A stretch of 64,000 nt of DNA, taken from the NCBI RefSeq assembly GCF_002804065.1, contig NZ_CP024955.1, forward strand, positions 1,054,001 through 1,118,000, written 5' to 3'. Below are positions 1 through 64,000 of the stretch, piece by piece. The notes beneath the pieces were generated by a model. That model had not been told where the DNA came from, did not search any database, and worked only from the letters and a program-made list of their open reading frames with translations. The position numbers were made by a program, and so were the translations under genes. The stretch's first letter is position 1. Every line of letters starts with the position of its first letter. The stretch comes from Kyrpidia spormannii. GTDB taxonomy: Bacteria; Bacillota; Bacilli; Kyrpidiales; Kyrpidiaceae.

Positions 1-963
<963 letters not shown>

Positions 964-1013
964 CGGCGGGCCGCCGGTCCAAAGCTGCACCCTCCTCCTT
1001 TGCCGCTCTTTTT

Positions 1014-1050
1014 ACCGAGGTTCCTCTTTGTCGAGGGCCTCGGTTTTTGT
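1014..1050 (+). terminator. Rho-independent terminator of metY
   Basis: Arms ACCGAGG (1014-1020) and CCTCGGT (1038-1044) form a stem followed by a T run. The position 50 bases after the metY stop fits. Confidence 0.75.
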
Positions 1051-1162
1051 CGATTTTTTTCTGAGTAGGACGACGACTTTTGACAGGATTCCCAAAGGAG
1101 ATTTTACCGCGAGTGGCGAAACCACGACTAGACAATCATTCGTCCCAAGGAGGGTGGTCGGA

Positions 1163-1531
1163 GTGGCCCAACGGGGTTCCGTCGATTTAAAATTGGGATC
1201 AATTTCTCTGGTGTACGTGGGAGCCCGGGTTTCCCGAGGTCTGGCCGAACGGTTTCATCGCAGGTGCGAAGAATTGGATTGCTCAACTCAGGAGACCCTC
1301 GTGGCACTTATCGAAGCCTTTATAGAGGGGGCCGGGGAGCCAGAAGATCAAACCCTGTCGAGCGGTTTTCCCCCTACGGGCGATCGGTGGACTCCCGTAC
1401 CGCCGCCCGAACGGGAACAGTGGCCAAACGAAGAAGACGTCTGGGCATTTTGGAAGGATATGCAGCGGACGGCGGGAGAAGAAGTGCGGGAGCCCCGGTT
1501 GCCTTTTGTGATCACTCCGTTTCAGAACTAG
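1163..1531 (+). CDS. Small hypothetical protein with possible ribbon-helix-helix region
   Basis: 122 residues from a GTG start preceded by a strong ribosome binding site (AAGGAGGGTGG at 1147-1157). An upstream in-frame start at 1028 would lie in the metY terminator, so the internal GTG is preferred. Residues of about 15-50 (V-S-R-G-L-A-E-R-F then S-T-Q-E-T-L-V-A-L-I-E-A-F) have the pattern of the two helices of CopG/Arc-type DNA-binding proteins. The C-terminal half is proline- and charge-rich and looks unstructured. A regulator role is inference only; no partner gene lies beside it. Confidence 0.5.
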   Translation: MAQRGSVDLKLGSISLVYVGARVSRGLAERFHRRCEELDCSTQETLVALIEAFIEGAGEPEDQTLSSGFPPTGDRWTPVPPPEREQWPNEEDVWAFWKDMQRTAGEEVREPRLPFVITPFQN

Positions 1532-1561
1532 CTCCTGGAGGCCGAGGGCGGACGATCGGTC

Positions 1562-2092
1562 TTACGGGTCGTCCGCCCCCTTGTCGCCAGACTCCTCTCG
1601 GTTCATCTCCTCCAGGCGCCGGAACAGCGGGAAGTTCGGGAACAGATCGTGAAACCGGAGAATGATGTAGACGAGGACCGCCGCGAACAGGCCTGTAAAG
1701 TACAGCCCGGCTCCGATCAGCAGGCCGATGGCGGCGGCCACCCACAACCCGGCGGCAGTGGTGAGTCCTCGCACCATACCACTGGGATCCTTTAGAATCG
1801 TACCGGCGCCGAGAAACCCGATTCCGGTGACGACTTGGGCCGCCACCCGGCCGGGATCCACTCCCCCTCCGGAGGTGGCGGCAAATCCGTAGGTACTGGC
1901 CAGGGCGTACAGGCAGCTGCCGAAGGTGACCAGGGAATAGGTTCGAAACCCCGCCCCTTTTCCGTGCTCGCTCCGCACGTGCAACTCCCGTTCCGCTCCG
2001 ATGATGGCGCCGGCCACAAAGGCGATGAGCAGTCGCAGGACCATGGGGCCGATGACCGCGGCCTCCCGGGACAACTCCTGCAGAAGATCCAT
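1562..2092 (-). CDS. mgtC: MgtC/SapB family membrane protein
   Basis: 176 residues. The start at 2092 is chosen because GGGGAGGTGA precedes it, while an earlier in-frame start at 2143 has no clear site. The N-terminal half carries the family hallmarks: hydrophobic helices, then G-A-E-R-E-L, F-R-T-Y-S-L-V-T, and V-V-T-G-I-G-F-L-G-A-G-T-I, which is the signature of MgtC/SapB. MgtC proteins are linked to magnesium limitation and to F-ATPase control in other bacteria; the role here is not shown. It lies downstream of, and co-directional with, the ABC binding protein, 130 bases away. Confidence 0.9.
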   Translation of the reverse strand: MDLLQELSREAAVIGPMVLRLLIAFVAGAIIGAERELHVRSEHGKGAGFRTYSLVTFGSCLYALASTYGFAATSGGGVDPGRVAAQVVTGIGFLGAGTILKDPSGMVRGLTTAAGLWVAAAIGLLIGAGLYFTGLFAAVLVYIILRFHDLFPNFPLFRRLEEMNREESGDKGADDP

Positions 2093-2222
2093 CTCCGTCA
2101 CCTCCCCGGATTGATCATCAAGGGGACGGGCCGCCGCGGGCAAGGAGAGAAGATGTCGATCGGTGCCGGTGATTTCCCCTGTTCTGGGAAGGGGTGTCGA
2201 ATTCCGCCGCCGCCGAGTCAGT

Positions 2223-3848
2223 TTATGGCGTCACCGCTCGCCCGGGGTTCACCCCTAACTGTTCAAGATACCGGAACAATACTACGGGTGCCGGATCTGC
2301 TTTCTCGACATTGACAATGGTGCGGCGCACGGCCAGAAAGCCCTCCGGGTATACCAAGGGGATCACGGGAACGTCATCTCGAATGCTTTGATCGATCTGT
2401 CGGTACAAGGAGAGCCGCGCCCCTTGATCCGAAGTTTCCCGGGCCTGGGTAAACCACTTGTCCACTTGGGGATTATCGTACTCTTGGAAATTGTATTCCC
2501 CGTGTGTCGTCAACAGATCCGCAAAGGCGTCCGGATCCGGACCCAGCCAATAGGTGTTCAGCGCCAGGTCAAAATTTTTTTCCGGGGCATCCAGAGTTTG
2601 ATAAAAGGCCGTTCGATCGACCCCTTTGGGTTGAATTTGGATGCCCACCTCAGCCGCCTGGTCTGCTAACATCTGGGCGATCTTGTCTGTCGTGCGGTCA
2701 GAGATGTACAGCAGTTGAAAGCTCAGGACCTTTCCGTCTTTGACCCGCCAGCCGGAGCTGTTGGTCACGTAGCCCGCTTCGTCTAAGATTTTTTTTGCAG
2801 CGGCGGGGTTTGGCGCCGGAGGTGTTCGATTGTCGTGGGCCCAGTTTCCGGGTGGAAAAAGGGAATCGGCGGGCGACGCCAATCCCGGACCTCCAAAGGC
2901 TTTGTCCGCGATGGCAGATCGATCGATCGCCAGGGCCAGGGCTTTTCGTACGGCGTGGTCCGCCAGGTATGACCCCCGCTGGTGCACCAACAGGGTCATC
3001 ACCGATTCACTGGAATAGTGGACCAGGTCCGGTTTGTCCGCGGACGCGTCTTGTTGAATCTTCAAGACGTCGGCCGGAGTCGGGACAAACACGTCGATCG
3101 ATTTGCTGGCAAAGGCGGACCGCTGGTTTGATTCCGGCACAATCCGATAGGTCAATTGGTCCACGCCGGGCCGGCCCGCGAAATATCCATCGAAACGTTT
3201 CAGCTGGATGTTTTGCCCGCGGTTCCATTGCACGAAGGAGAAGGGCCCGCTTCCAATGGGGTGGTCGCTAAAGCGCGAATCTTTGACATTCCCATTTGGA
3301 AACGCGTGTTCGGGAAGAATGCCGACGGTAAGCGCGTTGACGAACCCCGCCGAAGGATGGGGTAAACGGATCTCCAGGGTGTATTCGTCCAACTGGCGCA
3401 TTTCCGGAGGTTCCCCGTCGACGAGGAACAGCGGTCGATAGGGGGATTGCACCTGAGATTGGAGAATCGCCCGGTATGTGAATAAAACGTCGGCGGCGGT
3501 GACCGGTTCGCCGTCGTGCCATGTGGCCCCGGGTCGCAAATGAATGGTGTAGGTGGTGCCATCCGGGCTCACCGTCACGCGGTCGGCCAACTCCGGCCGG
3601 GGGACGCCGTCCGGGCCTTCAGCTTCCACACTGTCGAACAACGCGTGAATCACCGCCAGAGACGAACGGTCTTCGGCGAAAATCGGGTTGAGGGTCTGAG
3701 GTTCAGACGGGATGCCGACGGTGATTTCCGTGGGTGGGGGAGGGGGAGGGGTGACCGGCTTTCCCAACATGCCGCAACCCGCGGTGAGCAAGGCGACGGC
3801 CCCCACCAAGGTCAACCGGACCCGTTTCCCGAGCGGTTTTCGCAACAT
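2223..3848 (-). CDS. Peptide/nickel-type ABC transporter substrate-binding lipoprotein (family 5)
   Basis: 541 residues, close to the usual family-5 length. It starts with a lipoprotein signal: a basic N-terminus, hydrophobic core, and lipobox L-T-A-G-C with Cys25. A proline linker follows, then the mature domain with typical OppA/DppA features (S-E-P-Q-T-L-N-P, R-P-G-A-T-W-H-D-G-E-P-V-T-A-A-D-V, Y-I-S-D-R-T-T). The site AAAGGAGC supports the ATG at 3848. The protein would be anchored outside the membrane and deliver oligopeptides or related ligands. No permease or ATPase genes lie beside it, so the ligand and partners cannot be read from context. Confidence 0.92.
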   Translation of the reverse strand: MLRKPLGKRVRLTLVGAVALLTAGCGMLGKPVTPPPPPPTEITVGIPSEPQTLNPIFAEDRSSLAVIHALFDSVEAEGPDGVPRPELADRVTVSPDGTTYTIHLRPGATWHDGEPVTAADVLFTYRAILQSQVQSPYRPLFLVDGEPPEMRQLDEYTLEIRLPHPSAGFVNALTVGILPEHAFPNGNVKDSRFSDHPIGSGPFSFVQWNRGQNIQLKRFDGYFAGRPGVDQLTYRIVPESNQRSAFASKSIDVFVPTPADVLKIQQDASADKPDLVHYSSESVMTLLVHQRGSYLADHAVRKALALAIDRSAIADKAFGGPGLASPADSLFPPGNWAHDNRTPPAPNPAAAKKILDEAGYVTNSSGWRVKDGKVLSFQLLYISDRTTDKIAQMLADQAAEVGIQIQPKGVDRTAFYQTLDAPEKNFDLALNTYWLGPDPDAFADLLTTHGEYNFQEYDNPQVDKWFTQARETSDQGARLSLYRQIDQSIRDDVPVIPLVYPEGFLAVRRTIVNVEKADPAPVVLFRYLEQLGVNPGRAVTP

Positions 3849-4099
3849 CCTGCCGTGCTCCTTTCCGTACCCGAACCATACGCACCATAAAAACGGGCAA
3901 AATTCCGCAAGTCGCTCTTATGATAGCAGAAAATCGGACAGGCGTGCACCCGACCGAAAAAGCCCACGTGGTCGGTGGATGTTTCCCCCGGGCGGCGGTG
4001 AAAAAGCGAGGCTTGGAGAGATTGCCGGAACTTGGAGTGGCCGGGTATAATACAAGATGGACATCTGGGGAACGCCATTGCCAGAAAGGGGTAGCTGAC

Positions 4100-4273
4100 A
4101 TGGTACTGTCCGGGATTTTCTTTGTCATCATGGCTTTGTTTGCGCTCAAGGCCCTGATCGGGAGTATTCGCGATAAAGGTTGGGGCCGCACCACGTATTT
4201 GGGTCTTTCCTTCATCGGCCTCGCTATTGCTGCCTTTATTAATTTTTCCGCGGCGGCCGGGGCCGGTCAGTGA
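4100..4273 (+). CDS. Small two-helix membrane protein (DUF2759-like)
   Basis: 57 residues starting at ATG 4100 behind AGAAAGGGG. Two hydrophobic segments flank a short basic loop (S-I-R-D-K-G-W-G-R). Length and layout resemble small Bacillus proteins of the DUF2759 type, but I cannot confirm the family. A longer frame from 3920 is rejected because the hydrophobic pattern and ribosome binding site fit 4100. Function unknown. Confidence 0.6.
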   Translation: MVLSGIFFVIMALFALKALIGSIRDKGWGRTTYLGLSFIGLAIAAFINFSAAAGAGQ

Positions 4274-4316
4274 GGGGGCGGGGTGCAGTGACGACAGACT
4301 GCACCCCGCAAGTTGA

Positions 4317-4604
4317 CTAACAACTGGAGCCGAAACTGTCCGGATGGCGAAACGTCAGGTCGTCCTCTTCGGCGGAGTAATCCACCACCAGTTCATCGAG
4401 AAAGGTGGCTGAAAAGGGGTCGGCGAGGATCGTCAATTCCGATGCCGTGATCTCCGTGTCCCCGGGGCGGGGATCGTCGAGGCTGAGGATGAACCTCAGT
4501 CCTCCACAACCGGGAATGACTTGCAGACGAACGCCGTGCCAGGGTCTTTCTTCAGCCCGGGCGAGGTCGAGGATGTACCGGCGTGCTTCTGGGCTTACGG
4601 TCAT
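4317..4604 (-). CDS. HesB/IscA-like iron-sulfur protein
   Basis: 95 residues from ATG 4604, which has GAGGTGA upstream; an extended start at 4745 has no support. It shows the A-type carrier pattern: M-T-V-S-P-E-A, then V-I-P-G-C-G-G-L-R-F with a conserved cysteine, and a C-terminal S-F-G-S-S-C that takes the place of the usual C-G-C-G pair. IscA-type proteins pass Fe-S clusters or iron to apo-proteins. The C-terminal motif is reduced to one cysteine, so it belongs to the divergent HesB/YadR branch and cluster binding is uncertain. Confidence 0.75.
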   Translation of the reverse strand: MTVSPEARRYILDLARAEERPWHGVRLQVIPGCGGLRFILSLDDPRPGDTEITASELTILADPFSATFLDELVVDYSAEEDDLTFRHPDSFGSSC

Positions 4605-4856
4605 GGATGTCACCTCGGATTGTCCGTTGTCGAAGTTGATTCTATGATACCACGTTCCACGGATGGGCAGGATCCGCAGGATGGCCCCATCATTCCCTCT
4701 CTTACCGGCGCTGAATGGGAATAACTGGAAACTCCTCGTTGACACGGTGAAAAAGCTTCGATTATAATGATTTTAATGGACGGGTGCTTACCGGGATAGG
4801 TACGCCTTGTGCCTCTCGTGATCGTCACGGGATGTTAGGCGGAGGGAGGGAATCAG

Positions 4857-5036
4857 GTGTCGGAGATTCGGGTTCGGAAGAACGAGTCCCTCGATAGCGC
4901 GTTGCGCCGCTTCAAACGAGCGACGGCCAAAGATGGTATTCTGGCCGAGGTCAAGAAGCGCAAACACTACGAGAAGCCGAGCGTGGCCCGGAAGAAAAAG
5001 TCGGAGGCGGCCCGGAAGAAACGCCGCAAGTACTGA
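4857..5036 (+). CDS. rpsU: Ribosomal protein bS21
   Basis: 59 residues from a GTG start with GGAGGGAGGG at 4841-4850. The sequence has the bS21 order: [16 protein letters not shown], then [10 protein letters not shown], and a very basic C-terminus ending K-K-R-R-K-Y. It is a small-subunit protein near the 3' end of 16S rRNA. It is followed 59 bases later by yqeY, the common Bacillota order. Confidence 0.96.
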
Positions 5037-5095
5037 ATGGCGGTAGAACGGGCATCGGCCGGCGGGGACCGGTGATGGAAAGGGGCTCTTAAGCG

Positions 5096-5542
5096 TTGAA
5101 CGTGCAAGACCGGCTCACAGACGATATGAAACGGGCGATGAAGGAAAAGGATAAGATTCGCTTGTCTGTGATTCGCATGGTGCGTACGGCCTTGAAGAAC
5201 GAGGAGATCGAACGGCAGCGCCCGTTAACTGAGGAAGAGACGATCCAAGTGTTGCAGCGCGAGCGAAAGCAGCGGCGCGAATCCCTCCAGGCCGCGCAAC
5301 AGGCGGGGCGTACCGATTTAGAGGCACAGGCGCAGCGAGAGATCGCCATCCTCGAAGAGTATCTCCCCACTCCTTTGTCAGAAGAGGAACTTCGCGGACT
5401 TGTCGAGGAAACCATCGCAGAAGTTGGGGCGAAGGGGAAGGCGGATTTGGGCCGGGTGATGGCCGCACTGATGCCAAAAGTCAAGGGCCGCGCCGACGGG
5501 AAAGCGGTCAATGCTTTGGTCCAGGAATCGCTTAGATCGTGA
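5096..5542 (+). CDS. yqeY: GatB/YqeY domain protein
   Basis: 148 residues from a TTG start with AAGGGGCT upstream. The whole chain matches the YqeY family: M-K-R-A-M-K-E-K-D-K-I-R-L-S-V-I-R-M, then I-L-E-E-Y-L-P near residue 88, and a C-terminal G-R-V-M-A-A-L-M-P-K-V-K-G-R-A-D-G motif. This domain also forms the tail of GatB, the amidotransferase subunit for Gln-tRNA/Asn-tRNA; the stand-alone protein's role is not established. It sits directly after rpsU and ends at a strong terminator. Confidence 0.95.
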   Translation: MNVQDRLTDDMKRAMKEKDKIRLSVIRMVRTALKNEEIERQRPLTEEETIQVLQRERKQRRESLQAAQQAGRTDLEAQAQREIAILEEYLPTPLSEEELRGLVEETIAEVGAKGKADLGRVMAALMPKVKGRADGKAVNALVQESLRS

Positions 5543-5556
5543 AGGGGTCGAATGAA

Positions 5557-5587
5557 AAGCCCTGCACAAGCCGTGCAGGGCTTTTTT
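5557..5587 (+). terminator. Rho-independent terminator after rpsU-yqeY
   Basis: A 10-bp perfect stem (AGCCCTGCAC at 5558-5567 with GTGCAGGGCT at 5573-5582) is followed by a T6 run. Confidence 0.93.
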
Positions 5588-5657
5588 GGGGTTTTTACCC
5601 CTGCGCCCGCGGGTGCCGGGCGCAGGGGCCACGATGTGCAGGGGTGGGGGAGGCGGC

Positions 5658-6524
5658 GTGAAACAGGTGGAATGGGACGACACCTTGTGGAGCCGGTGGC
5701 CGACGTGGCGGCTTGTGGTGGAGGAGCAGCCGGGGACTATCGAGGAAAAAGTTGCCCGAGACCAGGCGGTGGGCCGGAAGGTCGCGGCGGGGGGGCCGCC
5801 CACTTTCCGACTCTGGGTCAACGACCCGTGCCTCGTGGTCAGCCGCCGGGATATTGTACAAGGATTGCGGCGGGGGGGTGATCCGCCCCGGGAAGTGGAC
5901 GGCCTGCCGATACGGGTTCGGTCCAGCGGGGGCACGGCGGTGCCCCACGGGCCCGGCGCCCTGCAGTTTTCCCTGGTGATTCCCCGGGTGGATCGCGTGG
6001 GGATAGAGGAAGTGTATCGGGCGTTGTGCCGCCCGGTGCAGGGGGTACTAAGTCAACGGGGGTGGCGAGCCGAGTTTGGGCACGTGGCGGGTGCATTTTG
6101 CGACGGTGCCCATAATTTGGTGGTGAACGGGCGGAAAATCGCCGGGACGTCTCAAAGCTGGAAGGGTGGGTTGGCGGTTCCGGGCTCCCGCAACCGGGGG
6201 TACATCCTGGCTCACGGGACCTTGTGGGTGCGCGTGGATCCGGAGCAAGCGGCGGATTGGTTGAACGATTTTTACGAGCGGACCACCGGGGAGCGCCCGA
6301 TTCGGGCCCGGTCTTCCACGTCCTTGCACCTGTTGCCAGGCGGGGAGGGCCTGGATGTCAGGCAGGTGATCGCTGAAACGGCGAATCTCTTGGAGAGTAC
6401 CATGGGTCCACAGGTGAAGCTGGAGAGGGTCCGCGCTCTCACCGACGAAGAAATCTCCTGGGGGAGAGAAGGGGCTTCGGAGACCGACCCGAGACGATTG
6501 GCTTACGGGATGGATCGGCCGTAA
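5658..6524 (+). CDS. Lipoate-protein ligase/octanoyltransferase family protein (LipL-like)
   Basis: 288 residues from GTG 5658 with GGGGGAGG just upstream; ATG 5634 is an alternative. The protein has the biotin/lipoate transferase fold signature: R-S-S-G-G-T-A-V at 88-95, and A-F-C-D-G-A-H-N-L-V-V-N-G-R-K-I-A-G-T-S-Q. Cys148 lies where LipL-type octanoyltransferases carry their catalytic cysteine, and Lys160 is the family lysine. It would move an octanoyl or lipoyl group between carrier proteins. LipM or an LplA-type ligase are alternatives. It stands alone between terminators. Confidence 0.78.
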   Translation: MKQVEWDDTLWSRWPTWRLVVEEQPGTIEEKVARDQAVGRKVAAGGPPTFRLWVNDPCLVVSRRDIVQGLRRGGDPPREVDGLPIRVRSSGGTAVPHGPGALQFSLVIPRVDRVGIEEVYRALCRPVQGVLSQRGWRAEFGHVAGAFCDGAHNLVVNGRKIAGTSQSWKGGLAVPGSRNRGYILAHGTLWVRVDPEQAADWLNDFYERTTGERPIRARSSTSLHLLPGGEGLDVRQVIAETANLLESTMGPQVKLERVRALTDEEISWGREGASETDPRRLAYGMDRP

Positions 6525-6660
6525 TCGGGCGGGCGCGGGGCAGGCAAACGCCTCGGCCGGGGAAGAGGCGCCTTTTCCGACGTTTTTTGGGTGAAAAAGG
6601 TGATCGTTTTTGTGAACGGATGTATGCTATACTACGAGCGCCAGGCGAGGGGGTGAGCCT

Positions 6661-7179
6661 ATGGACTGGCAGGGATGGGTCAGTTTGATTCTACTCGGTG
6701 CCGGCATTGTACTGCTCGCCTTGGAAATGGCCATTGTCAGTTTCGGCATCCTGGGCACCCTGGGGGTGTTGGCCGTGGGGGCTTCGGTGGTCATGGCCCT
6801 GGCCGGCGCCCGCTACGGTCTCGCGTCCCTGGGAATCGGGGCGCTCTTGGCCGTTGCTGTTGTCATCGCGCTTTTACGCTATTATGGCAAACGGGGGTTG
6901 TGGAACCGGATCGTTTTGGGAGACCGTCAGGAGAGCCGGGAGGGATATGTGCCCACCCGGGATCTCAGTTATCTTCTCGGGAAAACCGGCACGGCGGTGA
7001 CGCCCCTTCGACCTGCGGGAATCGCGGAATTTGGCGAGGAGCGCGTGGATGTGGTGACAGAAGGCGAGTTTATCGAGCGGGGAGAGGAAGTTCAGGTGGC
7101 AGAGGTGGAAGGGCCCAGAGTCGTGGTGAGGCGCGTCCCGGCTTTTCGAACGGGATCGTTTGTAGACCACCATTTTTAA
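6661..7179 (+). CDS. NfeD-like membrane protein
   Basis: 172 residues starting at ATG 6661 with GAGGGGGTGA upstream. The first ~75 residues are hydrophobic (three predicted membrane segments). Then comes a soluble OB-fold-like NfeD C-terminus containing L-L-G-K-T-G-T-A-V-T-P-L-R-P-A-G and R-V-D-V-V-T-E-G-E-F-I. NfeD proteins are encoded next to flotillin-like proteins and are thought to act with them in membrane microdomains. Here floA follows 20 bases later, so they form one operon. Confidence 0.92.
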   Translation: MDWQGWVSLILLGAGIVLLALEMAIVSFGILGTLGVLAVGASVVMALAGARYGLASLGIGALLAVAVVIALLRYYGKRGLWNRIVLGDRQESREGYVPTRDLSYLLGKTGTAVTPLRPAGIAEFGEERVDVVTEGEFIERGEEVQVAEVEGPRVVVRRVPAFRTGSFVDHHF

Positions 7180-7199
7180 CGAAAGTGGGGATCGGCTGA

Positions 7200-8207
7200 A
7201 TGAACGCCGCGTGGATCGGTCTCGCGCTGATCGTACTCGTCATCATCGCCTTTTTTGCAGTCCTGTTTACCTTTGTGCCGGTGATGTTGTGGATTTCCGC
7301 ATGGGCCGCCGGGGTCAGGGTGGGGATCTTTACGCTGGTCGGCATGCGGTTGCGCCGGGTCATTCCTTCTCGCATCGTGAATCCCTTGATCAAGGCGACA
7401 AAGGCCGGACTGAATCTTACGACGAATCAACTCGAAAGCCATTATCTCGCCGGCGGTAACGTGGACCGGGTGGTCAACGCCCTCATTGCGGCAGAGCGGG
7501 CCAACATCGCCCTCGGGTTTGCCCGGGCGGCGGCCATCGACCTGGCTGGACGGGATGTGCTCCAGGCCGTCCAAATGAGCGTCAACCCCCGGGTGATCGA
7601 AACGCCCATCGTGTCGGCGGTGGCCAAAGACGGCATTGAACTGAAAGTAAAAGCCCGGGTGACCGTGCGGGCCAACATAGACCGGTTGGTGGGCGGCGCC
7701 GGGGAGGAGACGATTCTCGCCCGGGTGGGGGAAGGGATTGTGACGACCATCGGTTCCGCCACTTCCCATAAGGACGTGCTGGAGAATCCGGACAAGATTT
7801 CGCGCACGGTGCTGGACAAAGGATTAGATGCCGGTACGGCGTTTGAGATTCTCTCCATCGACATCGCCGATGTCGACATCGGGAAAAATGTCGGCGCCCA
7901 GCTGCAAACGGACCAGGCGGAAGCGGATAAGCAGATTGCCCAGGCCAAGGCCGAGGAGCGCCGGGCGATGGCGGTGGCCCGGGAGCAGGAGATGCGGGCG
8001 TACGTTGAGGAGATGCGGGCGAAGGTGGTGGAGGCCGAATCCGAGGTGCCCCGGGCCATGGCCGAGGCGTTGCGGGAGGGCAAGCTCGGGGTCATGGATT
8101 ACATGCAGATGCAGAACATCGTGGCAGATACTCGGATGCGGGAATCCATTGCGAAATCTCCACCGCGTGATCTCCCGGGGCCCTTGTCGGGAGGGGAAAC
8201 GAAGTGA
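7200..8207 (+). CDS. floA: Flotillin-like protein FloA
   Basis: 335 residues, the usual FloA length. A hydrophobic N-terminal hairpin (about residues 5-45) anchors the protein at the inner membrane face. An SPFH domain follows, with [19 protein letters not shown] and [10 protein letters not shown]. The C-terminal coiled region is rich in Q, A, E and K, as in scaffold flotillins. FloA forms lipid-raft-like domains in Bacillota. The stop overlaps the start of the next gene by four bases (GTGA), which suggests coupling. Confidence 0.95.
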
Positions 8208-8719
8208 ACGGGGAGAAGTTGCCCGAAGACGTGTCGGCATGGGACTGGCTCTTCGGGGGCCAGGGGAAGGCAAGTTCGGATCAGGAAGGAAGCTCGGGCC
8301 AGGAAGGAAGCCTGGGGATGGAAGGAACCGAGGGGCTCCCGGGGAAGGAAGGATCCTCTGGCCAGGAGGGTTCCGGGTGGGAGGGGAAACGGAAAACACG
8401 AAGGGAGGAGGGCCCGGGGTTTTCAGACCCGTGGAAGCTTCCCGGGGGCGAACCCCAGGTGCGCAAAGACGAGGCGCGGCCTGAGCCCGATCTGCAACCC
8501 CTCCAGTGGGAATCGCCCGTGGTGGTTGTGCCTGGACCGGCACCGGCGGAAGACCCAACCGTTCCTAGGTACCAACGGGGGATATCTCCGGTTGGCGCGC
8601 CGGTGATTCGAAGGGATGATCGCGGGGAAGAACACCGGGAAAGTTGGCGCCGGGCGGTGGCGGCGGCGGTGATTCTGGGGCCGCCCAAGGCCGCCCGGGG
8701 TCGATTCCGCCCTTGGTGA
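8204..8719 (+). CDS. Hypothetical low-complexity protein downstream of floA
   Basis: 171 residues from a GTG overlapping the floA stop. Residues of about 20-60 are built from imperfect repeats around G-S-S-G-Q-E-G, rich in Gly, Ser and Glu. The remainder is Pro- and Arg-rich and ends near [11 protein letters not shown]. No domain is recognised. It occupies the position of yqfB in the B. subtilis order but shows no similarity I can see. Translational coupling and a long frame with no stops support it; the repeats are GC-rich, and an accidental frame is possible. Confidence 0.45.
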
Positions 8720-8824
8720 ACGTGTTCTTTGTCTGAGGGAGGTGCCCAGGATCCAGAAGTCGGCCAAGTTCGGGTCTAGGCGGGTCGACAAACGCATACA
8801 GGTCTACCAAAGGAGGGGTGACCT

Positions 8825-9121
8825 GTGGGCGCGCGGGGGCGTTTCTGGAAATCCTGGGCAACCGAAAAATTGCAGCTGCCAGAGGATGTGATTTGGGACC
8901 ATCCTCGGGTGGATTGGGTCCCCGGCGGCCTGTTGCGGCTGGACAACCACGGCCGCATTGTTTCTTTCCGGGAGGACGCCCTGGTGGTGGAGTTCGGCGA
9001 TGCCGAACTGCAGGTTGCCGGAGCGAATCTGGTGCTGGTTCGCCTCTCGCCGGATCACTGCGTGATTCAAGGGCACGTGACCGACCTTTCGTACCGGGCG
9101 CGAAAGGGGCGAGAGGGATGA
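8825..9121 (+). CDS. yqfC: Sporulation protein YqfC
   Basis: 98 residues from GTG 8825 with GGAGGGGTGA upstream. The pattern L-P-E-D-V-I-W-D-H-P-R-V, G-G-L-L-R-L-D-N-H-G-R-I and G-H-V-T-D-L-S-Y fits the YqfC family. The gene overlaps the start of yqfD by four bases (ATGA), the standard pairing in spore formers. YqfC/YqfD are sporulation-associated, and YqfD is needed in the mother cell. Confidence 0.92.
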   Translation: MGARGRFWKSWATEKLQLPEDVIWDHPRVDWVPGGLLRLDNHGRIVSFREDALVVEFGDAELQVAGANLVLVRLSPDHCVIQGHVTDLSYRARKGREG

Positions 9122-10320
9122 ATATACACGGGCTGTCGTGGTTTGAGTTGGAGCTTTGGGGCTTGACCGATGCCCGGGAGTTGGACCGGGCGGTCCGGGA
9201 GGGGGCGCGGCTGGAAGAGGTACACTGGGTTGACAAGGATCGCTTGCGCCTTCGCACCGATTGGCAGGGCATTCGGATTATCCGGCAGGTATACCGCGGA
9301 CAGCGGGTCGGGATGCGGGTGAGCCGCTACGGAGGCTGGTTGCCGTGGCGGAGATTTGTCCGCCGGCGCCCGTTCTGGATTGCCGGATTCGGGATGTTCG
9401 TGGCCGGCCTCTACGTGCTCAGCTCGTTGATTTGGACGGTACAGGTCACGGGAACGGATCGGGTGGAACCGGAAGAGGTGTTGGCGAAAGCCCGGGAGAT
9501 AGGACTCGTCCCCGGGGCGTGGAGGCCCTCCCGGATGGAAATCGACCGCTTGCAAGGCCAGTTACTCGATTTGTTACCCGATGCGGGATGGGTGGGGTTA
9601 CACCTGTCCGGTACCCGGGTGACCATCGAGGTGATGGAGCGGATCAAACCGAAGAAAGACGAGGTTCAGCCCCAGGGGCCTCAAGCAGTGGTGGCGGGAA
9701 AACCCGGGGTGGTGGAGTCGGTCCTCGCCCGGCGGGGAATTTCTCTCGTGCAGCGGGGGCAGGCGGTGGCCCCGGGGACGGTGGTCATCTCCGGCCAAAT
9801 GCCTGACGGAACCCTTGTGGCGGCCGAGGGCAAGGTCAATGCCCACGTTTGGTACACCTCGGACATCGTCGTCCCGCTCCAAGGCCGGCAGTTGGGCTTT
9901 ACCGGGGAAAAGGTGAGGCGCACGTACATCACCCTGGGATCCTGGGCCATTCCGGTGTGGGGGGCCGCTCACATTCCTTTTGCGTCCTATGAAGAACGAT
10001 CGGTGGATGAACCGCTGAAGGTGGCGGGGCGGACCTGGCCCCTGGGGCTGCGCAAGGTCGACTATCTGGAGGCCGCCGGCCACAGTTGGATGATTGCCCA
10101 GCAGGAGGCGGTACAGCGGGGGCTGGCCGCGGTGCGGGCGGACCTTTTGGCCCGGGCAAAACCGGGCGCCCGGGTGCAGGAACAAAAGATTTTGCACCAG
10201 GAGTGGAAGAATGGTAATCTATATATGACTGTTTGGACAGATGTGGTCGAAGATATCGGGGTGGCCCGGCCGATGGCCGCCCCGACGCCGGGGTCGCCGG
10301 AGCCGATTTCGCCGAATTAG
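9118..10320 (+). CDS. yqfD: Sporulation protein YqfD
   Basis: 400 residues from ATG 9118, which overlaps the yqfC stop; a longer in-frame opening from 8818 merely shadows yqfC. It has a short cytoplasmic N-terminus, one membrane segment near residues 82-105 (F-W-I-A-G-F-G-M-F-V), then a long extracytoplasmic region beginning I-W-T-V-Q-V-T-G. It contains V-A-G-K-P-G-V-V-E, a YqfD family motif, and ends in a Pro-rich tail. Membrane topology is like other mother-cell sporulation proteins. phoH follows 16 bases later. Confidence 0.93.
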   Translation: MNIHGLSWFELELWGLTDARELDRAVREGARLEEVHWVDKDRLRLRTDWQGIRIIRQVYRGQRVGMRVSRYGGWLPWRRFVRRRPFWIAGFGMFVAGLYVLSSLIWTVQVTGTDRVEPEEVLAKAREIGLVPGAWRPSRMEIDRLQGQLLDLLPDAGWVGLHLSGTRVTIEVMERIKPKKDEVQPQGPQAVVAGKPGVVESVLARRGISLVQRGQAVAPGTVVISGQMPDGTLVAAEGKVNAHVWYTSDIVVPLQGRQLGFTGEKVRRTYITLGSWAIPVWGAAHIPFASYEERSVDEPLKVAGRTWPLGLRKVDYLEAAGHSWMIAQQEAVQRGLAAVRADLLARAKPGARVQEQKILHQEWKNGNLYMTVWTDVVEDIGVARPMAAPTPGSPEPISPN

Positions 10321-10336
10321 GGAGTGAACGTGGCGT

Positions 10337-11356
10337 TTGACCAAACAAAGCGCCTTGCGGAAGATCAGCCTACAGGATAACCGTGAAGCGGCGTTATTGT
10401 TCGGAGTTCACGATGCGCATCTTCGCCGCATCGAGGAACAATTTCCGGCCAAGATCGTGGCGCGCGGCGGGGATATTGTCATCAGCGGGGACGCCCGGGA
10501 TGTACAAACCTTGGAGCGCCTCTTTTCCGTTTTGTTGCAACTGGTGCGCAAAGGCCATATTCTGACCGAGCCCGACGTGGGTTACGCCATCGAGATGGCC
10601 CGGGAGGGCCGGCCGGAGTCGTTGTTGGATTTGTACGGGGAAGCGCTCGGGGTCAGCGCAAAGGGGAAGTCCATCCTGGCGAAAACATTTGGGCAGCGCG
10701 CTTATATTGAGGCGATTCGCAAGCGGGATATCGTGTTTGCCATCGGCCCGGCGGGGACGGGAAAAACGTACCTGGCCGTGGTGATGGCGGTGCAGGCGTT
10801 GCGCCGGGGGGATGTCCAGCGGATCGTGCTGACCCGGCCGGCGGTGGAGGCGGGGGAAAACCTCGGGTTTTTGCCGGGGGATCTTCAGGACAAGGTCGAC
10901 CCGTATCTTCGCCCGCTTTACGATGCCCTGTACGACGTATTCGGTGCTGATCAGGTTCATAAGGCGCTGGAGCGAGGCATGATCGAGATCGCTCCCCTTG
11001 CCTATATGAGGGGCCGCACGTTGGAAGAGTCTTTCGTGATCTTGGACGAAGCGCAAAACGCCACCGGAGAGCAGATGAAGATGTTCTTAACCCGGCTGGG
11101 ACTGGGGTCGAAGATGGTCATTACCGGGGATGTCACCCAGATTGATCTGCCCCGGGGCAAGCGCTCGGGGTTGAAGGAGGCGGCGGAGATTCTCAGGGGA
11201 ATCGGGGAGATCGCGTTTGTGTATCTCACGGGGACAGACGTCGTCCGCCATCCCTTGGTGCAAAAGATCATTTCAGCCTATCAAGCGGCGGAGGACCGGA
11301 GGGATTCACGGAGCCCATCCGGCGAAGCTGCGCCGCTTGGGACACGGGGAGATTGA
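10337..11356 (+). CDS. phoH: PhoH family ATPase
   Basis: 339 residues from a TTG start, the usual length. An N-terminal KH-like region is followed by the P-loop ATPase domain. Walker A is G-P-A-G-T-G-K-T, with T-R-P-A-V-E-A-G-E-N-L-G-F-L-P-G-D after it, then Walker B V-I-L-D-E-A-Q-N and the motif S-K-M-V-I-T-G-D-V-T-Q-I-D. PhoH proteins are linked to RNA metabolism. Placement upstream of yqfF and ybeY is the conserved order and agrees with a shared role in RNA or ribosome handling. Confidence 0.96.
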   Translation: MTKQSALRKISLQDNREAALLFGVHDAHLRRIEEQFPAKIVARGGDIVISGDARDVQTLERLFSVLLQLVRKGHILTEPDVGYAIEMAREGRPESLLDLYGEALGVSAKGKSILAKTFGQRAYIEAIRKRDIVFAIGPAGTGKTYLAVVMAVQALRRGDVQRIVLTRPAVEAGENLGFLPGDLQDKVDPYLRPLYDALYDVFGADQVHKALERGMIEIAPLAYMRGRTLEESFVILDEAQNATGEQMKMFLTRLGLGSKMVITGDVTQIDLPRGKRSGLKEAAEILRGIGEIAFVYLTGTDVVRHPLVQKIISAYQAAEDRRDSRSPSGEAAPLGTRGD

Positions 11357-11362
11357 TCCCTC

Positions 11363-13498
11363 ATGCCGATGGGAAGCTTGGCGTGGCCTCCGGCGGCGTT
11401 GCCGGGGACCTGGAAGAGCAGCCGCGGGGTACGGGTGTTAATCTATGTCGTGCTGGGGTTTATTTTGTATGGTCTTTTTGTCGGAAACACCCTGCCGCAA
11501 AAATACAGTTTTCAGGTGGGGTCGATCAGTGATGTCGACATCAAGGCGCCCACCGACGCCGTGGACACGCTGGCGACCCAGCAACGGAAAGATGACGCAG
11601 CGGCGAAAGTGCCCAAACAATATACGGTGGACCCATCGGTGGAGGATTCGGCTCTTCAGGACTTGAGCCACCTGTTTTCCAGTGTGCAGGAGCTTGCGGG
11701 GCAGACGTCTTTGTCGCCGGCCCAGCGCTTCCAGCAGCTCAAAGCCGCCGTGCCCCCCGGGCTACAGGTCAGCGATGACGTGCTGAACAGCCTCTTGTCC
11801 CTGTCCCCCCAAGAACTGAACACGGTCCGGAACGAGACGAACCGCATGGTGGAACAGTTTTTGGGCCGGGAGTTTGGCCCGGAAGATTTGGCCAGTGCGC
11901 CCTCTGAAGTGGATCGACAACTGGTGGGGTTGGACTTGTCCAGGAATGCTCGGCTGGTGATCCACAATTTAACCCTGGCCAGTTTGCGCCCCAACAAGTT
12001 GTACGATGTGAAGCGGACGGAGGAATTGCGCCAACAGGCCCGGGACAGTGTGCCCGATGTTTGGATCCAAAAGGGCGAGATTGTGGTGCGGGCCGGAGAG
12101 CGGATCACTCCGGAGATTTTGTCGCGCCTTCGAGATCTGAACCTGCTCGCCGAGCAGCCGAATTATCGCCTTTTTCTCGGTTTTGCTGTGGTGATCGCGG
12201 GGCTGGTCAGCGCTCTGGCGCTGTACATTGAGCGGATCCAAAAAAAGATTGTTGAGAGCAATCGATTGCTTGTGGTGCTGGGGCTAATTGTGGTGATCGT
12301 GGCTTTGGAGGTCAAAGGGGTCAGTATGATATCCCGGCAATTTGACCTTACCAGCTTGGGGTATTTTGTGCCTGTGGCCGTGGGCTCGATGTTGGTGACG
12401 ATGTTGTTCGACCTCTCTCTGGCGGTGTTTGTTTCGTTTTTGTTTTCCTTTTTCGCCGCTTTTGGGTTTGACGACTCCTTTGCGGTCCAGTTTGTGAGCT
12501 TGGTCGGGGCCTTGGCCGGGGCTTTTGCCGTGGCCCGGGTGAAACAGCGTTTTGTCATTGTGCGGGCGGGGTTTGTGGTGGCGATTGTGGATATGATCGC
12601 CATTGCGGCGATGCGGGCGCTGTTTACCGGTACGGAGCCAGGTATTTACAATTTTTTACGGACCTTGCTTTTAGGTCTGGCCAATGGCATGTTTTCGGCG
12701 ATCTTGACCACGGGGTTGCTGCCCTTTTTCGAGTCGGCCTTTGGCCTTCTCACCCCCATGCGCCTGCTTGAGCTATCCAACCCCAACCATCCGCTTTTGC
12801 GTAAACTGTTGCTTGAGGCGCCGGGAACGTACCATCATAGCCTCATCGTCGGCAATCTCGCTGAAGCCGCGGCGGAGGTGGTGGGGGCGGATCCCCTGTT
12901 GTGCCGGGTGGGGGCCTATTACCACGATGTGGGAAAAGCGAAGCGGCCGGCTTTTTTCGTGGAGAACCAGATGACCCGGGAGAACCCCCACGACAAAATC
13001 GCCCCCAGTCTGAGTCATCTGATTATCACGAGCCACGTCCGGGATGGCTTGGAACTTCAGGAGCAACACCGCTTGCCGGAGTCGATACGGGATATCTGCG
13101 CCCAGCACCACGGGACCACCGTCCTGTGGTATTTTTACAACAAGGCCCTGGAGCAAGATAAAAGCGGCACTGTGAGCGTGGACAGTTATCGCTATCCCGG
13201 GCCCAAACCCCGGTCGAAGGAGGCGGCGGTGGTCATGCTTTGTGACGCTGTGGAGGCGGCGGTGCGGGCCATGGCCCGGCCAACCCCCCAACGCATCGAG
13301 GCGGTGATTCGCAAGATCATCCGGGACCGTCTTCAGGACGGACAGTTGGATGAGTCGCAGTTGACCTTGCGGGATCTGGATCAAGTGGCGGAGGCCTTTA
13401 TGCGAACGCTGAACGGGATTTATCATCCGCGGATTGAATATCCCGAGCCGCCCAAGGCTTCGACCAAGGCCGAATCAAAAGGGGGAGCTCAGGGGTGA
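11363..13498 (+). CDS. yqfF: 7TM-HD cyclic-di-AMP phosphodiesterase (PgpH/YqfF)
   Basis: 711 residues, typical for PgpH. The order is: N-terminal membrane anchor, a long extracellular 7TMR-HD sensor region, about seven membrane helices (residues 275-470), then the HD hydrolase domain. The HD pair is His521-Asp522 in Y-Y-H-D-V-G-K, with upstream G-T-Y-H-H-S-L and downstream I-C-A-Q-H-H-G-T. Known PgpH enzymes cleave c-di-AMP to pApA. The gene overlaps ybeY by four bases (GTGA), so translation is probably coupled. Confidence 0.95.
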
Positions 13499-13983
13499 AC
13501 CGAGTTGCGGTGTGGGTGGAACAGGAAAGGGACGCGCAAGGTGTACCCGATGTGGAACGGTTGATCGCTGCCGTGTTGGAGGAAGCCGCGTCCCGCGAGG
13601 GGGTGGAAGCGGCGGAAGTCTCGGTGGTACTGGTGGACGACGAGCGCATTCACGAGCTGAACCGCGACTACCGCGGGGTGGATCGACCGACGGATGTCCT
13701 GTCCTTTGCGATGCGGGAAGGCGAGGGGGAGCCGGTACAAACCGAAGAGGGCCGGGAGCTTCTCGGGGATATTGTGATCAGTGTGGAGACGGCCGAGCGC
13801 CAGGCGAATCAATACGGGCACAGCCTCCGACGGGAATTGGCGTTTCTAGCGGTTCATGGATTTTTGCACCTGCTCGGGTATGATCACCAGTCCCCGGAAC
13901 AGGAACGGGTGATGTTTGGCAAGCAAGAAGAGGTGTTGAGTGCCCTCGGTATCATGAGGGGGAACCCCGGTGGGCAGCCGTAG
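13495..13983 (+). CDS. ybeY: Endoribonuclease YbeY (rRNA maturation)
   Basis: 162 residues from GTG 13495. The zinc-binding H-x3-H-x5-H motif is seen as [11 protein letters not shown]. The family motifs [17 protein letters not shown] and L-G-D-I-V-I-S are also present. YbeY acts in 16S rRNA 3'-end maturation and ribosome quality control. It overlaps yqfF at its start and the DgkA-PAP2 gene by 14 bases at its end. Confidence 0.97.
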
Positions 13984-14674
13984 GCGCTTGGCGGACAGTT
14001 TTCGCTGTGCTGCCGACGGGGTGGTTCATGCCCTGCGAACCCAGAGGAATATGCGGGTTCATTTCGCCCTGGCGGTCGCCGCCCTGGTGGCGGCTCTTTT
14101 GTTTCAGCTGTCAACGGTGGAGTTGGCTCTGGTCTTTGTTTCGATTTCCTTTGTGATCGCGGCCGAGTTGTTTAATACAGCTGTCGAAGCGGTGGTCGAT
14201 TTGGTATCCCCCCAGTATCACCCCCTGGCGCGCATCGCCAAGGACACGGCGGCGGCGGCCGTGCTCCTGGCGGCCATCAATGCGCTGGTGGTGGGGTACT
14301 TTGTGTTCCTCGGGAAGATCGACCCGTGGATGCTGCGGGGACTTCAGGAGTTGCGCCGGGATCCTGTGTACGTGACCTTCATTGCCCTGGGCTTGACGAT
14401 GGCCGTGGGATTCATAGGAAAATCCCGGCACAGGGTGTACAACTATTTTCAGGGGGGCATGCCCAGTATCCACGCGGCGGTGGCCTTTTGCCTGGCGACG
14501 GCAATCGGCTATATCACCTGGAATGGGATGGCAACATTGTTGGCTTTCGTTCTGGCAGGGTTGGTGGCCCAAAGTCGGGTGGAAGGCGGGATCCACACTC
14601 TGGGGGAAGTGGTGGCCGGGGCGGTGCTGGGGGTGGCGGTGGCGGCCGTCCTGTTTTCTCTTATCCAAGGGTGA
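13970..14674 (+). CDS. Diacylglycerol/undecaprenol kinase fused to PAP2 phosphatase-like domain
   Basis: 234 residues from GTG 13970. The first ~110 residues are a DgkA-type kinase, with [18 protein letters not shown] and [10 protein letters not shown]. The second half is a membrane PAP2-like region whose conserved parts are G-G-M-P-S-I-H-A-A (phosphatase S-x-H motif) and S-R-V-E-G-G-I-H-T. In B. subtilis the kinase at this locus is a single-domain protein, so a kinase and a phosphatase acting on the same class of lipid are joined here. Recycling of undecaprenyl phosphate is a plausible role. Confidence 0.85.
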
Positions 14675-14742
14675 GCCTGTGCCCATCCCTTTCGTGAGGC
14701 ACCGGGGCACCCGGGAATACTGAATAAGGGGGTGAAAGCCCA

Positions 14743-15645
14743 GTGGTGGACAGCTCAGGATTTCGCTCAGGGTTTGCAGCTTTAGTCGGTCGTCCCAACG
14801 TGGGCAAGTCTACGCTGCTCAATCGGCTTATCGGCACGAAGATTGCGATCATGTCGGATAAGCCGCAAACCACCCGGAACCGCATTCGCGGGGTCTTGAC
14901 CCGGGAGAACGGCCAAGTGATTTTTTTGGACACGCCGGGGGTGCATCGGCCCAAACACCGTCTGGGGGATTATATGACCCGCCTGGCGTTGGCGACGCTC
15001 CAGGAGGTGGATCTCGTCCTCTTTGTCATTGACGTGACGTCGAAGTTCGGCCCAGGGGAGCAGGTGATTCTGGATCATTTGCAAGGGGTGGAAACGCCTG
15101 TATTCCTGGTGATCAACAAGATCGACCTGGTTTCGCCGAGAGAGTTGCTGCCGATGATCGACGAGCATCGAAAACGGTACCCGTTCCGGGAAGTTGTCCC
15201 GGTTTCCGCGGTGAAGGGGACGAACCTCGACCGCCTGGAGGAGCGGATTTATGCCACTTTGCCCGAAGGCCCGCCGTATTATCCGGCAGATCAGGTCACG
15301 GATCATCCCGAGTCCTTCATTGTCGCCGAGTTGGTGCGGGAGCAAGTCCTGAATCTCACCCGGGAAGAGGTCCCCCATTCTGTGGCGGTGACGGTGGAAG
15401 AAATGACCCCCCGGGAGAATGGCCTGCTTTACATTCGGGCGGTGGTGGTGACGGAGAAGGAGAGTCAAAAGGCGATCCTTATCGGCCGGGAGGGCGGGAT
15501 GTTGAAGCGGGTGGGCCAGAGGGCCCGAAGAGAAATCGAGGCGCTGCTCGGCTCGCGTATCTATCTGGACCTCTGGGTGAAGGTGAAGAAAGACTGGCGA
15601 AATCGCGAGCCGATCCTGCGCAATTTTGGGTACGTAGAGGATTAA
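14743..15645 (+). CDS. era: GTPase Era
   Basis: 300 residues from GTG 14743 with AAGGGGGTGA upstream. GTPase motifs are in order: G-R-P-N-V-G-K-S-T (G1), a T-T switch region (K-P-Q-T-T-R-N), D-T-P-G (G3) and N-K-I-D (G4), then the C-terminal KH domain with V-K-K-D-W-R-N-R-E. Era binds the 3' end of 16S rRNA and helps assemble the 30S subunit, fitting its place next to ybeY. Confidence 0.98.
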   Translation: MVDSSGFRSGFAALVGRPNVGKSTLLNRLIGTKIAIMSDKPQTTRNRIRGVLTRENGQVIFLDTPGVHRPKHRLGDYMTRLALATLQEVDLVLFVIDVTSKFGPGEQVILDHLQGVETPVFLVINKIDLVSPRELLPMIDEHRKRYPFREVVPVSAVKGTNLDRLEERIYATLPEGPPYYPADQVTDHPESFIVAELVREQVLNLTREEVPHSVAVTVEEMTPRENGLLYIRAVVVTEKESQKAILIGREGGMLKRVGQRARREIEALLGSRIYLDLWVKVKKDWRNREPILRNFGYVED

Positions 15646-15729
15646 GCGATGCAATGATTCCCTTGCATAGGGCCCCCCGGTTGGGATACGCTAACGGTAC
15701 TCCGAATCCCAAAGTGAGAGTGATGGGTT

Positions 15730-15882
15730 GTGCGGGAATTGTCCTGGCGGTGGTTCACCCAGACGGGATCGATCGACGCCTATCTCCTCTATTCACAGTA
15801 CCAGAGTTCGGAGAACGCGCCGGGGGAGGAGGGAAAAGATCCACCGGCTTCGGGAAGCGAGGAAGCGGAGGCCAAAGTATGA
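15730..15882 (+). CDS. yqzL: YqzL family small protein
   Basis: A 50-residue frame from GTG 15730 to TGA 15880-15882. Its start, L-S-W-R-W-F-T-Q-T-G-S-I-D-A-Y-L-L-Y, matches the short YqzL proteins that lie between era/cdd and recO in Bacillus. The C-terminus is an acidic, Ser/Gly-rich tail. The stop overlaps the recO start (ATGA). Function unknown. The ribosome binding site is weak, so coupling or a slightly different start is possible. Confidence 0.75.
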   Translation: MRELSWRWFTQTGSIDAYLLYSQYQSSENAPGEEGKDPPASGSEEAEAKV

Positions 15883-16664
15883 ACGTCCAGGTGGAAGGCA
15901 TTGTGTTGCGGGGAGTGGACTATGGGGAAACCCATCGGATCGTGACATTGCTGACGCCGGAGATCGGGAAGGTCGGGGCCATGGCCCGGGGAGCCAAACG
16001 GCCCCAGAGCCGCCTGCGCGCCTTGGTGCAGCCCTTGGTGCGAGGGACATTCTCCCTGGCCTATCGGGGGCAGGGCATGGCGATCATTCGCCAGGGCCAG
16101 TGGTTGGAAGGATACCGGGCGATCCAGGAGGATCTCTGGAAGCACGCCTACGCCGGGTATGCGGCGGAGCTGGTCGATCGGTTTGTGGAGGAGGCGACCC
16201 CCAACCCCGGAGTTTATGAGTTTTTCCGCCAGTGGCTGGAAGCGCTGGCCGCGGGGAAAGATGCGGAAATTCTCACTCGCTTGTTTGAGCTGCACGTATG
16301 CGAGTGGGCGGGGGTGCGGCCGCTGCTCGATCGTTGCGCCGGATGCGGCGCGGCGGTGGGATACGCCAGGATGTTTGATTTGTCCGGTGGCGGGCCTCTT
16401 TGCGACCGGTGCCTCGACCTGCGCCGCGGCATTCCCATTCGCCCCCAGACTTGCGCAGTGATGCGCGCCTTGCAGTCGGTGCCCGTAAACCGCCTGGGGG
16501 ATATACGGGTGGGCCCGGATACCCGCCGGGAGTTGGCCGACCTGCTCGGGGCGTATTTGGAACATCACACCGGGGCCCGCCTGCGGGGCCGGGAGTATAT
16601 TCGCAGGCTGCGGGAATACGCCTGGCCGGGGCCGCTTGACGGGGCCGGAGGGGATTTGGTATGA
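15879..16664 (+). CDS. recO: DNA repair protein RecO
   Basis: 261 residues from ATG 15879; the longer in-frame opening from 15654 overlaps yqzL and lacks family similarity. The N-terminal OB-fold shows V-E-G-I-V-L-R, Y-G-E-T-H-R-I-V and G-A-K-R-P-Q-S-R-L. The helical C-terminus carries the zinc site as two C-x2-C pairs, in C-A-G-C-G and C-D-R-C. RecO works with RecF and RecR to load RecA at gaps. No cdd gene separates era and recO here. Confidence 0.96.
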   Translation: MNVQVEGIVLRGVDYGETHRIVTLLTPEIGKVGAMARGAKRPQSRLRALVQPLVRGTFSLAYRGQGMAIIRQGQWLEGYRAIQEDLWKHAYAGYAAELVDRFVEEATPNPGVYEFFRQWLEALAAGKDAEILTRLFELHVCEWAGVRPLLDRCAGCGAAVGYARMFDLSGGGPLCDRCLDLRRGIPIRPQTCAVMRALQSVPVNRLGDIRVGPDTRRELADLLGAYLEHHTGARLRGREYIRRLREYAWPGPLDGAGGDLV

Positions 16665-16671
16665 TTCGATC

Positions 16672-16887
16672 CGACAAGGACCAAGAACGGGCGAGGAAGG
16701 GTCTATAGTACCCGGGGGCACTGACCCCAAGCGAGCCGGGATGGGTGGGAGCCCGGCGGCAGTCCCGGGGAAACGGCAGCCTGGAGCCTGGGTGGAAAAG
16801 AGGGTTCGCACCGGAGGTGCGGATCAAGTAGGGTGGAACCGCGGGAGAACCATCTCTCGTCCCTATGGGGCGGGGGATGGTTTTATT
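16672..16887 (+). promoter_or_regulatory. Glycine T-box leader of glyQS
   Basis: The T-box core AGGGTGGAACCGCG lies at 16830-16843, and a terminator hairpin follows (AACCATC at 16849-16855, GATGGTT at 16876-16882, then T residues). Upstream is a structured region with paired GC arms consistent with stem I. Uncharged tRNA-Gly would bind the leader and favour the antiterminator, raising glyQS expression. The specifier codon itself was not resolved, so glycine is inferred from the downstream genes. The 5' boundary is approximate. Confidence 0.92.
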
Positions 16888-16937
16888 TGTTTCCAGAGGT
16901 TTAGGCAGGATGTTTTAAAGGAGGCATAACGCGGAGG

Positions 16938-17792
16938 ATGGCCATGACCTTTCAAGAGATGATTCTGCGGCTGCAAGAGTTTTGGGCGGGCCGGGGCTGC
17001 GTGCTGGCCCAGCCCTACGATGTGGAAAAGGGTGCCGGGACGATGAACCCCATGACCTTTCTGCGGGTGCTCGGCCCTGACCCGTGGCGGGTGGCCTACG
17101 TGGAGCCTTCCCGTCGCCCGGCGGACGGGCGGTACGGCGAGAATCCAAACCGGTTGTACCAGCACCATCAGTATCAGGTGATTCTCAAACCCTCTCCCGA
17201 GGACGTCCTCGAACTGTATTTAGAAAGCTTGCGCAGGTTGGACATCGACCCGGAGGAACATGATATCCGGTTTGTGGAGGACAACTGGGAATCGCCGACT
17301 CTGGGGGCCTGGGGGTTGGGTTGGGAGGTGTGGCTGGACGGCATGGAGATCACCCAGTTTACGTATTTTCAGCAGGTGGGGGGGTTGGACGTCCGACCCG
17401 TGGCGGCGGAGATCACCTACGGGCTGGAGAGGCTCGCCTCGTATATCCAGCAGTGTGACAACGTGTTCGACCTGGTCTGGGTGGAGGGCGTGACTTACCG
17501 GGACGTGTTTTTGCGGGGGGAGTACGAGCACTCGAAATACAGCTTCGAGGTTTCAGACGCCGAGCAACTCTTTGAATGGTTTTCCTCCTATGAGCGGGAA
17601 GCCCGCCGTGCCCTGGAGGCGGGGTTGGCCCTTCCAGCTTATGATTATGTGTTGAAGTGTTCCCATACGTTCAATCTTCTCGAGGCCCGGGGAGCCATCA
17701 GCGTATCCGAGCGGACAGCCTTTATCGGCCGGGTGCGCCAGTTGGCTCGCCTGTGCGCGGAAGCCTATGTCGGGGAAGGGGGGCGGGAGTGA
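16938..17792 (+). CDS. glyQ: Glycyl-tRNA synthetase alpha subunit
   Basis: 284 residues from ATG 16938, with AAAGGAGG upstream; ATG at codon 3 is a possible alternative. Family hallmarks are the N-terminal [36 protein letters not shown], and [17 protein letters not shown]. It is the catalytic part of the alpha2-beta2 enzyme that charges tRNA-Gly. It overlaps glyS (TGATG). Confidence 0.99.
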
Positions 17793-19879
17793 TGGCGGCA
17801 CCGTTTTTGTTGGAAATCGGCGTGGAAGAGTTGCCGGCTCGGTTTGTTCCTGAAGCCCTGGAACAGCTTCGGGTGAGAATGTCCGAATGGTTGGAGGCTC
17901 AGCGCCTCGCCCACGGTGCCGTGCAGGTCTATGGCACCCCCCGCCGCCTGACGCTGTACGCGGCGGATCTGGCCGAAAGACAGGAAGATCGGGAATTCCA
18001 GGTTCGGGGGCCGTCCCTGAAGGCGGCGAAAGGACCAGATGGCCGCTGGACCAAGGCGGCGGAAGGGTTTGCCCGAAGTCAGGGAGTGGCTGTGGACGAT
18101 CTGGTGGAGCGGGGGACGCCCCAGGGCGTGTACGTTTACGCGCTGAAGCGAGAAGCCGGCCTTCGGACTCCGGAGCTTCTTGCCGGCTATATCCCGGAGC
18201 TCGTCCTCGGCCTCTCCTTTCCGAAGACGATGCGTTGGGGGACGAGGGACGTCCGGTTTGCCCGGCCCATTCGCTGGTTGGTCGCCCTATACGGGGAGGA
18301 GGTCGTGCCGGCGGAGGTGGCCGGCGTGAAAACCGGCCGCATCAGCCGAGGGCACCGCACCCTTCATCCCGGGCCGGTGGAGATCCCCGGGGCGGAGGCG
18401 TACGTCGATATGCTGGACGCGGCCTTTGTGATGGTGGATGTGGCGCGGAGAAAAGAGGTGATCGTCGATCAGGTTCGCCGGGCGGCGGAAGAGATCGGGG
18501 GCCAGGCGGTGATCGACGAGGAGCTGCTGGAGGAAGTGGTGCATTTGGTGGAATGGCCGACTGCTTTCGCCGGGGCCTTTGACCGGGACTTTCTCCAAGT
18601 GCCGCCGGAAGTGATCATGCTGACGATGAAAGAAAACCAGCGGTATTTTCCCGTGGTGGACGGGGACGGCGGTCTCATCCCCGGATTCGTGGGGGTGCGA
18701 AACGGTGGAGACCACCGGCTGGACGTGGTCAGGGCGGGGAACGAAAAGGTCCTCCGGGCGCGATTGGCGGACGCAAAGTTTTTTTACGACGAAGACCGGA
18801 AAATCGCCCCGATTCGCGCGATGGAGCGGTTGCGGAACGTCGTTTTCCAAGAGGGCGCAGGCACAATGTACGACAAGGTGGAACGGGTGCGCCGGGTGGC
18901 CCTGGCGTTGGCGGACCGGCTCGGTTTGGGACCCCGGGAAGTGGAGACGGTGGAGGCGGCGGGCAGGATCCTGAAATTCGACCTGGCCACGCACATGGTG
19001 TATGAGTTCCCGGAGCTAGAAGGGGTCATGGGGCGTTATTATGCCTTGGAAGCCGGGGAGGGATCGGAGGTGGCCGAGGCGATCCTGGAGCATCACCGGC
19101 CGCGGTTCCCGGGGGACGACTTGCCCGGGAGTCCGGCGGGCACGGTGTTGGCTGTGGCAGACAAAGCGGATACCCTGTGCGCCTCCTTCTATGCCGGCAT
19201 TCGGCCCACGGGGTCCGAGGATCCCTACGGGCTGCGGAGGAACGCCCTGGGGCTGCTCCAGATTTTGCGTTATCTGGAGATCCCCATCGCCTTGGGCGAA
19301 ATCCTCGATCTCGCCGAGGATGCTTTGCGCGCCAGCGGGTTTCAGGACGGCGGGACTTGGCGGGCGGATTTGGACAGTTTTGTCACGACCCGGCTCCGCA
19401 CTTGGCTGTTGGAGGAAGGTCGGCGCCACGACTTGGTGGATGCGATTCTCGGCCGAGCCGATGAACCCCTTGCTGTCCTGATCGGGCGGGTGCGGTTTTA
19501 CGAAAGTCTGGCTGACGAAGGCCACTCCGGACTCTACGAGACCGCCGGAGCTGCCAAGCGGGTGCACAATCTCGCGAAAAAGGGTGAAGGCCTCGCCGGG
19601 GAGCCGGATCCGGGGCGATTTCAGGACGATGCGGAACGGGCCCTCCACGAAGCCTCCCGGCTGGCGCGCCAGGAGTTGGAAGCGGCCCGGGCTGCGGGGG
19701 ACGAAAAGAGGGCTCTTGACGCCATGGGCCATCTGAATCGGGCCGTTCACCCGTTCTTTGACCGGGTGATGGTGCTGGTGGAGGACGAGGAGATTCGGGA
19801 GAATCGATTGCGCCTCCTGCGGGATGTGGCGGACGTTTACAATCTGTTGCTCGACTGGAGGCAAGTGGTACTGTCTTAA
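17792..19879 (+). CDS. glyS: Glycyl-tRNA synthetase beta subunit
   Basis: 695 residues from ATG 17792, which overlaps the glyQ stop. It begins with the typical L-L-E-I-G-V-E-E-L-P-A-R-F and contains F-P-K-T-M-R-W-G, M-K-E-N-Q-R-Y-F-P and R-L-A-D-A-K-F-F-Y-D-E-D. The HD-like and anticodon-binding regions of the C-terminal part end with L-D-W-R-Q-V. It binds tRNA and completes the bacterial alpha2-beta2 synthetase under the T-box. Confidence 0.98.
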   Translation: MAAPFLLEIGVEELPARFVPEALEQLRVRMSEWLEAQRLAHGAVQVYGTPRRLTLYAADLAERQEDREFQVRGPSLKAAKGPDGRWTKAAEGFARSQGVAVDDLVERGTPQGVYVYALKREAGLRTPELLAGYIPELVLGLSFPKTMRWGTRDVRFARPIRWLVALYGEEVVPAEVAGVKTGRISRGHRTLHPGPVEIPGAEAYVDMLDAAFVMVDVARRKEVIVDQVRRAAEEIGGQAVIDEELLEEVVHLVEWPTAFAGAFDRDFLQVPPEVIMLTMKENQRYFPVVDGDGGLIPGFVGVRNGGDHRLDVVRAGNEKVLRARLADAKFFYDEDRKIAPIRAMERLRNVVFQEGAGTMYDKVERVRRVALALADRLGLGPREVETVEAAGRILKFDLATHMVYEFPELEGVMGRYYALEAGEGSEVAEAILEHHRPRFPGDDLPGSPAGTVLAVADKADTLCASFYAGIRPTGSEDPYGLRRNALGLLQILRYLEIPIALGEILDLAEDALRASGFQDGGTWRADLDSFVTTRLRTWLLEEGRRHDLVDAILGRADEPLAVLIGRVRFYESLADEGHSGLYETAGAAKRVHNLAKKGEGLAGEPDPGRFQDDAERALHEASRLARQELEAARAAGDEKRALDAMGHLNRAVHPFFDRVMVLVEDEEIRENRLRLLRDVADVYNLLLDWRQVVLS

Positions 19880-19898
19880 AATCAGTGTGCCATCATGG

Positions 19899-19928
19899 AC
19901 CACCCTCTCTTGCGGAAAGGAGGGTGGT
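19899..19928 (+). terminator. Hairpin after glyS, possible terminator
   Basis: Arms ACCACCCTC (19899-19907) and GAGGGTGGT (19920-19928) are perfect complements 20 bases after the glyS stop. No clear T run follows, so termination may be weak. Confidence 0.5.
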
Positions 19929-20041
19929 CAATTAGTATATACGATATACGGGATAACAGCCAAAAGTATAACACATTGACCGACACCCCTTTCCACATTC
20001 AGCGTGATCATTCGGGCCGGGGGTGGTGAGGAACCATCGAA

Positions 20042-20674
20042 TTGACCAAGCGGCAAGAGCAGATTCTTGAAATCGTACGCCGAGAGGGACCGATTACCGG
20101 GGAACGAATCGCCGAAAGGTTGCATCTGACCCGGGCGACCCTTCGACCGGACTTGACCGTGCTAACCATGGCCGGGTTTCTGGATGCCCGCCCCCGGGTG
20201 GGGTATTTTTACGTCGGCAAGCCCATGGGGGAAGTGATTGCCGACCAGCTTCGCAACATGAAAGTCAAGGACTACAAATCGGTCCCGGTGGTGGTGAGCG
20301 AGGCGACCTCGGTGTACGACGCCATTGTGACGATGTTTTTGGAGGACGTGGGGACGCTTTTTGTGGTTCGGGATCAGGCGGTTCTGGCAGGTGTGGTGTC
20401 CCGGAAGGACTTGCTGAAAGTGGCGATTGGCGCCCAGGATGTTCGGGAAGTGCCGGTGGGCTTGGCGATGACCCGGATGCCCAATATCATCGTGGTGACG
20501 CCGGAGGAGAACGTTTACGAGGCCGCGAGGAAGCTGATCGATTATCAGATCGACGCATTGCCGGTCGTCCGGGTCATGGATGCCCACAGCAAACAACTTG
20601 AAGTGGTCGGCCGCTTTACCAAGACGACGATCGCGCGAATCTTCGTCGAGTTGGGATCGGGCCGGGACATCTGA
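20042..20674 (+). CDS. ccpN: CcpN-type transcription regulator (HTH plus two CBS domains)
   Basis: 210 residues from a TTG start. An N-terminal winged helix-turn-helix (I-T-G-E-R-I-A-E-R-L-H-L-T-R-A-T-L-R-P-D) is followed by two CBS domains (about 75-135 and 145-200). This is the architecture of CcpN/YqzB, which represses gluconeogenic genes and senses nucleotides through its CBS domains in B. subtilis. Here, as there, it lies after glyS and before yqfL. The ppdK gene downstream makes a role in pyruvate/PEP control likely. Confidence 0.9.
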   Translation: MTKRQEQILEIVRREGPITGERIAERLHLTRATLRPDLTVLTMAGFLDARPRVGYFYVGKPMGEVIADQLRNMKVKDYKSVPVVVSEATSVYDAIVTMFLEDVGTLFVVRDQAVLAGVVSRKDLLKVAIGAQDVREVPVGLAMTRMPNIIVVTPEENVYEAARKLIDYQIDALPVVRVMDAHSKQLEVVGRFTKTTIARIFVELGSGRDI

Positions 20675-20693
20675 GGAGGGGATCCGGAGCTTT

Positions 20694-21506
20694 ATGCGGC
20701 GCATTGTCTACGTGGTTTCCGATTCGGTCGGCGAGACGGCGGAATTCGTCGTTCGGGCGGCCGCCAGTCAGTTCGACGGCGGGAGGGTGGACGTACACCG
20801 AATTTCCTTTGTCGACGATGTATCCACGCTCCGGGAGGTCGTGGAGTCCGCCCGGGAGGACGGGGCGCTGATCGCCTTTACACTGATTCTTCCGGAGTTG
20901 CGCCGGGAGATCGCTCGGCTGGCGGAGGAGGGCGGGGTGATCGCTGTCGACATCATGGGGCCGATGATGGACGCTTTCGGGAAGGCCTTTGGCACGCCCC
21001 CGAAGCTTCGCCCGGGCTTGGTTCATCAGCTGGACGAGGAATACTTTCGCCGGGTGGAGGCGGTGGAGTTCGCCGTCAAATACGATGATGGTCGGGATCC
21101 CCGGGGGCTGGTGCGGGCCGATGTGATCTTAATCGGCGTGTCCAGAACGTCGAAGACGCCCCTGAGCATGTATTTGGCGCACCGGCGGTTAAAGGTGGCC
21201 AATGTTCCCCTGGTCCCTGAGGTGGATCCGCCTGAGGAGCTGTTTACCCTCCCGGCCAAAAAGATCATCGGTTTGACGATCAACCCTGAGGAACTCAACA
21301 AGATCCGGACTGAACGCCTGCGGTCCCTGGGATTGACGGCCCAGGCCAATTACGCGACTCTGGAGCGAATTCTGGTTGAACTGGATTATGCCGAAGGGAT
21401 CATGAAAAAAATCGGCTGTCCCATTATCGATGTCAGTAGCAAAGCGGTAGAGGAGACGGCGAGTATCGTGCTCGACATTTTGAAGCGGGGGGGAACCCGG
21501 GCATGA
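20694..21506 (+). CDS. yqfL: Pyruvate, phosphate dikinase regulatory protein (kinase/pyrophosphorylase)
   Basis: 270 residues from ATG 20694, with GAGGAGGGG upstream. It begins with the DUF299 signature V-S-D-S-V-G-E-T-A-E and has a P-loop-like G-V-S-R-T-S-K-T-P-L-S-M-Y. Proteins of this family phosphorylate (ADP-dependent) and dephosphorylate a threonine near the catalytic histidine of PPDK, or of PEP synthase. Its stop overlaps the ppdK start (ATGA), which ties the regulator to PPDK directly. Confidence 0.95.
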   Translation: MRRIVYVVSDSVGETAEFVVRAAASQFDGGRVDVHRISFVDDVSTLREVVESAREDGALIAFTLILPELRREIARLAEEGGVIAVDIMGPMMDAFGKAFGTPPKLRPGLVHQLDEEYFRRVEAVEFAVKYDDGRDPRGLVRADVILIGVSRTSKTPLSMYLAHRRLKVANVPLVPEVDPPEELFTLPAKKIIGLTINPEELNKIRTERLRSLGLTAQANYATLERILVELDYAEGIMKKIGCPIIDVSSKAVEETASIVLDILKRGGTRA

Positions 21507-24145
21507 CACAGGTGAAGCAGATTTACGCCTTTGATGAGGGCAACGCCGGAATGCGGGATTTGTTAGGGGGAAAAGGTGCAGGACTGGCGGAGATGACCCG
21601 GGCCGGGCTGCCGGTGCCCGAGGGTTTCACCATTACCACAGCGGCGTGCCGGGCGTATTTTACCGCCGGGGGCCAGTGGCCCGAGGGGCTGCTCGACGCC
21701 CTGGATGAGGCTGTGTCGCAATTGGAGGAGCGCACGGGGCTGAAGCTGGGGGATCCCGATCGGCCGCTGCTCGTGTCTGTCCGCTCGGGGGCCGTGTTCT
21801 CCATGCCCGGGATGATGGATACGATTCTGAATCTGGGACTCAATGATGATACCGTGTTGGGGTTGGCCCGGCGGACGGGGCAGGACCGGTTTGCCTGGGA
21901 TTGTTATCGCCGTTTTATCCAAATGTACGGGGACGTGGTGCTCGGGGTGGACCACTACGCTTTCGAACAGATCATCGACGAGCAGAAGGCCGCCCGGGGA
22001 GTGCGATTGGACACCGAACTTTCGGCCGAGGATTGGAAGGCAGTGGTTGAGAAGTATAAGCAGTTGGTGGAAAAGGAGACCAAACGCCCCTTTCCCCAGA
22101 ATCCGAGAGAGCAGTTGCTGGGGGCGGTGCGGGCGGTATTTTCGTCCTGGAACAATCAGCGGGCGGTGGTGTACCGCAAAATCCACGGGATTCCGGAAGA
22201 TCTCGGCACGGCGGTGAATATCCAGCGGATGGTGTTCGGCAATCTCGGGGACGATTCGGGCACCGGGGTGGTGTTCACCCGGAATCCCGCCACCGGGGAG
22301 GCGAAGCTGTACGGGGAGTTTCTGTTAAATGCCCAAGGAGAAGACGTGGTGGCCGGGATTCGCACCCCTTCGCCCATTGCCCAGCTAGAAGAAACAATGC
22401 CCGAAGTTTACCGCCAGCTCCTGGATGTTGCCCGGAAACTGGAGCGCCACTATCGGGACGTCCAGGACATCGAGTTCACCGTCGAGCGGGGGCGGCTGTT
22501 TTTGCTCCAGACCCGGGCGGCAAAACGCACCGCCCAGGCCGCGGTGAAGGCGGCGGTGGATCTCGCCAAAGAGGGAATTATCGACCGCATGGAAGCGATC
22601 CGCCGGGTGGATCCAGACAGTTTGACCCAGCTGCTACACCGGCGGATTGACGAGGCGGCCGATCTGGATCGGCTGGCGAAAGGGTTGCCCGCTTCCCCGG
22701 GGGCGGCCAGTGGTCGGGTGGTGTTCGACGCCGATGAGGCGGTCCGGAGGGCCAACGAGGGAGAAGCGGTGATTCTCGTCCGGTCGGAGACCACGCCGGA
22801 AGACATCCATGGCATCGTGGCCAGTCAAGGAGTCTTGACGTCCCGGGGCGGGATGACCAGCCACGCCGCCGTGGTGGCCCGGGGTATGGGCAAAGCTTGC
22901 GTGTGTGGATGCGAATCGGTGCGGATCGATTTTCGCAAGCGGGAATTCATCGTGGAGGACGGGCGGACCATCCGAGAAGGGGACGTCATTACCATCGATG
23001 GCGGAACGGGACAGGTGTACCTCGGGGCGGCTCCCTTGGTGGACCCGGCGTTGTCGCCGGAGTTTCAGGAGTTGTTGGCCTGGGGGGATGAGGTGCGGAA
23101 ACTGTCGGTCCTGGCCAACGCGGACAATCCGGAAGATGCGGCCAAAGCCCGGGAGTTTGGCGCCCAGGGTATCGGCTTGTGCCGAACGGAGCACATGTTT
23201 TTGGGGCCTGATCGGGTTTCGATCGTTCAGCGGATGATTCTGGCGGAAGACGAGGAGGAGCGGGGGAGGGCTCTCGGGGAATTGCTCCCTTTGCAACGGC
23301 AGGATTTTGTCGGGATTCTCCGGGCCATGGCCGGCCTGCCGGTGACGGTGCGCCTGCTCGATCCGCCCCTTCACGAGTTTCTCCCCAACCTCGAAGAGCT
23401 GATGGTGGAGGTCACGCAACTGAGGGAGCGGGGCGACGACCCGGCCCGCCTGCGGGAGCGGGAACGTTTGTTGCGCAAAGTCCGGGTGTTGCACGAAGCG
23501 AATCCGATGCTGGGTCATCGGGGCTGCCGGCTCGGCATCACCTTCCCGGAAGTGTATCGGGTGCAGGTTCGGGCGCTCTATGAGGCGGCGGCGGAGCTGG
23601 CGGCCGAGGGTGTGTCCGTGAAGCCGGAAGTCATGATCCCCCTCGTCGGGCACCACCGGGAGCTGGAGATCCTTCGGGCCCAGGTGATTGAGGAAGCGGA
23701 GCGGGTTCTTCAGGAGAAGGGTGTGGAGTTGCCCATTAAAGTCGGCACCATGATCGAGGTGCCCCGGGCCGCCCTGACCGCCGGGGAGATCGCCGCCCAG
23801 GCCGACTTTTTCTCCTTTGGCACCAACGATTTGACCCAGATGACCTTCGGGTTCAGCCGCGACGACGCGGAGGGGAAGTTTCTCCACGCCTATGTTCAAG
23901 GGGGAATTCTCGACGCGGACCCCTTTGTGGTGCTGGATGAGCCGGGTGTGGGCCGGTTGATTCGCTGGGCCGTGCAGGAGGGGCGCATGGCGAATTCAGA
24001 ACTCAAGGTGGGAATCTGCGGCGAACACGGCGGGGATCCCCGTTCGATCACTTTTTGCCACAAAGTGGGCTTGGATTATGTCAGTTGTTCCCCCTATCGG
24101 GTGCCCGTCGCGCGATTGGCCGCCGCCCGGGCCGCCCTGGAATAG
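21503..24145 (+). CDS. ppdK: Pyruvate, phosphate dikinase
   Basis: 880 residues, standard for PPDK. The N-terminal ATP-grasp part shows L-L-G-G-K-G-A-G-L-A-E-M and G-A-V-F-S-M-P-G-M-M-D-T. The central swivelling domain carries the phospho-histidine in G-G-M-T-S-H-A-A-V-V-A-R-G (His454), with Thr452 as the expected regulatory residue. The C-terminal PEP-binding domain has E-H-M-F and G-T-N-D-L-T-Q-M-T-F-G. It interconverts pyruvate, ATP and Pi with PEP, AMP and PPi, and so may run glycolytic or gluconeogenic. Confidence 0.98.
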   Translation: MTQVKQIYAFDEGNAGMRDLLGGKGAGLAEMTRAGLPVPEGFTITTAACRAYFTAGGQWPEGLLDALDEAVSQLEERTGLKLGDPDRPLLVSVRSGAVFSMPGMMDTILNLGLNDDTVLGLARRTGQDRFAWDCYRRFIQMYGDVVLGVDHYAFEQIIDEQKAARGVRLDTELSAEDWKAVVEKYKQLVEKETKRPFPQNPREQLLGAVRAVFSSWNNQRAVVYRKIHGIPEDLGTAVNIQRMVFGNLGDDSGTGVVFTRNPATGEAKLYGEFLLNAQGEDVVAGIRTPSPIAQLEETMPEVYRQLLDVARKLERHYRDVQDIEFTVERGRLFLLQTRAAKRTAQAAVKAAVDLAKEGIIDRMEAIRRVDPDSLTQLLHRRIDEAADLDRLAKGLPASPGAASGRVVFDADEAVRRANEGEAVILVRSETTPEDIHGIVASQGVLTSRGGMTSHAAVVARGMGKACVCGCESVRIDFRKREFIVEDGRTIREGDVITIDGGTGQVYLGAAPLVDPALSPEFQELLAWGDEVRKLSVLANADNPEDAAKAREFGAQGIGLCRTEHMFLGPDRVSIVQRMILAEDEEERGRALGELLPLQRQDFVGILRAMAGLPVTVRLLDPPLHEFLPNLEELMVEVTQLRERGDDPARLRERERLLRKVRVLHEANPMLGHRGCRLGITFPEVYRVQVRALYEAAAELAAEGVSVKPEVMIPLVGHHRELEILRAQVIEEAERVLQEKGVELPIKVGTMIEVPRAALTAGEIAAQADFFSFGTNDLTQMTFGFSRDDAEGKFLHAYVQGGILDADPFVVLDEPGVGRLIRWAVQEGRMANSELKVGICGEHGGDPRSITFCHKVGLDYVSCSPYRVPVARLAAARAALE

Positions 24146-24512
24146 TGCTGTGGGGCGAATGATCTTTCGACACAGGAGCCGGTGGACTCGGGTGATGTCG
24201 ATGTACTTGTCTACGTGTGTCGAAAGTGAATTTTTTGTGGCTGCCTCCCGCCGATCGATCCGGCGGGAGGATTTTTCGAGGAAAAGACGTAAATATGTAG
24301 AGCGGGCCTTTACAGCCTTCAGGGGTTTTTGACGGTTTCGCAGGAAATTCGTCGAATCTGCTGTCGGACTGTCGCCGGGGCAGGAATTTGGAGTGGATTG
24401 TAGAATACTTTATCTACGTTGGAATTTTAAACGGTGGTGATGAGCTGCAGGAATTTGTCGAGTAGTGTCGAATTGACGTGTTGTTCCTGTCTCTCGGGCG
24501 AGGAGGGACATC
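24146..24512 (+). other. Intergenic region between ppdK and dnaG
   Basis: About 370 bases without a gene. It contains the ppdK terminator at 24244-24276. The following ~230 bases lead to dnaG and show AT-rich patches near 24394-24430, but I could not assign a convincing -35/-10 pair. A dnaG-sigA promoter is expected here. Confidence 0.5.
24244..24276 (+). terminator. Rho-independent terminator after ppdK
   Basis: A perfect 9-bp stem, CCTCCCGCC (24244-24252) with GGCGGGAGG (24262-24270), is followed by a T5 run. Confidence 0.92.
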
Positions 24513-26381
24513 GTGGCCAGGCGGATTCCGGAAGATCTCATTGATCGTGTGCGGCAAAGTGTGGACATTATCGACGTCATCGGTGAATATGTACACCTCA
24601 GGAGGGTTGGGCGCTCATACGTGGGCCTGTGCCCGTTTCATTCCGAACGGACGCCGTCCTTCACCGTCTCGCGGGAGAAGCAAGTGTATCACTGTTTTGG
24701 CTGTCAAGCAGGCGGCACTGTTATTCATTTTCTCATGGCGATCGACGGCATTACGTTCCAGGAGGCCGTCCGGAAGCTTGCAGCCCGGTCGGGGATCCCG
24801 GTCCCGGATGTCCAGGAGGACGAAGAAGAATCGGGGTACTCCGAGAAACGGCGGGATGCACTCAGGGCCTACGAGCTCGCCGCCAAGTGGTATCAACACT
24901 TGCTGTTGAATACGGTCTACGGGAGGCCGGGTCGAACATATCTTGAAAAACGACGCATCTCCACTACCACCGCCCACGATTTTCAGCTGGGGCTCGCACC
25001 TGCGTCCCGGGATTCGCTGATGGCGTTTCTCGAGAGAAGGGGGCTCGACCCGGTCTTTCTGATGGAGATCGGGTTGGGGGCGACAGGGGAACACGGCAGA
25101 TACGACCGGTTCCGGAACCGTTTGATGTTTCCCATCTGGGACGGACAAGGCCGCGTCGTGGCGTTCGGCGGCCGGGTTCTCGGCCGAGGGGAGCCGAAGT
25201 ACCTGAACTCTCCTGAAACGCCGCTTTTTCACAAGGGTCGCCATCTCTATCCGTGGCACAAGGCGCGATCGGCCCTCCGGAAGACTCGCCGAGCGTTTCT
25301 CCTGGAAGGCTATATGGATGTGGTGGCCATGCACCAGGCCGGCTTCACGGCGGCGGTGGCCTCCCTCGGGACGGCACTGACCGAAGAACAGGCCAGGATG
25401 TTGAAGCACAACGTCGATGAAGTCATTGTGGTCTACGACGGCGATGACGCCGGTCGGCGCGCAGCGGTACGGGCGGGACTCCTTTTGCAAGGAGTGGGGG
25501 TGACAGCCAAAGCCGTTCGCCTTCCCCCAGGGATGGACCCCGACGACCTTCTCAGGGAGAAGGGACCGGAGGCCATGAAGCGGGTGCTGGAACAAGAGAC
25601 CATGAGTTTGACGGCATTTCGATTGGCGGACCTTAGGGACCGGCGGTCGCTTGCAAACGCCGAAGATCGGGTATCCTTCTTGCAAGAAGCCCTGAATGTC
25701 CTGGCGGACGAAGAATCGGCTGTGGAAGCGGAAACCCATCTGCAGAGTCTGTCAAGTGAGTTTCATATATCCCTCGAAGCGTTGAGGCACGATCTAGACG
25801 AAACGAGACAAAGACAGACCTTGACGAGGGATAAGCATGGAAACAAGTGGAATACTAATATAGATCCCGCCACAGGACCGCAGGTGAACCATTATCCGCC
25901 TCACGTTGCGGCGGAGCGCCAGATGCTCACCTCTATGTTACTCGATCCGGGGGCTGCCAGACAAGTTGAAGAGGTGGTGGCTGACGAATTTTGTGTTGAA
26001 AGCCACGCCGTACTGGCCGCCCATCTGTACCGGTATTACGGAGACGGAGGGACAGCGGATCCCACCGCTTTTTTGGAAACGGTGGACGATCCCGCCGTGC
26101 GCTCGGTGGTGACTTCTCTGATTATGGAACATGAACGCCGCCGAGATCAAGGCCGGGCGGGGTGGAGTTTAGAGGATTGCTTCGCGACGTGGCGGCTGGC
26201 CCGATATGAAGATGCGTTGCGGCAGGTCCGGGAATCTTTCGATGAGGCCGCCCGGGCCGGCCGGTTTGAAGAGATGTATCGACTTCAAGAACAGATGAAA
26301 AGCCTCCGGGAGGAGATCGACGCGTTGAAGAACCACCAGGGCGTTTTTTCGCAGTCCCGTACGGAAGGAGGGATTCGATGA
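24513..26381 (+). CDS. dnaG: DNA primase
   Basis: 622 residues from GTG 24513, with GAGGAGGGA upstream. The CHC2 zinc-binding domain is at the N-terminus (C-P-F-H, then C-F-G-C). The TOPRIM catalytic core includes L-E-G-Y-M-D-V and V-Y-D-G-D-D-A-G, and the C-terminal helical region would contact DnaB helicase. DnaG makes RNA primers for replication. It overlaps sigA by four bases, as in the classic dnaG-sigA operon. Confidence 0.98.
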
Positions 26382-27520
26382 TGACGGAGCCGGGCGATGA
26401 CAACAAGGAGCGGCAGCCCGAGGAATCCCTTGATCAGGTCAAACAACAACTCGTGGCGACGGGTCGCAAACGCGGGGCTCTGACGTACCACGAGATTATG
26501 GATAGATTGGCGCCTTTTGAGCAAGATCCAGATCAGATCGACGAGTTTTTCGATTATCTGTCGGAACAGGGGATCGAGGTCCTCAATGAGAACGAAGAAG
26601 ATCTCGTTCTGGAAGAGGACAACGAGCATCCGGCAGAAGAAGAGGATCACGAGGAATACGACCTGGAAGATCTCAGCGTTCCCCCCGGCGTCAAGATCAA
26701 CGACCCCGTCCGGATGTATTTGAAAGAGATCGGCCGGGTTCCCCTCCTTTCGGCGGAAGAGGAGATCGAGCTGGCCAAGAGAATCGAGCAGGGGGACGAA
26801 GAGGCAAAGGCCGGGCTTATCAAAGCCAATTTGCGCCTGGTGGTCAGTATCGCCAAACGGTATGTCGGACGCGGGATGTTGTTTCTGGATCTCATCCAGG
26901 AAGGCAACCTCGGACTGATCAAAGCCGTGGAGAAGTTCGATTATCGCAAGGGATATAAATTCAGCACCTATGCGACGTGGTGGATCCGCCAAGCGATTAC
27001 CCGGGCCATCGCCGATCAAGCGCGGACCATCCGGATTCCGGTTCACATGGTGGAGACGATTAACAAACTGATCCGGGTATCGCGGCAACTGCTTCAAGAG
27101 TTGGGGCGGGATCCCACTCCTGAAGAGATCGCCGAGGAGATGGATATGAGCCCGGATAAAGTGCGGGAGATTATGAAGATCGCCCAAGAGCCGGTTTCAC
27201 TGGAAACGCCCATCGGCGAGGAGGACGACTCCCATTTGGGGGATTTTATCCCGGACGACGACGCGTTGGCGCCGGCCGACGCCGCGGCCTACGAGTTGCT
27301 CAAAGAGCAACTGGAGGACGTGTTGGATACCCTGACGGAGCGGGAAGAGAATGTGTTGCGTTTGCGCTTCGGGTTGGACGACGGCCGCACCCGAACCCTG
27401 GAAGAGGTCGGGAAGGTGTTCGGCGTCACCCGGGAGAGGATTCGCCAGATCGAGGCCAAGGCCCTGCGCAAACTGCGCCATCCCAGCCGGAGCAAGCGGC
27501 TGAAAGATTTTCTGGAGTAA
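26378..27520 (+). CDS. sigA: Housekeeping sigma factor SigA (RpoD)
   Basis: 380 residues from ATG 26378; the next codon is also ATG. GGAAGGAGGG lies upstream. It has region 1.1, region 1.2 ([11 protein letters not shown]), regions 2.3-2.4 with [15 protein letters not shown], and region 4.2 with the helix-turn-helix [19 protein letters not shown]. This is the primary sigma factor. Confidence 0.99.
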
Positions 27521-27540
27521 AAAGGAAGATCCTGATGCAA

Positions 27541-27573
27541 GACATCCGCGAGCGGGCGGGTGTCGTTTTTTTT
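27541..27573 (+). terminator. Rho-independent terminator after sigA
   Basis: GACATCCGC (27541-27549) pairs with GCGGGTGTC (27556-27564) through one G-T pair. A run of eight T residues follows. Confidence 0.92.
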
Positions 27574-27596
27574 GCCGGTGGACCGAGAACTCTGGA

Positions 27597-27650
27597 TTGC
27601 GGAAATTCCCCCGCCGATCGTATAATAAAATTGAACGAACGCTCAGTCGG
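27597..27650 (+). promoter_or_regulatory. Sigma-A promoter with possible operator before the acyl-CoA dehydrogenase
   Basis: TTGCGG (27597-27602), an 18-base spacer and TATAAT (27621-27626) form a good sigma-A promoter. Just downstream, GAACGAACGCTCAGTC resembles the partly symmetric operators bound by TetR-type fatty-acid regulators. No such regulator gene is in the window, so the operator is tentative. Confidence 0.55.
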
Positions 27651-27668
27651 ATGGGGAGGGGATAGCGG

Positions 27669-28808
27669 GTGGATTTTGACCTGACGACGGAACAACGGAT
27701 GATTCGCGACGCAGTACGGGATTTTGCAGAAGGGGAAGTGGCGCCGAAGGCGGCAGAGGTGGACCGAACCGGGCGTTTCCCTATTGAAACGTTCAAAAAG
27801 ATGGGCGAACTTGGCTTTCTCGGCATTCCGTTCCCCGAGGAATACGGCGGAGCGGGAGGTGACACGGTGAGTTATGCCCTGGCCGTCGAGGAGATTGGCC
27901 GGGCCTGTGCGAGTACGGGCCTCAGTTACGCCGCCCATATCTCGCTTGGGTCGTATCCGATTTACGCCTTTGGTACCGAGGCCCAGAAAAGGGAGTACCT
28001 CGTTCCTCTTGCTCGAGGAGAAGGCCTGGGGGCCTTTGGCTTGACGGAACCGGGGGCAGGTTCGGACGCTTCGGGAACCCGGACGACGGCGGTTCTTGAG
28101 GACGGATTTTGGCGGTTGAATGGGTCGAAGAATTTTATCACCAATGCGGGGTACGCCCGGAGTGTGGTGGTGACGGCGGTCACGGATCGGGAGAAGGGCG
28201 CCAAGGGAATCAGCGCTTTTATCGTGCCCACGGATAACCCCGGGTTTCGAGTGACCACCACCTACGAGAAACTGGGGCTTCGGGGTTCCAATACCGTCGA
28301 ATTCGTTCTCGACGAGACCAGGATTCCCGAAGATCATCTTCTCGGGGCCGTGGGTGAAGGGTATAAGCAGTTTTTGATCACTCTGGACGGCGGGCGAATC
28401 AGCATTGGGGCCCTGTCGGTGGGGATCGCCCGGGCGGCGTACGAAGCGGCTCTGTCCTACGCCAAGGAACGGGTCCAATTCGGCCGGAGCATTTCGAAAT
28501 TCCAGGCCATTCAGTTTAAGTTGGCCGATATGGCGATGCACATTGAGATGGCCCGGACCATGGTGCTCAAAGCGGCCTGGCTGAAGGATCAAGGCCGGCC
28601 ATTCAAAAAAGAGGCGGCCATGGCGAAATTGTTCGCCTCGGAGATGGCCATGCGGACTTGTGACCAAGCGATCCAGATCCACGGCGGGTACGGATATATG
28701 ACAGACTATCCGGTGGAACGATATTTTCGAGATGTCAAACTGATGGAGATCGGAGAAGGCACCTCGGAAATTCAGCGGCTGGTTATTGCCCGGGAAATCG
28801 GATGTTGA
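27669..28808 (+). CDS. Acyl-CoA dehydrogenase
   Basis: 379 residues from GTG 27669, the normal length. It has [11 protein letters not shown] (FAD/substrate loop), [11 protein letters not shown] and the C-terminal [10 protein letters not shown], and ends in R-Y-F-R-D-V-K and [11 protein letters not shown]. The closest type is short-chain/butyryl-CoA dehydrogenase. It oxidises acyl-CoA to enoyl-CoA and passes electrons to ETF. Chain length cannot be read from sequence; the acyl-CoA synthetase 95 bases downstream suggests joint use in fatty-acid or branched-chain catabolism. Confidence 0.95.
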
Positions 28809-28903
28809 TCCGAGTGGTTGGATGATATAATGATAGCGGAGTCCGGGGGAATACCTTTTCCTCCGGCCCGCTGATTCACGAAAAATCTGAAAGGGGACGG
28901 GCC

Positions 28904-30868
28904 ATGTTGGACCAAGATCGCCCGAAGATGATCCAGGACAGTCGAAAAATTGCACCTCCAGCTGCTTATGTGCCAAAATCCTACGTCCAAGGGGAAGAGG
29001 CGTATCGGACTCTCTACCGGGAGTCGGTAGAATACCCGGAGTCCTTCTGGGCGGCAGTGGCCTCAGAATTGACCTGGATCAAGCCTTGGGAAACGGTGAT
29101 GGAAGGAAATTTTCCGGACTTTGCCTTTTTTCGCGGCGGATATTTGAATGTCAGCGAAAACTGTGTGGACCGGCACGCCCTGAGTTTTCGACGCAATAAA
29201 GTCGCAATTTTTTGGGAGGGTGAAAACGGGGAACGGAGAATCATCACCTACCTTCGCTTGCACGAGAAAGTCCAAAAATTCGCCAATGTCCTCAAAAGGT
29301 TTGGGATTCAAAAAGGGGATGTCGTCAGCGTTTACATGCAGAATCTCCCGGAAACCTTTGTGGCCTTGCTTGCGATTCTGCGGATCGGGGCTATTTATAA
29401 TACGGTATTCGCCGGGTTTTCTCCCGAGGCCCTCCGGGAGCGGGTGGTGGACTCCAAGGCGAAGATGGTGATTTGCGCCAACCGCAGCTATCGCCGGGGT
29501 CGCCCCATTCCCTTGAAGGAAAATGTCGATCGGGCGCTGGAAGGGGTCGACACGGTGAAAACGGTGATCGTGTACCGCCGCTCCGACGAGGAGGTGCCCA
29601 TGAGTCCCGGGCGGGATTATGATTGGGACGAACTGATGGCGGAAGCGGAGCCCATTTGCCCGGTGGAGCCCATGGAAGCCAATGAGCCGGGTCTCTTGAT
29701 CTACACCAGCGGCACCAGCGGGAAACCAAAGGGGATCGTGCACGCCGGGGGCGGGTTCCTGGTGGGGACTTACGCTTACACGAAATATCAGCTGGACCTC
29801 CGGGACGAGGATGTGTACTGGAACACCGCTGACATCGGCTGGTTGACCTCGCATATTTTCGTGCTGATCGGCGGGCTGGCCCTCGGGGTGACCACGGTGC
29901 TGTACGAAGGGGCGCTCGATTATCCCCACCCCGGGCGATTGTACGAGATGGTGGAGCGGTACCGGGTCAATAAACTGTTTTCGGCGCCGACGGCTTATCG
30001 GATGTTGGTGAAAAATGGCGAGGAGCTGGCTCGGCGGTATCGTTTGTCCACCCTGGAGTTGTTTGCCTCGGTGGGAGAGCCGCTCAATCCCGAAGCTTGG
30101 GAATGGGTGTATCGCGTGCTGGGTGGCGGGCGCGCGGTTATCAACAACACCTGGGGCCAGACGGAAACGGGGGGGACTCCTCTGGCCGGGGCGCCGGGGG
30201 CGGTGGAGATGAAACCCGGCTCCTGCGGAGTGCCATTTTATGGACATACCCTGGATGTGGTGGACGGGGATGGAAATCCGGTGCCGGACGGCACCCCGGG
30301 GTTCTTGGTGATCCGCAAGCCGTTCCCGAGCCTGGCCCGGGATATTTTCGGCAATCGGCAACGGTACGTGGACACCTATTTCAACGTCATGCCCGGCGTA
30401 TATTTCACCGGGGACAGTGCGATTCGGGATGAAGATGGGCATTTCTGGGTGCTGGGGCGGGTGGATGATGTGATCAACGTCAGCGGCCACCGGATCAGCA
30501 CCATGGAGATGGAAAGCGCCCTCATCGCTCATCCGAAAGTGGTGGAGGCGGCGGTGGTGGGCCGGCCGGATCCGGTCAAAGGGGCGGTCCCGGTGGCCTT
30601 TGTGATTCTGGAGGCCGGAGCCGAGCGGGGGCCGGATCTGGAGCAGGAGTTGGAGCAATGGGTGGCGGATGAGATCGGATCCTTTGCGCGACCGGCTCAG
30701 GTGTATATCGTCGAGACCATGCCTCGGACCCGTTCCGGGAAAATCATTCGCCGCATGTTGCGGGAGTTGATCCAGGAAGGGAAGGTCCAGGGAGACACCA
30801 CCGGGTTGGAGGATTTTGATGCGGTGGAACGGATCCTGGAGAATTTGCGCGGCCGAACGGGGTTTTAG
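28904..30868 (+). CDS. Acetyl-CoA synthetase-like AMP-forming acyl-CoA ligase
   Basis: 654 residues, the length of Acs. The ATP-binding loop is Y-T-S-G-T-S-G-K-P-K-G-I-V-H; later motifs are W-G-Q-T-E-T-G-G, Y-F-T-G-D and G-R-V-D-D-V-I-N-V-S-G-H-R-I. The C-terminal P-R-T-R-S-G-K-I-I-R-R carries the lysine that protein acetylation silences in Acs. It forms acyl-CoA and AMP from a short carboxylic acid, ATP and CoA. Whether acetate, propionate or another acid is used is open. A TATAAT at 28826-28831 suggests its own promoter. Confidence 0.93.
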   Translation: MLDQDRPKMIQDSRKIAPPAAYVPKSYVQGEEAYRTLYRESVEYPESFWAAVASELTWIKPWETVMEGNFPDFAFFRGGYLNVSENCVDRHALSFRRNKVAIFWEGENGERRIITYLRLHEKVQKFANVLKRFGIQKGDVVSVYMQNLPETFVALLAILRIGAIYNTVFAGFSPEALRERVVDSKAKMVICANRSYRRGRPIPLKENVDRALEGVDTVKTVIVYRRSDEEVPMSPGRDYDWDELMAEAEPICPVEPMEANEPGLLIYTSGTSGKPKGIVHAGGGFLVGTYAYTKYQLDLRDEDVYWNTADIGWLTSHIFVLIGGLALGVTTVLYEGALDYPHPGRLYEMVERYRVNKLFSAPTAYRMLVKNGEELARRYRLSTLELFASVGEPLNPEAWEWVYRVLGGGRAVINNTWGQTETGGTPLAGAPGAVEMKPGSCGVPFYGHTLDVVDGDGNPVPDGTPGFLVIRKPFPSLARDIFGNRQRYVDTYFNVMPGVYFTGDSAIRDEDGHFWVLGRVDDVINVSGHRISTMEMESALIAHPKVVEAAVVGRPDPVKGAVPVAFVILEAGAERGPDLEQELEQWVADEIGSFARPAQVYIVETMPRTRSGKIIRRMLRELIQEGKVQGDTTGLEDFDAVERILENLRGRTGF

Positions 30869-31019
30869 TATGATGGGGGCGGACGGGTCCGGATGGAGGC
30901 CGAGGGCAGTGATGTTCTTCGGGGCGACCATCCCCTGTGGGGCCTTGGATGGTGGACGAGGTCGTGGATGGGGCTTGAGGAGCTGATGGGCGATTCGCTA
31001 TGGTTCGAGGCTTGCAAGG

Positions 31020-31526
31020 GTGGAACAGATGGTTCCAAGGTGCCGTATCGTGGCGGATATCGGCAGTGATCACGGGATGCTCGCCTGCCGCTTGATCGAA
31101 ACGGGCAGAGCCCAGCAGGTGATCGCCGTGGAAAAGCGGCCCGGCCCTTACGCCAGAACCCGCGCCTGTGTCCGGGCGCGCCTGGGTGGGGAGGCTCCGG
31201 TGTCGGTGAGGCTCGGTGACGGTCTGGATCCTTTGGAGCCTGGCGAGGTGGAAGTCGTGGTGCTGGCGGGGATGGGGGGTCTCACGATCATGGATATCCT
31301 CCGCCGGGGCATGGACAAGCTGGGGCCGAATACCTTGGTGGTGGCCCAGCCGATGAAACATGCGGACGCTCTTCGGCGGTGGTGGCAGGAATCTGGATGG
31401 CGGGTGACAGAGGAAGGGCAGGTTGAAGACCGGGGGCGACGGTATGAAGTCATGGCGGCGATGAAACCGGATGCCCCCGGCGAGTCGTTCTTCCGTTCTT
31501 TTCGTTGCAGAGCCGAATCCCGGTGA
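31020..31526 (+). CDS. trmK: tRNA (adenine(22)-N1)-methyltransferase TrmK
   Basis: 168 residues from GTG 31020. The SAM-binding motif V-A-D-I-G-S-D-H-G is near the N-terminus, with V-V-L-A-G-M-G-G and V-A-Q-P-M-K-H further on, as in TrmK/YqfN. The family N-terminus usually has about 10 more residues; the codons before 31020 read S-R-L-A-R in frame, which fits, but the only earlier start there is a non-standard ATT (30993), since a stop lies at 30984. The true start is therefore unsettled. The pairing with nif3 is the usual order after sigA. Confidence 0.88.
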   Translation: MEQMVPRCRIVADIGSDHGMLACRLIETGRAQQVIAVEKRPGPYARTRACVRARLGGEAPVSVRLGDGLDPLEPGEVEVVVLAGMGGLTIMDILRRGMDKLGPNTLVVAQPMKHADALRRWWQESGWRVTEEGQVEDRGRRYEVMAAMKPDAPGESFFRSFRCRAESR

Positions 31527-31560
31527 ACGAAGCGCTCGGAGATGCACAGGAGGTTTAGCA

Positions 31561-32676
31561 ATGGTCAAAGTCGGAGATATCGTCGCGTGGATGGACGAGT
31601 GGGCCCGACCGGCACTGGCCATCGACGGCGATCCAGTGGGGCTGCAGCTCGGGGATCCCGCGAAACCGGTGACAAAGGTTTTGGCAACCCTGGAATTGAC
31701 CCCGGCCGTGGCCGAGGAGGCGGTGGCCCGGGGAGCCCAACTGGTGGTCTCTCATCACGCCGTTCTCTATCGCCCTGCGGATCGCATTCGGGAAGACGAC
31801 CCCGCCGGCCGGATGTTACGCCGGCTGATTCAAGCCGACGTTGCGGTGTACAATGCCCACACAAACCTCGATGTTGCTCCGGGCGGCGTGAACGATCAAC
31901 TGGTGGAGCGTCTGGGGCTGGTGGACGTCGAGGTGCTCGCTCCCACGCGGCACGAGCGCATGTTCAAGCTGGCCGTTTTCGTGCCCGTGGATCACCACCG
32001 CCAGGTGCTCGATGCCGTCTGCTCGGCAGGGGCGGGGTGGATCGGGGGGTACAGTTCCTGTACGTTTAACATTCCCGGAAAAGGGACGTTTAAGCCGGAG
32101 GAAGGCGCGAATCCGTACATAGGATCGGTGGGGAAGCTGGAAGAGGTGGACGAAATCCGCTTGGAAACGGTGGTTCCTGCCGACCGACTGAATGCGGTGG
32201 TGGATGCCATGTTGGCTGCCCATCCCTACGAGGAGGTGGCTTATGATGTCTACCCATTGGAGCGGCCGGTCAAAACCTTCGGGATCGGGCGCATCGGCAC
32301 CTTGGCAAAGCCTATGGCCTTAAAGGAGTTGGCCGTATTCATCAAAGATCGGCTGGATGCACCCGGGGTGCGGTTTTGTGGGGATGCTTCCCAACGGGTC
32401 TCCCGTTTGGCCGTCCTCGGTGGGTCGGGTATGGCATGGGCCGAGGAGGCGAGGAAGAAGGGTGCTGACGCCTTTCTCACCGGGGACGTCAAACATCACG
32501 ACGCCCTGGATGCCCTGGCGGCGGGTCTGCCTGTTATCGACGCCGGACACTACAGCACCGAACGGTGGATCGTTCCCGTGATCGTCGCCTACCTGCAGGC
32601 GAGGGCCGCAGCCCGCGGGGCTCTTGTGGAGGTATTTCCGAGCGATCGCATTCGAGAACCGTTTGCTTTTGTGTAA
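31561..32676 (+). CDS. Nif3-like dinuclear metal protein (YqfO)
   Basis: 371 residues from ATG 31561, with CAGGAGG upstream; an earlier in-frame opening is not supported. It is the long form of Nif3. The metal-binding halves carry S-H-H-A-V-L, H-T-N-L-D, T-G-D-V-K-H-H-D and D-A-G-H-Y-S-T-E. Between them, at about 125-230, is an inserted PII/CutA-like domain beginning K-L-A-V-F-V-P. It is often annotated as GTP cyclohydrolase I type 2, but its function is not proven. Confidence 0.95.
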   Translation: MVKVGDIVAWMDEWARPALAIDGDPVGLQLGDPAKPVTKVLATLELTPAVAEEAVARGAQLVVSHHAVLYRPADRIREDDPAGRMLRRLIQADVAVYNAHTNLDVAPGGVNDQLVERLGLVDVEVLAPTRHERMFKLAVFVPVDHHRQVLDAVCSAGAGWIGGYSSCTFNIPGKGTFKPEEGANPYIGSVGKLEEVDEIRLETVVPADRLNAVVDAMLAAHPYEEVAYDVYPLERPVKTFGIGRIGTLAKPMALKELAVFIKDRLDAPGVRFCGDASQRVSRLAVLGGSGMAWAEEARKKGADAFLTGDVKHHDALDALAAGLPVIDAGHYSTERWIVPVIVAYLQARAAARGALVEVFPSDRIREPFAFV

Positions 32677-32758
32677 TACAAACCCGCGTGTCATGAGGAG
32701 ATCTCCCGGGTCATAGGATAGGTTTAGGAGGCTTCGGCGACGGGAGGAGCGATCGACC

Positions 32759-32980
32759 ATGGCGCGGGGTGTGTTGGCATGGGGGGTCGATGGGGCGGCG
32801 GCGGTGCTGTTTGCCATTGGGCTGACCTGCATTCACGCGATGATGGCCTTTGAGCAAAAATGCCCGCTTTGCGGTCGCAATCTCGATGGGTTGGAGTCGG
32901 GAACGCACGCGCCTGGGAGCGGCGGCCGATGTCACTTTTGTGCGTGGAAAATTACTCCATTGCGAACCGGGAGTCGATAG
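32759..32980 (+). CDS. Small membrane protein with a zinc-ribbon motif
   Basis: 73 residues from ATG 32759, with GGGAGGAG upstream. One hydrophobic segment (about 8-28) is followed by two C-x2-C pairs, C-P-L-C-G and C-H-F-C-A, about 27 residues apart. That suggests a membrane-anchored zinc ribbon facing the cytoplasm. I do not recognise the family. It lies between nif3 and rnpB with no partner. Confidence 0.6.
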   Translation: MARGVLAWGVDGAAAVLFAIGLTCIHAMMAFEQKCPLCGRNLDGLESGTHAPGSGGRCHFCAWKITPLRTGSR

Positions 32981-33013
32981 CTTATAATAAAAGTCTGCGA
33001 TCCTCTTTCAACC

Positions 33014-33440
33014 ACGCGGGAAGGCAACCGGGCAATCGCGCGTGCAGTGCCGAAAGGCCGCATGCGAGGAAAGTCCGAGCTCCGCAGGGCAGGGTGCTGG
33101 GTAACACCCAGTGGGAGCGATCCTAAGGAAAGTGCCACAGAAATGTAGACCGCCGACGGCCCGGCCGGGTGGTTCCCGGGCGGGATCGGGCAAGGATGCA
33201 ACGGTGCGGTAAGAGCGCACCAGCGGTGCGGAGACGCATCGGCTAGGTAAACCCCACCCGGAGCAAGACCGGATAGGAGCGCAATGCGGTGGCCCGCCGC
33301 GCGCTCGGGTAGGTCGCTGGAGCCGGCCGGCAACGGTCGGCCTAGATAGATGATTGCCCCTCCAGATCGGTGGGAGCGCCGCGGGCGCGCCGGCACCACC
33401 GGGAGGACAGAACTCGGCTTATAGGTTGCCTTTCCGCGAC
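33014..33440 (+). ncRNA. rnpB: RNase P RNA
   Basis: All conserved blocks are visible. The P1 helix ends pair across the gene (33015-33029 with 33424-33438). GAGGAAAGTCCGAGCTC is near 33063-33079, then GAGCAAGACC, TAGATAGATGATTGCC and ACAGAACTCGGCTTATAGG follow. The stretch GGTGCGGTAAGAGCGCACC and the GTAAACCCCACCCGGAGCAAG block read like the E. coli-type (type A) RNA rather than the B. subtilis type B. This is the catalytic subunit of the enzyme that trims tRNA 5' ends. Confidence 0.97.
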
Positions 33441-33444
33441 CCAG

Positions 33445-33475
33445 AACCCACAGGGGATTTTTCCCTGTGGGTTTT
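33445..33475 (+). terminator. Rho-independent terminator of rnpB
   Basis: An 11-bp stem, AACCCACAGGG (33445-33455) with CCCTGTGGGTT (33463-33473), ends in T residues. Confidence 0.93.
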
Positions 33476-33477
33476 CA

Positions 33478-33528
33478 ACTTATGGAAACTTTGTACTGTA
33501 GCCCCCTGGATACTTATGGAGACTTTGT
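33478..33528 (+). repeat. 17-bp near-identical direct repeats at the core/island junction
   Basis: ACTTATGGAAACTTTGT (33478-33494) and ACTTATGGAGACTTTGT (33512-33528) differ at one base and start 34 bases apart. They lie right after the rnpB terminator and 230 bases before the recombinase gene. They may be recombinase arm sites or remnants of an attachment site; this is inference. Confidence 0.5.
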
Positions 33529-33758
33529 CCGGAGACCATCGTCCTCGACTTCTCCATCCTCGGGGTTATTGTGCTCCAAAATACCCATTTTGGCAAGGGT
33601 GTTATAGGCTGTTGCGGCGGTTGGTTATCAGTGGGGTTATAGGCTTGTGAATTTTTTTGAATGGCCTCCCTTGACTTGATTTTGCGGAGAGTCTTTTTCT
33701 AGGATTTGCAGCACCGGGCGATAAGTCCGAATATGCGTTTCATAAGGGGGCTGATCCA

Positions 33759-34793
33759 ATGGACAATAACCTCGGGACTCAGGTGGTCGAGTTCCTCTCT
33801 TCTACTCAAGATGAGTGGCAGGATACAGAGGGGGGCCTAACGGTTCATAAAGCCATATCGATGGCGGTCAACGCATGGAAAGCCAAGGGCAAAGCCAAAC
33901 ATATCGACACCTATCGGCGACATCTCAAGGATTTTGCCGAGTTTACCGATATAGCCTTGCACAATCCGCGAACGATCGATAAATTGGACAGGACATTTAT
34001 GGCTAAGTATCGCTACTTCTTACACGTTCGGAAAACCGCCAAAGGGGAACCGCTATCTCCCCGTACAATCCAACTTCATCTGGACTCCCTTCGGGCGTTC
34101 TTCAACGTCATGAAGGAGCTCGGATATGTGAAGTCCAATCCGGTGGCGGATATCGACTCCGCAGCGGATCGCCGCGCTCGGGTCGCCGCCGATCCGACAG
34201 AGGAAAGTCCATTGACCATGGAGAAATTAAGGGCCCTCCTGTCGTTGGATTTCCAGGCTATAGGGGGCTATTGGGGGCTTCGGGATTACGCCTTGTTTGT
34301 GGTGCTGGTGAGGTTTATGCCCCGTTCGTCCGAACTTCGGGGATTGAAGTGGTTCCATTTGCAGGAAGACGTTTTAATCATTCCCCGGTGCAAACACAAT
34401 GTAGAGGGTGTGTACCGGCTGGAACCGGACTTGTGCGAACTGTTGTACGAGGTGCAGAAAAGGTACGGCTTGCGGGCGGACGAACCGATGTTTATCAGCC
34501 AAAAACGGTGCCAATTCAGTGAAACCGGACTTCTGAAACTCGTGAAGAAGTACGGGGAAATCATTGGCCTACCCGATCTGCTTCCGAAGCATTTTCGGAC
34601 GCGGATGGGGTCCGAACTGTCCCGAGAATTTGATCTCGTGACGCTCCAGAACTATTTTGGCCACCGATCGCCCGACACGCTGAATCGGTGGTATGCAAAG
34701 CGACCAAGACACGAGACACAAAGAGTGTATGAGTCTGTGTCGGCCTGGCTGCCCCCGATTCGGCTGGATTCTGGCACTTTGTCTGCTCGGTAA
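33759..34793 (+). CDS. Tyrosine recombinase/integrase
   Basis: 344 residues from ATG 33759, with AAGGGGCTGAT upstream. An N-terminal SAM-like DNA-binding domain (about 20-125) precedes the catalytic domain. Likely active-site residues are Arg189 (M-P-R-S-S-E-L-R), His278 and Arg280 (K-H-F-R-T), His302 (F-G-H-R-S) and the nucleophile Tyr312 (N-R-W-Y). It cuts and rejoins DNA site-specifically. Its place directly after rnpB, at the point where base composition changes, makes it the likely integrase of the accessory region. It differs from XerC/D in size and motif spacing. Confidence 0.92.
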   Translation: MDNNLGTQVVEFLSSTQDEWQDTEGGLTVHKAISMAVNAWKAKGKAKHIDTYRRHLKDFAEFTDIALHNPRTIDKLDRTFMAKYRYFLHVRKTAKGEPLSPRTIQLHLDSLRAFFNVMKELGYVKSNPVADIDSAADRRARVAADPTEESPLTMEKLRALLSLDFQAIGGYWGLRDYALFVVLVRFMPRSSELRGLKWFHLQEDVLIIPRCKHNVEGVYRLEPDLCELLYEVQKRYGLRADEPMFISQKRCQFSETGLLKLVKKYGEIIGLPDLLPKHFRTRMGSELSREFDLVTLQNYFGHRSPDTLNRWYAKRPRHETQRVYESVSAWLPPIRLDSGTLSAR

Positions 34794-34921
34794 TGGCCCC
34801 GTTCGATTTGATAGGTGGAGAATCGGGAGAGAAGGTGACGAGCAGGTAAGATCTGCTTGTACGCGAGAGAGTCATCAAGGGGTTTAAAACGTCAATAAAG
34901 GGAAACGTCTTCGCTTTAGGG

Positions 34922-34970
34922 GGAAGAGCAATCGGCACGAAACTGTACCGGTGCTCTTCCTTGTCTTTTT
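34922..34970 (+). terminator. Terminator after the integrase gene
   Basis: GGAAGAGCA (34922-34930) and TGCTCTTCC (34952-34960) form a perfect 9-bp stem, followed by TTGTCTTTTT. Confidence 0.75.
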
Positions 34971-35240
34971 GGTCCCCGATGATGGGATTTTCGTCTATCT
35001 TGGGGGAGCTACCAATGGTATTCCTGGGGAATTTTCGATTGATCTTTTTGAGGAAGTTTATGTTGGTCTTGGCATCACCTGTTGGGTCTAATTGATTAGA
35101 ATGTCTTACGCATTCTGCATACCCCTATAGTGAGAGCCCATACATACGGACGCCCGTTTGAAAGATGCTTTTCACACTTCCAGCTTAACTTCATTAAACC
35201 GTGCTAGTGTCTCGTTTTGTGTGATGCGTAGTACCAAAAT

Positions 35241-35380
35241 TTGTATAAGAGGTTAATAGAGATAAATATAGACCATTTTGGTCGAGTTTCTTGTGATCGG
35301 TATCTGTTATTTTGCGAATATGCGTATCTATTCTCTACTCAGTCAAGACCGTATGTCAGAGGTATGCATACTCATGCATA
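35241..35380 (+). promoter_or_regulatory. Candidate promoter and operators of the dnd operon
   Basis: TTGTAT (35241) and TAAATA (35263) with a 16-base spacer give a plausible sigma-A promoter. The inverted repeat GACCATTTTGGTC (35271-35283) follows at the likely start point. Closer to dndB, the 10-bp palindrome GTATGCATAC (35362-35371) overlaps two direct copies of ATGCATA spaced 10 bases apart. These could bind a repressor such as DndB, which represses the dnd genes in some bacteria. Not tested. Confidence 0.4.
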
Positions 35381-35399
35381 GGGGTTGACCGGATGAGCC

Positions 35400-36584
35400 G
35401 TGGAATGTATCATTGTGATTGAACGTACTTCCATTGTTACAAACTATACTTCCGTTACGGGGATGACGAACGTGAAGCTTCCGATGTTCTATACGTTTCC
35501 AGTAATAAGGGGTATTCAGGCTGGTAGAGAGTACTATGTTTCTATGTGTCCTTTACGCTTGGTTCCGCGCTTACTTGTGTTTGACGAAGAAGATCTCGAA
35601 CCGAACTTAAGGTCTCAACGTGTTCTTAACAAAGCCCGGATCCCTGTTCTGGCAAAGTATATGATCGATAATCCGAATGGATATGTCTTCTCGGCAATTA
35701 CTGTTTCGATTGATGGTGATGTCGAGTTTCACCCTATATCGGACGATTTAAATTACTACAACTTAGGTACGATAAGAGTTCCTATGGACGCAAAATTCAT
35801 AGTTAATGACGGACAGCACCGTCGAGCAGGGATCGAAGCGGCTCTGAAAGAACGTCCAGAATTAGGGAATGAAACGATAGCAATAGTCTTCTTTATTGAT
35901 CGTGGTTTAAAAAGGTGCCAGCAGATGTTTGCAGATTTGAATCGGCACGCAGTTCGGCCAACAGAGTCTTTAAACATTTTATATGACCATAGGGATCCAA
36001 TTGCCGAAATTGCAAGAAGCCTGACTCACCAAGTTCCTGTTTTTGAGGGTTTGACGGAGCTTGAGAGATCGACCATATCTAATCGTTCAACCAAATTGTT
36101 CACTTTGAGTGGCATCTACCGTGCGACTTGTGAATTGTTAACTGCGATTGGTGATGAAGAAGACTTAGAAGACCAGCATAAACTTGCATATAACTACTGG
36201 AATACCATAAGTCGTTACCTTCGCGAGTGGAACCTGGCTAAAGAAGGACGAGTTCGGGCTTCGGAACTTAGAAGGGACTACATAAATGTTCATACCATCG
36301 CACTGGTTGCCTTAGGACGGTTAGGCGCCTCACTAGTGCAACAACATCCGGATGAATGGACAAATATGATTTGTAGAATAGGTTCAGTTGACTGGCACAG
36401 GTCAAACCCAAGGTGGGAGGGGCGTGTCACTATCGGCGGTCGAATTTCATACTCTCGCAACAATCTTGTCTTGTTGACGAATGAGTTGAAACACATCATG
36501 GGTGTTGAGTTAAGTAACGAAGAACTTGAAGCTGAAGCTGCACATAAGAAAGGTCTGTCAATAGCAGGGAGGATATCTCATTGA
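35400..36584 (+). CDS. dndB: DNA phosphorothioation protein DndB (DGQHR domain)
   Basis: 394 residues if GTG 35400 is used; ATG 35463 (codon 22) is an equally likely start because family members begin near F-P-V-I-R-G-I-Q-A-G-R. The defining D-G-Q-H-R motif is at 137-141, in N-D-G-Q-H-R-R-A-G-I. DndB is not required for sulfur incorporation but tunes modification level and can act as a repressor of dnd genes. It is the first gene of the operon, and its stop overlaps the dndC start by four bases. Confidence 0.95.
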   Translation: MECIIVIERTSIVTNYTSVTGMTNVKLPMFYTFPVIRGIQAGREYYVSMCPLRLVPRLLVFDEEDLEPNLRSQRVLNKARIPVLAKYMIDNPNGYVFSAITVSIDGDVEFHPISDDLNYYNLGTIRVPMDAKFIVNDGQHRRAGIEAALKERPELGNETIAIVFFIDRGLKRCQQMFADLNRHAVRPTESLNILYDHRDPIAEIARSLTHQVPVFEGLTELERSTISNRSTKLFTLSGIYRATCELLTAIGDEEDLEDQHKLAYNYWNTISRYLREWNLAKEGRVRASELRRDYINVHTIALVALGRLGASLVQQHPDEWTNMICRIGSVDWHRSNPRWEGRVTIGGRISYSRNNLVLLTNELKHIMGVELSNEELEAEAAHKKGLSIAGRISH

Positions 36585-38053
36585 AATTGCAGATACGTAT
36601 TACCAGACAAATCCTCGATGAGTTGAAGAAGAGTATACAAGAGCTGTATCTATCAGATTACATACCTTGGGTCGTGGGTTATAGCGGTGGTAAGGATTCT
36701 ACAGCAACCCTACAACTGGTATGGACAGCTATAGCAGATCTTTCCCCCGAAAAAAGGAGCCAAAAAGAAATACATGTAATTAGCACGGACACACTAGTGG
36801 AACAACCGATCGTAGCAGCTTGGGTGAACCGTTCGTTAACGTTGATGAAAGTTGCAGCCACGCAGCAGAAGATGCCTATAAAGGTACATCGACTTACACC
36901 AGATGTACACAATTCATACTGGGTAAATCTTATTGGGCGTGGGTATCCCGTCCCACGACAGGGTTTCCGATGGTGCACTAGCCGGCTAAAGATCGATCCT
37001 TCTAACAAATTCATTAGGAATATGGTCAAGAAGTATGGTGAAACCATCCTTGTATTGGGTACTCGAAAATCCGAGAGTTCGGCTCGAGCGGCTACAATGG
37101 CGAAATATGAAACGAAACGTACCAGGCAAGTGCTGAGTCCAAATGGTAGCCTCCAAAATTCATGGGTGTTCTCTCCGATTGAAGACTGGTCAAGTGATGA
37201 TGTGTGGCTGTATTTAATGCAAGTTAATAACCCTTGGGGTATTTCAAACAAGGACTTGATGAGTATGTATCGTGAGGCTAGCAGTGACAATGAGTGTCCA
37301 TTGGTTGTTGATAATACAACACCAAGTTGCGGTAATAGTCGGTTTGGCTGCTGGGTTTGTACCCTTGTAAGCCAGGATAAATCTATGGAGGCAATGATAC
37401 AAAATGATGAAGAAAAAATATGGATGACCCCAATGCTTGAGTTTAGAAATGAAATTGGGAAGCTCGATGAAAACGGTAAGATTGATGACCATTCATTTAG
37501 GGATTTCCGTAGGATGGACGGTAGCATAAAGCTTTACGAAAGTCGCGAGGGGACGATTCCTGGACCTTACACAAAGGAATATCGGGAATATTTGCTGCGA
37601 CGCCTTCTCGAGGTCGAAAAGCAAGTCCAGGCTCTAATGCCGAGCTACATAGGCGAATTCCAGTTAGTTACGTTAGACGAGTTAAGGGAAATACGCAGGA
37701 TTTGGGTTGAGGAAAAATTCGAGTTTGATGATGCTGTACCCCGAATTTATTCAGAAGTCACGGGCCGGGTGTGGCCAGAGAATACCATCCTAAGTAACTT
37801 TGGTCAGGAAGAATGGTCCATTTTAACAGAAATCACTGAAGGGGACAGTATTGAACGCGAAATGTGTTCATCCCTTCTCATGCTTACTGAGAAACACACA
37901 CTTCTCAATCGAAAAAAGAACATTATAGATGACATCGAACATTTTATACGTAAATGCTATTACGCTGACGTAGAAGATGCATTAGAGTACAAGAAGCAAC
38001 AAACAAACTTGCGAAATGGATCTTCCGAGCACATTGCTCGGAGATTGAAGTAG
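36581..38053 (+). CDS. dndC: DNA phosphorothioation protein DndC (PAPS-reductase-like)
   Basis: 490 residues from TTG 36581. AGGGAGGA lies six bases upstream, and TTGA joins the dndB stop. The ATP-pyrophosphatase PP-loop is S-G-G-K-D-S at 35-40. Cysteines 132, 239, 250, 257 and 260 (W-C-T-S-R, N-E-C-P, P-S-C-G, G-C-W-V-C) include the ligands expected for a 4Fe-4S cluster. DndC has ATP pyrophosphatase activity and, with DndA, DndD and DndE, swaps a non-bridging backbone oxygen for sulfur. Confidence 0.97.
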   Translation: MKLQIRITRQILDELKKSIQELYLSDYIPWVVGYSGGKDSTATLQLVWTAIADLSPEKRSQKEIHVISTDTLVEQPIVAAWVNRSLTLMKVAATQQKMPIKVHRLTPDVHNSYWVNLIGRGYPVPRQGFRWCTSRLKIDPSNKFIRNMVKKYGETILVLGTRKSESSARAATMAKYETKRTRQVLSPNGSLQNSWVFSPIEDWSSDDVWLYLMQVNNPWGISNKDLMSMYREASSDNECPLVVDNTTPSCGNSRFGCWVCTLVSQDKSMEAMIQNDEEKIWMTPMLEFRNEIGKLDENGKIDDHSFRDFRRMDGSIKLYESREGTIPGPYTKEYREYLLRRLLEVEKQVQALMPSYIGEFQLVTLDELREIRRIWVEEKFEFDDAVPRIYSEVTGRVWPENTILSNFGQEEWSILTEITEGDSIEREMCSSLLMLTEKHTLLNRKKNIIDDIEHFIRKCYYADVEDALEYKKQQTNLRNGSSEHIARRLK

Positions 38054-40072
38054 GTGAGTGAAATGGTAATTAAATCAATTACACTTAATAATTTTGGGGT
38101 GTTTCTTGGGAAACAGACTATTGAGCTTTATAACGGACGTGGCGATGGTAAACCTGTCACTTTGATTGGAGGCCTTAATGGCTGTGGAAAGACGACCATT
38201 CTTGATGCTATTTTCTTGAACCTTTATGGCAAGCGATCGCCTCGCTTACCTCGGGGAGAGAGTTATTCAGATTACCTGCGAAGTCTCATTAGTGTTGGGA
38301 TTGATGGGAAACAGGAAGAGTCATGGGTAGAATTAGTCATGGAAGTGCCTGATGGTAACGATTTCACAGCTTTAAGAGTCAGAAGGTCTTGGAAGGAAAG
38401 ACAGGTTAGAGTAACGGATCGCCTGTCAGTGTGGCAAGATGGTCATTTAAATGCATACTTCGCTGAAGGCTGGGACGCATTTATAGAAGAACAGATTCCT
38501 GTGGCCATTTCAGAGCTGTTCTTTTTTGATGGCGAAAGGATTTCTGCACTTGCGGAGTCGGAAGAAACTATAGAGTCTTTGCAAACTGCAATTCGATCAC
38601 TGTTAGGTATAGATACAGTCGATCGTTTAATCAAAGAACTAGGAACACTTGTTCGTAGTAAGGAGAGGGCAATCAAAAACAGTGATCTTTATGAAGAATT
38701 CAAGGAAGCACATTCTAGATTGGATGAGCTGGATAATGAGATTGCTCGATTGAACCAGGAGCAAGTAAGTCTATACACGCGAATAGAGCAAGCGGAAAAA
38801 CAACTAGAGGATTTGGAGGCCCAATACTACAAGTTGGGCGGAAACCTCTATGAAGATAGGGAAAGGTATGTCACTAATCATCAAGATTTAACAAAGAGAT
38901 CGCTTGATCTCCGTGCTGAGATGGTTGCTTTGGCATCGGGAGCACTTCCGTTGACTCTGGTCCGGGAACGTGTAGAGCGGCTTTTATTAGTCTCCCGCCA
39001 TGAAGAGTTGATCCAGAAAGCGAGATACATACTTCCTGAAATTGAGAATCTACAAAGTATGCTGATTAAACAACTCTCAACAAAGGATGAAGGGATACAA
39101 GAACTTGTCAATCGTACGATTGAAGCACGGTACCGGGAATTGTCACAGGTCGCTAATGAGGATATCAATTATAATTTGAGTCCAGCTCAGGTACAGCAGG
39201 TACTAGAGGTAATTTCGCATCAAACGTCTCGTTCGCGTGAGCTAATTATCGAGTTGGATAAGGTAGAAACTGAGTTAAAGCAAATTGAGACTAACCTCAC
39301 ATTGGATATAGATCCTAAACAGTTTGAGTTCTTAATTGAGCAGAAGACAAAAAAGAAAATTAAAATAGAAGAATATCGGAAGGAATACGATAATATTCGA
39401 TCGCAGAAAGCTCGGCTCGAAGCTGAGAAACGAGCGGTTGAAACTCGAATTTTACATATTGGAAATCGGATAGCCGAATCTGATGATGCAGAGAGAATCA
39501 TAAAGTACTCGATTAAGGCGCAAGAGAAGATGAGGGTGTTCAGGAATCGTCTAATACAGCAAAAAGTTGGCAAGCTAGCTCAAGCAATCACTAAGCAGTA
39601 CAGTTTACTCACACACAAAAAGTCGCTAGCTGAGGAAGTTAATGTAGATCCTGTTACATTTAGGATATCTTTAAAAGACGAACGTTCAAATATTATACAG
39701 AAATCTAAGCTGTCCGCTGGCGAGCGGCAAATGTTAGCTATAGCGATTCTGTGGGGATTAGGTAAAGTTTCTGGGAAGCAACTCCCTGTGATCATAGACA
39801 CGCCTATGGGACGCCTGGATTCGCTTCATCGGTTTAACTTCGTTAGCAAGTATCTTCCAAATGCAAGTCACCAAGTAATAGTATTATCAACTGATAAGGA
39901 AATTGAAGGGGATTACTTAAGAGCCATTGAACCTTTTATTAATCGTCGGTACACACTCGTATATGACGAATTGGATAAGTCCACCCGTATAGTGGAAGGA
40001 TATTTCAATACAAACTCAAATGAAAGGGAATCCTTGTGGCATGATCGTGAAACAGATACGATTGTCCAATAG
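38054..40072 (+). CDS. dndD: DNA phosphorothioation ATPase DndD (SMC-like)
   Basis: 672 residues from GTG 38054, which directly follows the dndC stop. ATG 38063, with AGGTG before it, would give the more typical M-V-I-K-S-I-T-L-N-N-F-G start. Walker A is G-L-N-G-C-G-K-T (40-47), coiled-coil arms span about 200-520, the ABC signature L-S-A-G-E-R-Q is at 553-559, and Walker B P-V-I-I-D is at 578-582. DndD hydrolyses ATP and may open or nick DNA for sulfur insertion. It overlaps dndE by 32 bases. Confidence 0.96.
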   Translation: MSEMVIKSITLNNFGVFLGKQTIELYNGRGDGKPVTLIGGLNGCGKTTILDAIFLNLYGKRSPRLPRGESYSDYLRSLISVGIDGKQEESWVELVMEVPDGNDFTALRVRRSWKERQVRVTDRLSVWQDGHLNAYFAEGWDAFIEEQIPVAISELFFFDGERISALAESEETIESLQTAIRSLLGIDTVDRLIKELGTLVRSKERAIKNSDLYEEFKEAHSRLDELDNEIARLNQEQVSLYTRIEQAEKQLEDLEAQYYKLGGNLYEDRERYVTNHQDLTKRSLDLRAEMVALASGALPLTLVRERVERLLLVSRHEELIQKARYILPEIENLQSMLIKQLSTKDEGIQELVNRTIEARYRELSQVANEDINYNLSPAQVQQVLEVISHQTSRSRELIIELDKVETELKQIETNLTLDIDPKQFEFLIEQKTKKKIKIEEYRKEYDNIRSQKARLEAEKRAVETRILHIGNRIAESDDAERIIKYSIKAQEKMRVFRNRLIQQKVGKLAQAITKQYSLLTHKKSLAEEVNVDPVTFRISLKDERSNIIQKSKLSAGERQMLAIAILWGLGKVSGKQLPVIIDTPMGRLDSLHRFNFVSKYLPNASHQVIVLSTDKEIEGDYLRAIEPFINRRYTLVYDELDKSTRIVEGYFNTNSNERESLWHDRETDTIVQ

Positions 40073-40439
40073 AGCCAAGGAGCAACTGATTCGTCTAAAA
40101 TCTAAAACAGGGATACAGCAATGGAATGTCTTGTGCCGCTGGGCTCTCTGTTTATCGCTTAAAGAGCCAACACCACCGCCTGATGTTGAGCATCCAGCTG
40201 ATAGCAACGTTGAAATGACCTGGCAGGTGTTTGGTGGGGAATATCAGGATATTTATGAAGCGCTCATTATCGAACGTTGCATTAGTGATGGCCTTGGAAC
40301 GAGTCCAGATATATTGGCTAAGCAGTTCAGACTTCATTTGCATAGGGGAATAAGTTATCTGGCAGCGACGAATTTCATTAAGAACATCGGAGATCTGCTG
40401 AAGTTGTCCAGTTCTGACGAAACACAGTCAGAGGAGTGA
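40041..40439 (+). CDS. dndE: DNA phosphorothioation protein DndE
   Basis: 132 residues from ATG 40041; an in-frame GTG/ATG further up (40020) would add seven residues. The pattern K-Q-I-R-L-S-N-R-A-K-E-Q-L, L-K-S-K-T-G-I and N-V-L-C-R-W-A-L-C-L-S-L is characteristic of DndE, which forms a small oligomer that binds nicked DNA. The C-terminus (H-L-H-R-G-I-S-Y-L) also fits. It lies inside dndD's last codons, showing tight coupling. Confidence 0.94.
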   Translation: MIVKQIRLSNRAKEQLIRLKSKTGIQQWNVLCRWALCLSLKEPTPPPDVEHPADSNVEMTWQVFGGEYQDIYEALIIERCISDGLGTSPDILAKQFRLHLHRGISYLAATNFIKNIGDLLKLSSSDETQSEE

Positions 40440-40446
40440 ATGACTG

Positions 40447-41574
40447 ATGCCTGTGTACTTGGACTTCAATGCAACGACCCCTGTTCATCCTGAGGTTTTA
40501 GAACTAATGATCCACGTTTATCGATCACAATTCGGAAACGCCAGTAGCCGAACTCATATTTATGGACAGGAGGCAAAGAGAATTGTAGATGAAAGTCGAG
40601 CCAAGATCGCAAACCTGTTAGGCATTAGCCCAACTGAAGTCGTCTTTACAAGTGGAGCAACAGAAAGTAACAATTTAGCGATTTTGGGGCTCGAGGATTA
40701 TGGTCGGAAACAAAGGAAACTGCACATCATATCAACTAATATTGAGCATAATTCAATTTTAGAACCATTAAAAGTACTTTCTCGTAGAGGATTTGATATC
40801 GAATTGTGCCCTGTAGATTCGGCAGGGCTTATTGATGCGGAAGATTTACTTCGAAGGGTAAGGACTGACACGCTGTTGGTAACTGTTATGCATGCCAACA
40901 ATGAAACGGGGGTACTACAGCCGGTTGACGTAATCGGTACGCGGCTTAAGGAAATGGGGGTTTTATTCCATGTTGATGCATCTCAGACGTTTGGAAAACT
41001 ATCAAAAGAGATATTATCACTTGATTACGATTTAATGAGCATTACTGCACATAAGGTCTATGGGCCTCAAGGAATCGGAGCACTGATATTACGCCACCGC
41101 AACTACGTACGACCACCGCTAACACCTCTTCTCCATGGAGGAGGACAAGAAAACGGACTACGACCGGGCACTCTCCCAGTAGCGTTGATTGCGGGGTTCG
41201 GTAAGGCAGCGGAACTTGCACAGCTCCATGGGGAAAAGTGGTTAAGACAAGAGGCTCGTATTAAGCAGGATGTTTTAGACCAACTGAGAGTTATTAAGCA
41301 CGTCATCAACGGAGACCAAACTCACTGCCTTCCTAATTGCGTAAATGTAAGTTTTCCAGGAATAGATTCAGAAGCTCTAATGTTGGCGACTAGGACTGAA
41401 ATTGCTATATCTAACGGGTCGGCCTGTACTTCATCAAAATATCGCCCGAGTCACGTCTTGGAAGCAATGGGGGCGCTTGCCGAGTCTGCAGTTCGTTTAT
41501 CTTGGGGACCACAGATAGACTCTGTTGACTTGGAGCCTATCATAACATTTGTACGTCAAATGACGCAACTTTAG
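40447..41574 (+). CDS. dndA: Cysteine desulfurase DndA
   Basis: 375 residues, NifS/IscS fold. The PLP lysine is Lys203 in T-A-H-K-V-Y-G-P-Q-G and the persulfide cysteine is Cys327 in N-G-S-A-C-T-S-S. It supplies sulfur for DndC. In many dnd loci dndA is divergent or replaced by a housekeeping iscS. Here it is the last gene of the same operon, seven bases after dndE, so the modification set is self-contained. Confidence 0.94.
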   Translation: MPVYLDFNATTPVHPEVLELMIHVYRSQFGNASSRTHIYGQEAKRIVDESRAKIANLLGISPTEVVFTSGATESNNLAILGLEDYGRKQRKLHIISTNIEHNSILEPLKVLSRRGFDIELCPVDSAGLIDAEDLLRRVRTDTLLVTVMHANNETGVLQPVDVIGTRLKEMGVLFHVDASQTFGKLSKEILSLDYDLMSITAHKVYGPQGIGALILRHRNYVRPPLTPLLHGGGQENGLRPGTLPVALIAGFGKAAELAQLHGEKWLRQEARIKQDVLDQLRVIKHVINGDQTHCLPNCVNVSFPGIDSEALMLATRTEIAISNGSACTSSKYRPSHVLEAMGALAESAVRLSWGPQIDSVDLEPIITFVRQMTQL

Positions 41575-41634
41575 ACCATGGCGGGCTAATCCTGTCAATC
41601 TATTTGGCGTCCTTAACGTCTTTCTTCCGGCATG

Positions 41635-41655
41635 GTAAGCGTGAAATGGCGCACA
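41635..41655 (+). mobile_element. IS66-family left end (first copy), interrupted by a group II intron
   Basis: GTAAGCGTGAAATGGCGCACA has the GTAA start of IS66-family termini. It matches the uninterrupted copy at 44097-44117 with only two substitutions. Its continuation resumes at 43583 after the intron. It begins 60 bases after dndA stops, so IS66 landed just beyond the modification operon. Confidence 0.75.
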
Positions 41656-42164
41656 GCGTGCCTAGCAAAGCTAGGCACAACTTGCCGGTGCAAGTCCGGC
41701 CGAGGTAGGGGCCAGACCGCCTCGTAGCTAGCAGGCATCTGGTGGTGAGAGCCTAAGGGTGAAGCCCTGCGAAAAGCCCGGATGGGTGAAGCAAAACTGC
41801 AGGCCGTAACATGAAGTGAATCCTGCCGCATCGTTAATTTAGACCCGAAAGGGACAAGAGGAAGCCGAGCCGCGTGTGCACCGGCGAAGGCCATGGAACG
41901 TGTGAAGAATCTGGAAGGGCAGCACGGAAAAATCCTCCGGTGTAGAGGAAGCGGCATGTAGTGACAGTTGTGCCTGGAACTAGGGAGGCCCTACCCCGCA
42001 CGGCGAATGCCGTAAACGGTGACCCTATAAGCCCTACAAGGTGAAATGGTGAACCGCGGGGAGGGAGTCGGAGAGGGTGGTAGTACCAAGGAACGCAGGA
42101 CAACACAACCTGCAGGAGGAAAGCACCCTTACTTTGTTCGCGGGTTCAATGGAGGTAAGAGCGA

Positions 42165-43487
42165 GTGAATGCAGAAAACACTGCTAACTACACCAAAGAC
42201 AAAGTTCGAGAACTCCAGAGGACCCTCTACCTTGCTGCGAAGGCGAATCCCAAACGTAGGTTTCATGCCCTGTACGACAAGGTATACAGAATCGATGTGC
42301 TGTGGGAAGCATGGAGACGAGTGAAGGCCAACCGGGGCAGTGCCGGGGTGGACGGCGTCACCATCCGTCATATCGTCCAGGGGTACGGCGAGATTCGGTT
42401 TGTGAGGGAGATCCAGGAGCTCCTCATGAAAGGTAAATACCGGCCGATGCCGGTGCGAAGGAAGGAGATACCCAAGGCGGACGGCAAGACCCGACCGCTT
42501 GGGATTCCGACCATTCGCGACCGGGTCGCACAGATGGCGGCAAAAATCGTGCTTGAACCCATCTTCGAAGCGGACTTCAAGGACTGCTCGTTTGGGTTCC
42601 GACCCAAGCGTAGCGCCAAAGGGGCCATCGATCGGATCCATCGGGCGGTGAACTGGGGAAAAGTGTACTGGGTGGTAGACGTGGATATCACGGGCTACTT
42701 CAACAACATCCCACACGACAAACTGCTCAAGCTCGTGGAGCAGAGGATCAGTGACAGGCGGGTGCTGAAGCTGATTCGGAAGTGGCTAAAAGCCGGATAC
42801 ATGGAAGAAGGCCTGTTCCATGAAACGGAGATCGGCAGCCCGCAGGGCGGGGTGATCTCGCCGCTGCTGGCGAACATCTACCTGAACTACCTGGACACGA
42901 TATGGGAGAAGCGCTTTACCCACTTGGGCACCCTGGTGCGGTACGCCGATGACCTGGTCATTCTGTGCGAGAAGAAGGCCCACGCACTGGAATCGGTGAA
43001 GGTGCTGAAAGCCGTGTTCAACAGGCTTGAGCTAAGCATAAACAAGGACAAATCTAAGCTGGTGGATCTGTGGATTGGCAAGCCAGGGTTCGATTTCCTC
43101 GGGTTCCATCACCAACGCATACCGGTACTCCGTAAGGGAGGCAAGGTAGCGCACGTTCTGCGCAGCTACCCGTCCAAGAAGGCCATGAAGAAGATGCGGG
43201 CCAAGGTACGGGAGGAGTTAGCGCCACGGAATCGGCTGTATTGGAGTCCAGCACAGGTGGTGGCAAACCTGAATCCCATCATCCAAGGATGGAGGAACTA
43301 TTATGGGAGTGTCGACCCAGGCATGAGCCGCAGGTTTCTGAGCAAGGTGGACTGGCACATCAATCGGCGACTGATTCTGTACTGGCGCAAGAAGCACAAA
43401 CGCAACCGGATGACGCCGACGGAAATCGTTCAGTTCTTCCGGTCCATTGGGCTGAAAACGGTAAGCGGGTATGGGCAGGGGCTATAA
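42165..43487 (+). CDS. ltrA: Group II intron reverse transcriptase/maturase
   Basis: 440 residues from GTG 42165. Reverse transcriptase blocks are visible: N-R-G-S-A-G-V-D-G-V-T, R-P-L-G-I-P-T-I-R-D-R, G-F-R-P-K-R-S-A, D-I-T-G-Y-F, P-Q-G-G-V-I-S-P-L-L-A-N, and the catalytic Y-A-D-D at 260-263. A maturase (domain X) region follows, with W-R-N-Y-Y-G. No HNH endonuclease domain is present at the C-terminus, so second-strand cleavage at new sites must be provided another way, as in endonuclease-lacking lineages. Confidence 0.96.
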   Translation: MNAENTANYTKDKVRELQRTLYLAAKANPKRRFHALYDKVYRIDVLWEAWRRVKANRGSAGVDGVTIRHIVQGYGEIRFVREIQELLMKGKYRPMPVRRKEIPKADGKTRPLGIPTIRDRVAQMAAKIVLEPIFEADFKDCSFGFRPKRSAKGAIDRIHRAVNWGKVYWVVDVDITGYFNNIPHDKLLKLVEQRISDRRVLKLIRKWLKAGYMEEGLFHETEIGSPQGGVISPLLANIYLNYLDTIWEKRFTHLGTLVRYADDLVILCEKKAHALESVKVLKAVFNRLELSINKDKSKLVDLWIGKPGFDFLGFHHQRIPVLRKGGKVAHVLRSYPSKKAMKKMRAKVREELAPRNRLYWSPAQVVANLNPIIQGWRNYYGSVDPGMSRRFLSKVDWHINRRLILYWRKKHKRNRMTPTEIVQFFRSIGLKTVSGYGQGL

Positions 43488-43506
43488 CAGCGCAAGGTGA
43501 AGAACA

Positions 43507-43548
<42 letters not shown>

Positions 43549-43582
43549 AGGAGGGGCTGGGTCCCCCAGCCCTTCACTCTAC

Positions 43583-43969
43583 CGTAGCTACTCCCCCCTG
43601 TTGTGCGAGATAATCCTCCCACAGGCTAATCAGGGAGGGAGTCACATGACCAAGGCGGAGTTGGCGGAACTTCGTGAGCTGTGGCGCACCCGCGTGGCCG
43701 ATTTCCGCGCCAGCGGGCAGACCGGAGCCGCATGGTGTGCGGCTCACCAAATCAAAGAGCATCAGCTTTGGTATTGGGTGAGCAAGTTTAAGACAGAGGC
43801 ACCCCCGCAATCACAACCCCATTTTATCCCGGTCCGTGTCCAGGATGTTCCCGAGTGCGCGGAGATGGCCCTGTCAGTCCGTGTTGGGCCCGCCATCATC
43901 GAGGTCAGGCCCGGTTACGATTCTGACTTGTTGCGTGATGTGGTGCGCACACTGGCGTCCCGATGTTGA
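43583..43969 (+). mobile_element. IS66-family element, first copy: region downstream of the intron
   Basis: This continues the IS66 left end (CGTAGCTACTCCCCCCTG) and contains tnpA. The genes tnpB and tnpC, expected next, are absent: after tnpA only an aborted M-L-N-P-I-F reading remains. The element is therefore a remnant. Confidence 0.7.
43646..43969 (+). CDS. tnpA: IS66 accessory protein TnpA
   Basis: 107 residues from ATG 43646, with GGGAGGGA upstream. The helix-turn-helix pattern W-R-T-R-V-A-D-F-R-A-S-G-Q-T-G-A-A-W-C-A-A-H-Q-I then Q-L-W-Y-W-V-S-K-F is that of IS66 TnpA. It is intact, but without TnpB/TnpC it cannot drive transposition here. Confidence 0.88.
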   Translation: MTKAELAELRELWRTRVADFRASGQTGAAWCAAHQIKEHQLWYWVSKFKTEAPPQSQPHFIPVRVQDVPECAEMALSVRVGPAIIEVRPGYDSDLLRDVVRTLASRC

Positions 43970-44076
43970 ATCCTATTTTCCGCATGTCATATTTTGTCGA
44001 ATGATGGTTTTTTAAGCAGTATAGGAGGAAAACGCACAAGAACCTCCGAATTCTCTCTGTACCAGGATTCGGAGGG

Positions 44077-44096
44077 GAGAGACATGCAACTTCCGG
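44077..44096 (+). pseudogene. Start of a gene broken by the second IS66 copy
   Basis: GGAGGGGAGAGAC followed by ATG and codons for Q-L-P-G run straight into the IS66 terminus at 44097. A 9-bp hairpin (CCTCCGAAT with ATTCGGAGG, 44043-44080) lies just before. The identity of the disrupted gene is unknown. Confidence 0.35.
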
Positions 44097-44278
44097 GTAA
44101 GCGTAAAATGGCACACACGTAGCTACTCCCCCCTGTTGTGCGAGATAATCCTCCCACAGGCTAATCAGGGAGGGAATCACATGACCAAGGCGGAGTTGGC
44201 AGAACTTCGTGAGCTGTGGCAGACCCGCGTGGCCGATTTCCGCGCCAGCGGGCAGACCGGAGCCGCATGGTGTGCGGG
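44097..44278 (+). mobile_element. IS66-family left end (second copy) with truncated tnpA
   Basis: The sequence from GTAAGCG to 44278 repeats the first copy (41635-41655 plus 43583 onward) with only scattered substitutions. tnpA starts at ATG 44181 but is cut after about 33 codons, where IS256 sequence begins. This intron-free copy shows the intron insertion point in the other one. Confidence 0.85.
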
Positions 44279-44324
44279 CTTGTCCCGGTCGTCGTAGATT
44301 TTCGTGACGGCCTTTTTCTGCAAT

Positions 44325-45750
44325 TTACGCGGTTATGGATGTTTCTTCCTGCTGTGGTTGGGGGTGTAGACATTTGTGTAATGCGTCGATGAGCAGCGGG
44401 ATTTGGCGAAATCCCTTGACGGTCCGGAATTTCTTCTCCGCCTCGAGAAAACCCGCAGCTGCCCAGCGCAGCACCTGTTCCCCATTCTGCCAGCGCTTCA
44501 CGTTCCGACTCGCCATACGCACCTTTTCATGTGCCGATTCAATCGCATTCGTCGATCGCAGTGCCCCCAGCAAGAGTTCCGGAATACCCAGTCGGATCAC
44601 GGTCACGGTCTCTTCCATTCCCTCCCGCAAACTGGCTGCAGCCCCTGGATACGCCTTCTCAAGTTGCGCCGCCAATCGCTACAGGGCCGCCAGCGCCTCT
44701 TTCTCAGTCTCCTGACGCCACGCCTCCCGCAGTTGCCTCTTGACCCAATCTCGCTGTTTCTCCGGCAGGTGCTCCAGGACATTGCGCTCTTTATGCACCT
44801 GACACCGCTGAACCAGCGCCGTCTCTCCAAACACGTCCCGCACCGCTGCACGCAAGGCCTTACTTCCGTCGATCACCACCAGGATCCCCTCGTCGGTCCT
44901 CAGTCCCCGGTCCACAAGGTCTGTCAGCAGCGCCTTGCACACAGCCGCGTTCTCGGTCGCTCCCTCCCAGACGCCCAGGATTTGCTTCTTTCCTTCTGCG
45001 TCAATGCCCCATGCAGCCACCACGGTGTGTTCCGCCATGACGATCCCGTCGATGACCAGGGCCACGTACCGGCGGTCATCCAGGCGCCGCTGCATGAGCT
45101 TTTCCAACAGCTTCTTCGTGGCGGCGATGAAACGGCGGCTGACGGCACTCTTGCTCGTGCCGGACGTTTCCACCTCGCTACCCACCGGTTCAAGACCAAA
45201 CGCTTAGTTTCGGGTCGACAGGCCATGGATCATCGTTCCAAGGCAGCCTGGGTCAGGAGCGTTGGATCCTGATGTTTTCGCTCGACTCTGTTTGAGCCAC
45301 TCCGATCGCTTGAGAGGGAGCCGTCAAGCTTCCAGCTGGGCTGGCGCCCTTTACATGGAGAAAGGGGCATGATAGGCTCTTTGCCTTGCGAAATCCCTTG
45401 GAGATCGCGCTTTCGCAATGAATCATGCCCCTGGAGGCTCCATGTCAAGGGCGCCCATATGTGGATCAAGCTTTCCCTAAAGTGGCTCACCTTCAGGTAA
45501 TCAGAATGGCTCAAAACGAAGATAGCAAACACACCTGAAACGCCTGGTAGGTCTCAAGCGGGATTTCGTGGCCGTCGACACTGCGTACTCGAATTTTCTC
45601 CACAGCCACCTTCCGGCCTCCCAGGATCACCGAGCCTTTCTCCTTGCCGTGTCGAACGGCCATGCGCTCCGGATTATGTTTGCCTTTCCACCAATGCCTC
45701 GACTTCCTCCTAGCATCATCTCGCACAATTTGGTGTACCCTTGATTTCAT
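44325..45750 (-). pseudogene. IS256-family transposase, copy A, disrupted
   Basis: Mutator-type transposase, recognised by V-A-L-V-I-D-G-I-V-M, V-I-D-G-S-K-A-L-R-A-A-V, Q-R-C-Q-V-H-K-E-R-N and S-T-N-A-I-E-S. Compared with copies B and C it has four lesions: an internal deletion of about 50 codons near 45710; the MITE at 45273-45533; a TAA in place of the tyrosine codon of R-N-Y-A-F-G near 45208; and a TAG at 44679-44681. It cannot give a working enzyme. Confidence 0.9.
45273..45533. repeat. 261-bp palindromic MITE with IS21-like ends
   Basis: It sits inside the copy A transposase gene, between direct repeats CCTGA (45268-45272 and 45534-45538); copies B and C lack it. Ends TGTTTTCGCT and the complement of the right end, TGTGTTTGCT, agree at 8 of 10 bases. 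Arms continue inward with TTTGAGCCA, GGCGCCCTT, CATGGAG, GGGGCATGAT (45364-45373) against ATCATGCCCC (45422-45431), and TTGCGAAA (45386) against TTTCGCAA (45411). The TGAGCCA repeats near the ends are typical of IS21-family termini. No coding capacity, so it depends on a transposase elsewhere. Confidence 0.85.
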
Positions 45751-45995
45751 AAGTGGCGTTCTCCTTTCTTCGTTGTGCCCAATCCCGTTATACCAAACGG
45801 GTCCAGGAGACCGCCACCTTCAAATTTCCACGAAACTTGTGACAACGCCCACTTGCCGCTTCAATCCCCCGAACAGCAAACGCCGCCATCAATGTGAAAA
45901 GCCATGTAACCACCGTCAGAATCCAAACGTATACTAATCTAACATCAAATCTGTCTCGAGCACGCACCCACCCATCTCCTCCCGATAAAGGCTCC

Positions 45996-46775
45996 TCATA
46001 CCTCTACCAGCTCCTTAAGTTTCTCTTTCACAGGATCAAACGCTGTATCTCTATGTAACAGTGAGTAGCCTGGATGATAGGTACGGTATGTATGATACGG
46101 AAGAACTTGATGAGACAAACGAACCAATTGGTTTTGGTGAAATCCGTCAATCGGGTGAAACGCCAGTGTATCCCCCAATAATCTCTGATTCCGAAAGGTT
46201 TTTTTGATTCGTTCGTCATAGGCGTATCCTGTTAAAAAGAGAACGACATCGGGCTGAATTGCTTCAATCGTCATCGGCAATACATTGAACTCGCTATGCA
46301 GTAACTCTTCCAGATTTGACGGTGGACGACCATTCATATAGTCGAACGGGATGAGTTGTGCATTTAAAAAGGCATCGTCACCGTCATCAGGTGCAACTGC
46401 TCGAAATAGTTCTCGGCTCCCTCTCCAAAACGGTGTATGATCCCATTTGCGGTTCAGACGAAAGTCCTCATACATCCACTGGAGATACTGGATTATTTCC
46501 TCCCGCTGAACATCAGTATCTGCGTAACGAAAGTGATCCAGGGTCTCGTAGAATGATCCCCACCCGTTCGTTTCTTTCCCGACGATGAATACCTTTCTCC
46601 TTGCTTTCCGATATGCAGGCAGACATTTAATCACGAAAGGATTGGACAACTTTCGAATATCCTGTTCGTCAAGTGATTTGACGGCACGAAACATCCGCCG
46701 CCACCATTCATTGTATGTAGCCTGCAAAGCTAATTCCATCCTGCGTTCTTTTTCAAATACTTCAAATTCCGACAC
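45996..46775 (-). CDS. Hypothetical protein, uracil-DNA-glycosylase-like motifs
   Basis: 259 residues from GTG 46775, with GGGTGGGTGA upstream. K-V-F-I-V-G-K-E-T-N-G-W-G-S-F near residue 62 has the shape of the first motif of the UDG superfamily, and T-Y-H-P-G-Y-S near residue 235 resembles its late H-P-S motif. Between them lies D-V-V-L-F-L-T-G-Y-A-Y. The match is weak and catalytic residues are not certain. It sits alone between IS remnants, in AT-rich sequence. A DNA-base-processing or defence role is possible but unproven. Confidence 0.6.
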   Translation of the reverse strand: MSEFEVFEKERRMELALQATYNEWWRRMFRAVKSLDEQDIRKLSNPFVIKCLPAYRKARRKVFIVGKETNGWGSFYETLDHFRYADTDVQREEIIQYLQWMYEDFRLNRKWDHTPFWRGSRELFRAVAPDDGDDAFLNAQLIPFDYMNGRPPSNLEELLHSEFNVLPMTIEAIQPDVVLFLTGYAYDERIKKTFRNQRLLGDTLAFHPIDGFHQNQLVRLSHQVLPYHTYRTYHPGYSLLHRDTAFDPVKEKLKELVEV

Positions 46776-46857
46776 TGCTCACCCACCCTTCCGTGGTCAT
46801 ATTCTATGATGGTTTCTTTGGCCGTTTTTCTCTCACTGCCAAGCACTTAGAAATAGG

Positions 46858-46889
46858 GTAAGCGTCAAACGACGCCGGTGGCGGTAGGC
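46858..46889 (+). mobile_element. Orphan IS66-like terminus
   Basis: GTAAGCGTCAAACGACGCC begins with the IS66-type GTAAGCG end but belongs to a different element from the copies at 41635 and 44097. It is fused directly to IS256 sequence at about 46925, a deletion scar. Confidence 0.5.
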
Positions 46890-46924
46890 TTTTGGGCACG
46901 CCAAATAGACCCCACGCATAATTT

Positions 46925-47438
46925 TCGGGTCGACAGGCCCGTGGATCATCCGCTCCAAGGCAGCCTGGGTCAGGAGCATTGGATCCTGAAACGCCTGGTA
47001 GGTCTCAAAAGGGATTTCATGGCCTTCGACACTACGTACTCGAATTTTCTCCACAGCCACCTTCCGGCCTCCCAGGATCACCGAGCCTTTCTCCTTGCCG
47101 TGTCAAACGGCCTTGCGCTCCGGATGATGTTTGCCCTTGGGGCCCACCAATGCTTCGACTTCCTCCCGCATCATCAACTGAATGACTCGAAATCCGGTTT
47201 GAACCCCTAGGGCCATGAGTCCTTCCCTCGCTGTTTCCATCACGTCCAGAAGAGACAGTTGGATGGTCAACTGCTGAGAGGCGTCGAGTGCAGAAAACAG
47301 TCCCTGGTCATCTCGCACAATTTGGTGTACCCTTGATTTCATAGGTGGCGCTCTCCTTTCTTTGTTGTTCCCAATCCCGTTATACCAAACGGGCTCAGGA
47401 GACCGCCACCTTCAAATTTCCACGAAACCTGGGACAAC
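46925..47438 (-). pseudogene. IS256-family transposase, copy B, 5' part only
   Basis: The N-terminal ~150 codons are present from ATG 47342 (M-K-S-R-V-H-Q-I-V-R-D-D). The gene then stops at a TGA in place of the R codon after K-A-V (about 47103) and is truncated at 46925 beside an IS66-like end. The right terminus, ACGAAACCTGGGACAAC, ends at 47438. It preserves the segment deleted from copy A. Confidence 0.85.
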
Positions 47439-47638
47439 GCCAATATTGTTCCTCGAACCCCTTGTGATTGGGTTTGAAGGCTTTGTTCGTATTTGTGAGA
47501 AAGAGAAATGGCTTGTTTTCTTTTCCTACCTCTTCAAGGGAAAGGATCTGACTCCCTGGCGGAAGCGCATTGTACCTGCTCTTCTTGGATTGAGTCAAGG
47601 AGGTGCTTTAGATCATGTATATTCATCCGGAAGAAAGA

Positions 47639-47663
47639 CCCCCGGTCCATAAGAGACCGGGGG
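47639..47663 (-). terminator. Terminator of the secreted-protein gene
   Basis: A perfect 9-bp stem, CCCCCGGTC (47639-47647) with GACCGGGGG (47655-47663). On the minus strand it is followed by TCTTTCTT. Confidence 0.85.
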
Positions 47664-47670
47664 ATTGATT

Positions 47671-48909
47671 TTATTGATAGTCTTCGGGTTTATATTGGCT
47701 CCAGTCCCAAGGATGATAGCGGTCGAAGTCTGTAAGGTATCGGTTGAAATTCGACGGAGTGGCTGGGATGGAAGCCGGTTTCGTCTTTAGGATAAAGGCG
47801 TGGTTATACAAATCAGCATAAAGAATTTCGTTATCACTCATGGCCCAATCCAGGATTCCTTGAACATCCGGGAACTGGGTTTGATCGTACATTTTCTGAA
47901 TGCCATCTCCTGTGTCTTTAAAAATCCCATCCGAGTAGAGATACCAGAAGGTTCCATTATATACCTTCGGGTGCCAGAACTGAAAGTACGCAATGCTCTT
48001 GTCCACGTACAACTTCCGAGGCGTGAATGGGACGGCGGGCTTGACATTCTCTGCTGGGAGTCTCTGTTTATCGATACCATTTAGATCCATACCATAGATT
48101 CGGAAATGTCCATCGGGAATGAGAAATTTGGAGTCAGATATAGGATAGACGAGAATTTCACTTCCTTTCTCATACCAGTCGGTTAGACGGCTATCCACTT
48201 CTGCCATAACCCCAAGACCATTGCCTACATCCAAAATTTCCTCTTGTCCAGTATACTTGTTGATCCGCACAATGGCTTCCCAGTGGTCAGTCGGTGCTCC
48301 AGTATAGGGATCTTTGCTGTCACGGGCAAAATAGATGTAATCCCCCTTCACAACCGGATTGGGGACAGCCGCGTTCATTACGTAGTTGTATAACGTTTGG
48401 CCATTGTATGTAATGAGCGGATAGTCCTGAGGATCGTTAAAGAAATAATTTGGATCCCCGAGATCCAGTCGGAGGAAGGCATAGGATTTGTAGAGGAGTT
48501 TCAGTTGTCCCTCCTGCACATTGTAGCTCATCATGACTGCGTAGCCTTTTCCCCGTCCATGGGTATCCTCCGGCGCGAATACATATCCGCCAAAGTAAAT
48601 CGTCCCATTGTCATAGGCCATGTATCCGGGTCGATATGTATGCGGGTCGATGCTCGGCGGCCAATCAAGGTTCTGTACATCGGCCAAGACCTGCTCTTTT
48701 CCTCCGTCAAGTTGGACCAGACGGGTTTCATCAATCCCATAATAATGGCCGTCTCCCATGATGACGCGCCAGGGCCAGGTAGCCGGCACCTTCCAGACCG
48801 TACTGGATTGATCCAGTTGGGGAGCGCCATTATCGGCTTTAACGGGTACTGAACTGCCAAAACATACTGTGATGATCCAAACCAGAATGACAGCCGTGAT
48901 CTTTCTCAT
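47671..48909 (-). CDS. Secreted hypothetical protein, possible beta-propeller
   Basis: 412 residues from ATG 48909, with GGAGGAGATG just upstream. A signal peptide (basic start, hydrophobic core, cleavage near V-K-A at 22-24) directs export. The mature part has recurring strands with aromatic and Gly/Asp turns (Y-Y-G-I-D, I-Y-F-G-G-Y-V, Y-I-Y-F-A-R-D, F-R-I-Y-G-M-D-L) that suggest blades of a propeller like DUF5050 proteins. The fold is inferred from pattern only. A terminator follows, so it is a complete, single-gene unit among IS remnants. Function unknown. Confidence 0.75.
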   Translation of the reverse strand: MRKITAVILVWIITVCFGSSVPVKADNGAPQLDQSSTVWKVPATWPWRVIMGDGHYYGIDETRLVQLDGGKEQVLADVQNLDWPPSIDPHTYRPGYMAYDNGTIYFGGYVFAPEDTHGRGKGYAVMMSYNVQEGQLKLLYKSYAFLRLDLGDPNYFFNDPQDYPLITYNGQTLYNYVMNAAVPNPVVKGDYIYFARDSKDPYTGAPTDHWEAIVRINKYTGQEEILDVGNGLGVMAEVDSRLTDWYEKGSEILVYPISDSKFLIPDGHFRIYGMDLNGIDKQRLPAENVKPAVPFTPRKLYVDKSIAYFQFWHPKVYNGTFWYLYSDGIFKDTGDGIQKMYDQTQFPDVQGILDWAMSDNEILYADLYNHAFILKTKPASIPATPSNFNRYLTDFDRYHPWDWSQYKPEDYQ

Positions 48910-48982
48910 GACATCTCCTCCCTATGTTTGTTCTCCGTAAGTTTATCACAAATTAAAAAATCCTACATGAATTATCTGGGAT

Positions 48983-49327
48983 TTAAATCGTGATGGTCAC
49001 GATTTCGCTATCACTGTAGTTTTCGTTGGTGTCCCAGGTACGAATAAAGATTTGGTAGGATCCAGGTGGAAGATCCAGTGTATATTGATTTTGGCTGATG
49101 ATGCCGACATTTAGTTTTTGGTTTGGGACAACGGTCCCATAATAAATCTCGTATCCCCTCGTGTCAGGGGATGGAGATGGGTTCCAGGTGAGGAGTTTTC
49201 GGTCCTCCCCAATGCTGATTAATGTCTGGCCCGTATATGCGCCCATCAGATTTCACCACAGTTTTATGAGTCGGAAAATAACTGTATCTCCAGGTTGGAC
49301 AGGCTCTTGAAATGTTACGGTATACAT
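48983..49327 (-). pseudogene. Fibronectin type III-like domain gene with an in-frame stop
   Basis: The frame opens at ATG 49327 (M-Y-T-V-T-F-Q-E-P-V-Q-P-G-D), meets TGA at 49253-49255 after 24 codons, and can restart at ATG 49246. The 87-residue second part has an FnIII-like strand pattern (L-L-T-W-N-P-S, G-Y-E-I-Y-Y-G, Y-T-L-D-L-P-P-G-S-Y-Q-I-F-I-R). It lies 73 bases upstream of the secreted-protein gene, on the same strand. It is either a small stand-alone FnIII protein or the tail of a larger gene cut by IS1634. Confidence 0.5.
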
Positions 49328-49339
49328 GTTGGTTTCCTG

Positions 49340-50060
49340 ATAGTCCTGTCCGCATACCAACACACAGACAAAAATGTGGCCTCGTACCCGCTTCTCGTTC
49401 CAGTGATAGACAGGCCCCACGTCGAGGAAGTTCTTGATCTGTCAAAACGCCCGCTCAATCCCCATCAGCGTTTTGTAGGACAACACCACGTCCCCGGCCG
49501 GGAAGGTCGTGTTCGTCCGAATCAGGAACTTCCCGTCCCGCAGAGCCTCCTTGGCAAGGGCCCCTTCGCCCCGTGCGTACGTCAGTACGCCGTCCTGGTA
49601 GGCACGTGGAAAAACGCCTTGACCCTTTTTTCGTCAACAGATCCGCCACCTTGAGCATGACGCCTTTATTCGCCGGCTTGCGCCCGCGCCTTGTCTGTAT
49701 CAACCGCTCCGCCAGGGCCAGAAGTCCCGCTTCCGCCTCTGCGAGCTCAAAATCTGATGCAATGATCACAGGTGATGATGATTGGGTACCTCTGAGGATG
49801 CTGTTGACCGCAGTATCCTGATAGACAGAGATACCCTTTTCCTTTCCCGGATTAATAGACATTGTATCCGTCAACTTCTGGACCGGTAATCCCGTCAGCA
49901 TTCGGCCATTATGGAATAGCGGTAACACCTGGGTAAAGGATTTCTGAGCGTGACCAAGGCCAGTGAGAGGGTGAGGAGCATCGTTGCCAGCCTGGGTATT
50001 CCAATGCCGTCCAAAACGATCTGGGTTTCGGAATCTGGGCGTGTGCGGAAGATGGACTAG
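49340..50060 (-). pseudogene. IS1634-family transposase remnant
   Basis: Fragments in several frames read like an IS1634 transposase. They include V-Y-H-W-N-E-K-R-V-R-G-H near 49398-49424, Y-K-T-L-M-G-I-E-R-A-F then a stop near 49440, and R-R-G-R-K-P-A-N-K-G-V-M further upstream. Frameshifts and stops make it non-functional. Element ends were not identified. Confidence 0.65.
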
Positions 50061-50129
50061 CCCCGGACAATAGACACATGGCCAGCGATATACGATTTCC
50101 GGCCCCGCAGGCATGCGGGGCTAAAGCGC

Positions 50130-50342
50130 GTGTGGTACAAACTGGAGCTTGCGAACCCGCGTCAAATCAAGGGTATTGTCAAACTTGAGTTGAACGCGTT
50201 TTATACCGACGAAGCGGGGCCAGCTTCGTTCATTATGACTAGAGTAACTGTTCAACACAAACCTATTTTCATCCTTCAGATGGTGCCGTTCCTGCGGCAT
50301 GGGGTCATTAGACCTTTGCATGCTCTGTTCATGATTTATTAA
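50130..50342 (+). CDS. Doubtful short hypothetical ORF
   Basis: 70 residues from GTG 50130 (W-Y-K-L-E-L-A-N-P-R-Q-I-K-G-I-V-K-L-E-L). The composition is protein-like but there is no ribosome binding site or known family, and it lies between IS remnants. It may be a fragment of a disrupted gene. Confidence 0.2.
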   Translation: MWYKLELANPRQIKGIVKLELNAFYTDEAGPASFIMTRVTVQHKPIFILQMVPFLRHGVIRPLHALFMIY

Positions 50343-50490
50343 ATTCCTTTCGAAGCAAAGTGTAATATAATATGGATGATACTTCTAACACAAGTCTTAG
50401 AGTGACCGAATACGTTTCCTTATAGTCTACCATCAAGTATAATGGACCCAAGAAACTGGACAATAAGAAGGGAGATTTTAAGGTAGGTCC

Positions 50491-50823
50491 ATGACGCGAA
50501 AAAAGTATGATACTGACTTCAAAACCAAAGTTGTCCTGGAAATTCTCAAAGAGGAAAAGACGCTCTCGCAATTGGCATCCGAATATGGCGTTCACGTCAA
50601 TCAACTCCGCCAATGGCGGGATATCGCCTTGGAAAACTGGCCACGAGCGTTTGAACCCGAGAATAAACAGCTGGCCAAAATTCGTGCAGAATATGAAGAC
50701 AAGATCCAAGAGTTGTATGCGGAGGTCGGTCGCCTGAGCACACAATTGTCTTGGTTGGAAAAAAAATCTCGCCTCGCTCAGTCGAGAGGACAAGTTGGCT
50801 CTCATCGACTTCCAAGAACGTGA
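50491..50823 (+). CDS. IS3-family transposase OrfA
   Basis: 110 residues with an N-terminal helix-turn-helix (K-Y-D-T-D-F-K-T-K-V-V-L-E-I-L, L-A-S-E-Y-G-V-H-V-N-Q-L-R-Q-W) and a leucine-zipper-like C-terminus. An A8 run at 50759-50766 is placed where IS3 elements shift frame. The last ~18 residues read out of the family frame. Confidence 0.9.
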   Translation: MTRKKYDTDFKTKVVLEILKEEKTLSQLASEYGVHVNQLRQWRDIALENWPRAFEPENKQLAKIRAEYEDKIQELYAEVGRLSTQLSWLEKKSRLAQSRGQVGSHRLPRT

Positions 50824-51604
50824 ACTCCCCCTCGCCGTTCAGGCCAAGCTTCTGGGCTTGAACCGGTCCAGCCTGTACTACAGGCCGGTCGGACCGTCCG
50901 AGGAGGAGGTGAGGCTCAAACACCGGATTGACCAAATCTACACGGAGCATCCTTTTTATGGATCCCGACGCATCACGGCCATTTTACGCAGCGAACATTG
51001 GACCGTCAACCGCAAGGCCGTCCAGCGTCATATGCGGGAGATGGGGATTGCCGGCATCACTCCGGGTCCCAATTTGAGCCGGCGCGCCCAGGCACACCGG
51101 GTGTATCCCTACCTGTTACGCGGCTTGAAGATCGAGCGTCCGAATCAGGTCTGGGGCATCGACATCACGTATATCCGCATGGCGCATGGCTGGATGTATC
51201 TGGTGGCGATCCTGGACTGGTACTCCCGTTACGTGGTCAGCTATGAGCTGGATCAAACCCTGCATATGGATTTTGTTCTGAAGGCCTTGGATCAGGCCCT
51301 CGGGCAGTGGACGCCGGAGATCATGAATAGCGACCAGGGAAGTCACTTTACCAGCCCGAAGTACACGGACGTACTGGTGAATCATGGGATTCAGATCAGC
51401 ATGGACGGTCGGGGTCGAGCCCTGGACAACATCTTCACCGAGCGCCTGTGGCGGAGTCTGAAGCAGGAAGAGGTGTATCTTCACGACTACCAAACGCCGA
51501 AACAGGCTCGGGAAGGGATCGCCAGATACCTGGAGTTCTACAACCACAGGCGTCCGCACCAGTCCCTGGGATATATGACGCCGGCCTCCGTGTTCGGCCT
51601 CTAG
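50795..51604 (+). CDS. IS3-family transposase OrfB (DDE integrase)
   Basis: 269 residues from TTG 50795. Catalytic triad: D in G-I-D-I-T-Y-I, D in N-S-D-Q-G-S-H, and E in F-T-E-R-L-W-R-S-L-K. It ends with the typical N-H-R-R-P-H-Q-S-L-G-Y. It lies in the +1 frame relative to OrfA, whereas canonical IS3 fusion needs a -1 shift, so production of OrfAB is doubtful unless another mechanism or a sequence difference applies. Confidence 0.92.
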   Translation: MALIDFQERELPLAVQAKLLGLNRSSLYYRPVGPSEEEVRLKHRIDQIYTEHPFYGSRRITAILRSEHWTVNRKAVQRHMREMGIAGITPGPNLSRRAQAHRVYPYLLRGLKIERPNQVWGIDITYIRMAHGWMYLVAILDWYSRYVVSYELDQTLHMDFVLKALDQALGQWTPEIMNSDQGSHFTSPKYTDVLVNHGIQISMDGRGRALDNIFTERLWRSLKQEEVYLHDYQTPKQAREGIARYLEFYNHRRPHQSLGYMTPASVFGL

Positions 51605-51785
51605 GGGGGCCCCTCCACAAAAGGGGGGGATCCTCCTGCCAAGAACGAGCACCAACGACGAAGGGGGGCTCCTCCAATCGAGGGATGATCCAGAAATGGA
51701 AAACAGGTCCGGCGTCCATATCCAAATTCAGGAATCCCAACACACTTTAAAAAGGGCCAAAAAAATGTCTTGACAATGGGGTCCA

Positions 51786-51975
51786 CCTCAAAGTTCCCTG
51801 CATTTACCGAGATGACAGTTTTCCGGGTCTAGGACGACATTCAGCAGTCCGTTGTCAACAGGTTGTTCAATCTTGGAGCATGGTAATGTATTTAATAAGA
51901 GCTATGAAATCTGTGAAAAGATGTTGCCGTAGGTTGCAGAGCAGGTGGGTGTAGAAACTAGCGAGGGGGTATGGT
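51786..51975 (+). other. Leader of the putative restriction operon
   Basis: 190 bases between the IS3 end and the ATG at 51976, AT-rich and without a gene. It should hold the operon's own promoter. GAGGGGG at 51961-51967 is the ribosome binding site. No clear -35/-10 pair was assigned. Confidence 0.4.
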
Positions 51976-53919
51976 ATGGATAAGCAGAGACTTAGGGATC
52001 TGGAGTATCGCACTTATTACGCCAGTGGTCAGCACGACCTACTGAATGAGTTTTATCTTCCCTGTCTTAGGTTAGCAAGTAACTACGATAGAGCAGTCGG
52101 GTATTTTAATTCATCCATTCTAATACCGATCAAACCTGGATTGGAGGCTATTGTTAAGAGGAGTGGTAAGATACGCATTATGGCAGGTGCGCAATTGACA
52201 GAAGAAGATATTTCGGAAATACGTAAAGGATATCATGAACGAGAAATTCTGAATGCTCACCTCGACAAGATTTATACTGAGCTACAAGAACGTGTCGAGC
52301 ATGATCCTGACATAGCTAATCTATGTTGGTTGATTAAGAATGACATTTTGGATATTCGAATTTCAGTTCCTAATGTTGCTTATTTGGAGGAGCGAATTGG
52401 AGAGCTAATAGCACCTGGTATATTCCACGATAAGATTGGAATCATTTCAGATGCATCGGGAGATTATGTAGTCTTTCTTGGTTCGAATAATGAGTCTATA
52501 AATGGTTGGGCCAGAAACATAGAGTCATTTGAGGTATACTGTAGCTGGGATACATCTGTTTCAGCGCGAGCGTTCGAACGTCACAAGTATTTTGAACGTC
52601 TGTGGGAAGGCACTCTACCTGGCGTTCGAACTTTCGAGTTCCCGGATGCATATAAAAACAAACTTATAGCGATCGCTCCACCTGAATTCCAATGGGCATC
52701 AAAAGGCAGCTCGCAGTCTTGGTTTACATTTGTAAATAATAAATGGCGTCATCAGGAAGAGGCAATTGCTAAATTCTTGTCTTCGCGTAACGGTATCTTG
52801 GAGATGGCAACGGGCACAGGGAAGACAAAGACTGCCATCGGAATCTTGAACCAATTACACAGTAAGCAAGAAATTGAAAAGGCTATTGTTACTGTTCGTG
52901 GTACTGATTTATTGGATCAATGGAGCAGTCAGTTGGTCCTAGAAACAAATCTTGCGGTCTATCGGCATTACGAGAGTTTCAGGGACATAGCGAGATTTAT
53001 AGCAAGCTCGGGCAACAGTGTATTAGTTATATCAACTGATTTCTTGATAGAAAATATCCACTATATTGCCGGTGGGATAAATCCAGAAACCACAATCATT
53101 ATTTGCGATGAAATTCACGGTTTTGGTTCGAGTAGCACCGTCAAAGCGCTTAAAGGTCGAATCCGTCCGTTTAAATATCGGCTCGGATTAAGTGCAACAC
53201 CCGAGAGAGAGTATGACGAAGAAGGCAATAAGTTCATTATGGAAGAAATTGGGCCGGTTATCTTTGAATTTAGACTCGAAGATGCAATCAAGCGTGGGAT
53301 ACTTTGTGAGTTTGATTATTTTCCCCTATTATACGAGTTAACCGATGAGGATCGCGACAGAATTCATAGGCTGATTGCGGCTCACAACGCTCGGAAAAAG
53401 TCGGGAGAACTTGTTTCGGATGAGGAGCTCTACAGGCAATTAGCTCAGGTTCGAAAAAATTCATTAGCTAAAATACCTATCTTCGAGCGATTTATTAGGT
53501 CGAGGCACCACATTTTGGATCGTTGTATCATTTTTGTTGAGACCCATGAATTTGGAACACGGGTACAAGATCTATTGATTCGATACAAACCGGAATATCA
53601 CACTTATTTTGCCGAAGACGATCGGATAAATCTTCAAAGGTTCGCGAGGGGAGAGATCGATTGTTTGCTAACAAGCCAAAGGATTTCTGAAGGAATCGAC
53701 ATTCAGTCTGTGGACAACATCGTGCTATTTACGGCTGACCGATCAAGACTAACGACCATTCAGCGCATTGGTAGAAGCCTCCGAATAAATCCGAATGCTC
53801 CTGACAAGCGAGCCGGAGTTGTGGACTTCATATGTACTGACCGCAAGGACGATAACACGGACTTCCGACGAATGCAGTGGCTAAGTGAATTGTCGAAAAT
53901 TAGGTGGGAGGGTCGCTGA
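51976..53919 (+). CDS. PLD-nuclease/DEAD-box helicase, probable Dnd-linked restriction enzyme
   Basis: 647 residues from ATG 51976. The N-terminal ~230 residues form a phospholipase-D-like domain: R-A-V-G-Y-F-N-S-S, then His151 and Lys153 in I-F-H-D-K-I-G-I and G-S-N-N-E-S at 169-174. A superfamily-2 helicase follows: Walker A M-A-T-G-T-G-K-T near 277-284, D-E-I-H at 378-381, and motif VI Q-R-I-G-R-S-L-R at 596-603. This layout matches the restriction enzyme family found next to dnd genes, and it is the first gene of a four-gene operon 10 kb from dndBCDEA. A stand-alone defence nuclease is the alternative. Confidence 0.85.
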   Translation: MDKQRLRDLEYRTYYASGQHDLLNEFYLPCLRLASNYDRAVGYFNSSILIPIKPGLEAIVKRSGKIRIMAGAQLTEEDISEIRKGYHEREILNAHLDKIYTELQERVEHDPDIANLCWLIKNDILDIRISVPNVAYLEERIGELIAPGIFHDKIGIISDASGDYVVFLGSNNESINGWARNIESFEVYCSWDTSVSARAFERHKYFERLWEGTLPGVRTFEFPDAYKNKLIAIAPPEFQWASKGSSQSWFTFVNNKWRHQEEAIAKFLSSRNGILEMATGTGKTKTAIGILNQLHSKQEIEKAIVTVRGTDLLDQWSSQLVLETNLAVYRHYESFRDIARFIASSGNSVLVISTDFLIENIHYIAGGINPETTIIICDEIHGFGSSSTVKALKGRIRPFKYRLGLSATPEREYDEEGNKFIMEEIGPVIFEFRLEDAIKRGILCEFDYFPLLYELTDEDRDRIHRLIAAHNARKKSGELVSDEELYRQLAQVRKNSLAKIPIFERFIRSRHHILDRCIIFVETHEFGTRVQDLLIRYKPEYHTYFAEDDRINLQRFARGEIDCLLTSQRISEGIDIQSVDNIVLFTADRSRLTTIQRIGRSLRINPNAPDKRAGVVDFICTDRKDDNTDFRRMQWLSELSKIRWEGR

Positions 53920-54122
53920 TGAGTTTGGCATTTGATCTTCGTGCTGTTGTTGAACAGGTGTTAAGCGGCGCAGGACAATCTGAGGAATTTTGTTTTCGGT
54001 TATACAAGCTGTTGGAAAACTATATTGTAAATAATTGTACCGATGCTGATATCTTAGATGTTATAGAGAGTATTGCGACATGGGAAGACGAGGTGTCCAG
54101 AAATGCAAATTCGACTACATGA
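53919..54122 (+). CDS. Small protein of the putative restriction operon
   Basis: 67 residues from ATG 53919, overlapping the helicase stop (TGATG), with GTGGGAGG upstream. It is acidic and mostly helical in pattern (F-D-L-R-A-V-V-E-Q-V-L, E-F-C-F-R-L-Y-K-L-L-E-N-Y), with no recognised domain. It overlaps the next gene by 20 bases. The size and middle position suggest an adaptor between helicase and ATPase, as in three-component ABC systems; this is inference. Confidence 0.75.
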   Translation: MSLAFDLRAVVEQVLSGAGQSEEFCFRLYKLLENYIVNNCTDADILDVIESIATWEDEVSRNANSTT

Positions 54123-56037
54123 ATGGAGGTACACTAATATCCGAGGTATCGGATCGCTGGAAGTCAATTTGGAGAGACAGCCTAACGAAGTTTACCCAAT
54201 TACCCTTCTGATGATGCCAAATGGTACAGGTAAGACTACGACCATGAGCTTGTTACGAGCTATCTTTTCTGGTGAAGCTGAGCAGTGGAGTCCTCAACAG
54301 GTACGTGACTTTAGCCCTGGACCGGAATTTCAAAATGGTGAGTTTCGAGTAGCGTGGTCTGTGGCAGATGAAAACAAGATAAAAAGATATGTGGTATCGC
54401 TAAAGTTAGACTATAGTAATGGCATTGCTCGGTACATGACTTCTACAACTGGAGAAAGTGGCGGGTTGAGAGACGGTTGGGATCCTCCAAATTTGTTGAA
54501 ACCATTGTTGACGAAAGAGTTCGTAAGAATGTTTATATTTGATGGTGAGGTTGCTTCAGACATTCTAGACAACAAAAAGAACGACGCAGAAGGGGCTATT
54601 TCGGATCTATACCATCTAAATAAGTTGGATGAATTTAAAACAGAGGTAGACAAGTTGGTTAGTAGGAAGCAGCAAGAGAAGGAATCGAAGGGAACCTCCC
54701 ATCACATTTCTAGACTACGAAACAATGTTGACAGTCTAAGAGGTACTTTGCAACAGTTACAAACGAAGGAATCTAAGTTAAGAGAAGAACTTGAACAAAT
54801 GGAAGTACGAGTAAACGAGTTGGAGGACTATATCCAAGAGTATCTCTCTAAAAATCAAGAGTTAAAAAAAGAGGAGGAGAGAATTAAGAATGAACGGGAT
54901 GCTCTGAGCTTAGCTTTATCAAACACTGTGCAACAAACGCTAGAAATTTTGAGACAACCTCATTTAGTTAGTGAACTGTTTTCAAAAAGATTGAATTTCC
55001 TCGCTTCAAGTATGAGGGAGCTTAGGCTACCAAAATCGACTTCTAAGCAGTTTTTTGCAGAACTCGCTGAACAAAAATACTGTGTGTGCGGAAGGCCTAT
55101 TGGAGAACAAGAGAAGAAGGTAATTCTGACCCAAGCCGAAGAGTATTTAGGAGAAGATGAATTCGGCGTTATGAATGCTATAAAATCCTCCATAAATGAC
55201 CTGACTAAGCAAGAAGCGTTACTTCCGGATCTTGTAAATCGTCTATCCGGTTTACTTGAGCGCCGTGAAGAATTAGATAGACAATGGGTTCAAAATCGTA
55301 CGTGGTTGGAGAAATCAGGTGACGACCAAATAAGGGAATATATTGTCGAACAGACGCATCTAGAGGACAGAATCAAAGATATAAATCACGATTTAGAATT
55401 ATTAACTACAAACGATCCATCGAAACAGCACGGGAATGATTTGAATTGGAAAAACAACATACCGATTTGCCGGGACGAGTTGGAGGAGGCACAGCGCCGC
55501 CTTAGAGTGGTGACCGACACAGCTCGATTAGTGTCTCAAGCGAATCTCCTTAAGGACTACGTCGACTCTATTAAGCGTTTCGCGCTTGAAAAACTTAAAG
55601 AGAAAGTGAAGAATCGAACAAACAATAAGATTGATCAAATAATTAAAAACGATTCTCTCAGAATAAAGAGCATAAATCGATATCTAATGCTGGAAAATAA
55701 GTCCGGAGCAAGTGTCGGGCAAACACTTTCAATCGCTTATGCATTCCTGGCATCTCTTTTCGAAGAGTCCTCATATGAGTTCCCCTTTGTCGTGGATTCA
55801 CCAGCGAACTCGTTAGATCTTGAAGTTCGAAGACATGTTGCCCCTATACTTCCTCAAATATTTAAGCAGGTAGTTGTATTTCTTATATCAAGTGAACGAG
55901 AGGGCTTTGTAGAGAGCTTTTATGAAATGGAAGGGGGCGTACAGTTCCTTACCATATATCGTGGCAATAACGGAGAAGTGTTCAACTACGAGGGACGGGA
56001 GATATTCTCCAAATTTCAAACAACTGTTGAGGGGTGA
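54103..56037 (+). CDS. SMC/DndD-like AAA ATPase of the putative restriction operon
   Basis: 644 residues from ATG 54103, with GAGGTG upstream. Walker A M-P-N-G-T-G-K-T-T is at 38-46, long coiled coils cover about 185-270 and 380-480, and a C-x-C-G-x-P pair (Cys327, Cys329) sits at the arm tip like half a zinc hook. The degenerate signature S-G-A-S-V-G-Q is at 534-540 and Walker B F-V-V-D-S-P at 562-567. It resembles DndD/RecN-type ATPases but is clearly a different protein from DndD in this window. It probably senses or remodels DNA for the nuclease-helicase. Confidence 0.85.
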   Translation: MQIRLHEWRYTNIRGIGSLEVNLERQPNEVYPITLLMMPNGTGKTTTMSLLRAIFSGEAEQWSPQQVRDFSPGPEFQNGEFRVAWSVADENKIKRYVVSLKLDYSNGIARYMTSTTGESGGLRDGWDPPNLLKPLLTKEFVRMFIFDGEVASDILDNKKNDAEGAISDLYHLNKLDEFKTEVDKLVSRKQQEKESKGTSHHISRLRNNVDSLRGTLQQLQTKESKLREELEQMEVRVNELEDYIQEYLSKNQELKKEEERIKNERDALSLALSNTVQQTLEILRQPHLVSELFSKRLNFLASSMRELRLPKSTSKQFFAELAEQKYCVCGRPIGEQEKKVILTQAEEYLGEDEFGVMNAIKSSINDLTKQEALLPDLVNRLSGLLERREELDRQWVQNRTWLEKSGDDQIREYIVEQTHLEDRIKDINHDLELLTTNDPSKQHGNDLNWKNNIPICRDELEEAQRRLRVVTDTARLVSQANLLKDYVDSIKRFALEKLKEKVKNRTNNKIDQIIKNDSLRIKSINRYLMLENKSGASVGQTLSIAYAFLASLFEESSYEFPFVVDSPANSLDLEVRRHVAPILPQIFKQVVVFLISSEREGFVESFYEMEGGVQFLTIYRGNNGEVFNYEGREIFSKFQTTVEG

Positions 56038-56044
56038 AGATATT

Positions 56045-56530
56045 ATGACAGAGGGAACAACGGAAATTCCGCAAATTCGAATAGGTAGATTTAAGGAACC
56101 TAAAGGAGCAGAAGCATATTTTTCTCGACTTAAGTTAATTAGTAGCACACCGAAATTTGACAAGTATTATATGTGTCTTCTTCTCGGACTTCAGGAGCGC
56201 ATTCTCGGTGATGAAAGCGATGTTGAAAGTGGTTATTTTGTTGACTCATATCCGGGTCCGTATGCAACGCAAGCGGACATAATTGCAGCGTTGCTCATCG
56301 AGGCGGAGTTGGACAGGCAAGGACTTATGTTATCCGATGTTCAAGGCGTTGAAAGGTTAATGAGAAGAATTCTTAGTCCTTATTCTTCAACAAGGCTTAG
56401 TGTGGACGGTATAGATTTATTGAACCGTTATGCGGCAGGGGGGTTTAGTCTTCTTAGACAGGATATACCACCTACTAATGATGTGGCTACATTTTTTAAG
56501 CTGTACTGCAAGATGCTCATTGAAAGATGA
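56045..56530 (+). CDS. Hypothetical protein, last gene of the putative restriction operon
   Basis: 161 residues from ATG 56045, seven bases after the ATPase stop, with GAGGGGTGA upstream. No recognised domain; the pattern is mainly helical (Y-Y-M-C-L-L-L-G-L-Q-E-R, A-A-L-L-I-E-A-E-L-D-R-Q-G). It ends 50 bases before an IS256 remnant, so the operon may once have been longer. Its length would suit the middle component of an ABC-three-component system. Confidence 0.75.
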   Translation: MTEGTTEIPQIRIGRFKEPKGAEAYFSRLKLISSTPKFDKYYMCLLLGLQERILGDESDVESGYFVDSYPGPYATQADIIAALLIEAELDRQGLMLSDVQGVERLMRRILSPYSSTRLSVDGIDLLNRYAAGGFSLLRQDIPPTNDVATFFKLYCKMLIER

Positions 56531-56580
56531 ACCAAACTCGTACGTAGGCTGATTTGTTTCAGGAGGATGACGGAGTAGAG

Positions 56581-58021
56581 GTTGTCCCGGTCGTCGTGGA
56601 TTTTCGTGACGGCCTTTTTCTTCAATTTACGCGGTGATGGATTTGTTTTCCTGCTGTGGTTGCGGATGTACACATTTGTGTAATGCATCGAGGAGCAGAG
56701 GGATTTGGCGAAATCCCTTGACGGTCCTGAACTTTTTCTCCGCCTCCAAAAATCCTGCAGCCGCCCAGCGCAGCACCTGTTCCCCATTCTGCCAGCGCTT
56801 GACGTTCCGACTCACCATCCGCACCTTCTCATTGGCTGATTCGATCGCATTCGTCGAGCGCAGAGTTCCCCGAAGCAGTTCCGGAACTCCCAGCCGGATC
56901 ACGGTCACGGTCTCTTCCATCCCCTCGCGCAAACTGGCTGCTGCCCCTGGATACGCCTTCTCAAGTTGTGCCGCCAAGCGCCGCAGGGCCGCCAGTGCCT
57001 CTTTTTCGGTCTCCTGGCGCCAGGCCTCCCGCAATTGCCTCTTGACCCAATCTCGCTGTTTCTCCGGCAGATGCTCCAGGACATTGCGCTCCTTGTGCAC
57101 CTGACACCGCTGAACCAATGCCGTCTCTCCAAACACGTCCCGTACTGCGGCACGCAAAGCCTTACTCCGTCGATGACGACCAGGATCCCATCATCGGTTT
57201 TCAGTCCCCGGTCCACAAGATCGGTCAGCAGTCCTTTGCACACTGTCGCATTCTCTGTCGCTCCCTCCCAGACGCCCAGGATCTGCTTCTGTCCCCCTAC
57301 GTCAATCCCTAATGCCGCCACTACGGTGTGGTCCGCCATGACGATCCCGTCAATAACTAGCGCCACGTACCGGCGGTCGTCCAGGCGCCGCTGCATGAGT
57401 TTTTCGAGCAGCTTCTTCGTGGCGGCAATGAAACGCCGGCTAACGGCGCTCTTGCTCGTGCCGGAGGTTTCCACCTCGTTTCCGACCGGCTCAAGACCAA
57501 ACGCATAGTTTCGGGTCGACAAGCCATGAATCATCCGCTCCAACGCGGCCTGGGTCAGCAGCGTTGGATCCTGAAAAGCCTGGTAGGTCTCCAGCGGGAT
57601 TTCATGACCGTCGACGCTGCGTACCCGAACTTTTTCCACAGCCACCTTCCGGCCCCAAGCATCACGGAGCCCTTTTCCTTTCCGTGTCGCACAGCCTTGC
57701 GCTTTGGATTGTGTTTCCCTTTGGGGCCCACCAAAGCTTCGACTTCCTCTCGCATCATGAGTTGAATCACTCGAAGCCCGGTTTGAACCGCCAAGGCCAT
57801 GAGTCCCTCTTTCGCGCTCTCCATCACGTCCAGTAGCGACAGTTGGAGGGTGAACTGCTGAGAAGGATCTAGTGTCGAAAACAGGCTCTGGTCATTTCTC
57901 ACAATTTGATGTACCCTTGATTTCATAGGTGGCGTTCTCCTTTCTTGTTGTGCCCAATCCCGTTATACCAAACGGGTTCAGGAGACCGCCACCTTCAAAT
58001 TTCCACGAAACCTGGGACAAC
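56581..58021 (-). mobile_element. IS256-family element, copy C (full length, decayed)
   Basis: Ends GTTGTCCCGGTCGTCGTGGA (56581) and, inverted, GTTGTCCCAGGTTTCGTGGA (from 58021) are imperfect inverted repeats. No 8-9-bp target duplication is visible. It lies between the restriction operon and the bacteriocin cluster. Confidence 0.88.
56627..57926 (-). pseudogene. IS256-family transposase, copy C, two frameshifts
   Basis: Nearly complete mutator-type transposase from ATG 57926. One-base deletions relative to copies A and B occur near 57650 (the G-S-V-M-L-G-G-R segment) and near 57165 (the V-I-D-G-S-K segment). These split it into three frames. The catalytic region and S-T-N-A-I-E-S are otherwise intact. 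Confidence 0.9.
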
Positions 58022-58045
58022 GCCAAGCGCCCAGCAGCCCCCCCA

Positions 58046-58330
58046 TCAACGCACTAGAAAATAAGAGACAAGGTCTATCAACATGGCAAGTGTGATGAAT
58101 ACCTTGATCCGCCGTACCCAAAGATTAGAAACGGATTTCGAGACGTTGATGAGGATCCAATAGAACACAACGAATATACCCGCAACGGTGATTTTGTACA
58201 TCATCGGATGGTCGTGCAGGAAAAGCATTTGTCCCAAAAACGTGTTTGAGCCAATTTTGAGTCCAGCTGCCACACAACCAAGAGCAACCAGACCTACACC
58301 AATTGCGGCCAACGTGCGATAATCCTGCAC
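58046..58330 (-). CDS. Small membrane protein, candidate bacteriocin immunity/accessory protein
   Basis: 94 residues from GTG 58330, chosen because GAGGAGG lies eight bases upstream; an ATG at 58423 has no such site. About three hydrophobic segments are present (A-A-I-G-V-G-L-V-A-L-G-C-V-A, I-T-V-A-G-I-F-V-V-F-Y-W-I-L, F-I-T-L-A-M-L-I-D-L-V-S). It is last in the minus-strand cluster after the ABC ATPase. Circular bacteriocin clusters usually encode a small cationic membrane immunity protein in this position, so that role is inferred. The IS256 copy C begins 24 bases beyond its stop. Confidence 0.7.
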   Translation of the reverse strand: MQDYRTLAAIGVGLVALGCVAAGLKIGSNTFLGQMLFLHDHPMMYKITVAGIFVVFYWILINVSKSVSNLWVRRIKVFITLAMLIDLVSYFLVR

Positions 58331-58459
58331 GGAATTGTACCTCCTCAAGTAAAAAATAATCTCTCTCCTTAGCGTGCAACCTTTTGAGTAATGGCCTTGA
58401 AACTGCTTCTGCCGCTTGTTCATAGACAGTGGTTCTGATAAGGCCTGCTTTATGCCTTA

Positions 58460-59116
58460 TCAAATGGGTTGCTGCGCCAACCGTCCATTTTCCAAAAGCA
58501 TCGTCCGAGTGGCAATCTGAGTGCTAACATCACGTACATGGGAGGTAAAAAGCACGGCGGCACCGTTTTCTGCACGTGTTCGAACCATCTCTATAGCCAC
58601 ATTTAATGAAGCTTCGTCCAGTGGGGCAAATGGTTCATCAAGAAGAAACACTCGGGCCTCGCGGCCGAACATACAAGCCCAGAACAATTTATATCGCATG
58701 CCTAACGAATAGTCCTGAACAAGGATATCCAACGCGTCGTTTAACCGAAATCTCTCCGCAGTCTGAGCAAAGTAAGGACAAAACTGATCTTCAGGCATAG
58801 CAAAGAGATGCCGAAAAAAACGAACGTTCTCCTTGCCGGTCAGGTAATCAAATAAATACGGGTTTGCCTGCAAATATACGAGATCAGCCAGCCATTCTTT
58901 TCGCTTCGGGCCGATAATAGGCTGTGAATGATACAGGACTTCTCCCTCCTTGGGCATCAATAGCTGGGCAATCAAGCGAAAAAGAGTGGTTTTTCCGCTG
59001 CCATTTGCCCCTTGTATCCAGAGAATATCCCCTTCCTGGACATCAAGAGAAACATTCTGCAGCACTGGTTGATTGGGTTCGTATTCAAAAGAGACCCCCC
59101 GTAGTTGCAACATCAT
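58460..59116 (-). CDS. ABC transporter ATPase of the circular bacteriocin cluster
   Basis: 218 residues from ATG 59116, which has AGGGGGCG upstream; a longer opening from 59209 overlaps the gene before. Walker A G-A-N-G-S-G-K-T is at 36-43, Walker B F-L-L-D-E-P ends with Glu161, and D-loop A-P-L-D follows. The signature is an unusual Y-S-L-G-M-R-Y-K (136-143) instead of L-S-G-G-Q. It would power export of the mature peptide, or self-protection, together with the membrane protein encoded upstream. Confidence 0.92.
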   Translation of the reverse strand: MMLQLRGVSFEYEPNQPVLQNVSLDVQEGDILWIQGANGSGKTTLFRLIAQLLMPKEGEVLYHSQPIIGPKRKEWLADLVYLQANPYLFDYLTGKENVRFFRHLFAMPEDQFCPYFAQTAERFRLNDALDILVQDYSLGMRYKLFWACMFGREARVFLLDEPFAPLDEASLNVAIEMVRTRAENGAAVLFTSHVRDVSTQIATRTMLLENGRLAQQPI

Positions 59117-59174
59117 GTGCCACGCGCCCCCTGATAGCGAAAGTTTCTCCTCCGCTTTAAATCGATTCAACACC

Positions 59175-61382
59175 TTATAAGCCGAACTGGGCTTCCATGA
59201 ACGCTGCAATCACAAACAGTATGACAGCGATCACAATCATAGGAACCACTTCTTGAGTTACCATAGAACGCAATGCTTGCAACGACCGTGTCCGTTTCGC
59301 ATGCAGGATTGCAGACCATACCATAAAGGGTATGACAGCGGACAACAGCGTTGCAGGAATCTCGAATATGGCGTGAGGAAGAAAAGCCTTCCAGATGAGA
59401 TCCAGGCGATCCTTTTGTTCCAGGATTTCAACTGCTATACCGGCGACAGCACCATTCAACCCGAGCAGAAGCAAACTGACCACACCGTAACTTAAACTAC
59501 CCAGCACAATCATTAACGCCATCGTCTCCAAGTTATGTACGAGATAGGTTAGAGCGGTTATCCCAGGATTACGTATTTCTGGCGGGGTCCACTTTCGCTC
59601 AACCAGCATCCCAATCAAGAAGGAACTTATATATATACCTATCATGATGAAAATCTTGCTCTTTTGCGCAAGCCATATGGAACCCATTCGACCGTATAGA
59701 TGGTCTCCCAAAGCAGAACTATAAGTGTAGCGTTCCCCTTTTGGCAAAATAACTGCTAGTAAACCAGCCGATAACAGCATCACCCCCAGAAATGTCGAGT
59801 ATTCTAAAGTAGCATTCAGGTGATGATCATTGAACAAATATGCCGTGAGAAATAACAATACAAACACGGTAGAAAGCAACCGCCTGGGGACTTGGTACAA
59901 AAATTGGAAGAATTTGGTTTCCATCGTAACCAATTGGATAGAAAATATATTTGGATAGTCAACTCGGTTCAAAACGAACATCCATGCACCCGAGAGCACG
60001 GTCACAAGGAGATAAATGAGCCACAGCCCGATCAGCCCGGTTATGGCGTGCAACCATTCGAATCCTACCGAGAAGGCACCGATCAGGAAAATCAGACTCA
60101 GCTCAAGGAGCAACGGGAAGCCCAGTACTCCCAGTAACGCGATTTTGGCAATCTTCATTTGCCTTACGCTCGTATTTGGCGAGAGGTTTAATAAATCAAC
60201 TTGTCGCAGTTCACTGGAGGGGTAAAGAATTGGAAAACTCCACAGCATAAACCACAGGCTTTGGTAAACCGCATATAATGAAATGGCCCAGAAAATCAGC
60301 ACAAACGCTGACAGATCCTTTAGAGACCAGGATACTACCGAAACTGCCACCGCTGAACTGATAGATGGAGGCAACCATAATTCCGTCCGCAGTGGAAACT
60401 GGGTCCGATTTTGGAACCGTTGTATCCACAATAAATCTCGCCAGATAAACGGATTCCGAGGGAATAAATGCCGTGCCAACAGATGATACAACCTGAACAG
60501 AACATCGGGATCACCGACAGTCACCACATCGCTCTGAGCCGCCCTCATTCTGTAACGAATGCCAACTACGATGTACAAAGCAAGGAAAGTGCAGAAAAAC
60601 GCAACTGATAGCCAGCCAAGCCATTTGTGGTGAATAAACATCTCCCAGATGCCGGATAGGGAACTGCTAAACCTGGCTCTCAAAGCTTGTGGAAGAATCA
60701 ACCATGCATGATCGGACCGAAAAATAGATACGGAAATAGGATGATCCGCAAAATCCGTCAAGACTTGATCGGAAACAAACCACAACAAACCTGTTACGAC
60801 TGTCAAACTGATTATGTACAAGACCGGAGGCATTCGATAAGGATTCGCTGCTGGCCCATACACATGACGGTACAACGTCCAAAGATAAACTCCGGAAACA
60901 ACTGCAATCCATAAAATTGCGATCCCGAATCCCAAAACCAGATTTCCAGTAACGTCCAGAATAATTGCAACCGACACAAATTGAAGCCCAATATGACGTA
61001 TCCAGAAACACGCCGTTTCGCCCAGCAGCCACGTTATCGTCAAGTCTTCATCAGGCCAAGGTGATTGTTTGAGGATATCCCGCAACGGATCATTCCTTAG
61101 TCGCTCCACATCCCTTCTAGCCATAGTACTTGGCATGTACAAATTAAACAACAGTGCAAGACCGGCTAGAACCCACCAACCTGGAATGCCACGGGATCCG
61201 AGTACGAGGTATGCAATCATGACAAAAACCGAGTTTTGCAGCACAACGGCGACTGTCCAAACTACCCAAGCCGGTACAGCGATACCAAAGATCTCTTTGA
61301 GCTTTAACACCACAGTGGCAAATTCCTGGCGCGTCTGATTCAGGACCATTATCCGTACGATTTCCCAGCGCACCCACTTCAT
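59175..61382 (-). CDS. Large membrane protein: permease-like region fused to a SpoIIM/DUF95 domain
   Basis: 735 residues from ATG 61382, with AAGGGGG six bases upstream; an earlier start at 61433 has no site. The first ~550 residues contain many membrane helices and resemble an ABC-2-type permease. The last ~190 residues are a SpoIIM/DUF95 domain, recognised by F-L-P-H-A-I-F-E-I-P-A-T-L and G-L-N-G-A-V-A-G-I. DUF95 proteins are a constant part of circular bacteriocin clusters, needed for secretion, maturation and immunity; there the other membrane protein is normally a separate gene. The fusion is what I see; its role is inferred. Confidence 0.85.
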   Translation of the reverse strand: MKWVRWEIVRIMVLNQTRQEFATVVLKLKEIFGIAVPAWVVWTVAVVLQNSVFVMIAYLVLGSRGIPGWWVLAGLALLFNLYMPSTMARRDVERLRNDPLRDILKQSPWPDEDLTITWLLGETACFWIRHIGLQFVSVAIILDVTGNLVLGFGIAILWIAVVSGVYLWTLYRHVYGPAANPYRMPPVLYIISLTVVTGLLWFVSDQVLTDFADHPISVSIFRSDHAWLILPQALRARFSSSLSGIWEMFIHHKWLGWLSVAFFCTFLALYIVVGIRYRMRAAQSDVVTVGDPDVLFRLYHLLARHLFPRNPFIWRDLLWIQRFQNRTQFPLRTELWLPPSISSAVAVSVVSWSLKDLSAFVLIFWAISLYAVYQSLWFMLWSFPILYPSSELRQVDLLNLSPNTSVRQMKIAKIALLGVLGFPLLLELSLIFLIGAFSVGFEWLHAITGLIGLWLIYLLVTVLSGAWMFVLNRVDYPNIFSIQLVTMETKFFQFLYQVPRRLLSTVFVLLFLTAYLFNDHHLNATLEYSTFLGVMLLSAGLLAVILPKGERYTYSSALGDHLYGRMGSIWLAQKSKIFIMIGIYISSFLIGMLVERKWTPPEIRNPGITALTYLVHNLETMALMIVLGSLSYGVVSLLLLGLNGAVAGIAVEILEQKDRLDLIWKAFLPHAIFEIPATLLSAVIPFMVWSAILHAKRTRSLQALRSMVTQEVVPMIVIAVILFVIAAFMEAQFGL

Positions 61383-61465
61383 AGGTGCCCCCTTATCCAA
61401 AGTTAACCGAGCACTCTTCTCTTGCAACATCACTTTTTGTTAGGCTGCCTCCCCGAGTAACTGAT

Positions 61466-61546
61466 TCGGCAGGTTGCGTCCGACAGTCAGGCAGTTCGAC
61501 GTCCCTGTTGCACGTCTGGCTACCCCACCGTCGGACAAGCTGCCGA
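61466..61546 (-). promoter_or_regulatory. Long stem-loop between bacteriocin precursor and downstream genes
   Basis: TCGGCAGGTTGCGTCCGAC (61466-61484) pairs with GTCGGACAAGCTGCCGA (61530-61546) with small internal mismatches. There is no T run after it on the minus strand. Such a structure could partly stop transcription or protect the precursor mRNA, so that the peptide is made in excess over its export genes. Confidence 0.6.
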
Positions 61547-61565
61547 GCCTACTTCCATGAGATTA

Positions 61566-61787
61566 CTACCACGCTATTGCTTGAAGCCAAAGATTCCTCT
61601 TGAGGTAGTTCAATACGACCGCAACAATGTAGTCTGCTGAGGCCGTCCAAACCGATAGGCTACCCCCGGATAGAATGGTAGTAATAATACTCATCGTGAT
61701 AATCGCCCAACCAAACTGGTTAATCAACGAAACAATCTGTTGAGCAACCCAATTGCCAACACCTAGAAAACCCATCAGATCAAACAC
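61566..61787 (-). CDS. Circular bacteriocin precursor (circularin A/uberolysin family)
   Basis: 73 residues from GTG 61787, with GAGGTGG eight bases upstream; starts at 61799 (77 aa) and 61775 are alternatives. The C-terminal half carries the family pattern S-I-I-T-T-I-L-S-G-G-S-L then A-S-A-D-Y-I, N-Y-L-K-R-N-L and Q-A-I-A-W. It aligns without gaps to my recollection of uberolysin (S-I-I-S-T-V-I-S-A-G-A-L, A-S-A-D-F-I, N-Y-I-S-R-N-L, Q-A-V-I-W). By that alignment the leader is three residues (M-F-D) and the mature ring is 70 residues, joining Leu4 to the final Trp. The peptide would form a helical bundle that permeabilises Gram-positive membranes. Confidence 0.9.
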   Translation of the reverse strand: MFDLMGFLGVGNWVAQQIVSLINQFGWAIITMSIITTILSGGSLSVWTASADYIVAVVLNYLKRNLWLQAIAW

Positions 61788-61823
61788 CAAACCACCCACC
61801 TCGCTGAAATTTGTCCCTACCTA

Positions 61824-63112
61824 GTAGATCGTTTCCCTTGTTTCGACAGCATTTGCAATCGACATATGATAGGGTAAGGTGACGATACGTGTAGAAATGA
61901 GGGAGCAGAATGCCGGGGCGTGTCTATCGAAAGTTGCATCCAGAAATTACACTGACGGAAGAGGAACGAATGCAGTTGGAACGCATTCGCCAATCCCGCT
62001 CGGAAAGTGTTCGCCATGTCCAAAGAGCGAGCATCCTTCTCCTGTGTGCGGACGGACAGAACAAGGCAGCCATTGCACGGGACTTGGGCATGAGCCTCGT
62101 TGCGGTCAACGGAACAATCCGCCGCGCTCGGAAAGTGGGCGTCTTGCAAGCCTTGGATGATCTGCCCCGCTCCGGTCATCCGGAGGTCATCACCCCGGAA
62201 GCGAAGGCTTGGCTGATCTCCTTGGCTTGCCAAAAGCCGACGGCCCTTGGATACCCGCACGAAGTGTGGACGTACAGCCTGCTGGCGCAACATGTCCGTG
62301 CACATTGTGAGGAGGCGGGACACCCGTCCTTGGCTCGCCTGGCGAAAGGAACCATCTCAAAAATTCTGAGAGCACAGGACATCCACCCTCACCGCATCGA
62401 ATACTATCTGGAAAAACGCGACCCTGAATTTGACGCCAAGATGGCTGAGGTACTGGCGGTCTACCAAGAGGTGGAGATCTTACGGGAGGCCGGCGACCCG
62501 CAAGCTCCTCTGAAAGCCATTCTGTCATATGACGAAAAGCCAGGCATCCAGGCCATCGCGAACACGGCACCTGACCGACTCCCTAAACCGGGAGTGGGAG
62601 GAACGCTTCAGCGGGATCACGAATACGTCCGGTTGGGGACGCTCAGTGTTCTCAGCGGGATTGATCTTGTAACGGGCCATGTGCATCATTCGTTGTGCGA
62701 ACGACACCGGAGTGCGGAGTTCATTGAGTTTTTGAAGGTGGTCGATGCGTACTATCCGCCCGGTGTAGAGATCCACATCATTTTGGATAACCACTCTGCT
62801 CATACGTCCAAGCAGACCCGAAGCTATTTGGAAAGCGTGCCGGGCCGTTTTACATTTGTGTTCACACCGAAACACGGTTCTTGGCTCAACATCATCGAAT
62901 CTTTTTTCGCCCAAATGAGCCGGACTGTTCTGCGGCACATCCGGGTGAACTCGAAGGAGGAACTGCGGGAACGGATTGAACAGTACTTGGATGAACTCAA
63001 CAAACACCCCGTTCCATTCCGATGGCGCTATGGGCTTCAAATGGTCAGAGAGTGACAAAACCTTTCAAGCATGTCGAATTATGCGGTGAACAGTTTTTCG
63101 GAAACGATCTAC
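61824..63112 (+). mobile_element. IS630-family insertion sequence with TA target duplication
   Basis: Perfect terminal inverted repeats GTAGATCGTTTCC (61824-61836) and GGAAACGATCTAC (63100-63112) are flanked on both sides by TA (61822-61823 and 63113-63114). That is the target duplication typical of IS630/mariner elements. Length is 1,289 bp. It appears intact and recent. Its left end is 36 bases from the precursor start codon of the bacteriocin. Confidence 0.95.
61910..63055 (+). CDS. IS630-family transposase
   Basis: 381 residues from ATG 61910. An N-terminal helix-turn-helix (A-A-I-A-R-D-L-G-M-S-L-V-A-V) is followed by the DDE catalytic domain: D in S-Y-D-E-K-P-G, D in I-L-D-N-H-S-A-H, and E in S-W-L-N-I-I-E-S-F-F. 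The frame is uninterrupted, so it is probably active. Confidence 0.96.
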   Translation: MPGRVYRKLHPEITLTEEERMQLERIRQSRSESVRHVQRASILLLCADGQNKAAIARDLGMSLVAVNGTIRRARKVGVLQALDDLPRSGHPEVITPEAKAWLISLACQKPTALGYPHEVWTYSLLAQHVRAHCEEAGHPSLARLAKGTISKILRAQDIHPHRIEYYLEKRDPEFDAKMAEVLAVYQEVEILREAGDPQAPLKAILSYDEKPGIQAIANTAPDRLPKPGVGGTLQRDHEYVRLGTLSVLSGIDLVTGHVHHSLCERHRSAEFIEFLKVVDAYYPPGVEIHIILDNHSAHTSKQTRSYLESVPGRFTFVFTPKHGSWLNIIESFFAQMSRTVLRHIRVNSKEELRERIEQYLDELNKHPVPFRWRYGLQMVRE

Positions 63113-63150
63113 TAGTGGTGCCCCTCGCGAAAATAATCGAGAGATAGTAC

Positions 63151-63245
63151 AGATATGGAAAACAGGACCGGCGCTCAAATTCAAACTGAGGAATCCTTTA
63201 CCGCAAAAGGAAAAATGGTACAAAATTTTTTGCCAACGGGCCATC
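63151..63245 (+). repeat. Remnant of an IS3-family right end
   Basis: GATATGGAAAACAGG, CCGGCG, AAATTCA and AGGAATCC recur in the same order as in the 3' part of the IS3 element (51683-51786). The copy has diverged and carries no transposase. It lies on the far side of the IS630, upstream of the bacteriocin precursor. Confidence 0.55.
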
Positions 63246-63258
63246 TCAAGTTAGCGGA

Positions 63259-63675
63259 TTATAAAACTCCACTAAACTCTATATCTTCGTTTCTCTTTCG
63301 CAATTCGTTGAGGAATTCCGGCTCATTCGATGGTGAGACAAGAACACGTCGACCGCTTTTGAGCACAATCGAAAGTCTGTTTCGTGCAAGTGCGGGCGCC
63401 GCCGTCGCATCACGAGTACGAAACACTGCATGAATTTCCCAGTATTCCACTTTCCTCTTGAATGGTCCTGAAATAATTGCCAAGGAATCAGCACTAAATT
63501 CGTAGTAAGTACACAGAGAGATCCACAGAATAAACCCATCAAGGAGCAGGAAGCCGATCCAGGGGAGATATGCCCTCTTTAACGCAAATATAACAGTAAG
63601 CGCAATGCAACACACAAAAATCGGTATAACAAGCCCATAGAACAGGACATCCCTTCTACTTGAAAACCGTTTCAT
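63259..63675 (-). CDS. Membrane protein with bacterial PH domain (DUF1200-like)
   Basis: 138 residues from ATG 63675, with AAGGAAGG upstream; a longer opening to 63786 is not supported. Two membrane helices (L-F-Y-G-L-V-I-P-I-F-V, Y-L-P-W-I-G-F-L-L-L-D-G-F-I-L) precede a compact domain with Y-Y-E-F-S-A-D-S-L, I-S-G-P-F-K-R-K-V and R-L-S-I-V-L-K-S-G-R-R-V-L-V-S-P. This is the layout of Bacillus YyaB/DUF1200 proteins with a bacterial PH fold. Function unknown. It lies outside the bacteriocin cluster as reconstructed. Confidence 0.75.
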   Translation of the reverse strand: MKRFSSRRDVLFYGLVIPIFVCCIALTVIFALKRAYLPWIGFLLLDGFILWISLCTYYEFSADSLAIISGPFKRKVEYWEIHAVFRTRDATAAPALARNRLSIVLKSGRRVLVSPSNEPEFLNELRKRNEDIEFSGVL

Positions 63676-63943
63676 CACTGCACTTCCTTCCTTATTGCCA
63701 CTTTTATGGATAATATTCCAGAGACCCTCGTCAGCGCAACGGCTTAAGGAGTGGTGACAGACCTCAAAATTATTTCGACTATCCACATACTTTCACCGAT
63801 GTCGGTTTGCCAGCAGGCAGGTGGAACAGGCGGCGAAAACCCGCCAACCTCGTGGAAATGCTTAAGCATAGAACGTTGTGGGATAGACGATGCCGGTACA
63901 CAGGCATATCCTATGAACCGGCATTTGATTCCCTTACCTGTGA
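63676..63943. other. Region without a recognisable gene
   Basis: Two overlapping opposite short frames exist but neither has a ribosome binding site or family match. A 7-bp hairpin (TGCCGGT with ACCGGCA, 63890-63922) is the only structure seen. Confidence 0.4.
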
Positions 63944-64000
63944 TCACTTGTCTAAGGTGTCAATCATCTGCTGGATGAACATCTCTTTCTTCGTAGCATT
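63944..64000 (-). CDS. Possible C-terminal end of a gene continuing past the window
   Basis: On the minus strand the last 57 bases read N-A-T-K-K-E-M-F-I-Q-Q-M-I-D-T-L-D-K then TGA. The composition is protein-like. Only 18 codons are visible, so this is tentative. Confidence 0.25.
   Translation of the reverse strand, partial: NATKKEMFIQQMIDTLDK

Follow-up and report, generated by a model that had tools for sequence, protein, structure and literature searches.

The window that we analysed, a 64,000-nucleotide stretch of the Kyrpidia spormannii genome, contains a tightly packed set of four genes at positions 51976–56530, all on the plus strand, all with open frames, and located as given in the initial annotation. 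The first of them, pbeA (51976..53919), codes for a 647-aa protein in which an HKD (PLD-type) nuclease is fused to an SF2 helicase. It is followed by pbeB (53919..54122, 67 aa, assigned by position and size), by pbeC (54103..56037, 644 aa), encoding an ABC/SMC-like ATPase of the CxC clade with a zinc-hook-like CVCGRPIG motif, and by pbeD (56045..56530), whose 161-aa product is a putative DndE-like partner of PbeC in DNA recognition, with a predicted double ribbon-helix-helix. The stop codon of pbeA and the start codon of pbeB share one base (TGATG, 53917–53921), pbeB and pbeC overlap by 20 nt, and a gap of 7 nt separates pbeC from pbeD. GC content of the operon is ~41–43%, against ~57–63% across most of the window's left half, and a scan upstream of pbeA returned no consensus promoter or terminator. 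PbeA and PbeC each give a single place in the host's own genome.

Residues 6–627 of PbeA match the PADLOC PbeA model with an E-value of 3.1e-206, which bears out the earlier suggestion that the first gene encodes a PLD-helicase of the dnd-linked type. ResIII and Helicase_C are found above Pfam cut-offs, while the match to PLDc_2 is weak and below its cut-off. TIGR04095 (dnd_restrict_1) aligns with residues 258–629 at 160.5 bits, below the curated cut-off of 600. Since this model covers the helicase part of PbeA itself, the idea that the operon joins dnd-linked restriction to an ATPase operon does not hold up. The nuclease motif comprises H151 and K153 (HxK), followed by N172 and E183, and the motor carries the Walker A lysine K283, DEIH and QRIGR. 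In an alignment of 79 PbeA rows, three are gapped at the nuclease motif and 76 could be scored: H151 is present in 75 (the remaining one being an unreadable X), K153 and N172 in all 76, and E183 in 75, with D in one. D159, which we read as the third HKD residue, is retained in 71/76; the PbeAs of four members of the window's own clade (L050, L129, L131, and L132) have G or L at this position and retain the His, Lys, and Asn. Walker A K283 is present in all 78 ungapped rows. The AlphaFold model of PbeA (pLDDT 87.9, built from 39 sequences) has the enzyme SauUSI (7clg) as its top Foldseek match, with an E-value of 6.8e-23 over 642 alignment columns and a low TM-score (0.34) that we put down to domain placement. 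VIA-align ranked XPB first (Z 29.3), with helicases filling the list. A viral or prophage origin of the operon found no support, as peptide patterns of PbeA gave no match to viral contigs, such a query finding close relatives only.

PbeC matches AAA_23 (E 2.2e-9), PADLOC PbeC (E 1.7e-28), and DndD (E 6e-21), and the C-x-C tip previously noticed in this SMC-like ATPase is present as CVCG. We did not take the PADLOC match alone as proof, because the PbeC models, many of them DndD-like, give the DndD of the window a far higher score (up to 564.5 bits) than its true PbeC (97.8 bits), so that a DndD can be annotated as PbeC by mistake. When 28 PbeC and 20 DndD rows were placed on a tree, the two groups parted with 100/100 support, long branches being present; as the PbeC rows were picked by their position after PbeA, the tree tests position against sequence. 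We conclude that, at the level of sequence, PbeC is a CxC-type ABC ATPase and not a second DndD. A search by sequence for a solved-structure relative of PbeC returned none, and the DndD model gave one faint match (19.5 bits) in the own genome beyond DndD and PbeC. The closest relative of the window's PbeC is the PbeC of a Priestia plasmid (39% identity), whereas for its DndD the nearest rows come from other lineages, namely Clostridia, which shows reassortment of the modules.

Searches of PADLOC, Pfam, and NCBIfam produced no significant model match for PbeB or PbeD, and for this reason their identity rests on position, size, and weak profile similarity, with the addition of a modest fold match in the case of PbeD. 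Relatives at the equivalent position are annotated as 'CxC ATPase DNA modification system associated small protein', and the family alignment is weak (15–30%). By hhalign, PbeD matches dnd_assoc_4-type proteins adjoining PbeC relatives (92.5%, E 4.9e-7), all 17 of which match TIGR04062; with the same method, a relation of PbeD to DndE was not detected by sequence (0.6%). The AlphaFold model of PbeD (pLDDT 83.8, from 7 sequences) had no significant match in Foldseek (4lrv, E 7.5). Re-ranking with VIA-align placed DndE structures first (5wtu, Z 6.1, rmsd 3.2, 92/98 residues) and second (4lrv, Z 5.2), ahead of two F plasmid relaxosome entries (Z 4.3 and 3.5) and the rest at Z 2.0. This comparison of modelled folds is suggestive and of modest strength, and fits the published claim of kinship with DndE, a protein whose structure is treated in PMC9239217.

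These results bear on a second proposal of the initial annotation, that the gene order fits an ABC-three-component system, and on the rival reading of a new system of this type that is unrelated to known Pbe and uses a nuclease as effector. The operon does combine an effector, a small protein, and a coiled-coil ABC ATPase, and LmuB of Lamassu matches the third gene weakly (E 7.3e-10), but the PbeA and PbeC models score far better, the third gene falls with the DndD/CxC ATPases, and neither gene 2 nor gene 4 has a significant match to a middle-component or any other model of Pfam, NCBIfam, or PADLOC. The rival reading is largely refuted, and we regard it as exceedingly improbable; membership in ABC-3C or Lamassu was rejected from these profile searches together with the ATPase tree.

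On the same strand as the pbe genes, the window carries a complete dndBCDEA phosphorothioation module (35400–41574), absent from the initial annotation. Four of its five genes pass the NCBIfam cut-offs: dndB (35400..36584; TIGR03233, 474.7 bits, cut-off 328), dndC, encoding a PAPS-reductase-like sulfurtransferase (36581..38053; TIGR03183, 628.9 bits, cut-off 290.4), dndD, encoding an ABC ATPase without the CxC hook (38054..40072; TIGR03185, 514.9 bits, cut-off 245.85), and dndE (40041..40439; TIGR03184, 124.8 bits, cut-off 71.85). The fifth, the cysteine desulfurase gene dndA (40447..41574), has its best match in TIGR03235 at 453.3 bits, just under the cut-off of 480, and in PADLOC scores 432.1 bits as SspA and 418.6 bits as DndA. 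DndC occurs in one of 21 genomes searched, which is the own genome, and two congeners are without it. Priestia queries gave no match to DptF or DptG in the own genome in a search run without a positive control; the same seeds recover DptFGH in locus L115, described below.

A 10.4-kb stretch containing mobile elements separates the dnd module from the pbe module. A group II intron (41682..43582, plus strand, RNA ends by Rfam RF02003 and RF00029) with a maturase ORF (42165–43487, plus strand, TIGR04416, 424 bits) lies between dndA and pbeA, and plus-strand IS3-type transposase ORFs (50491..51604, with rve and HTH_21 Pfam matches on 50795–51604) stand directly upstream of pbeA. Several repeats between the modules also occur in a mutator-type transposase copy (56630–57157, by Pfam) that lies downstream of pbeD, and within 43583–58024 such copies (64–98%) flank pbeABCD on both sides, so that recombination across the operon might occur. 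The interval also contains two minus-strand ORFs of 259 and 412 aa (45996–48909), which matched no Pfam or NCBIfam family. Further to the left, an RNase P RNA gene (33020–33437, by Rfam) is followed by a tyrosine integrase (33759–34793, by Pfam). The DNA match to one congener, G398 (93%), stops at ~33592, after the RNase P RNA gene and before the integrase, and the segment 58000–61500 was not found in this congener or in two other relatives in a search run without a positive control. Because the similarity ends at the former point and the latter segment was not recovered from these genomes, the dnd and pbe modules are probably carried on an acquired island, which would begin just past the RNase P RNA gene. 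A search for an attachment-site repeat of the rnpB end yielded only chance-like 14-mers.

The group II intron, the several mutator-type transposase pieces, and the IS3-type element between the modules could also mark a decaying remnant, in which insertions have split dnd from pbe and function has been lost. The scan upstream of pbeA and the two congeners without dndC point the same way. However, the reading frames of all nine genes are open, PbeA retains its catalytic motifs, and separate transcription units are found in other members of the clade too, for instance in convergent orientation in Rhizobium. We therefore consider decay improbable.

To place the operon among its relatives, we examined 87 loci (79 distinct loci, 7 plasmid loci, and the window), of which 79 have PbeA over 200 bits; gene order was counted in the 66 that have 3,200 or more downstream bases. 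Conservation of the four-gene order, earlier put forward as a check on the operon, was indeed found. An ATPase-like ORF is next to PbeA on the same strand in 52/66 loci, and 50/66 have the order A-B-C-D, with a 40–120 aa ORF before the ATPase and one of 105–260 aa after it, a count which is generous because the small ORFs were scored with no requirement for homology. The CxCG hook is seen in 35 of these 66 loci and dndC in 25, and its absence from a locus is not proof that the genome lacks it, as the flanks cover at most ~12 kb. In the clade of the window (the window itself, L050–L054, and L129–L133, picked by similarity), dndC is present in 11/11 loci, compared to 14 of the other 55. Among 398 genomes from the phylum, matches were mostly helicase-only or nuclease-only, full-length PbeA-like proteins being a small minority.

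Plasmid pBMG4 of Priestia megaterium has a tandem array of dptHGF, dndBCDE, a gene for a desulfurase, and the pbe set of four, Halorubrum trapanicum (a strain grouped by Xiong et al. with a clade including Bacillus, PMC6459918) has dndCDEA-pbeABCD, and on two Rhizobium plasmids the dnd and pbe modules are convergent. A Rhizobium indigoferae plasmid (L134, 9348–14148) shows the order B-C-D-A, with a PAPS-reductase-like gene and one for a cysteine desulfurase alongside. In Firmicutes bacterium UBA5286 (L050, 12039–15619), pbeC is present in two pieces ~1.6 kb apart, perhaps split by an insertion. In Exiguobacterium sp. s124 (L115, 2085–13582), DptFGH is back to back with PbeA, which by ORF call has no nuclease part and is followed by a CxC ATPase, in a locus without dndC.

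We conclude that the four-gene set is almost certainly PbeABCD, an already published antivirus system acting with DNA sulfur marks, and not a new one. The genes have been identified, their reading frames and the dnd genes are intact, and both gene order and catalytic motifs are conserved. We find it highly probable that the locus is an intact bacterial dndBCDEA-pbeABCD with a predicted phosphorothioation-dependent antiviral activity. The description of the operon as a phosphorothioate-sensing ABC system thus survives in its link to phosphorothioate (PT), through the complete dndBCDEA upstream, and not in its novelty. As an alternative, Pbe could pair here with a modification other than PT, given that 320/553 published pbeAC pairs have no neighbouring dndCD (against 233/553 that do, PMC6459918) and that similarity does not co-vary across the modules (see below). 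Set against the complete dnd module in the window and the presence of dndC throughout its clade, we see very little chance that this is the case.

Co-variation was measured with Mantel tests on pairwise identity, on small numbers of loci. Correlation in the window's clade was clear inside the dnd module (DndE-DndD 0.58, n=9; DndE-DndC 0.53, n=10; p≤0.0015) as well as inside the pbe module (PbeD-PbeC 0.68, n=9; PbeD-PbeA 0.58, n=10; p≤0.0015). Across modules, no co-variation was seen between PbeD and DndE (0.13, n=10, p 0.19), and values for the other pairs were -0.32 (PbeC-DndD, n=8) and 0.20 (PbeA-DndC, n=10, p 0.10). When the 14 complete rows were all used, PbeD-DndE gave -0.06, and PbeA-DndC 0.29 (p 0.017), the latter counting against full independence of the modules. 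Single comparisons illustrate the pattern: the window and L052 have DndEs that are 60% identical and PbeDs that are 22% identical, whereas with Priestia the figures are 31% for DndE and 42% for PbeD. Xiong et al. reported a rho of 0.107 for DndCD against PbeAC (PMC6459918), and our result, within its small numbers, extends this to the recognition subunits. On the assumption that the PT motif is set by DndE, a tuning of PbeD to this motif is unlikely; these sequence comparisons suggest that recognition by PbeCD may not follow the DndE motif.

A SauUSI-like architecture provides the starting point for a possible mechanism. SauUSI, a type IV restriction enzyme, is dimeric and joins a PLD nuclease (active-site residues His-119 and Lys-121) to an SF2 motor and a target-recognition domain (PMC7913695), and both proteins pair an HxK-type PLD nuclease with an SF2 motor. 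PbeA is shorter (647 aa vs a SauUSI chain of 953 aa) and ends after the helicase with no target-recognition domain of its own, from which it would follow that it is a motor-nuclease borrowing recognition from PbeC-PbeD. Unlike SauUSI, it shares its operon with the genes for a separate ATPase and a DndE-like protein, both possible suppliers of that function. Cutting of marked DNA, as by enzymes of the SauUSI type, found no evidence in the case of PbeA. SauUSI is unnamed in the text of PMC10853773 and, in that of PMC6459918, is present only among the references.

We infer the following order of events, including the cleavage step. DndBCDEA would place sulfur marks on DNA, and the PbeC ATPase together with PbeD would scan it in the way proposed for DndD-DndE. 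Where the invader DNA is unmarked, the PbeC-PbeD complex may recruit or license PbeA, which, as a SauUSI-like nuclease motor, would translocate and then nick or cut; PbeB might be a regulator or a bridge between PbeA and PbeC. We add, as a rather unlikely possibility put forward tentatively, that recognition is outsourced by PbeA to a PbeC-PbeD scanner reading DNA sites of its own instead of the DndE motif, with PT serving as a licence and veto of a general kind and not as a methyl-like shield that works site by site.

The cleavage step has to be weighed against work on the archaeal system of Haloterrigena jeotgali A29. There, each of the four pbe genes has a share in defence (only a partial one for pbeA), protection depends on intracellular PT marks, and PT-marked virus escapes (PMC6459918). 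In that system virus replication was suppressed, viral DNA cleavage was not seen, and slight resistance remained after deletion of pbeA (PMC6459918). The no-cleavage observation counts against a motor-nuclease step, and, along with the residual resistance, it favours a mode of action in which PbeABCD blocks replication of unmarked DNA without cutting and PbeA is a translocase or roadblock. On the other hand, essentially all relatives retain the H, K, and N of the HKD motif, the build of PbeA is that of the shredding nuclease SauUSI, and PMC10853773 argues that cleavage must take part in restriction. We favour a PbeC-PbeD scanner working with a PbeA nuclease motor, and hold a block without cutting to be possible, though on the unlikely side. 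A 2025 review calls the nature of the PbeABCD restriction event 'obscure', leaving open how the system stops viruses (PMC12707154), and later work on PbeABCD may exist.

The initial annotation had regarded the four genes as a possibly new architecture distinct from dndFGH/dptFGH. The distinction of genes 2–4 from that set is confirmed: NCBIfam and PADLOC searches gave no such matches, by which a DndFGH/DptFGH identity for the four genes was ruled out, and no sequence relation between the two sets was found. DndFGH/DptFGH acts alongside the same PT module in other bacteria, and the Priestia plasmid has both DptFGH and Pbe. Novelty is contradicted by the literature, as PbeABCD was described in 2019 and re-annotated in 2024. 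The latter study (PMC10853773) renamed the Pbe proteins as HKD-SF2 nuclease, small protein, CxC ABC ATPase, and DndE-like protein. Its CxC ABC ATPase-DndE systems have the CxC hook, the HKD-SF2 nuclease, the small protein, and probably the DndE-like partner in common with the window, and we found no feature separating the window locus from these systems as described.

The closest described counterpart by content is DndCDEA-PbeABCD of H. jeotgali A29, with a PLD-ResIII-Helicase_C protein, a 66-aa PbeB, an AAA_23 ATPase, and a 152-aa PbeD (Xiong et al. 2019, PMC6459918). It shares with the window the four-gene order, the domains of the first gene, the AAA_23 ATPase, and the neighbouring dnd genes, and the small proteins are of similar length (67/161 aa in the window vs 66/152 aa), this likeness being one of order, size, and domain description. 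In contrast to A29, the host of the window locus is bacterial, dndB is present, and 10.4 kb of DNA with mobile elements lies between the modules. The locus is a compact bacterial copy of the system, with both modules intact in a genome without a DptF/DptG match, and would for these reasons be suited to asking whether PbeA cuts DNA and which of the proteins senses sulfur.

Follow-up and report, generated by a model that had tools for sequence, protein, structure and literature searches.

In circularin A of Clostridium beijerinckii, the cirABCDE cluster encodes a precursor (A), three proteins for maturation and secretion (BCD) and an immunity protein (E) (PMC10028692). A SpoIIM domain is present in all described circular bacteriocin clusters, for which ATPase and immunity roles have been described as well, and results from knock-outs point to joint action of several membrane proteins in maturation (PMC6131525). 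Typically, B is a membrane protein of ~550 to 600 aa and SpoIIM a separate protein (C) of ~170 to 200 aa; in one unfused cluster (L044), the B and C genes are adjacent, with overlapping frames. For Kyrpidia spormannii EA-1, a thermophilic, hydrogen-oxidizing spore former with a genome of 3,352,175 bp and 58.7% GC (PMC5773743), a head-to-tail peptide was listed in silico by Teber and Asakawa in 2024, with amylocyclicin (100%), circularin (45.07%), and uberolysin (37.84%) among the matches of their set and with the EA-1 cluster as the only one said to be without a SpoIIM homologue (PMC10931772).

The window, i.e., the whole 64,000-nucleotide stretch of EA-1 DNA analyzed here, contains four minus-strand genes between positions 58046 and 61787, in the order A, BC, D, E. 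Gene order and range are those given in a preliminary description of the locus, and the sequence also agrees with its view of a circular bacteriocin cluster in a GC-rich spore former. A SpoIIM domain, an ATPase, and a small cationic membrane protein beside the precursor are features common to known clusters, and we consider it very probable that the locus was acquired horizontally and encodes a head-to-tail cyclized (circular) bacteriocin of the circularin A/uberolysin type, with the roles proposed below for A, BC, D, and E. The cluster and its immediate surroundings comprise the following features.

56577..58024, minus strand: IS256/Mutator-family insertion sequence with a broken transposase frame (PF00872)
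58046..58330, minus strand: E, small cationic membrane protein of 94 aa, candidate immunity protein (phmmer match to Alicyclobacillus mali)
58460..59116, minus strand: D, ABC transporter ATPase of ~218 aa, best start ATG 59116 (PF00005, 7.1e-24)
59175..61382, minus strand: BC, fused membrane protein of 735 aa, best start ATG 61382 (PF01944, profile comparison)
61466..61546, minus strand: long stem-loop, almost perfectly paired, in the A-BC intergenic region (folding)
61566..61787, minus strand: A, circular bacteriocin precursor of 73 aa, GTG start (PF09221, TIGR03651, A. mali orthologue)
61824..63112, plus strand: IS630-family insertion sequence (transposase, 5.9e-65)

For leader removal, ring closure, export, immunity, and killing, we infer the following course. 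Gene A would yield the 73-aa precursor, from which a three-residue leader (MFD) would be removed, after which L1 would be joined to W70 to give an all-helical, tryptophan-rich, weakly cationic (+1) ring of ~7680 Da that would permeabilize the membranes of competing Gram-positive bacteria. BC, combining a B-type membrane protein and SpoIIM/DUF95 in one chain, would form a membrane complex with the ATPase D for maturation and export, and E would serve as the immunity protein.

Membership of the precursor in the family is clear from the two curated models, with scores far above their cut-offs in both cases: 4.5e-15 and 56 bits (cut-off, 23.6) for PF09221 (Bacteriocin_IId) and 5.1e-14 and 52.4 bits (cut-off, 30.7) for TIGR03651 (circularin A/uberolysin). 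The preliminary description had asked for just such a search after aligning the peptide to uberolysin without gaps, and the motifs on which it had drawn (SIITTILS, ASADYI, NYLKRNL, and a terminal tryptophan) are all found in the precursor, as are its extra tryptophans, five in all. The ungapped alignment likewise held up, with 28 identities over a 70-residue core, ~18 standard deviations above shuffles of the peptide, and the sequence agrees with a predicted mature core of 70 residues (L1 to W70). Identity counts against uberolysin, circularin A, and garvicin ML serve as leads, and the family-model scores are the test. The start codon at GTG 61787 is preceded, at 8 nt, by AGGTGG; an alternative GTG at 61799 would yield 77 aa. 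The 73-aa form was preferred because the upstream GTG overlaps the ribosome-binding sequence and because the A. mali orthologue begins with an ATG at the corresponding site. In the PDB, a family profile built from twelve precursors, A among them, matched AS-48 at 1.1e-22, enterocin NKR-5-3B at 6e-13, and carnocyclin A at 3e-4; A alone as the query retrieved AS-48 at 0.004. An AlphaFold model of the precursor was unusable for a fold search (pLDDT 60, two sequences).

The predicted ring has a pI of 8.5, a GRAVY value of 0.99, a cyclic average mass of 7680.0 Da, 18 Da below the ~7698 Da of the linear mature form, and a monoisotopic mass of ~7675.1 Da. Characterized group I circular bacteriocins, a subgroup of high pI, carry net charges of +3 to +6 (PMC10028692). 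With its predicted net charge of +1, the ring lies below that range, and we have therefore filed the peptide by sequence family and not by biochemical subgroup. Ring closure is invisible in sequence and the leader spans only ~3 residues, so that A might be read as a membrane-active bacteriocin that stays uncyclized (linear or leaderless), or as an uncyclized small membrane protein other than a bacteriocin. We consider this highly improbable, as the curated circular-bacteriocin models cover the full core, including the terminal aromatic residue, and as the locus does contain SpoIIM, a domain shared by every circular bacteriocin cluster described. With five conserved tryptophans, a low charge, and a producer from hot soil, the peptide is a candidate heat-stable antibacterial, although it is one among hundreds of predicted peptides in a well-populated class.

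Where the preliminary description had seen one membrane/DUF95 protein, the DUF95 part stood (PF01944, 1.7e-19), but it had missed that, judging from the profile comparisons, two proteins encoded separately in other clusters are fused in it. BC has ~12 hydrophobic segments and consists of a B-type N-terminal region (residues ~1 to 560) and a C-terminal SpoIIM/DUF95 region (residues ~580 to 731). In profile-profile comparisons, the C-terminal part matched separate SpoIIM proteins with an E value of 1.5e-16 and the N-terminal part matched B proteins with an E value of 3e-5 (72% probability, 131 columns), while each of five unrelated membrane proteins used as controls for the latter comparison remained below 1% probability. 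Outside these 131 columns, the B-type link of BC is bridged by further fused proteins, of ~737 aa, that form a second set and come from another Bacilli family; this set matched BC (3e-11), B (1e-12 over 480 columns), and C (2.5e-17), its SpoIIM domains exceed the Pfam cut-off, and it adjoins precursors at two loci (L051 and L052). With the B-like region of BC and D (PF00005), both the membrane component and the ABC ATPase expected for the family are present. A read-through artifact joining two genes was ruled out for BC, since the frame is continuous and the junction can be aligned in two Alicyclobacillus species. An AlphaFold model of BC was unusable for a fold search (pLDDT 44, three sequences).

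Of the 399 Bacilli genomes sampled, only 3 contain a full-length close homologue of BC, namely, those of EA-1, A. mali, and A. sendaiensis. A contig scan with BC alone gave no match, and an alignment-based scan recovered two Alicyclobacillus loci; no plasmid-encoded relative was present in the plasmid collection searched. In the second Bacilli family (f25), B-SpoIIM fusions were seen at L043, L049, L051, L052, and L059; one genome of this family (G027) carries up to three precursor genes, and the fusion copy in another (G073) contains an in-frame stop. A limited literature search returned no description of a B-SpoIIM fusion. Its occurrence in nature suggests that both proteins act as one unit, and we tentatively propose, at close to even chances, that the fusion, in Kyrpidia/Alicyclobacillus as well as in the second Bacilli family, is the hallmark of a machinery variant in which the two proteins form a fixed 1:1 unit. 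If this were true, studies of leader cleavage and ring closure, and of the proteins responsible for each, could start more simply from the fused protein. The fusion would reduce the maturation set to BC and D, with immunity in addition, and the thermophilic source of these proteins may be of use for expression and structural studies.

The ATPase D matched its A. mali orthologue with an E value of 8e-64. For E, the best start is GTG 58330, located behind GAGGAGG, and a longer open reading frame begins at ATG 58423; the protein has three hydrophobic segments, and a pI of 10.25 was calculated for the 125-aa reading frame. No family model matched E in HMM searches. A 96-aa A. mali protein encoded in the same place was matched by phmmer (5.4e-15), and E, whose size, charge, and hydrophobic segments would suit an immunity protein, is a candidate for that role. 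Truncation of E by the neighboring IS256-type element was ruled out, as the ends of E and of the A. mali protein match.

Conservation of the whole cluster was observed in A. mali NBRC 102425 (L041/L068), where A, BC, D, and E occur in the same order as in EA-1. The precursor of this strain is 58% identical to that of EA-1 without gaps, with all five tryptophans conserved, and its BC protein (33% identical) is likewise fused. Unlike in EA-1, the A. mali precursor gene is free of IS insertion, and A and BC are separated by 61 nt instead of 183 nt. We found no experimental study of the A. mali cluster in the literature. A different situation was encountered in A. sendaiensis NBRC 100866, which aligns with A. 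mali on both flanks of a ~480-bp gap that removes the precursor (L067, ~7960 to 8000, versus 7450 to 7970 of L068 in A. mali); no precursor was found elsewhere in this draft genome. BC and D are both intact in A. sendaiensis (dN/dS relative to A. mali, ~0.24 and ~0.18, respectively), and E is present on a different contig. As judged from this alignment, A. sendaiensis is a case of natural precursor loss with retention of the export and immunity genes. The preliminary description had counted a relative with the other genes and without the precursor against its own reading; such a relative does exist, but, because the loss is a clean deletion relative to the precursor-bearing A. mali locus, it does not overturn that reading.

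The same observation could be taken to mean that BC, D, and E mainly constitute an immunity and export module that is able to persist without a bacteriocin, the precursor being dispensable, an idea in keeping with the partial immunity conferred by ABC components in enterocin NKR-5-3B (PMC6131525). We regard this as unlikely: the precursor is intact and conserved in both EA-1 and A. mali, the argument draws on one draft genome with E on another contig, and the dN/dS values average over the whole divergence and may therefore predate the loss of the precursor. The bacteriocin cluster that we favor was probably acquired by EA-1, given that two other genomes of the genus contain no homologue of the precursor or of BC (one of them showing a weak, partial SpoIIM match) and that the cluster has a GC content of 47%, versus 58.7% for the genome.

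Both ends of the cluster are bordered by insertion sequences. The IS630-family element, inserted at a CTAG target with TA duplicated on both sides and with GTAGATCGTTTCC at both ends, terminates 36 bp ahead of the start codon of A, sparing the ribosome-binding site and displacing the native upstream DNA to beyond position 63114. A second genomic copy is 100% identical, and the insertion is recent. Just outside the element, positions 63117 to 63197 of the window have ~80% identical copies at two other genomic sites, one of them within the window (51676 to 51737). The IS256-type element lies 21 bp past the stop codon of E and has eight full-length copies elsewhere (~99% identical). Other features of this mobile-element-rich region include a group II intron reverse transcriptase/maturase (42165 to 43487, plus strand; PF00078, PF08388) and, beside the cluster, an AT-rich island (51976 to 56530, plus strand) with matches to models of phosphorothioation-linked phage defense, namely, a helicase to PbeA (3e-206) and an AAA ATPase to PbeC/DndD-type models (2e-28).

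Since the IS630 insertion severed the genes from their native upstream region, their expression in EA-1 is doubtful. We rate it as somewhat below even that this strain carries the cluster as a silent remnant, intact yet untranscribed since the insertion and kept only because that event was recent. The position of the IS630 element and its identity to another copy fit such a scenario, as do the second insertion sequence past E and the lack of precursor and BC homologues in the two other genomes of the genus; on the other hand, all four frames are intact, and a weak promoter-like site near the end of the IS630 element (61895 to 61866; 9 of 12 positions) aims into the cluster, although sites like it are about as frequent as expected by chance. 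Silence of this kind would be compatible with our explanation of the encoded products as a circular bacteriocin and its machinery. A further potential layer of expression control is found between A and BC, where the 193-nt intergenic region folds at -73 kcal/mol (z score, -3.2), a stability reached by none of 200 shuffled sequences. The stem-loop in this region occurs once in the genome, which ruled out a repeated element, and Rfam gave no match around the cluster, which ruled out a known riboswitch or leader. It is a candidate RNA element that may adjust A and BC transcripts relative to each other or may stabilize the A message.

With respect to the published in silico work, 28 identities over 74 columns correspond to 37.84%, and the peptide listed by Teber and Asakawa is thus most likely the same as A. 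The suggestion in the preliminary description that the peptide was probably undescribed was therefore only partly right. The published statement that the EA-1 cluster lacks a SpoIIM gene (PMC10931772) is wrong, going by the PF01944 match, and is corrected here: SpoIIM resides in the C-terminal domain of BC. What appears to be new is this domain, the fusion, the IS context, and the comparison with the two Alicyclobacillus species. For K. tusciae, Zhao and Kuipers (2016) gave a count of three head-to-tail clusters (PMC5100339); a complete genome of the same genus, presumably that of K. tusciae, contained no TIGR03651 match, and these three clusters are therefore probably something else.

Taken as a whole, the locus is best read as a circular bacteriocin cluster of the usual short-leader kind, with the uncommon trait of a fused maturation protein. 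With uberolysin of Streptococcus uberis, the Kyrpidia precursor shares the family model, a gap-free 70-residue core, a terminal tryptophan, and a leader predicted to be short, whereas it differs in the number of tryptophans (five versus one), the net charge (+1 versus +3), and the leader itself (MFD versus MDILLE). With circularin A, it shares a leader, predicted in Kyrpidia, of three residues starting with MF and an aromatic C terminus (PMC10028692), which is tryptophan in Kyrpidia and tyrosine in circularin A, while the B and C proteins, separate in the circularin A cluster, are one protein in Kyrpidia.
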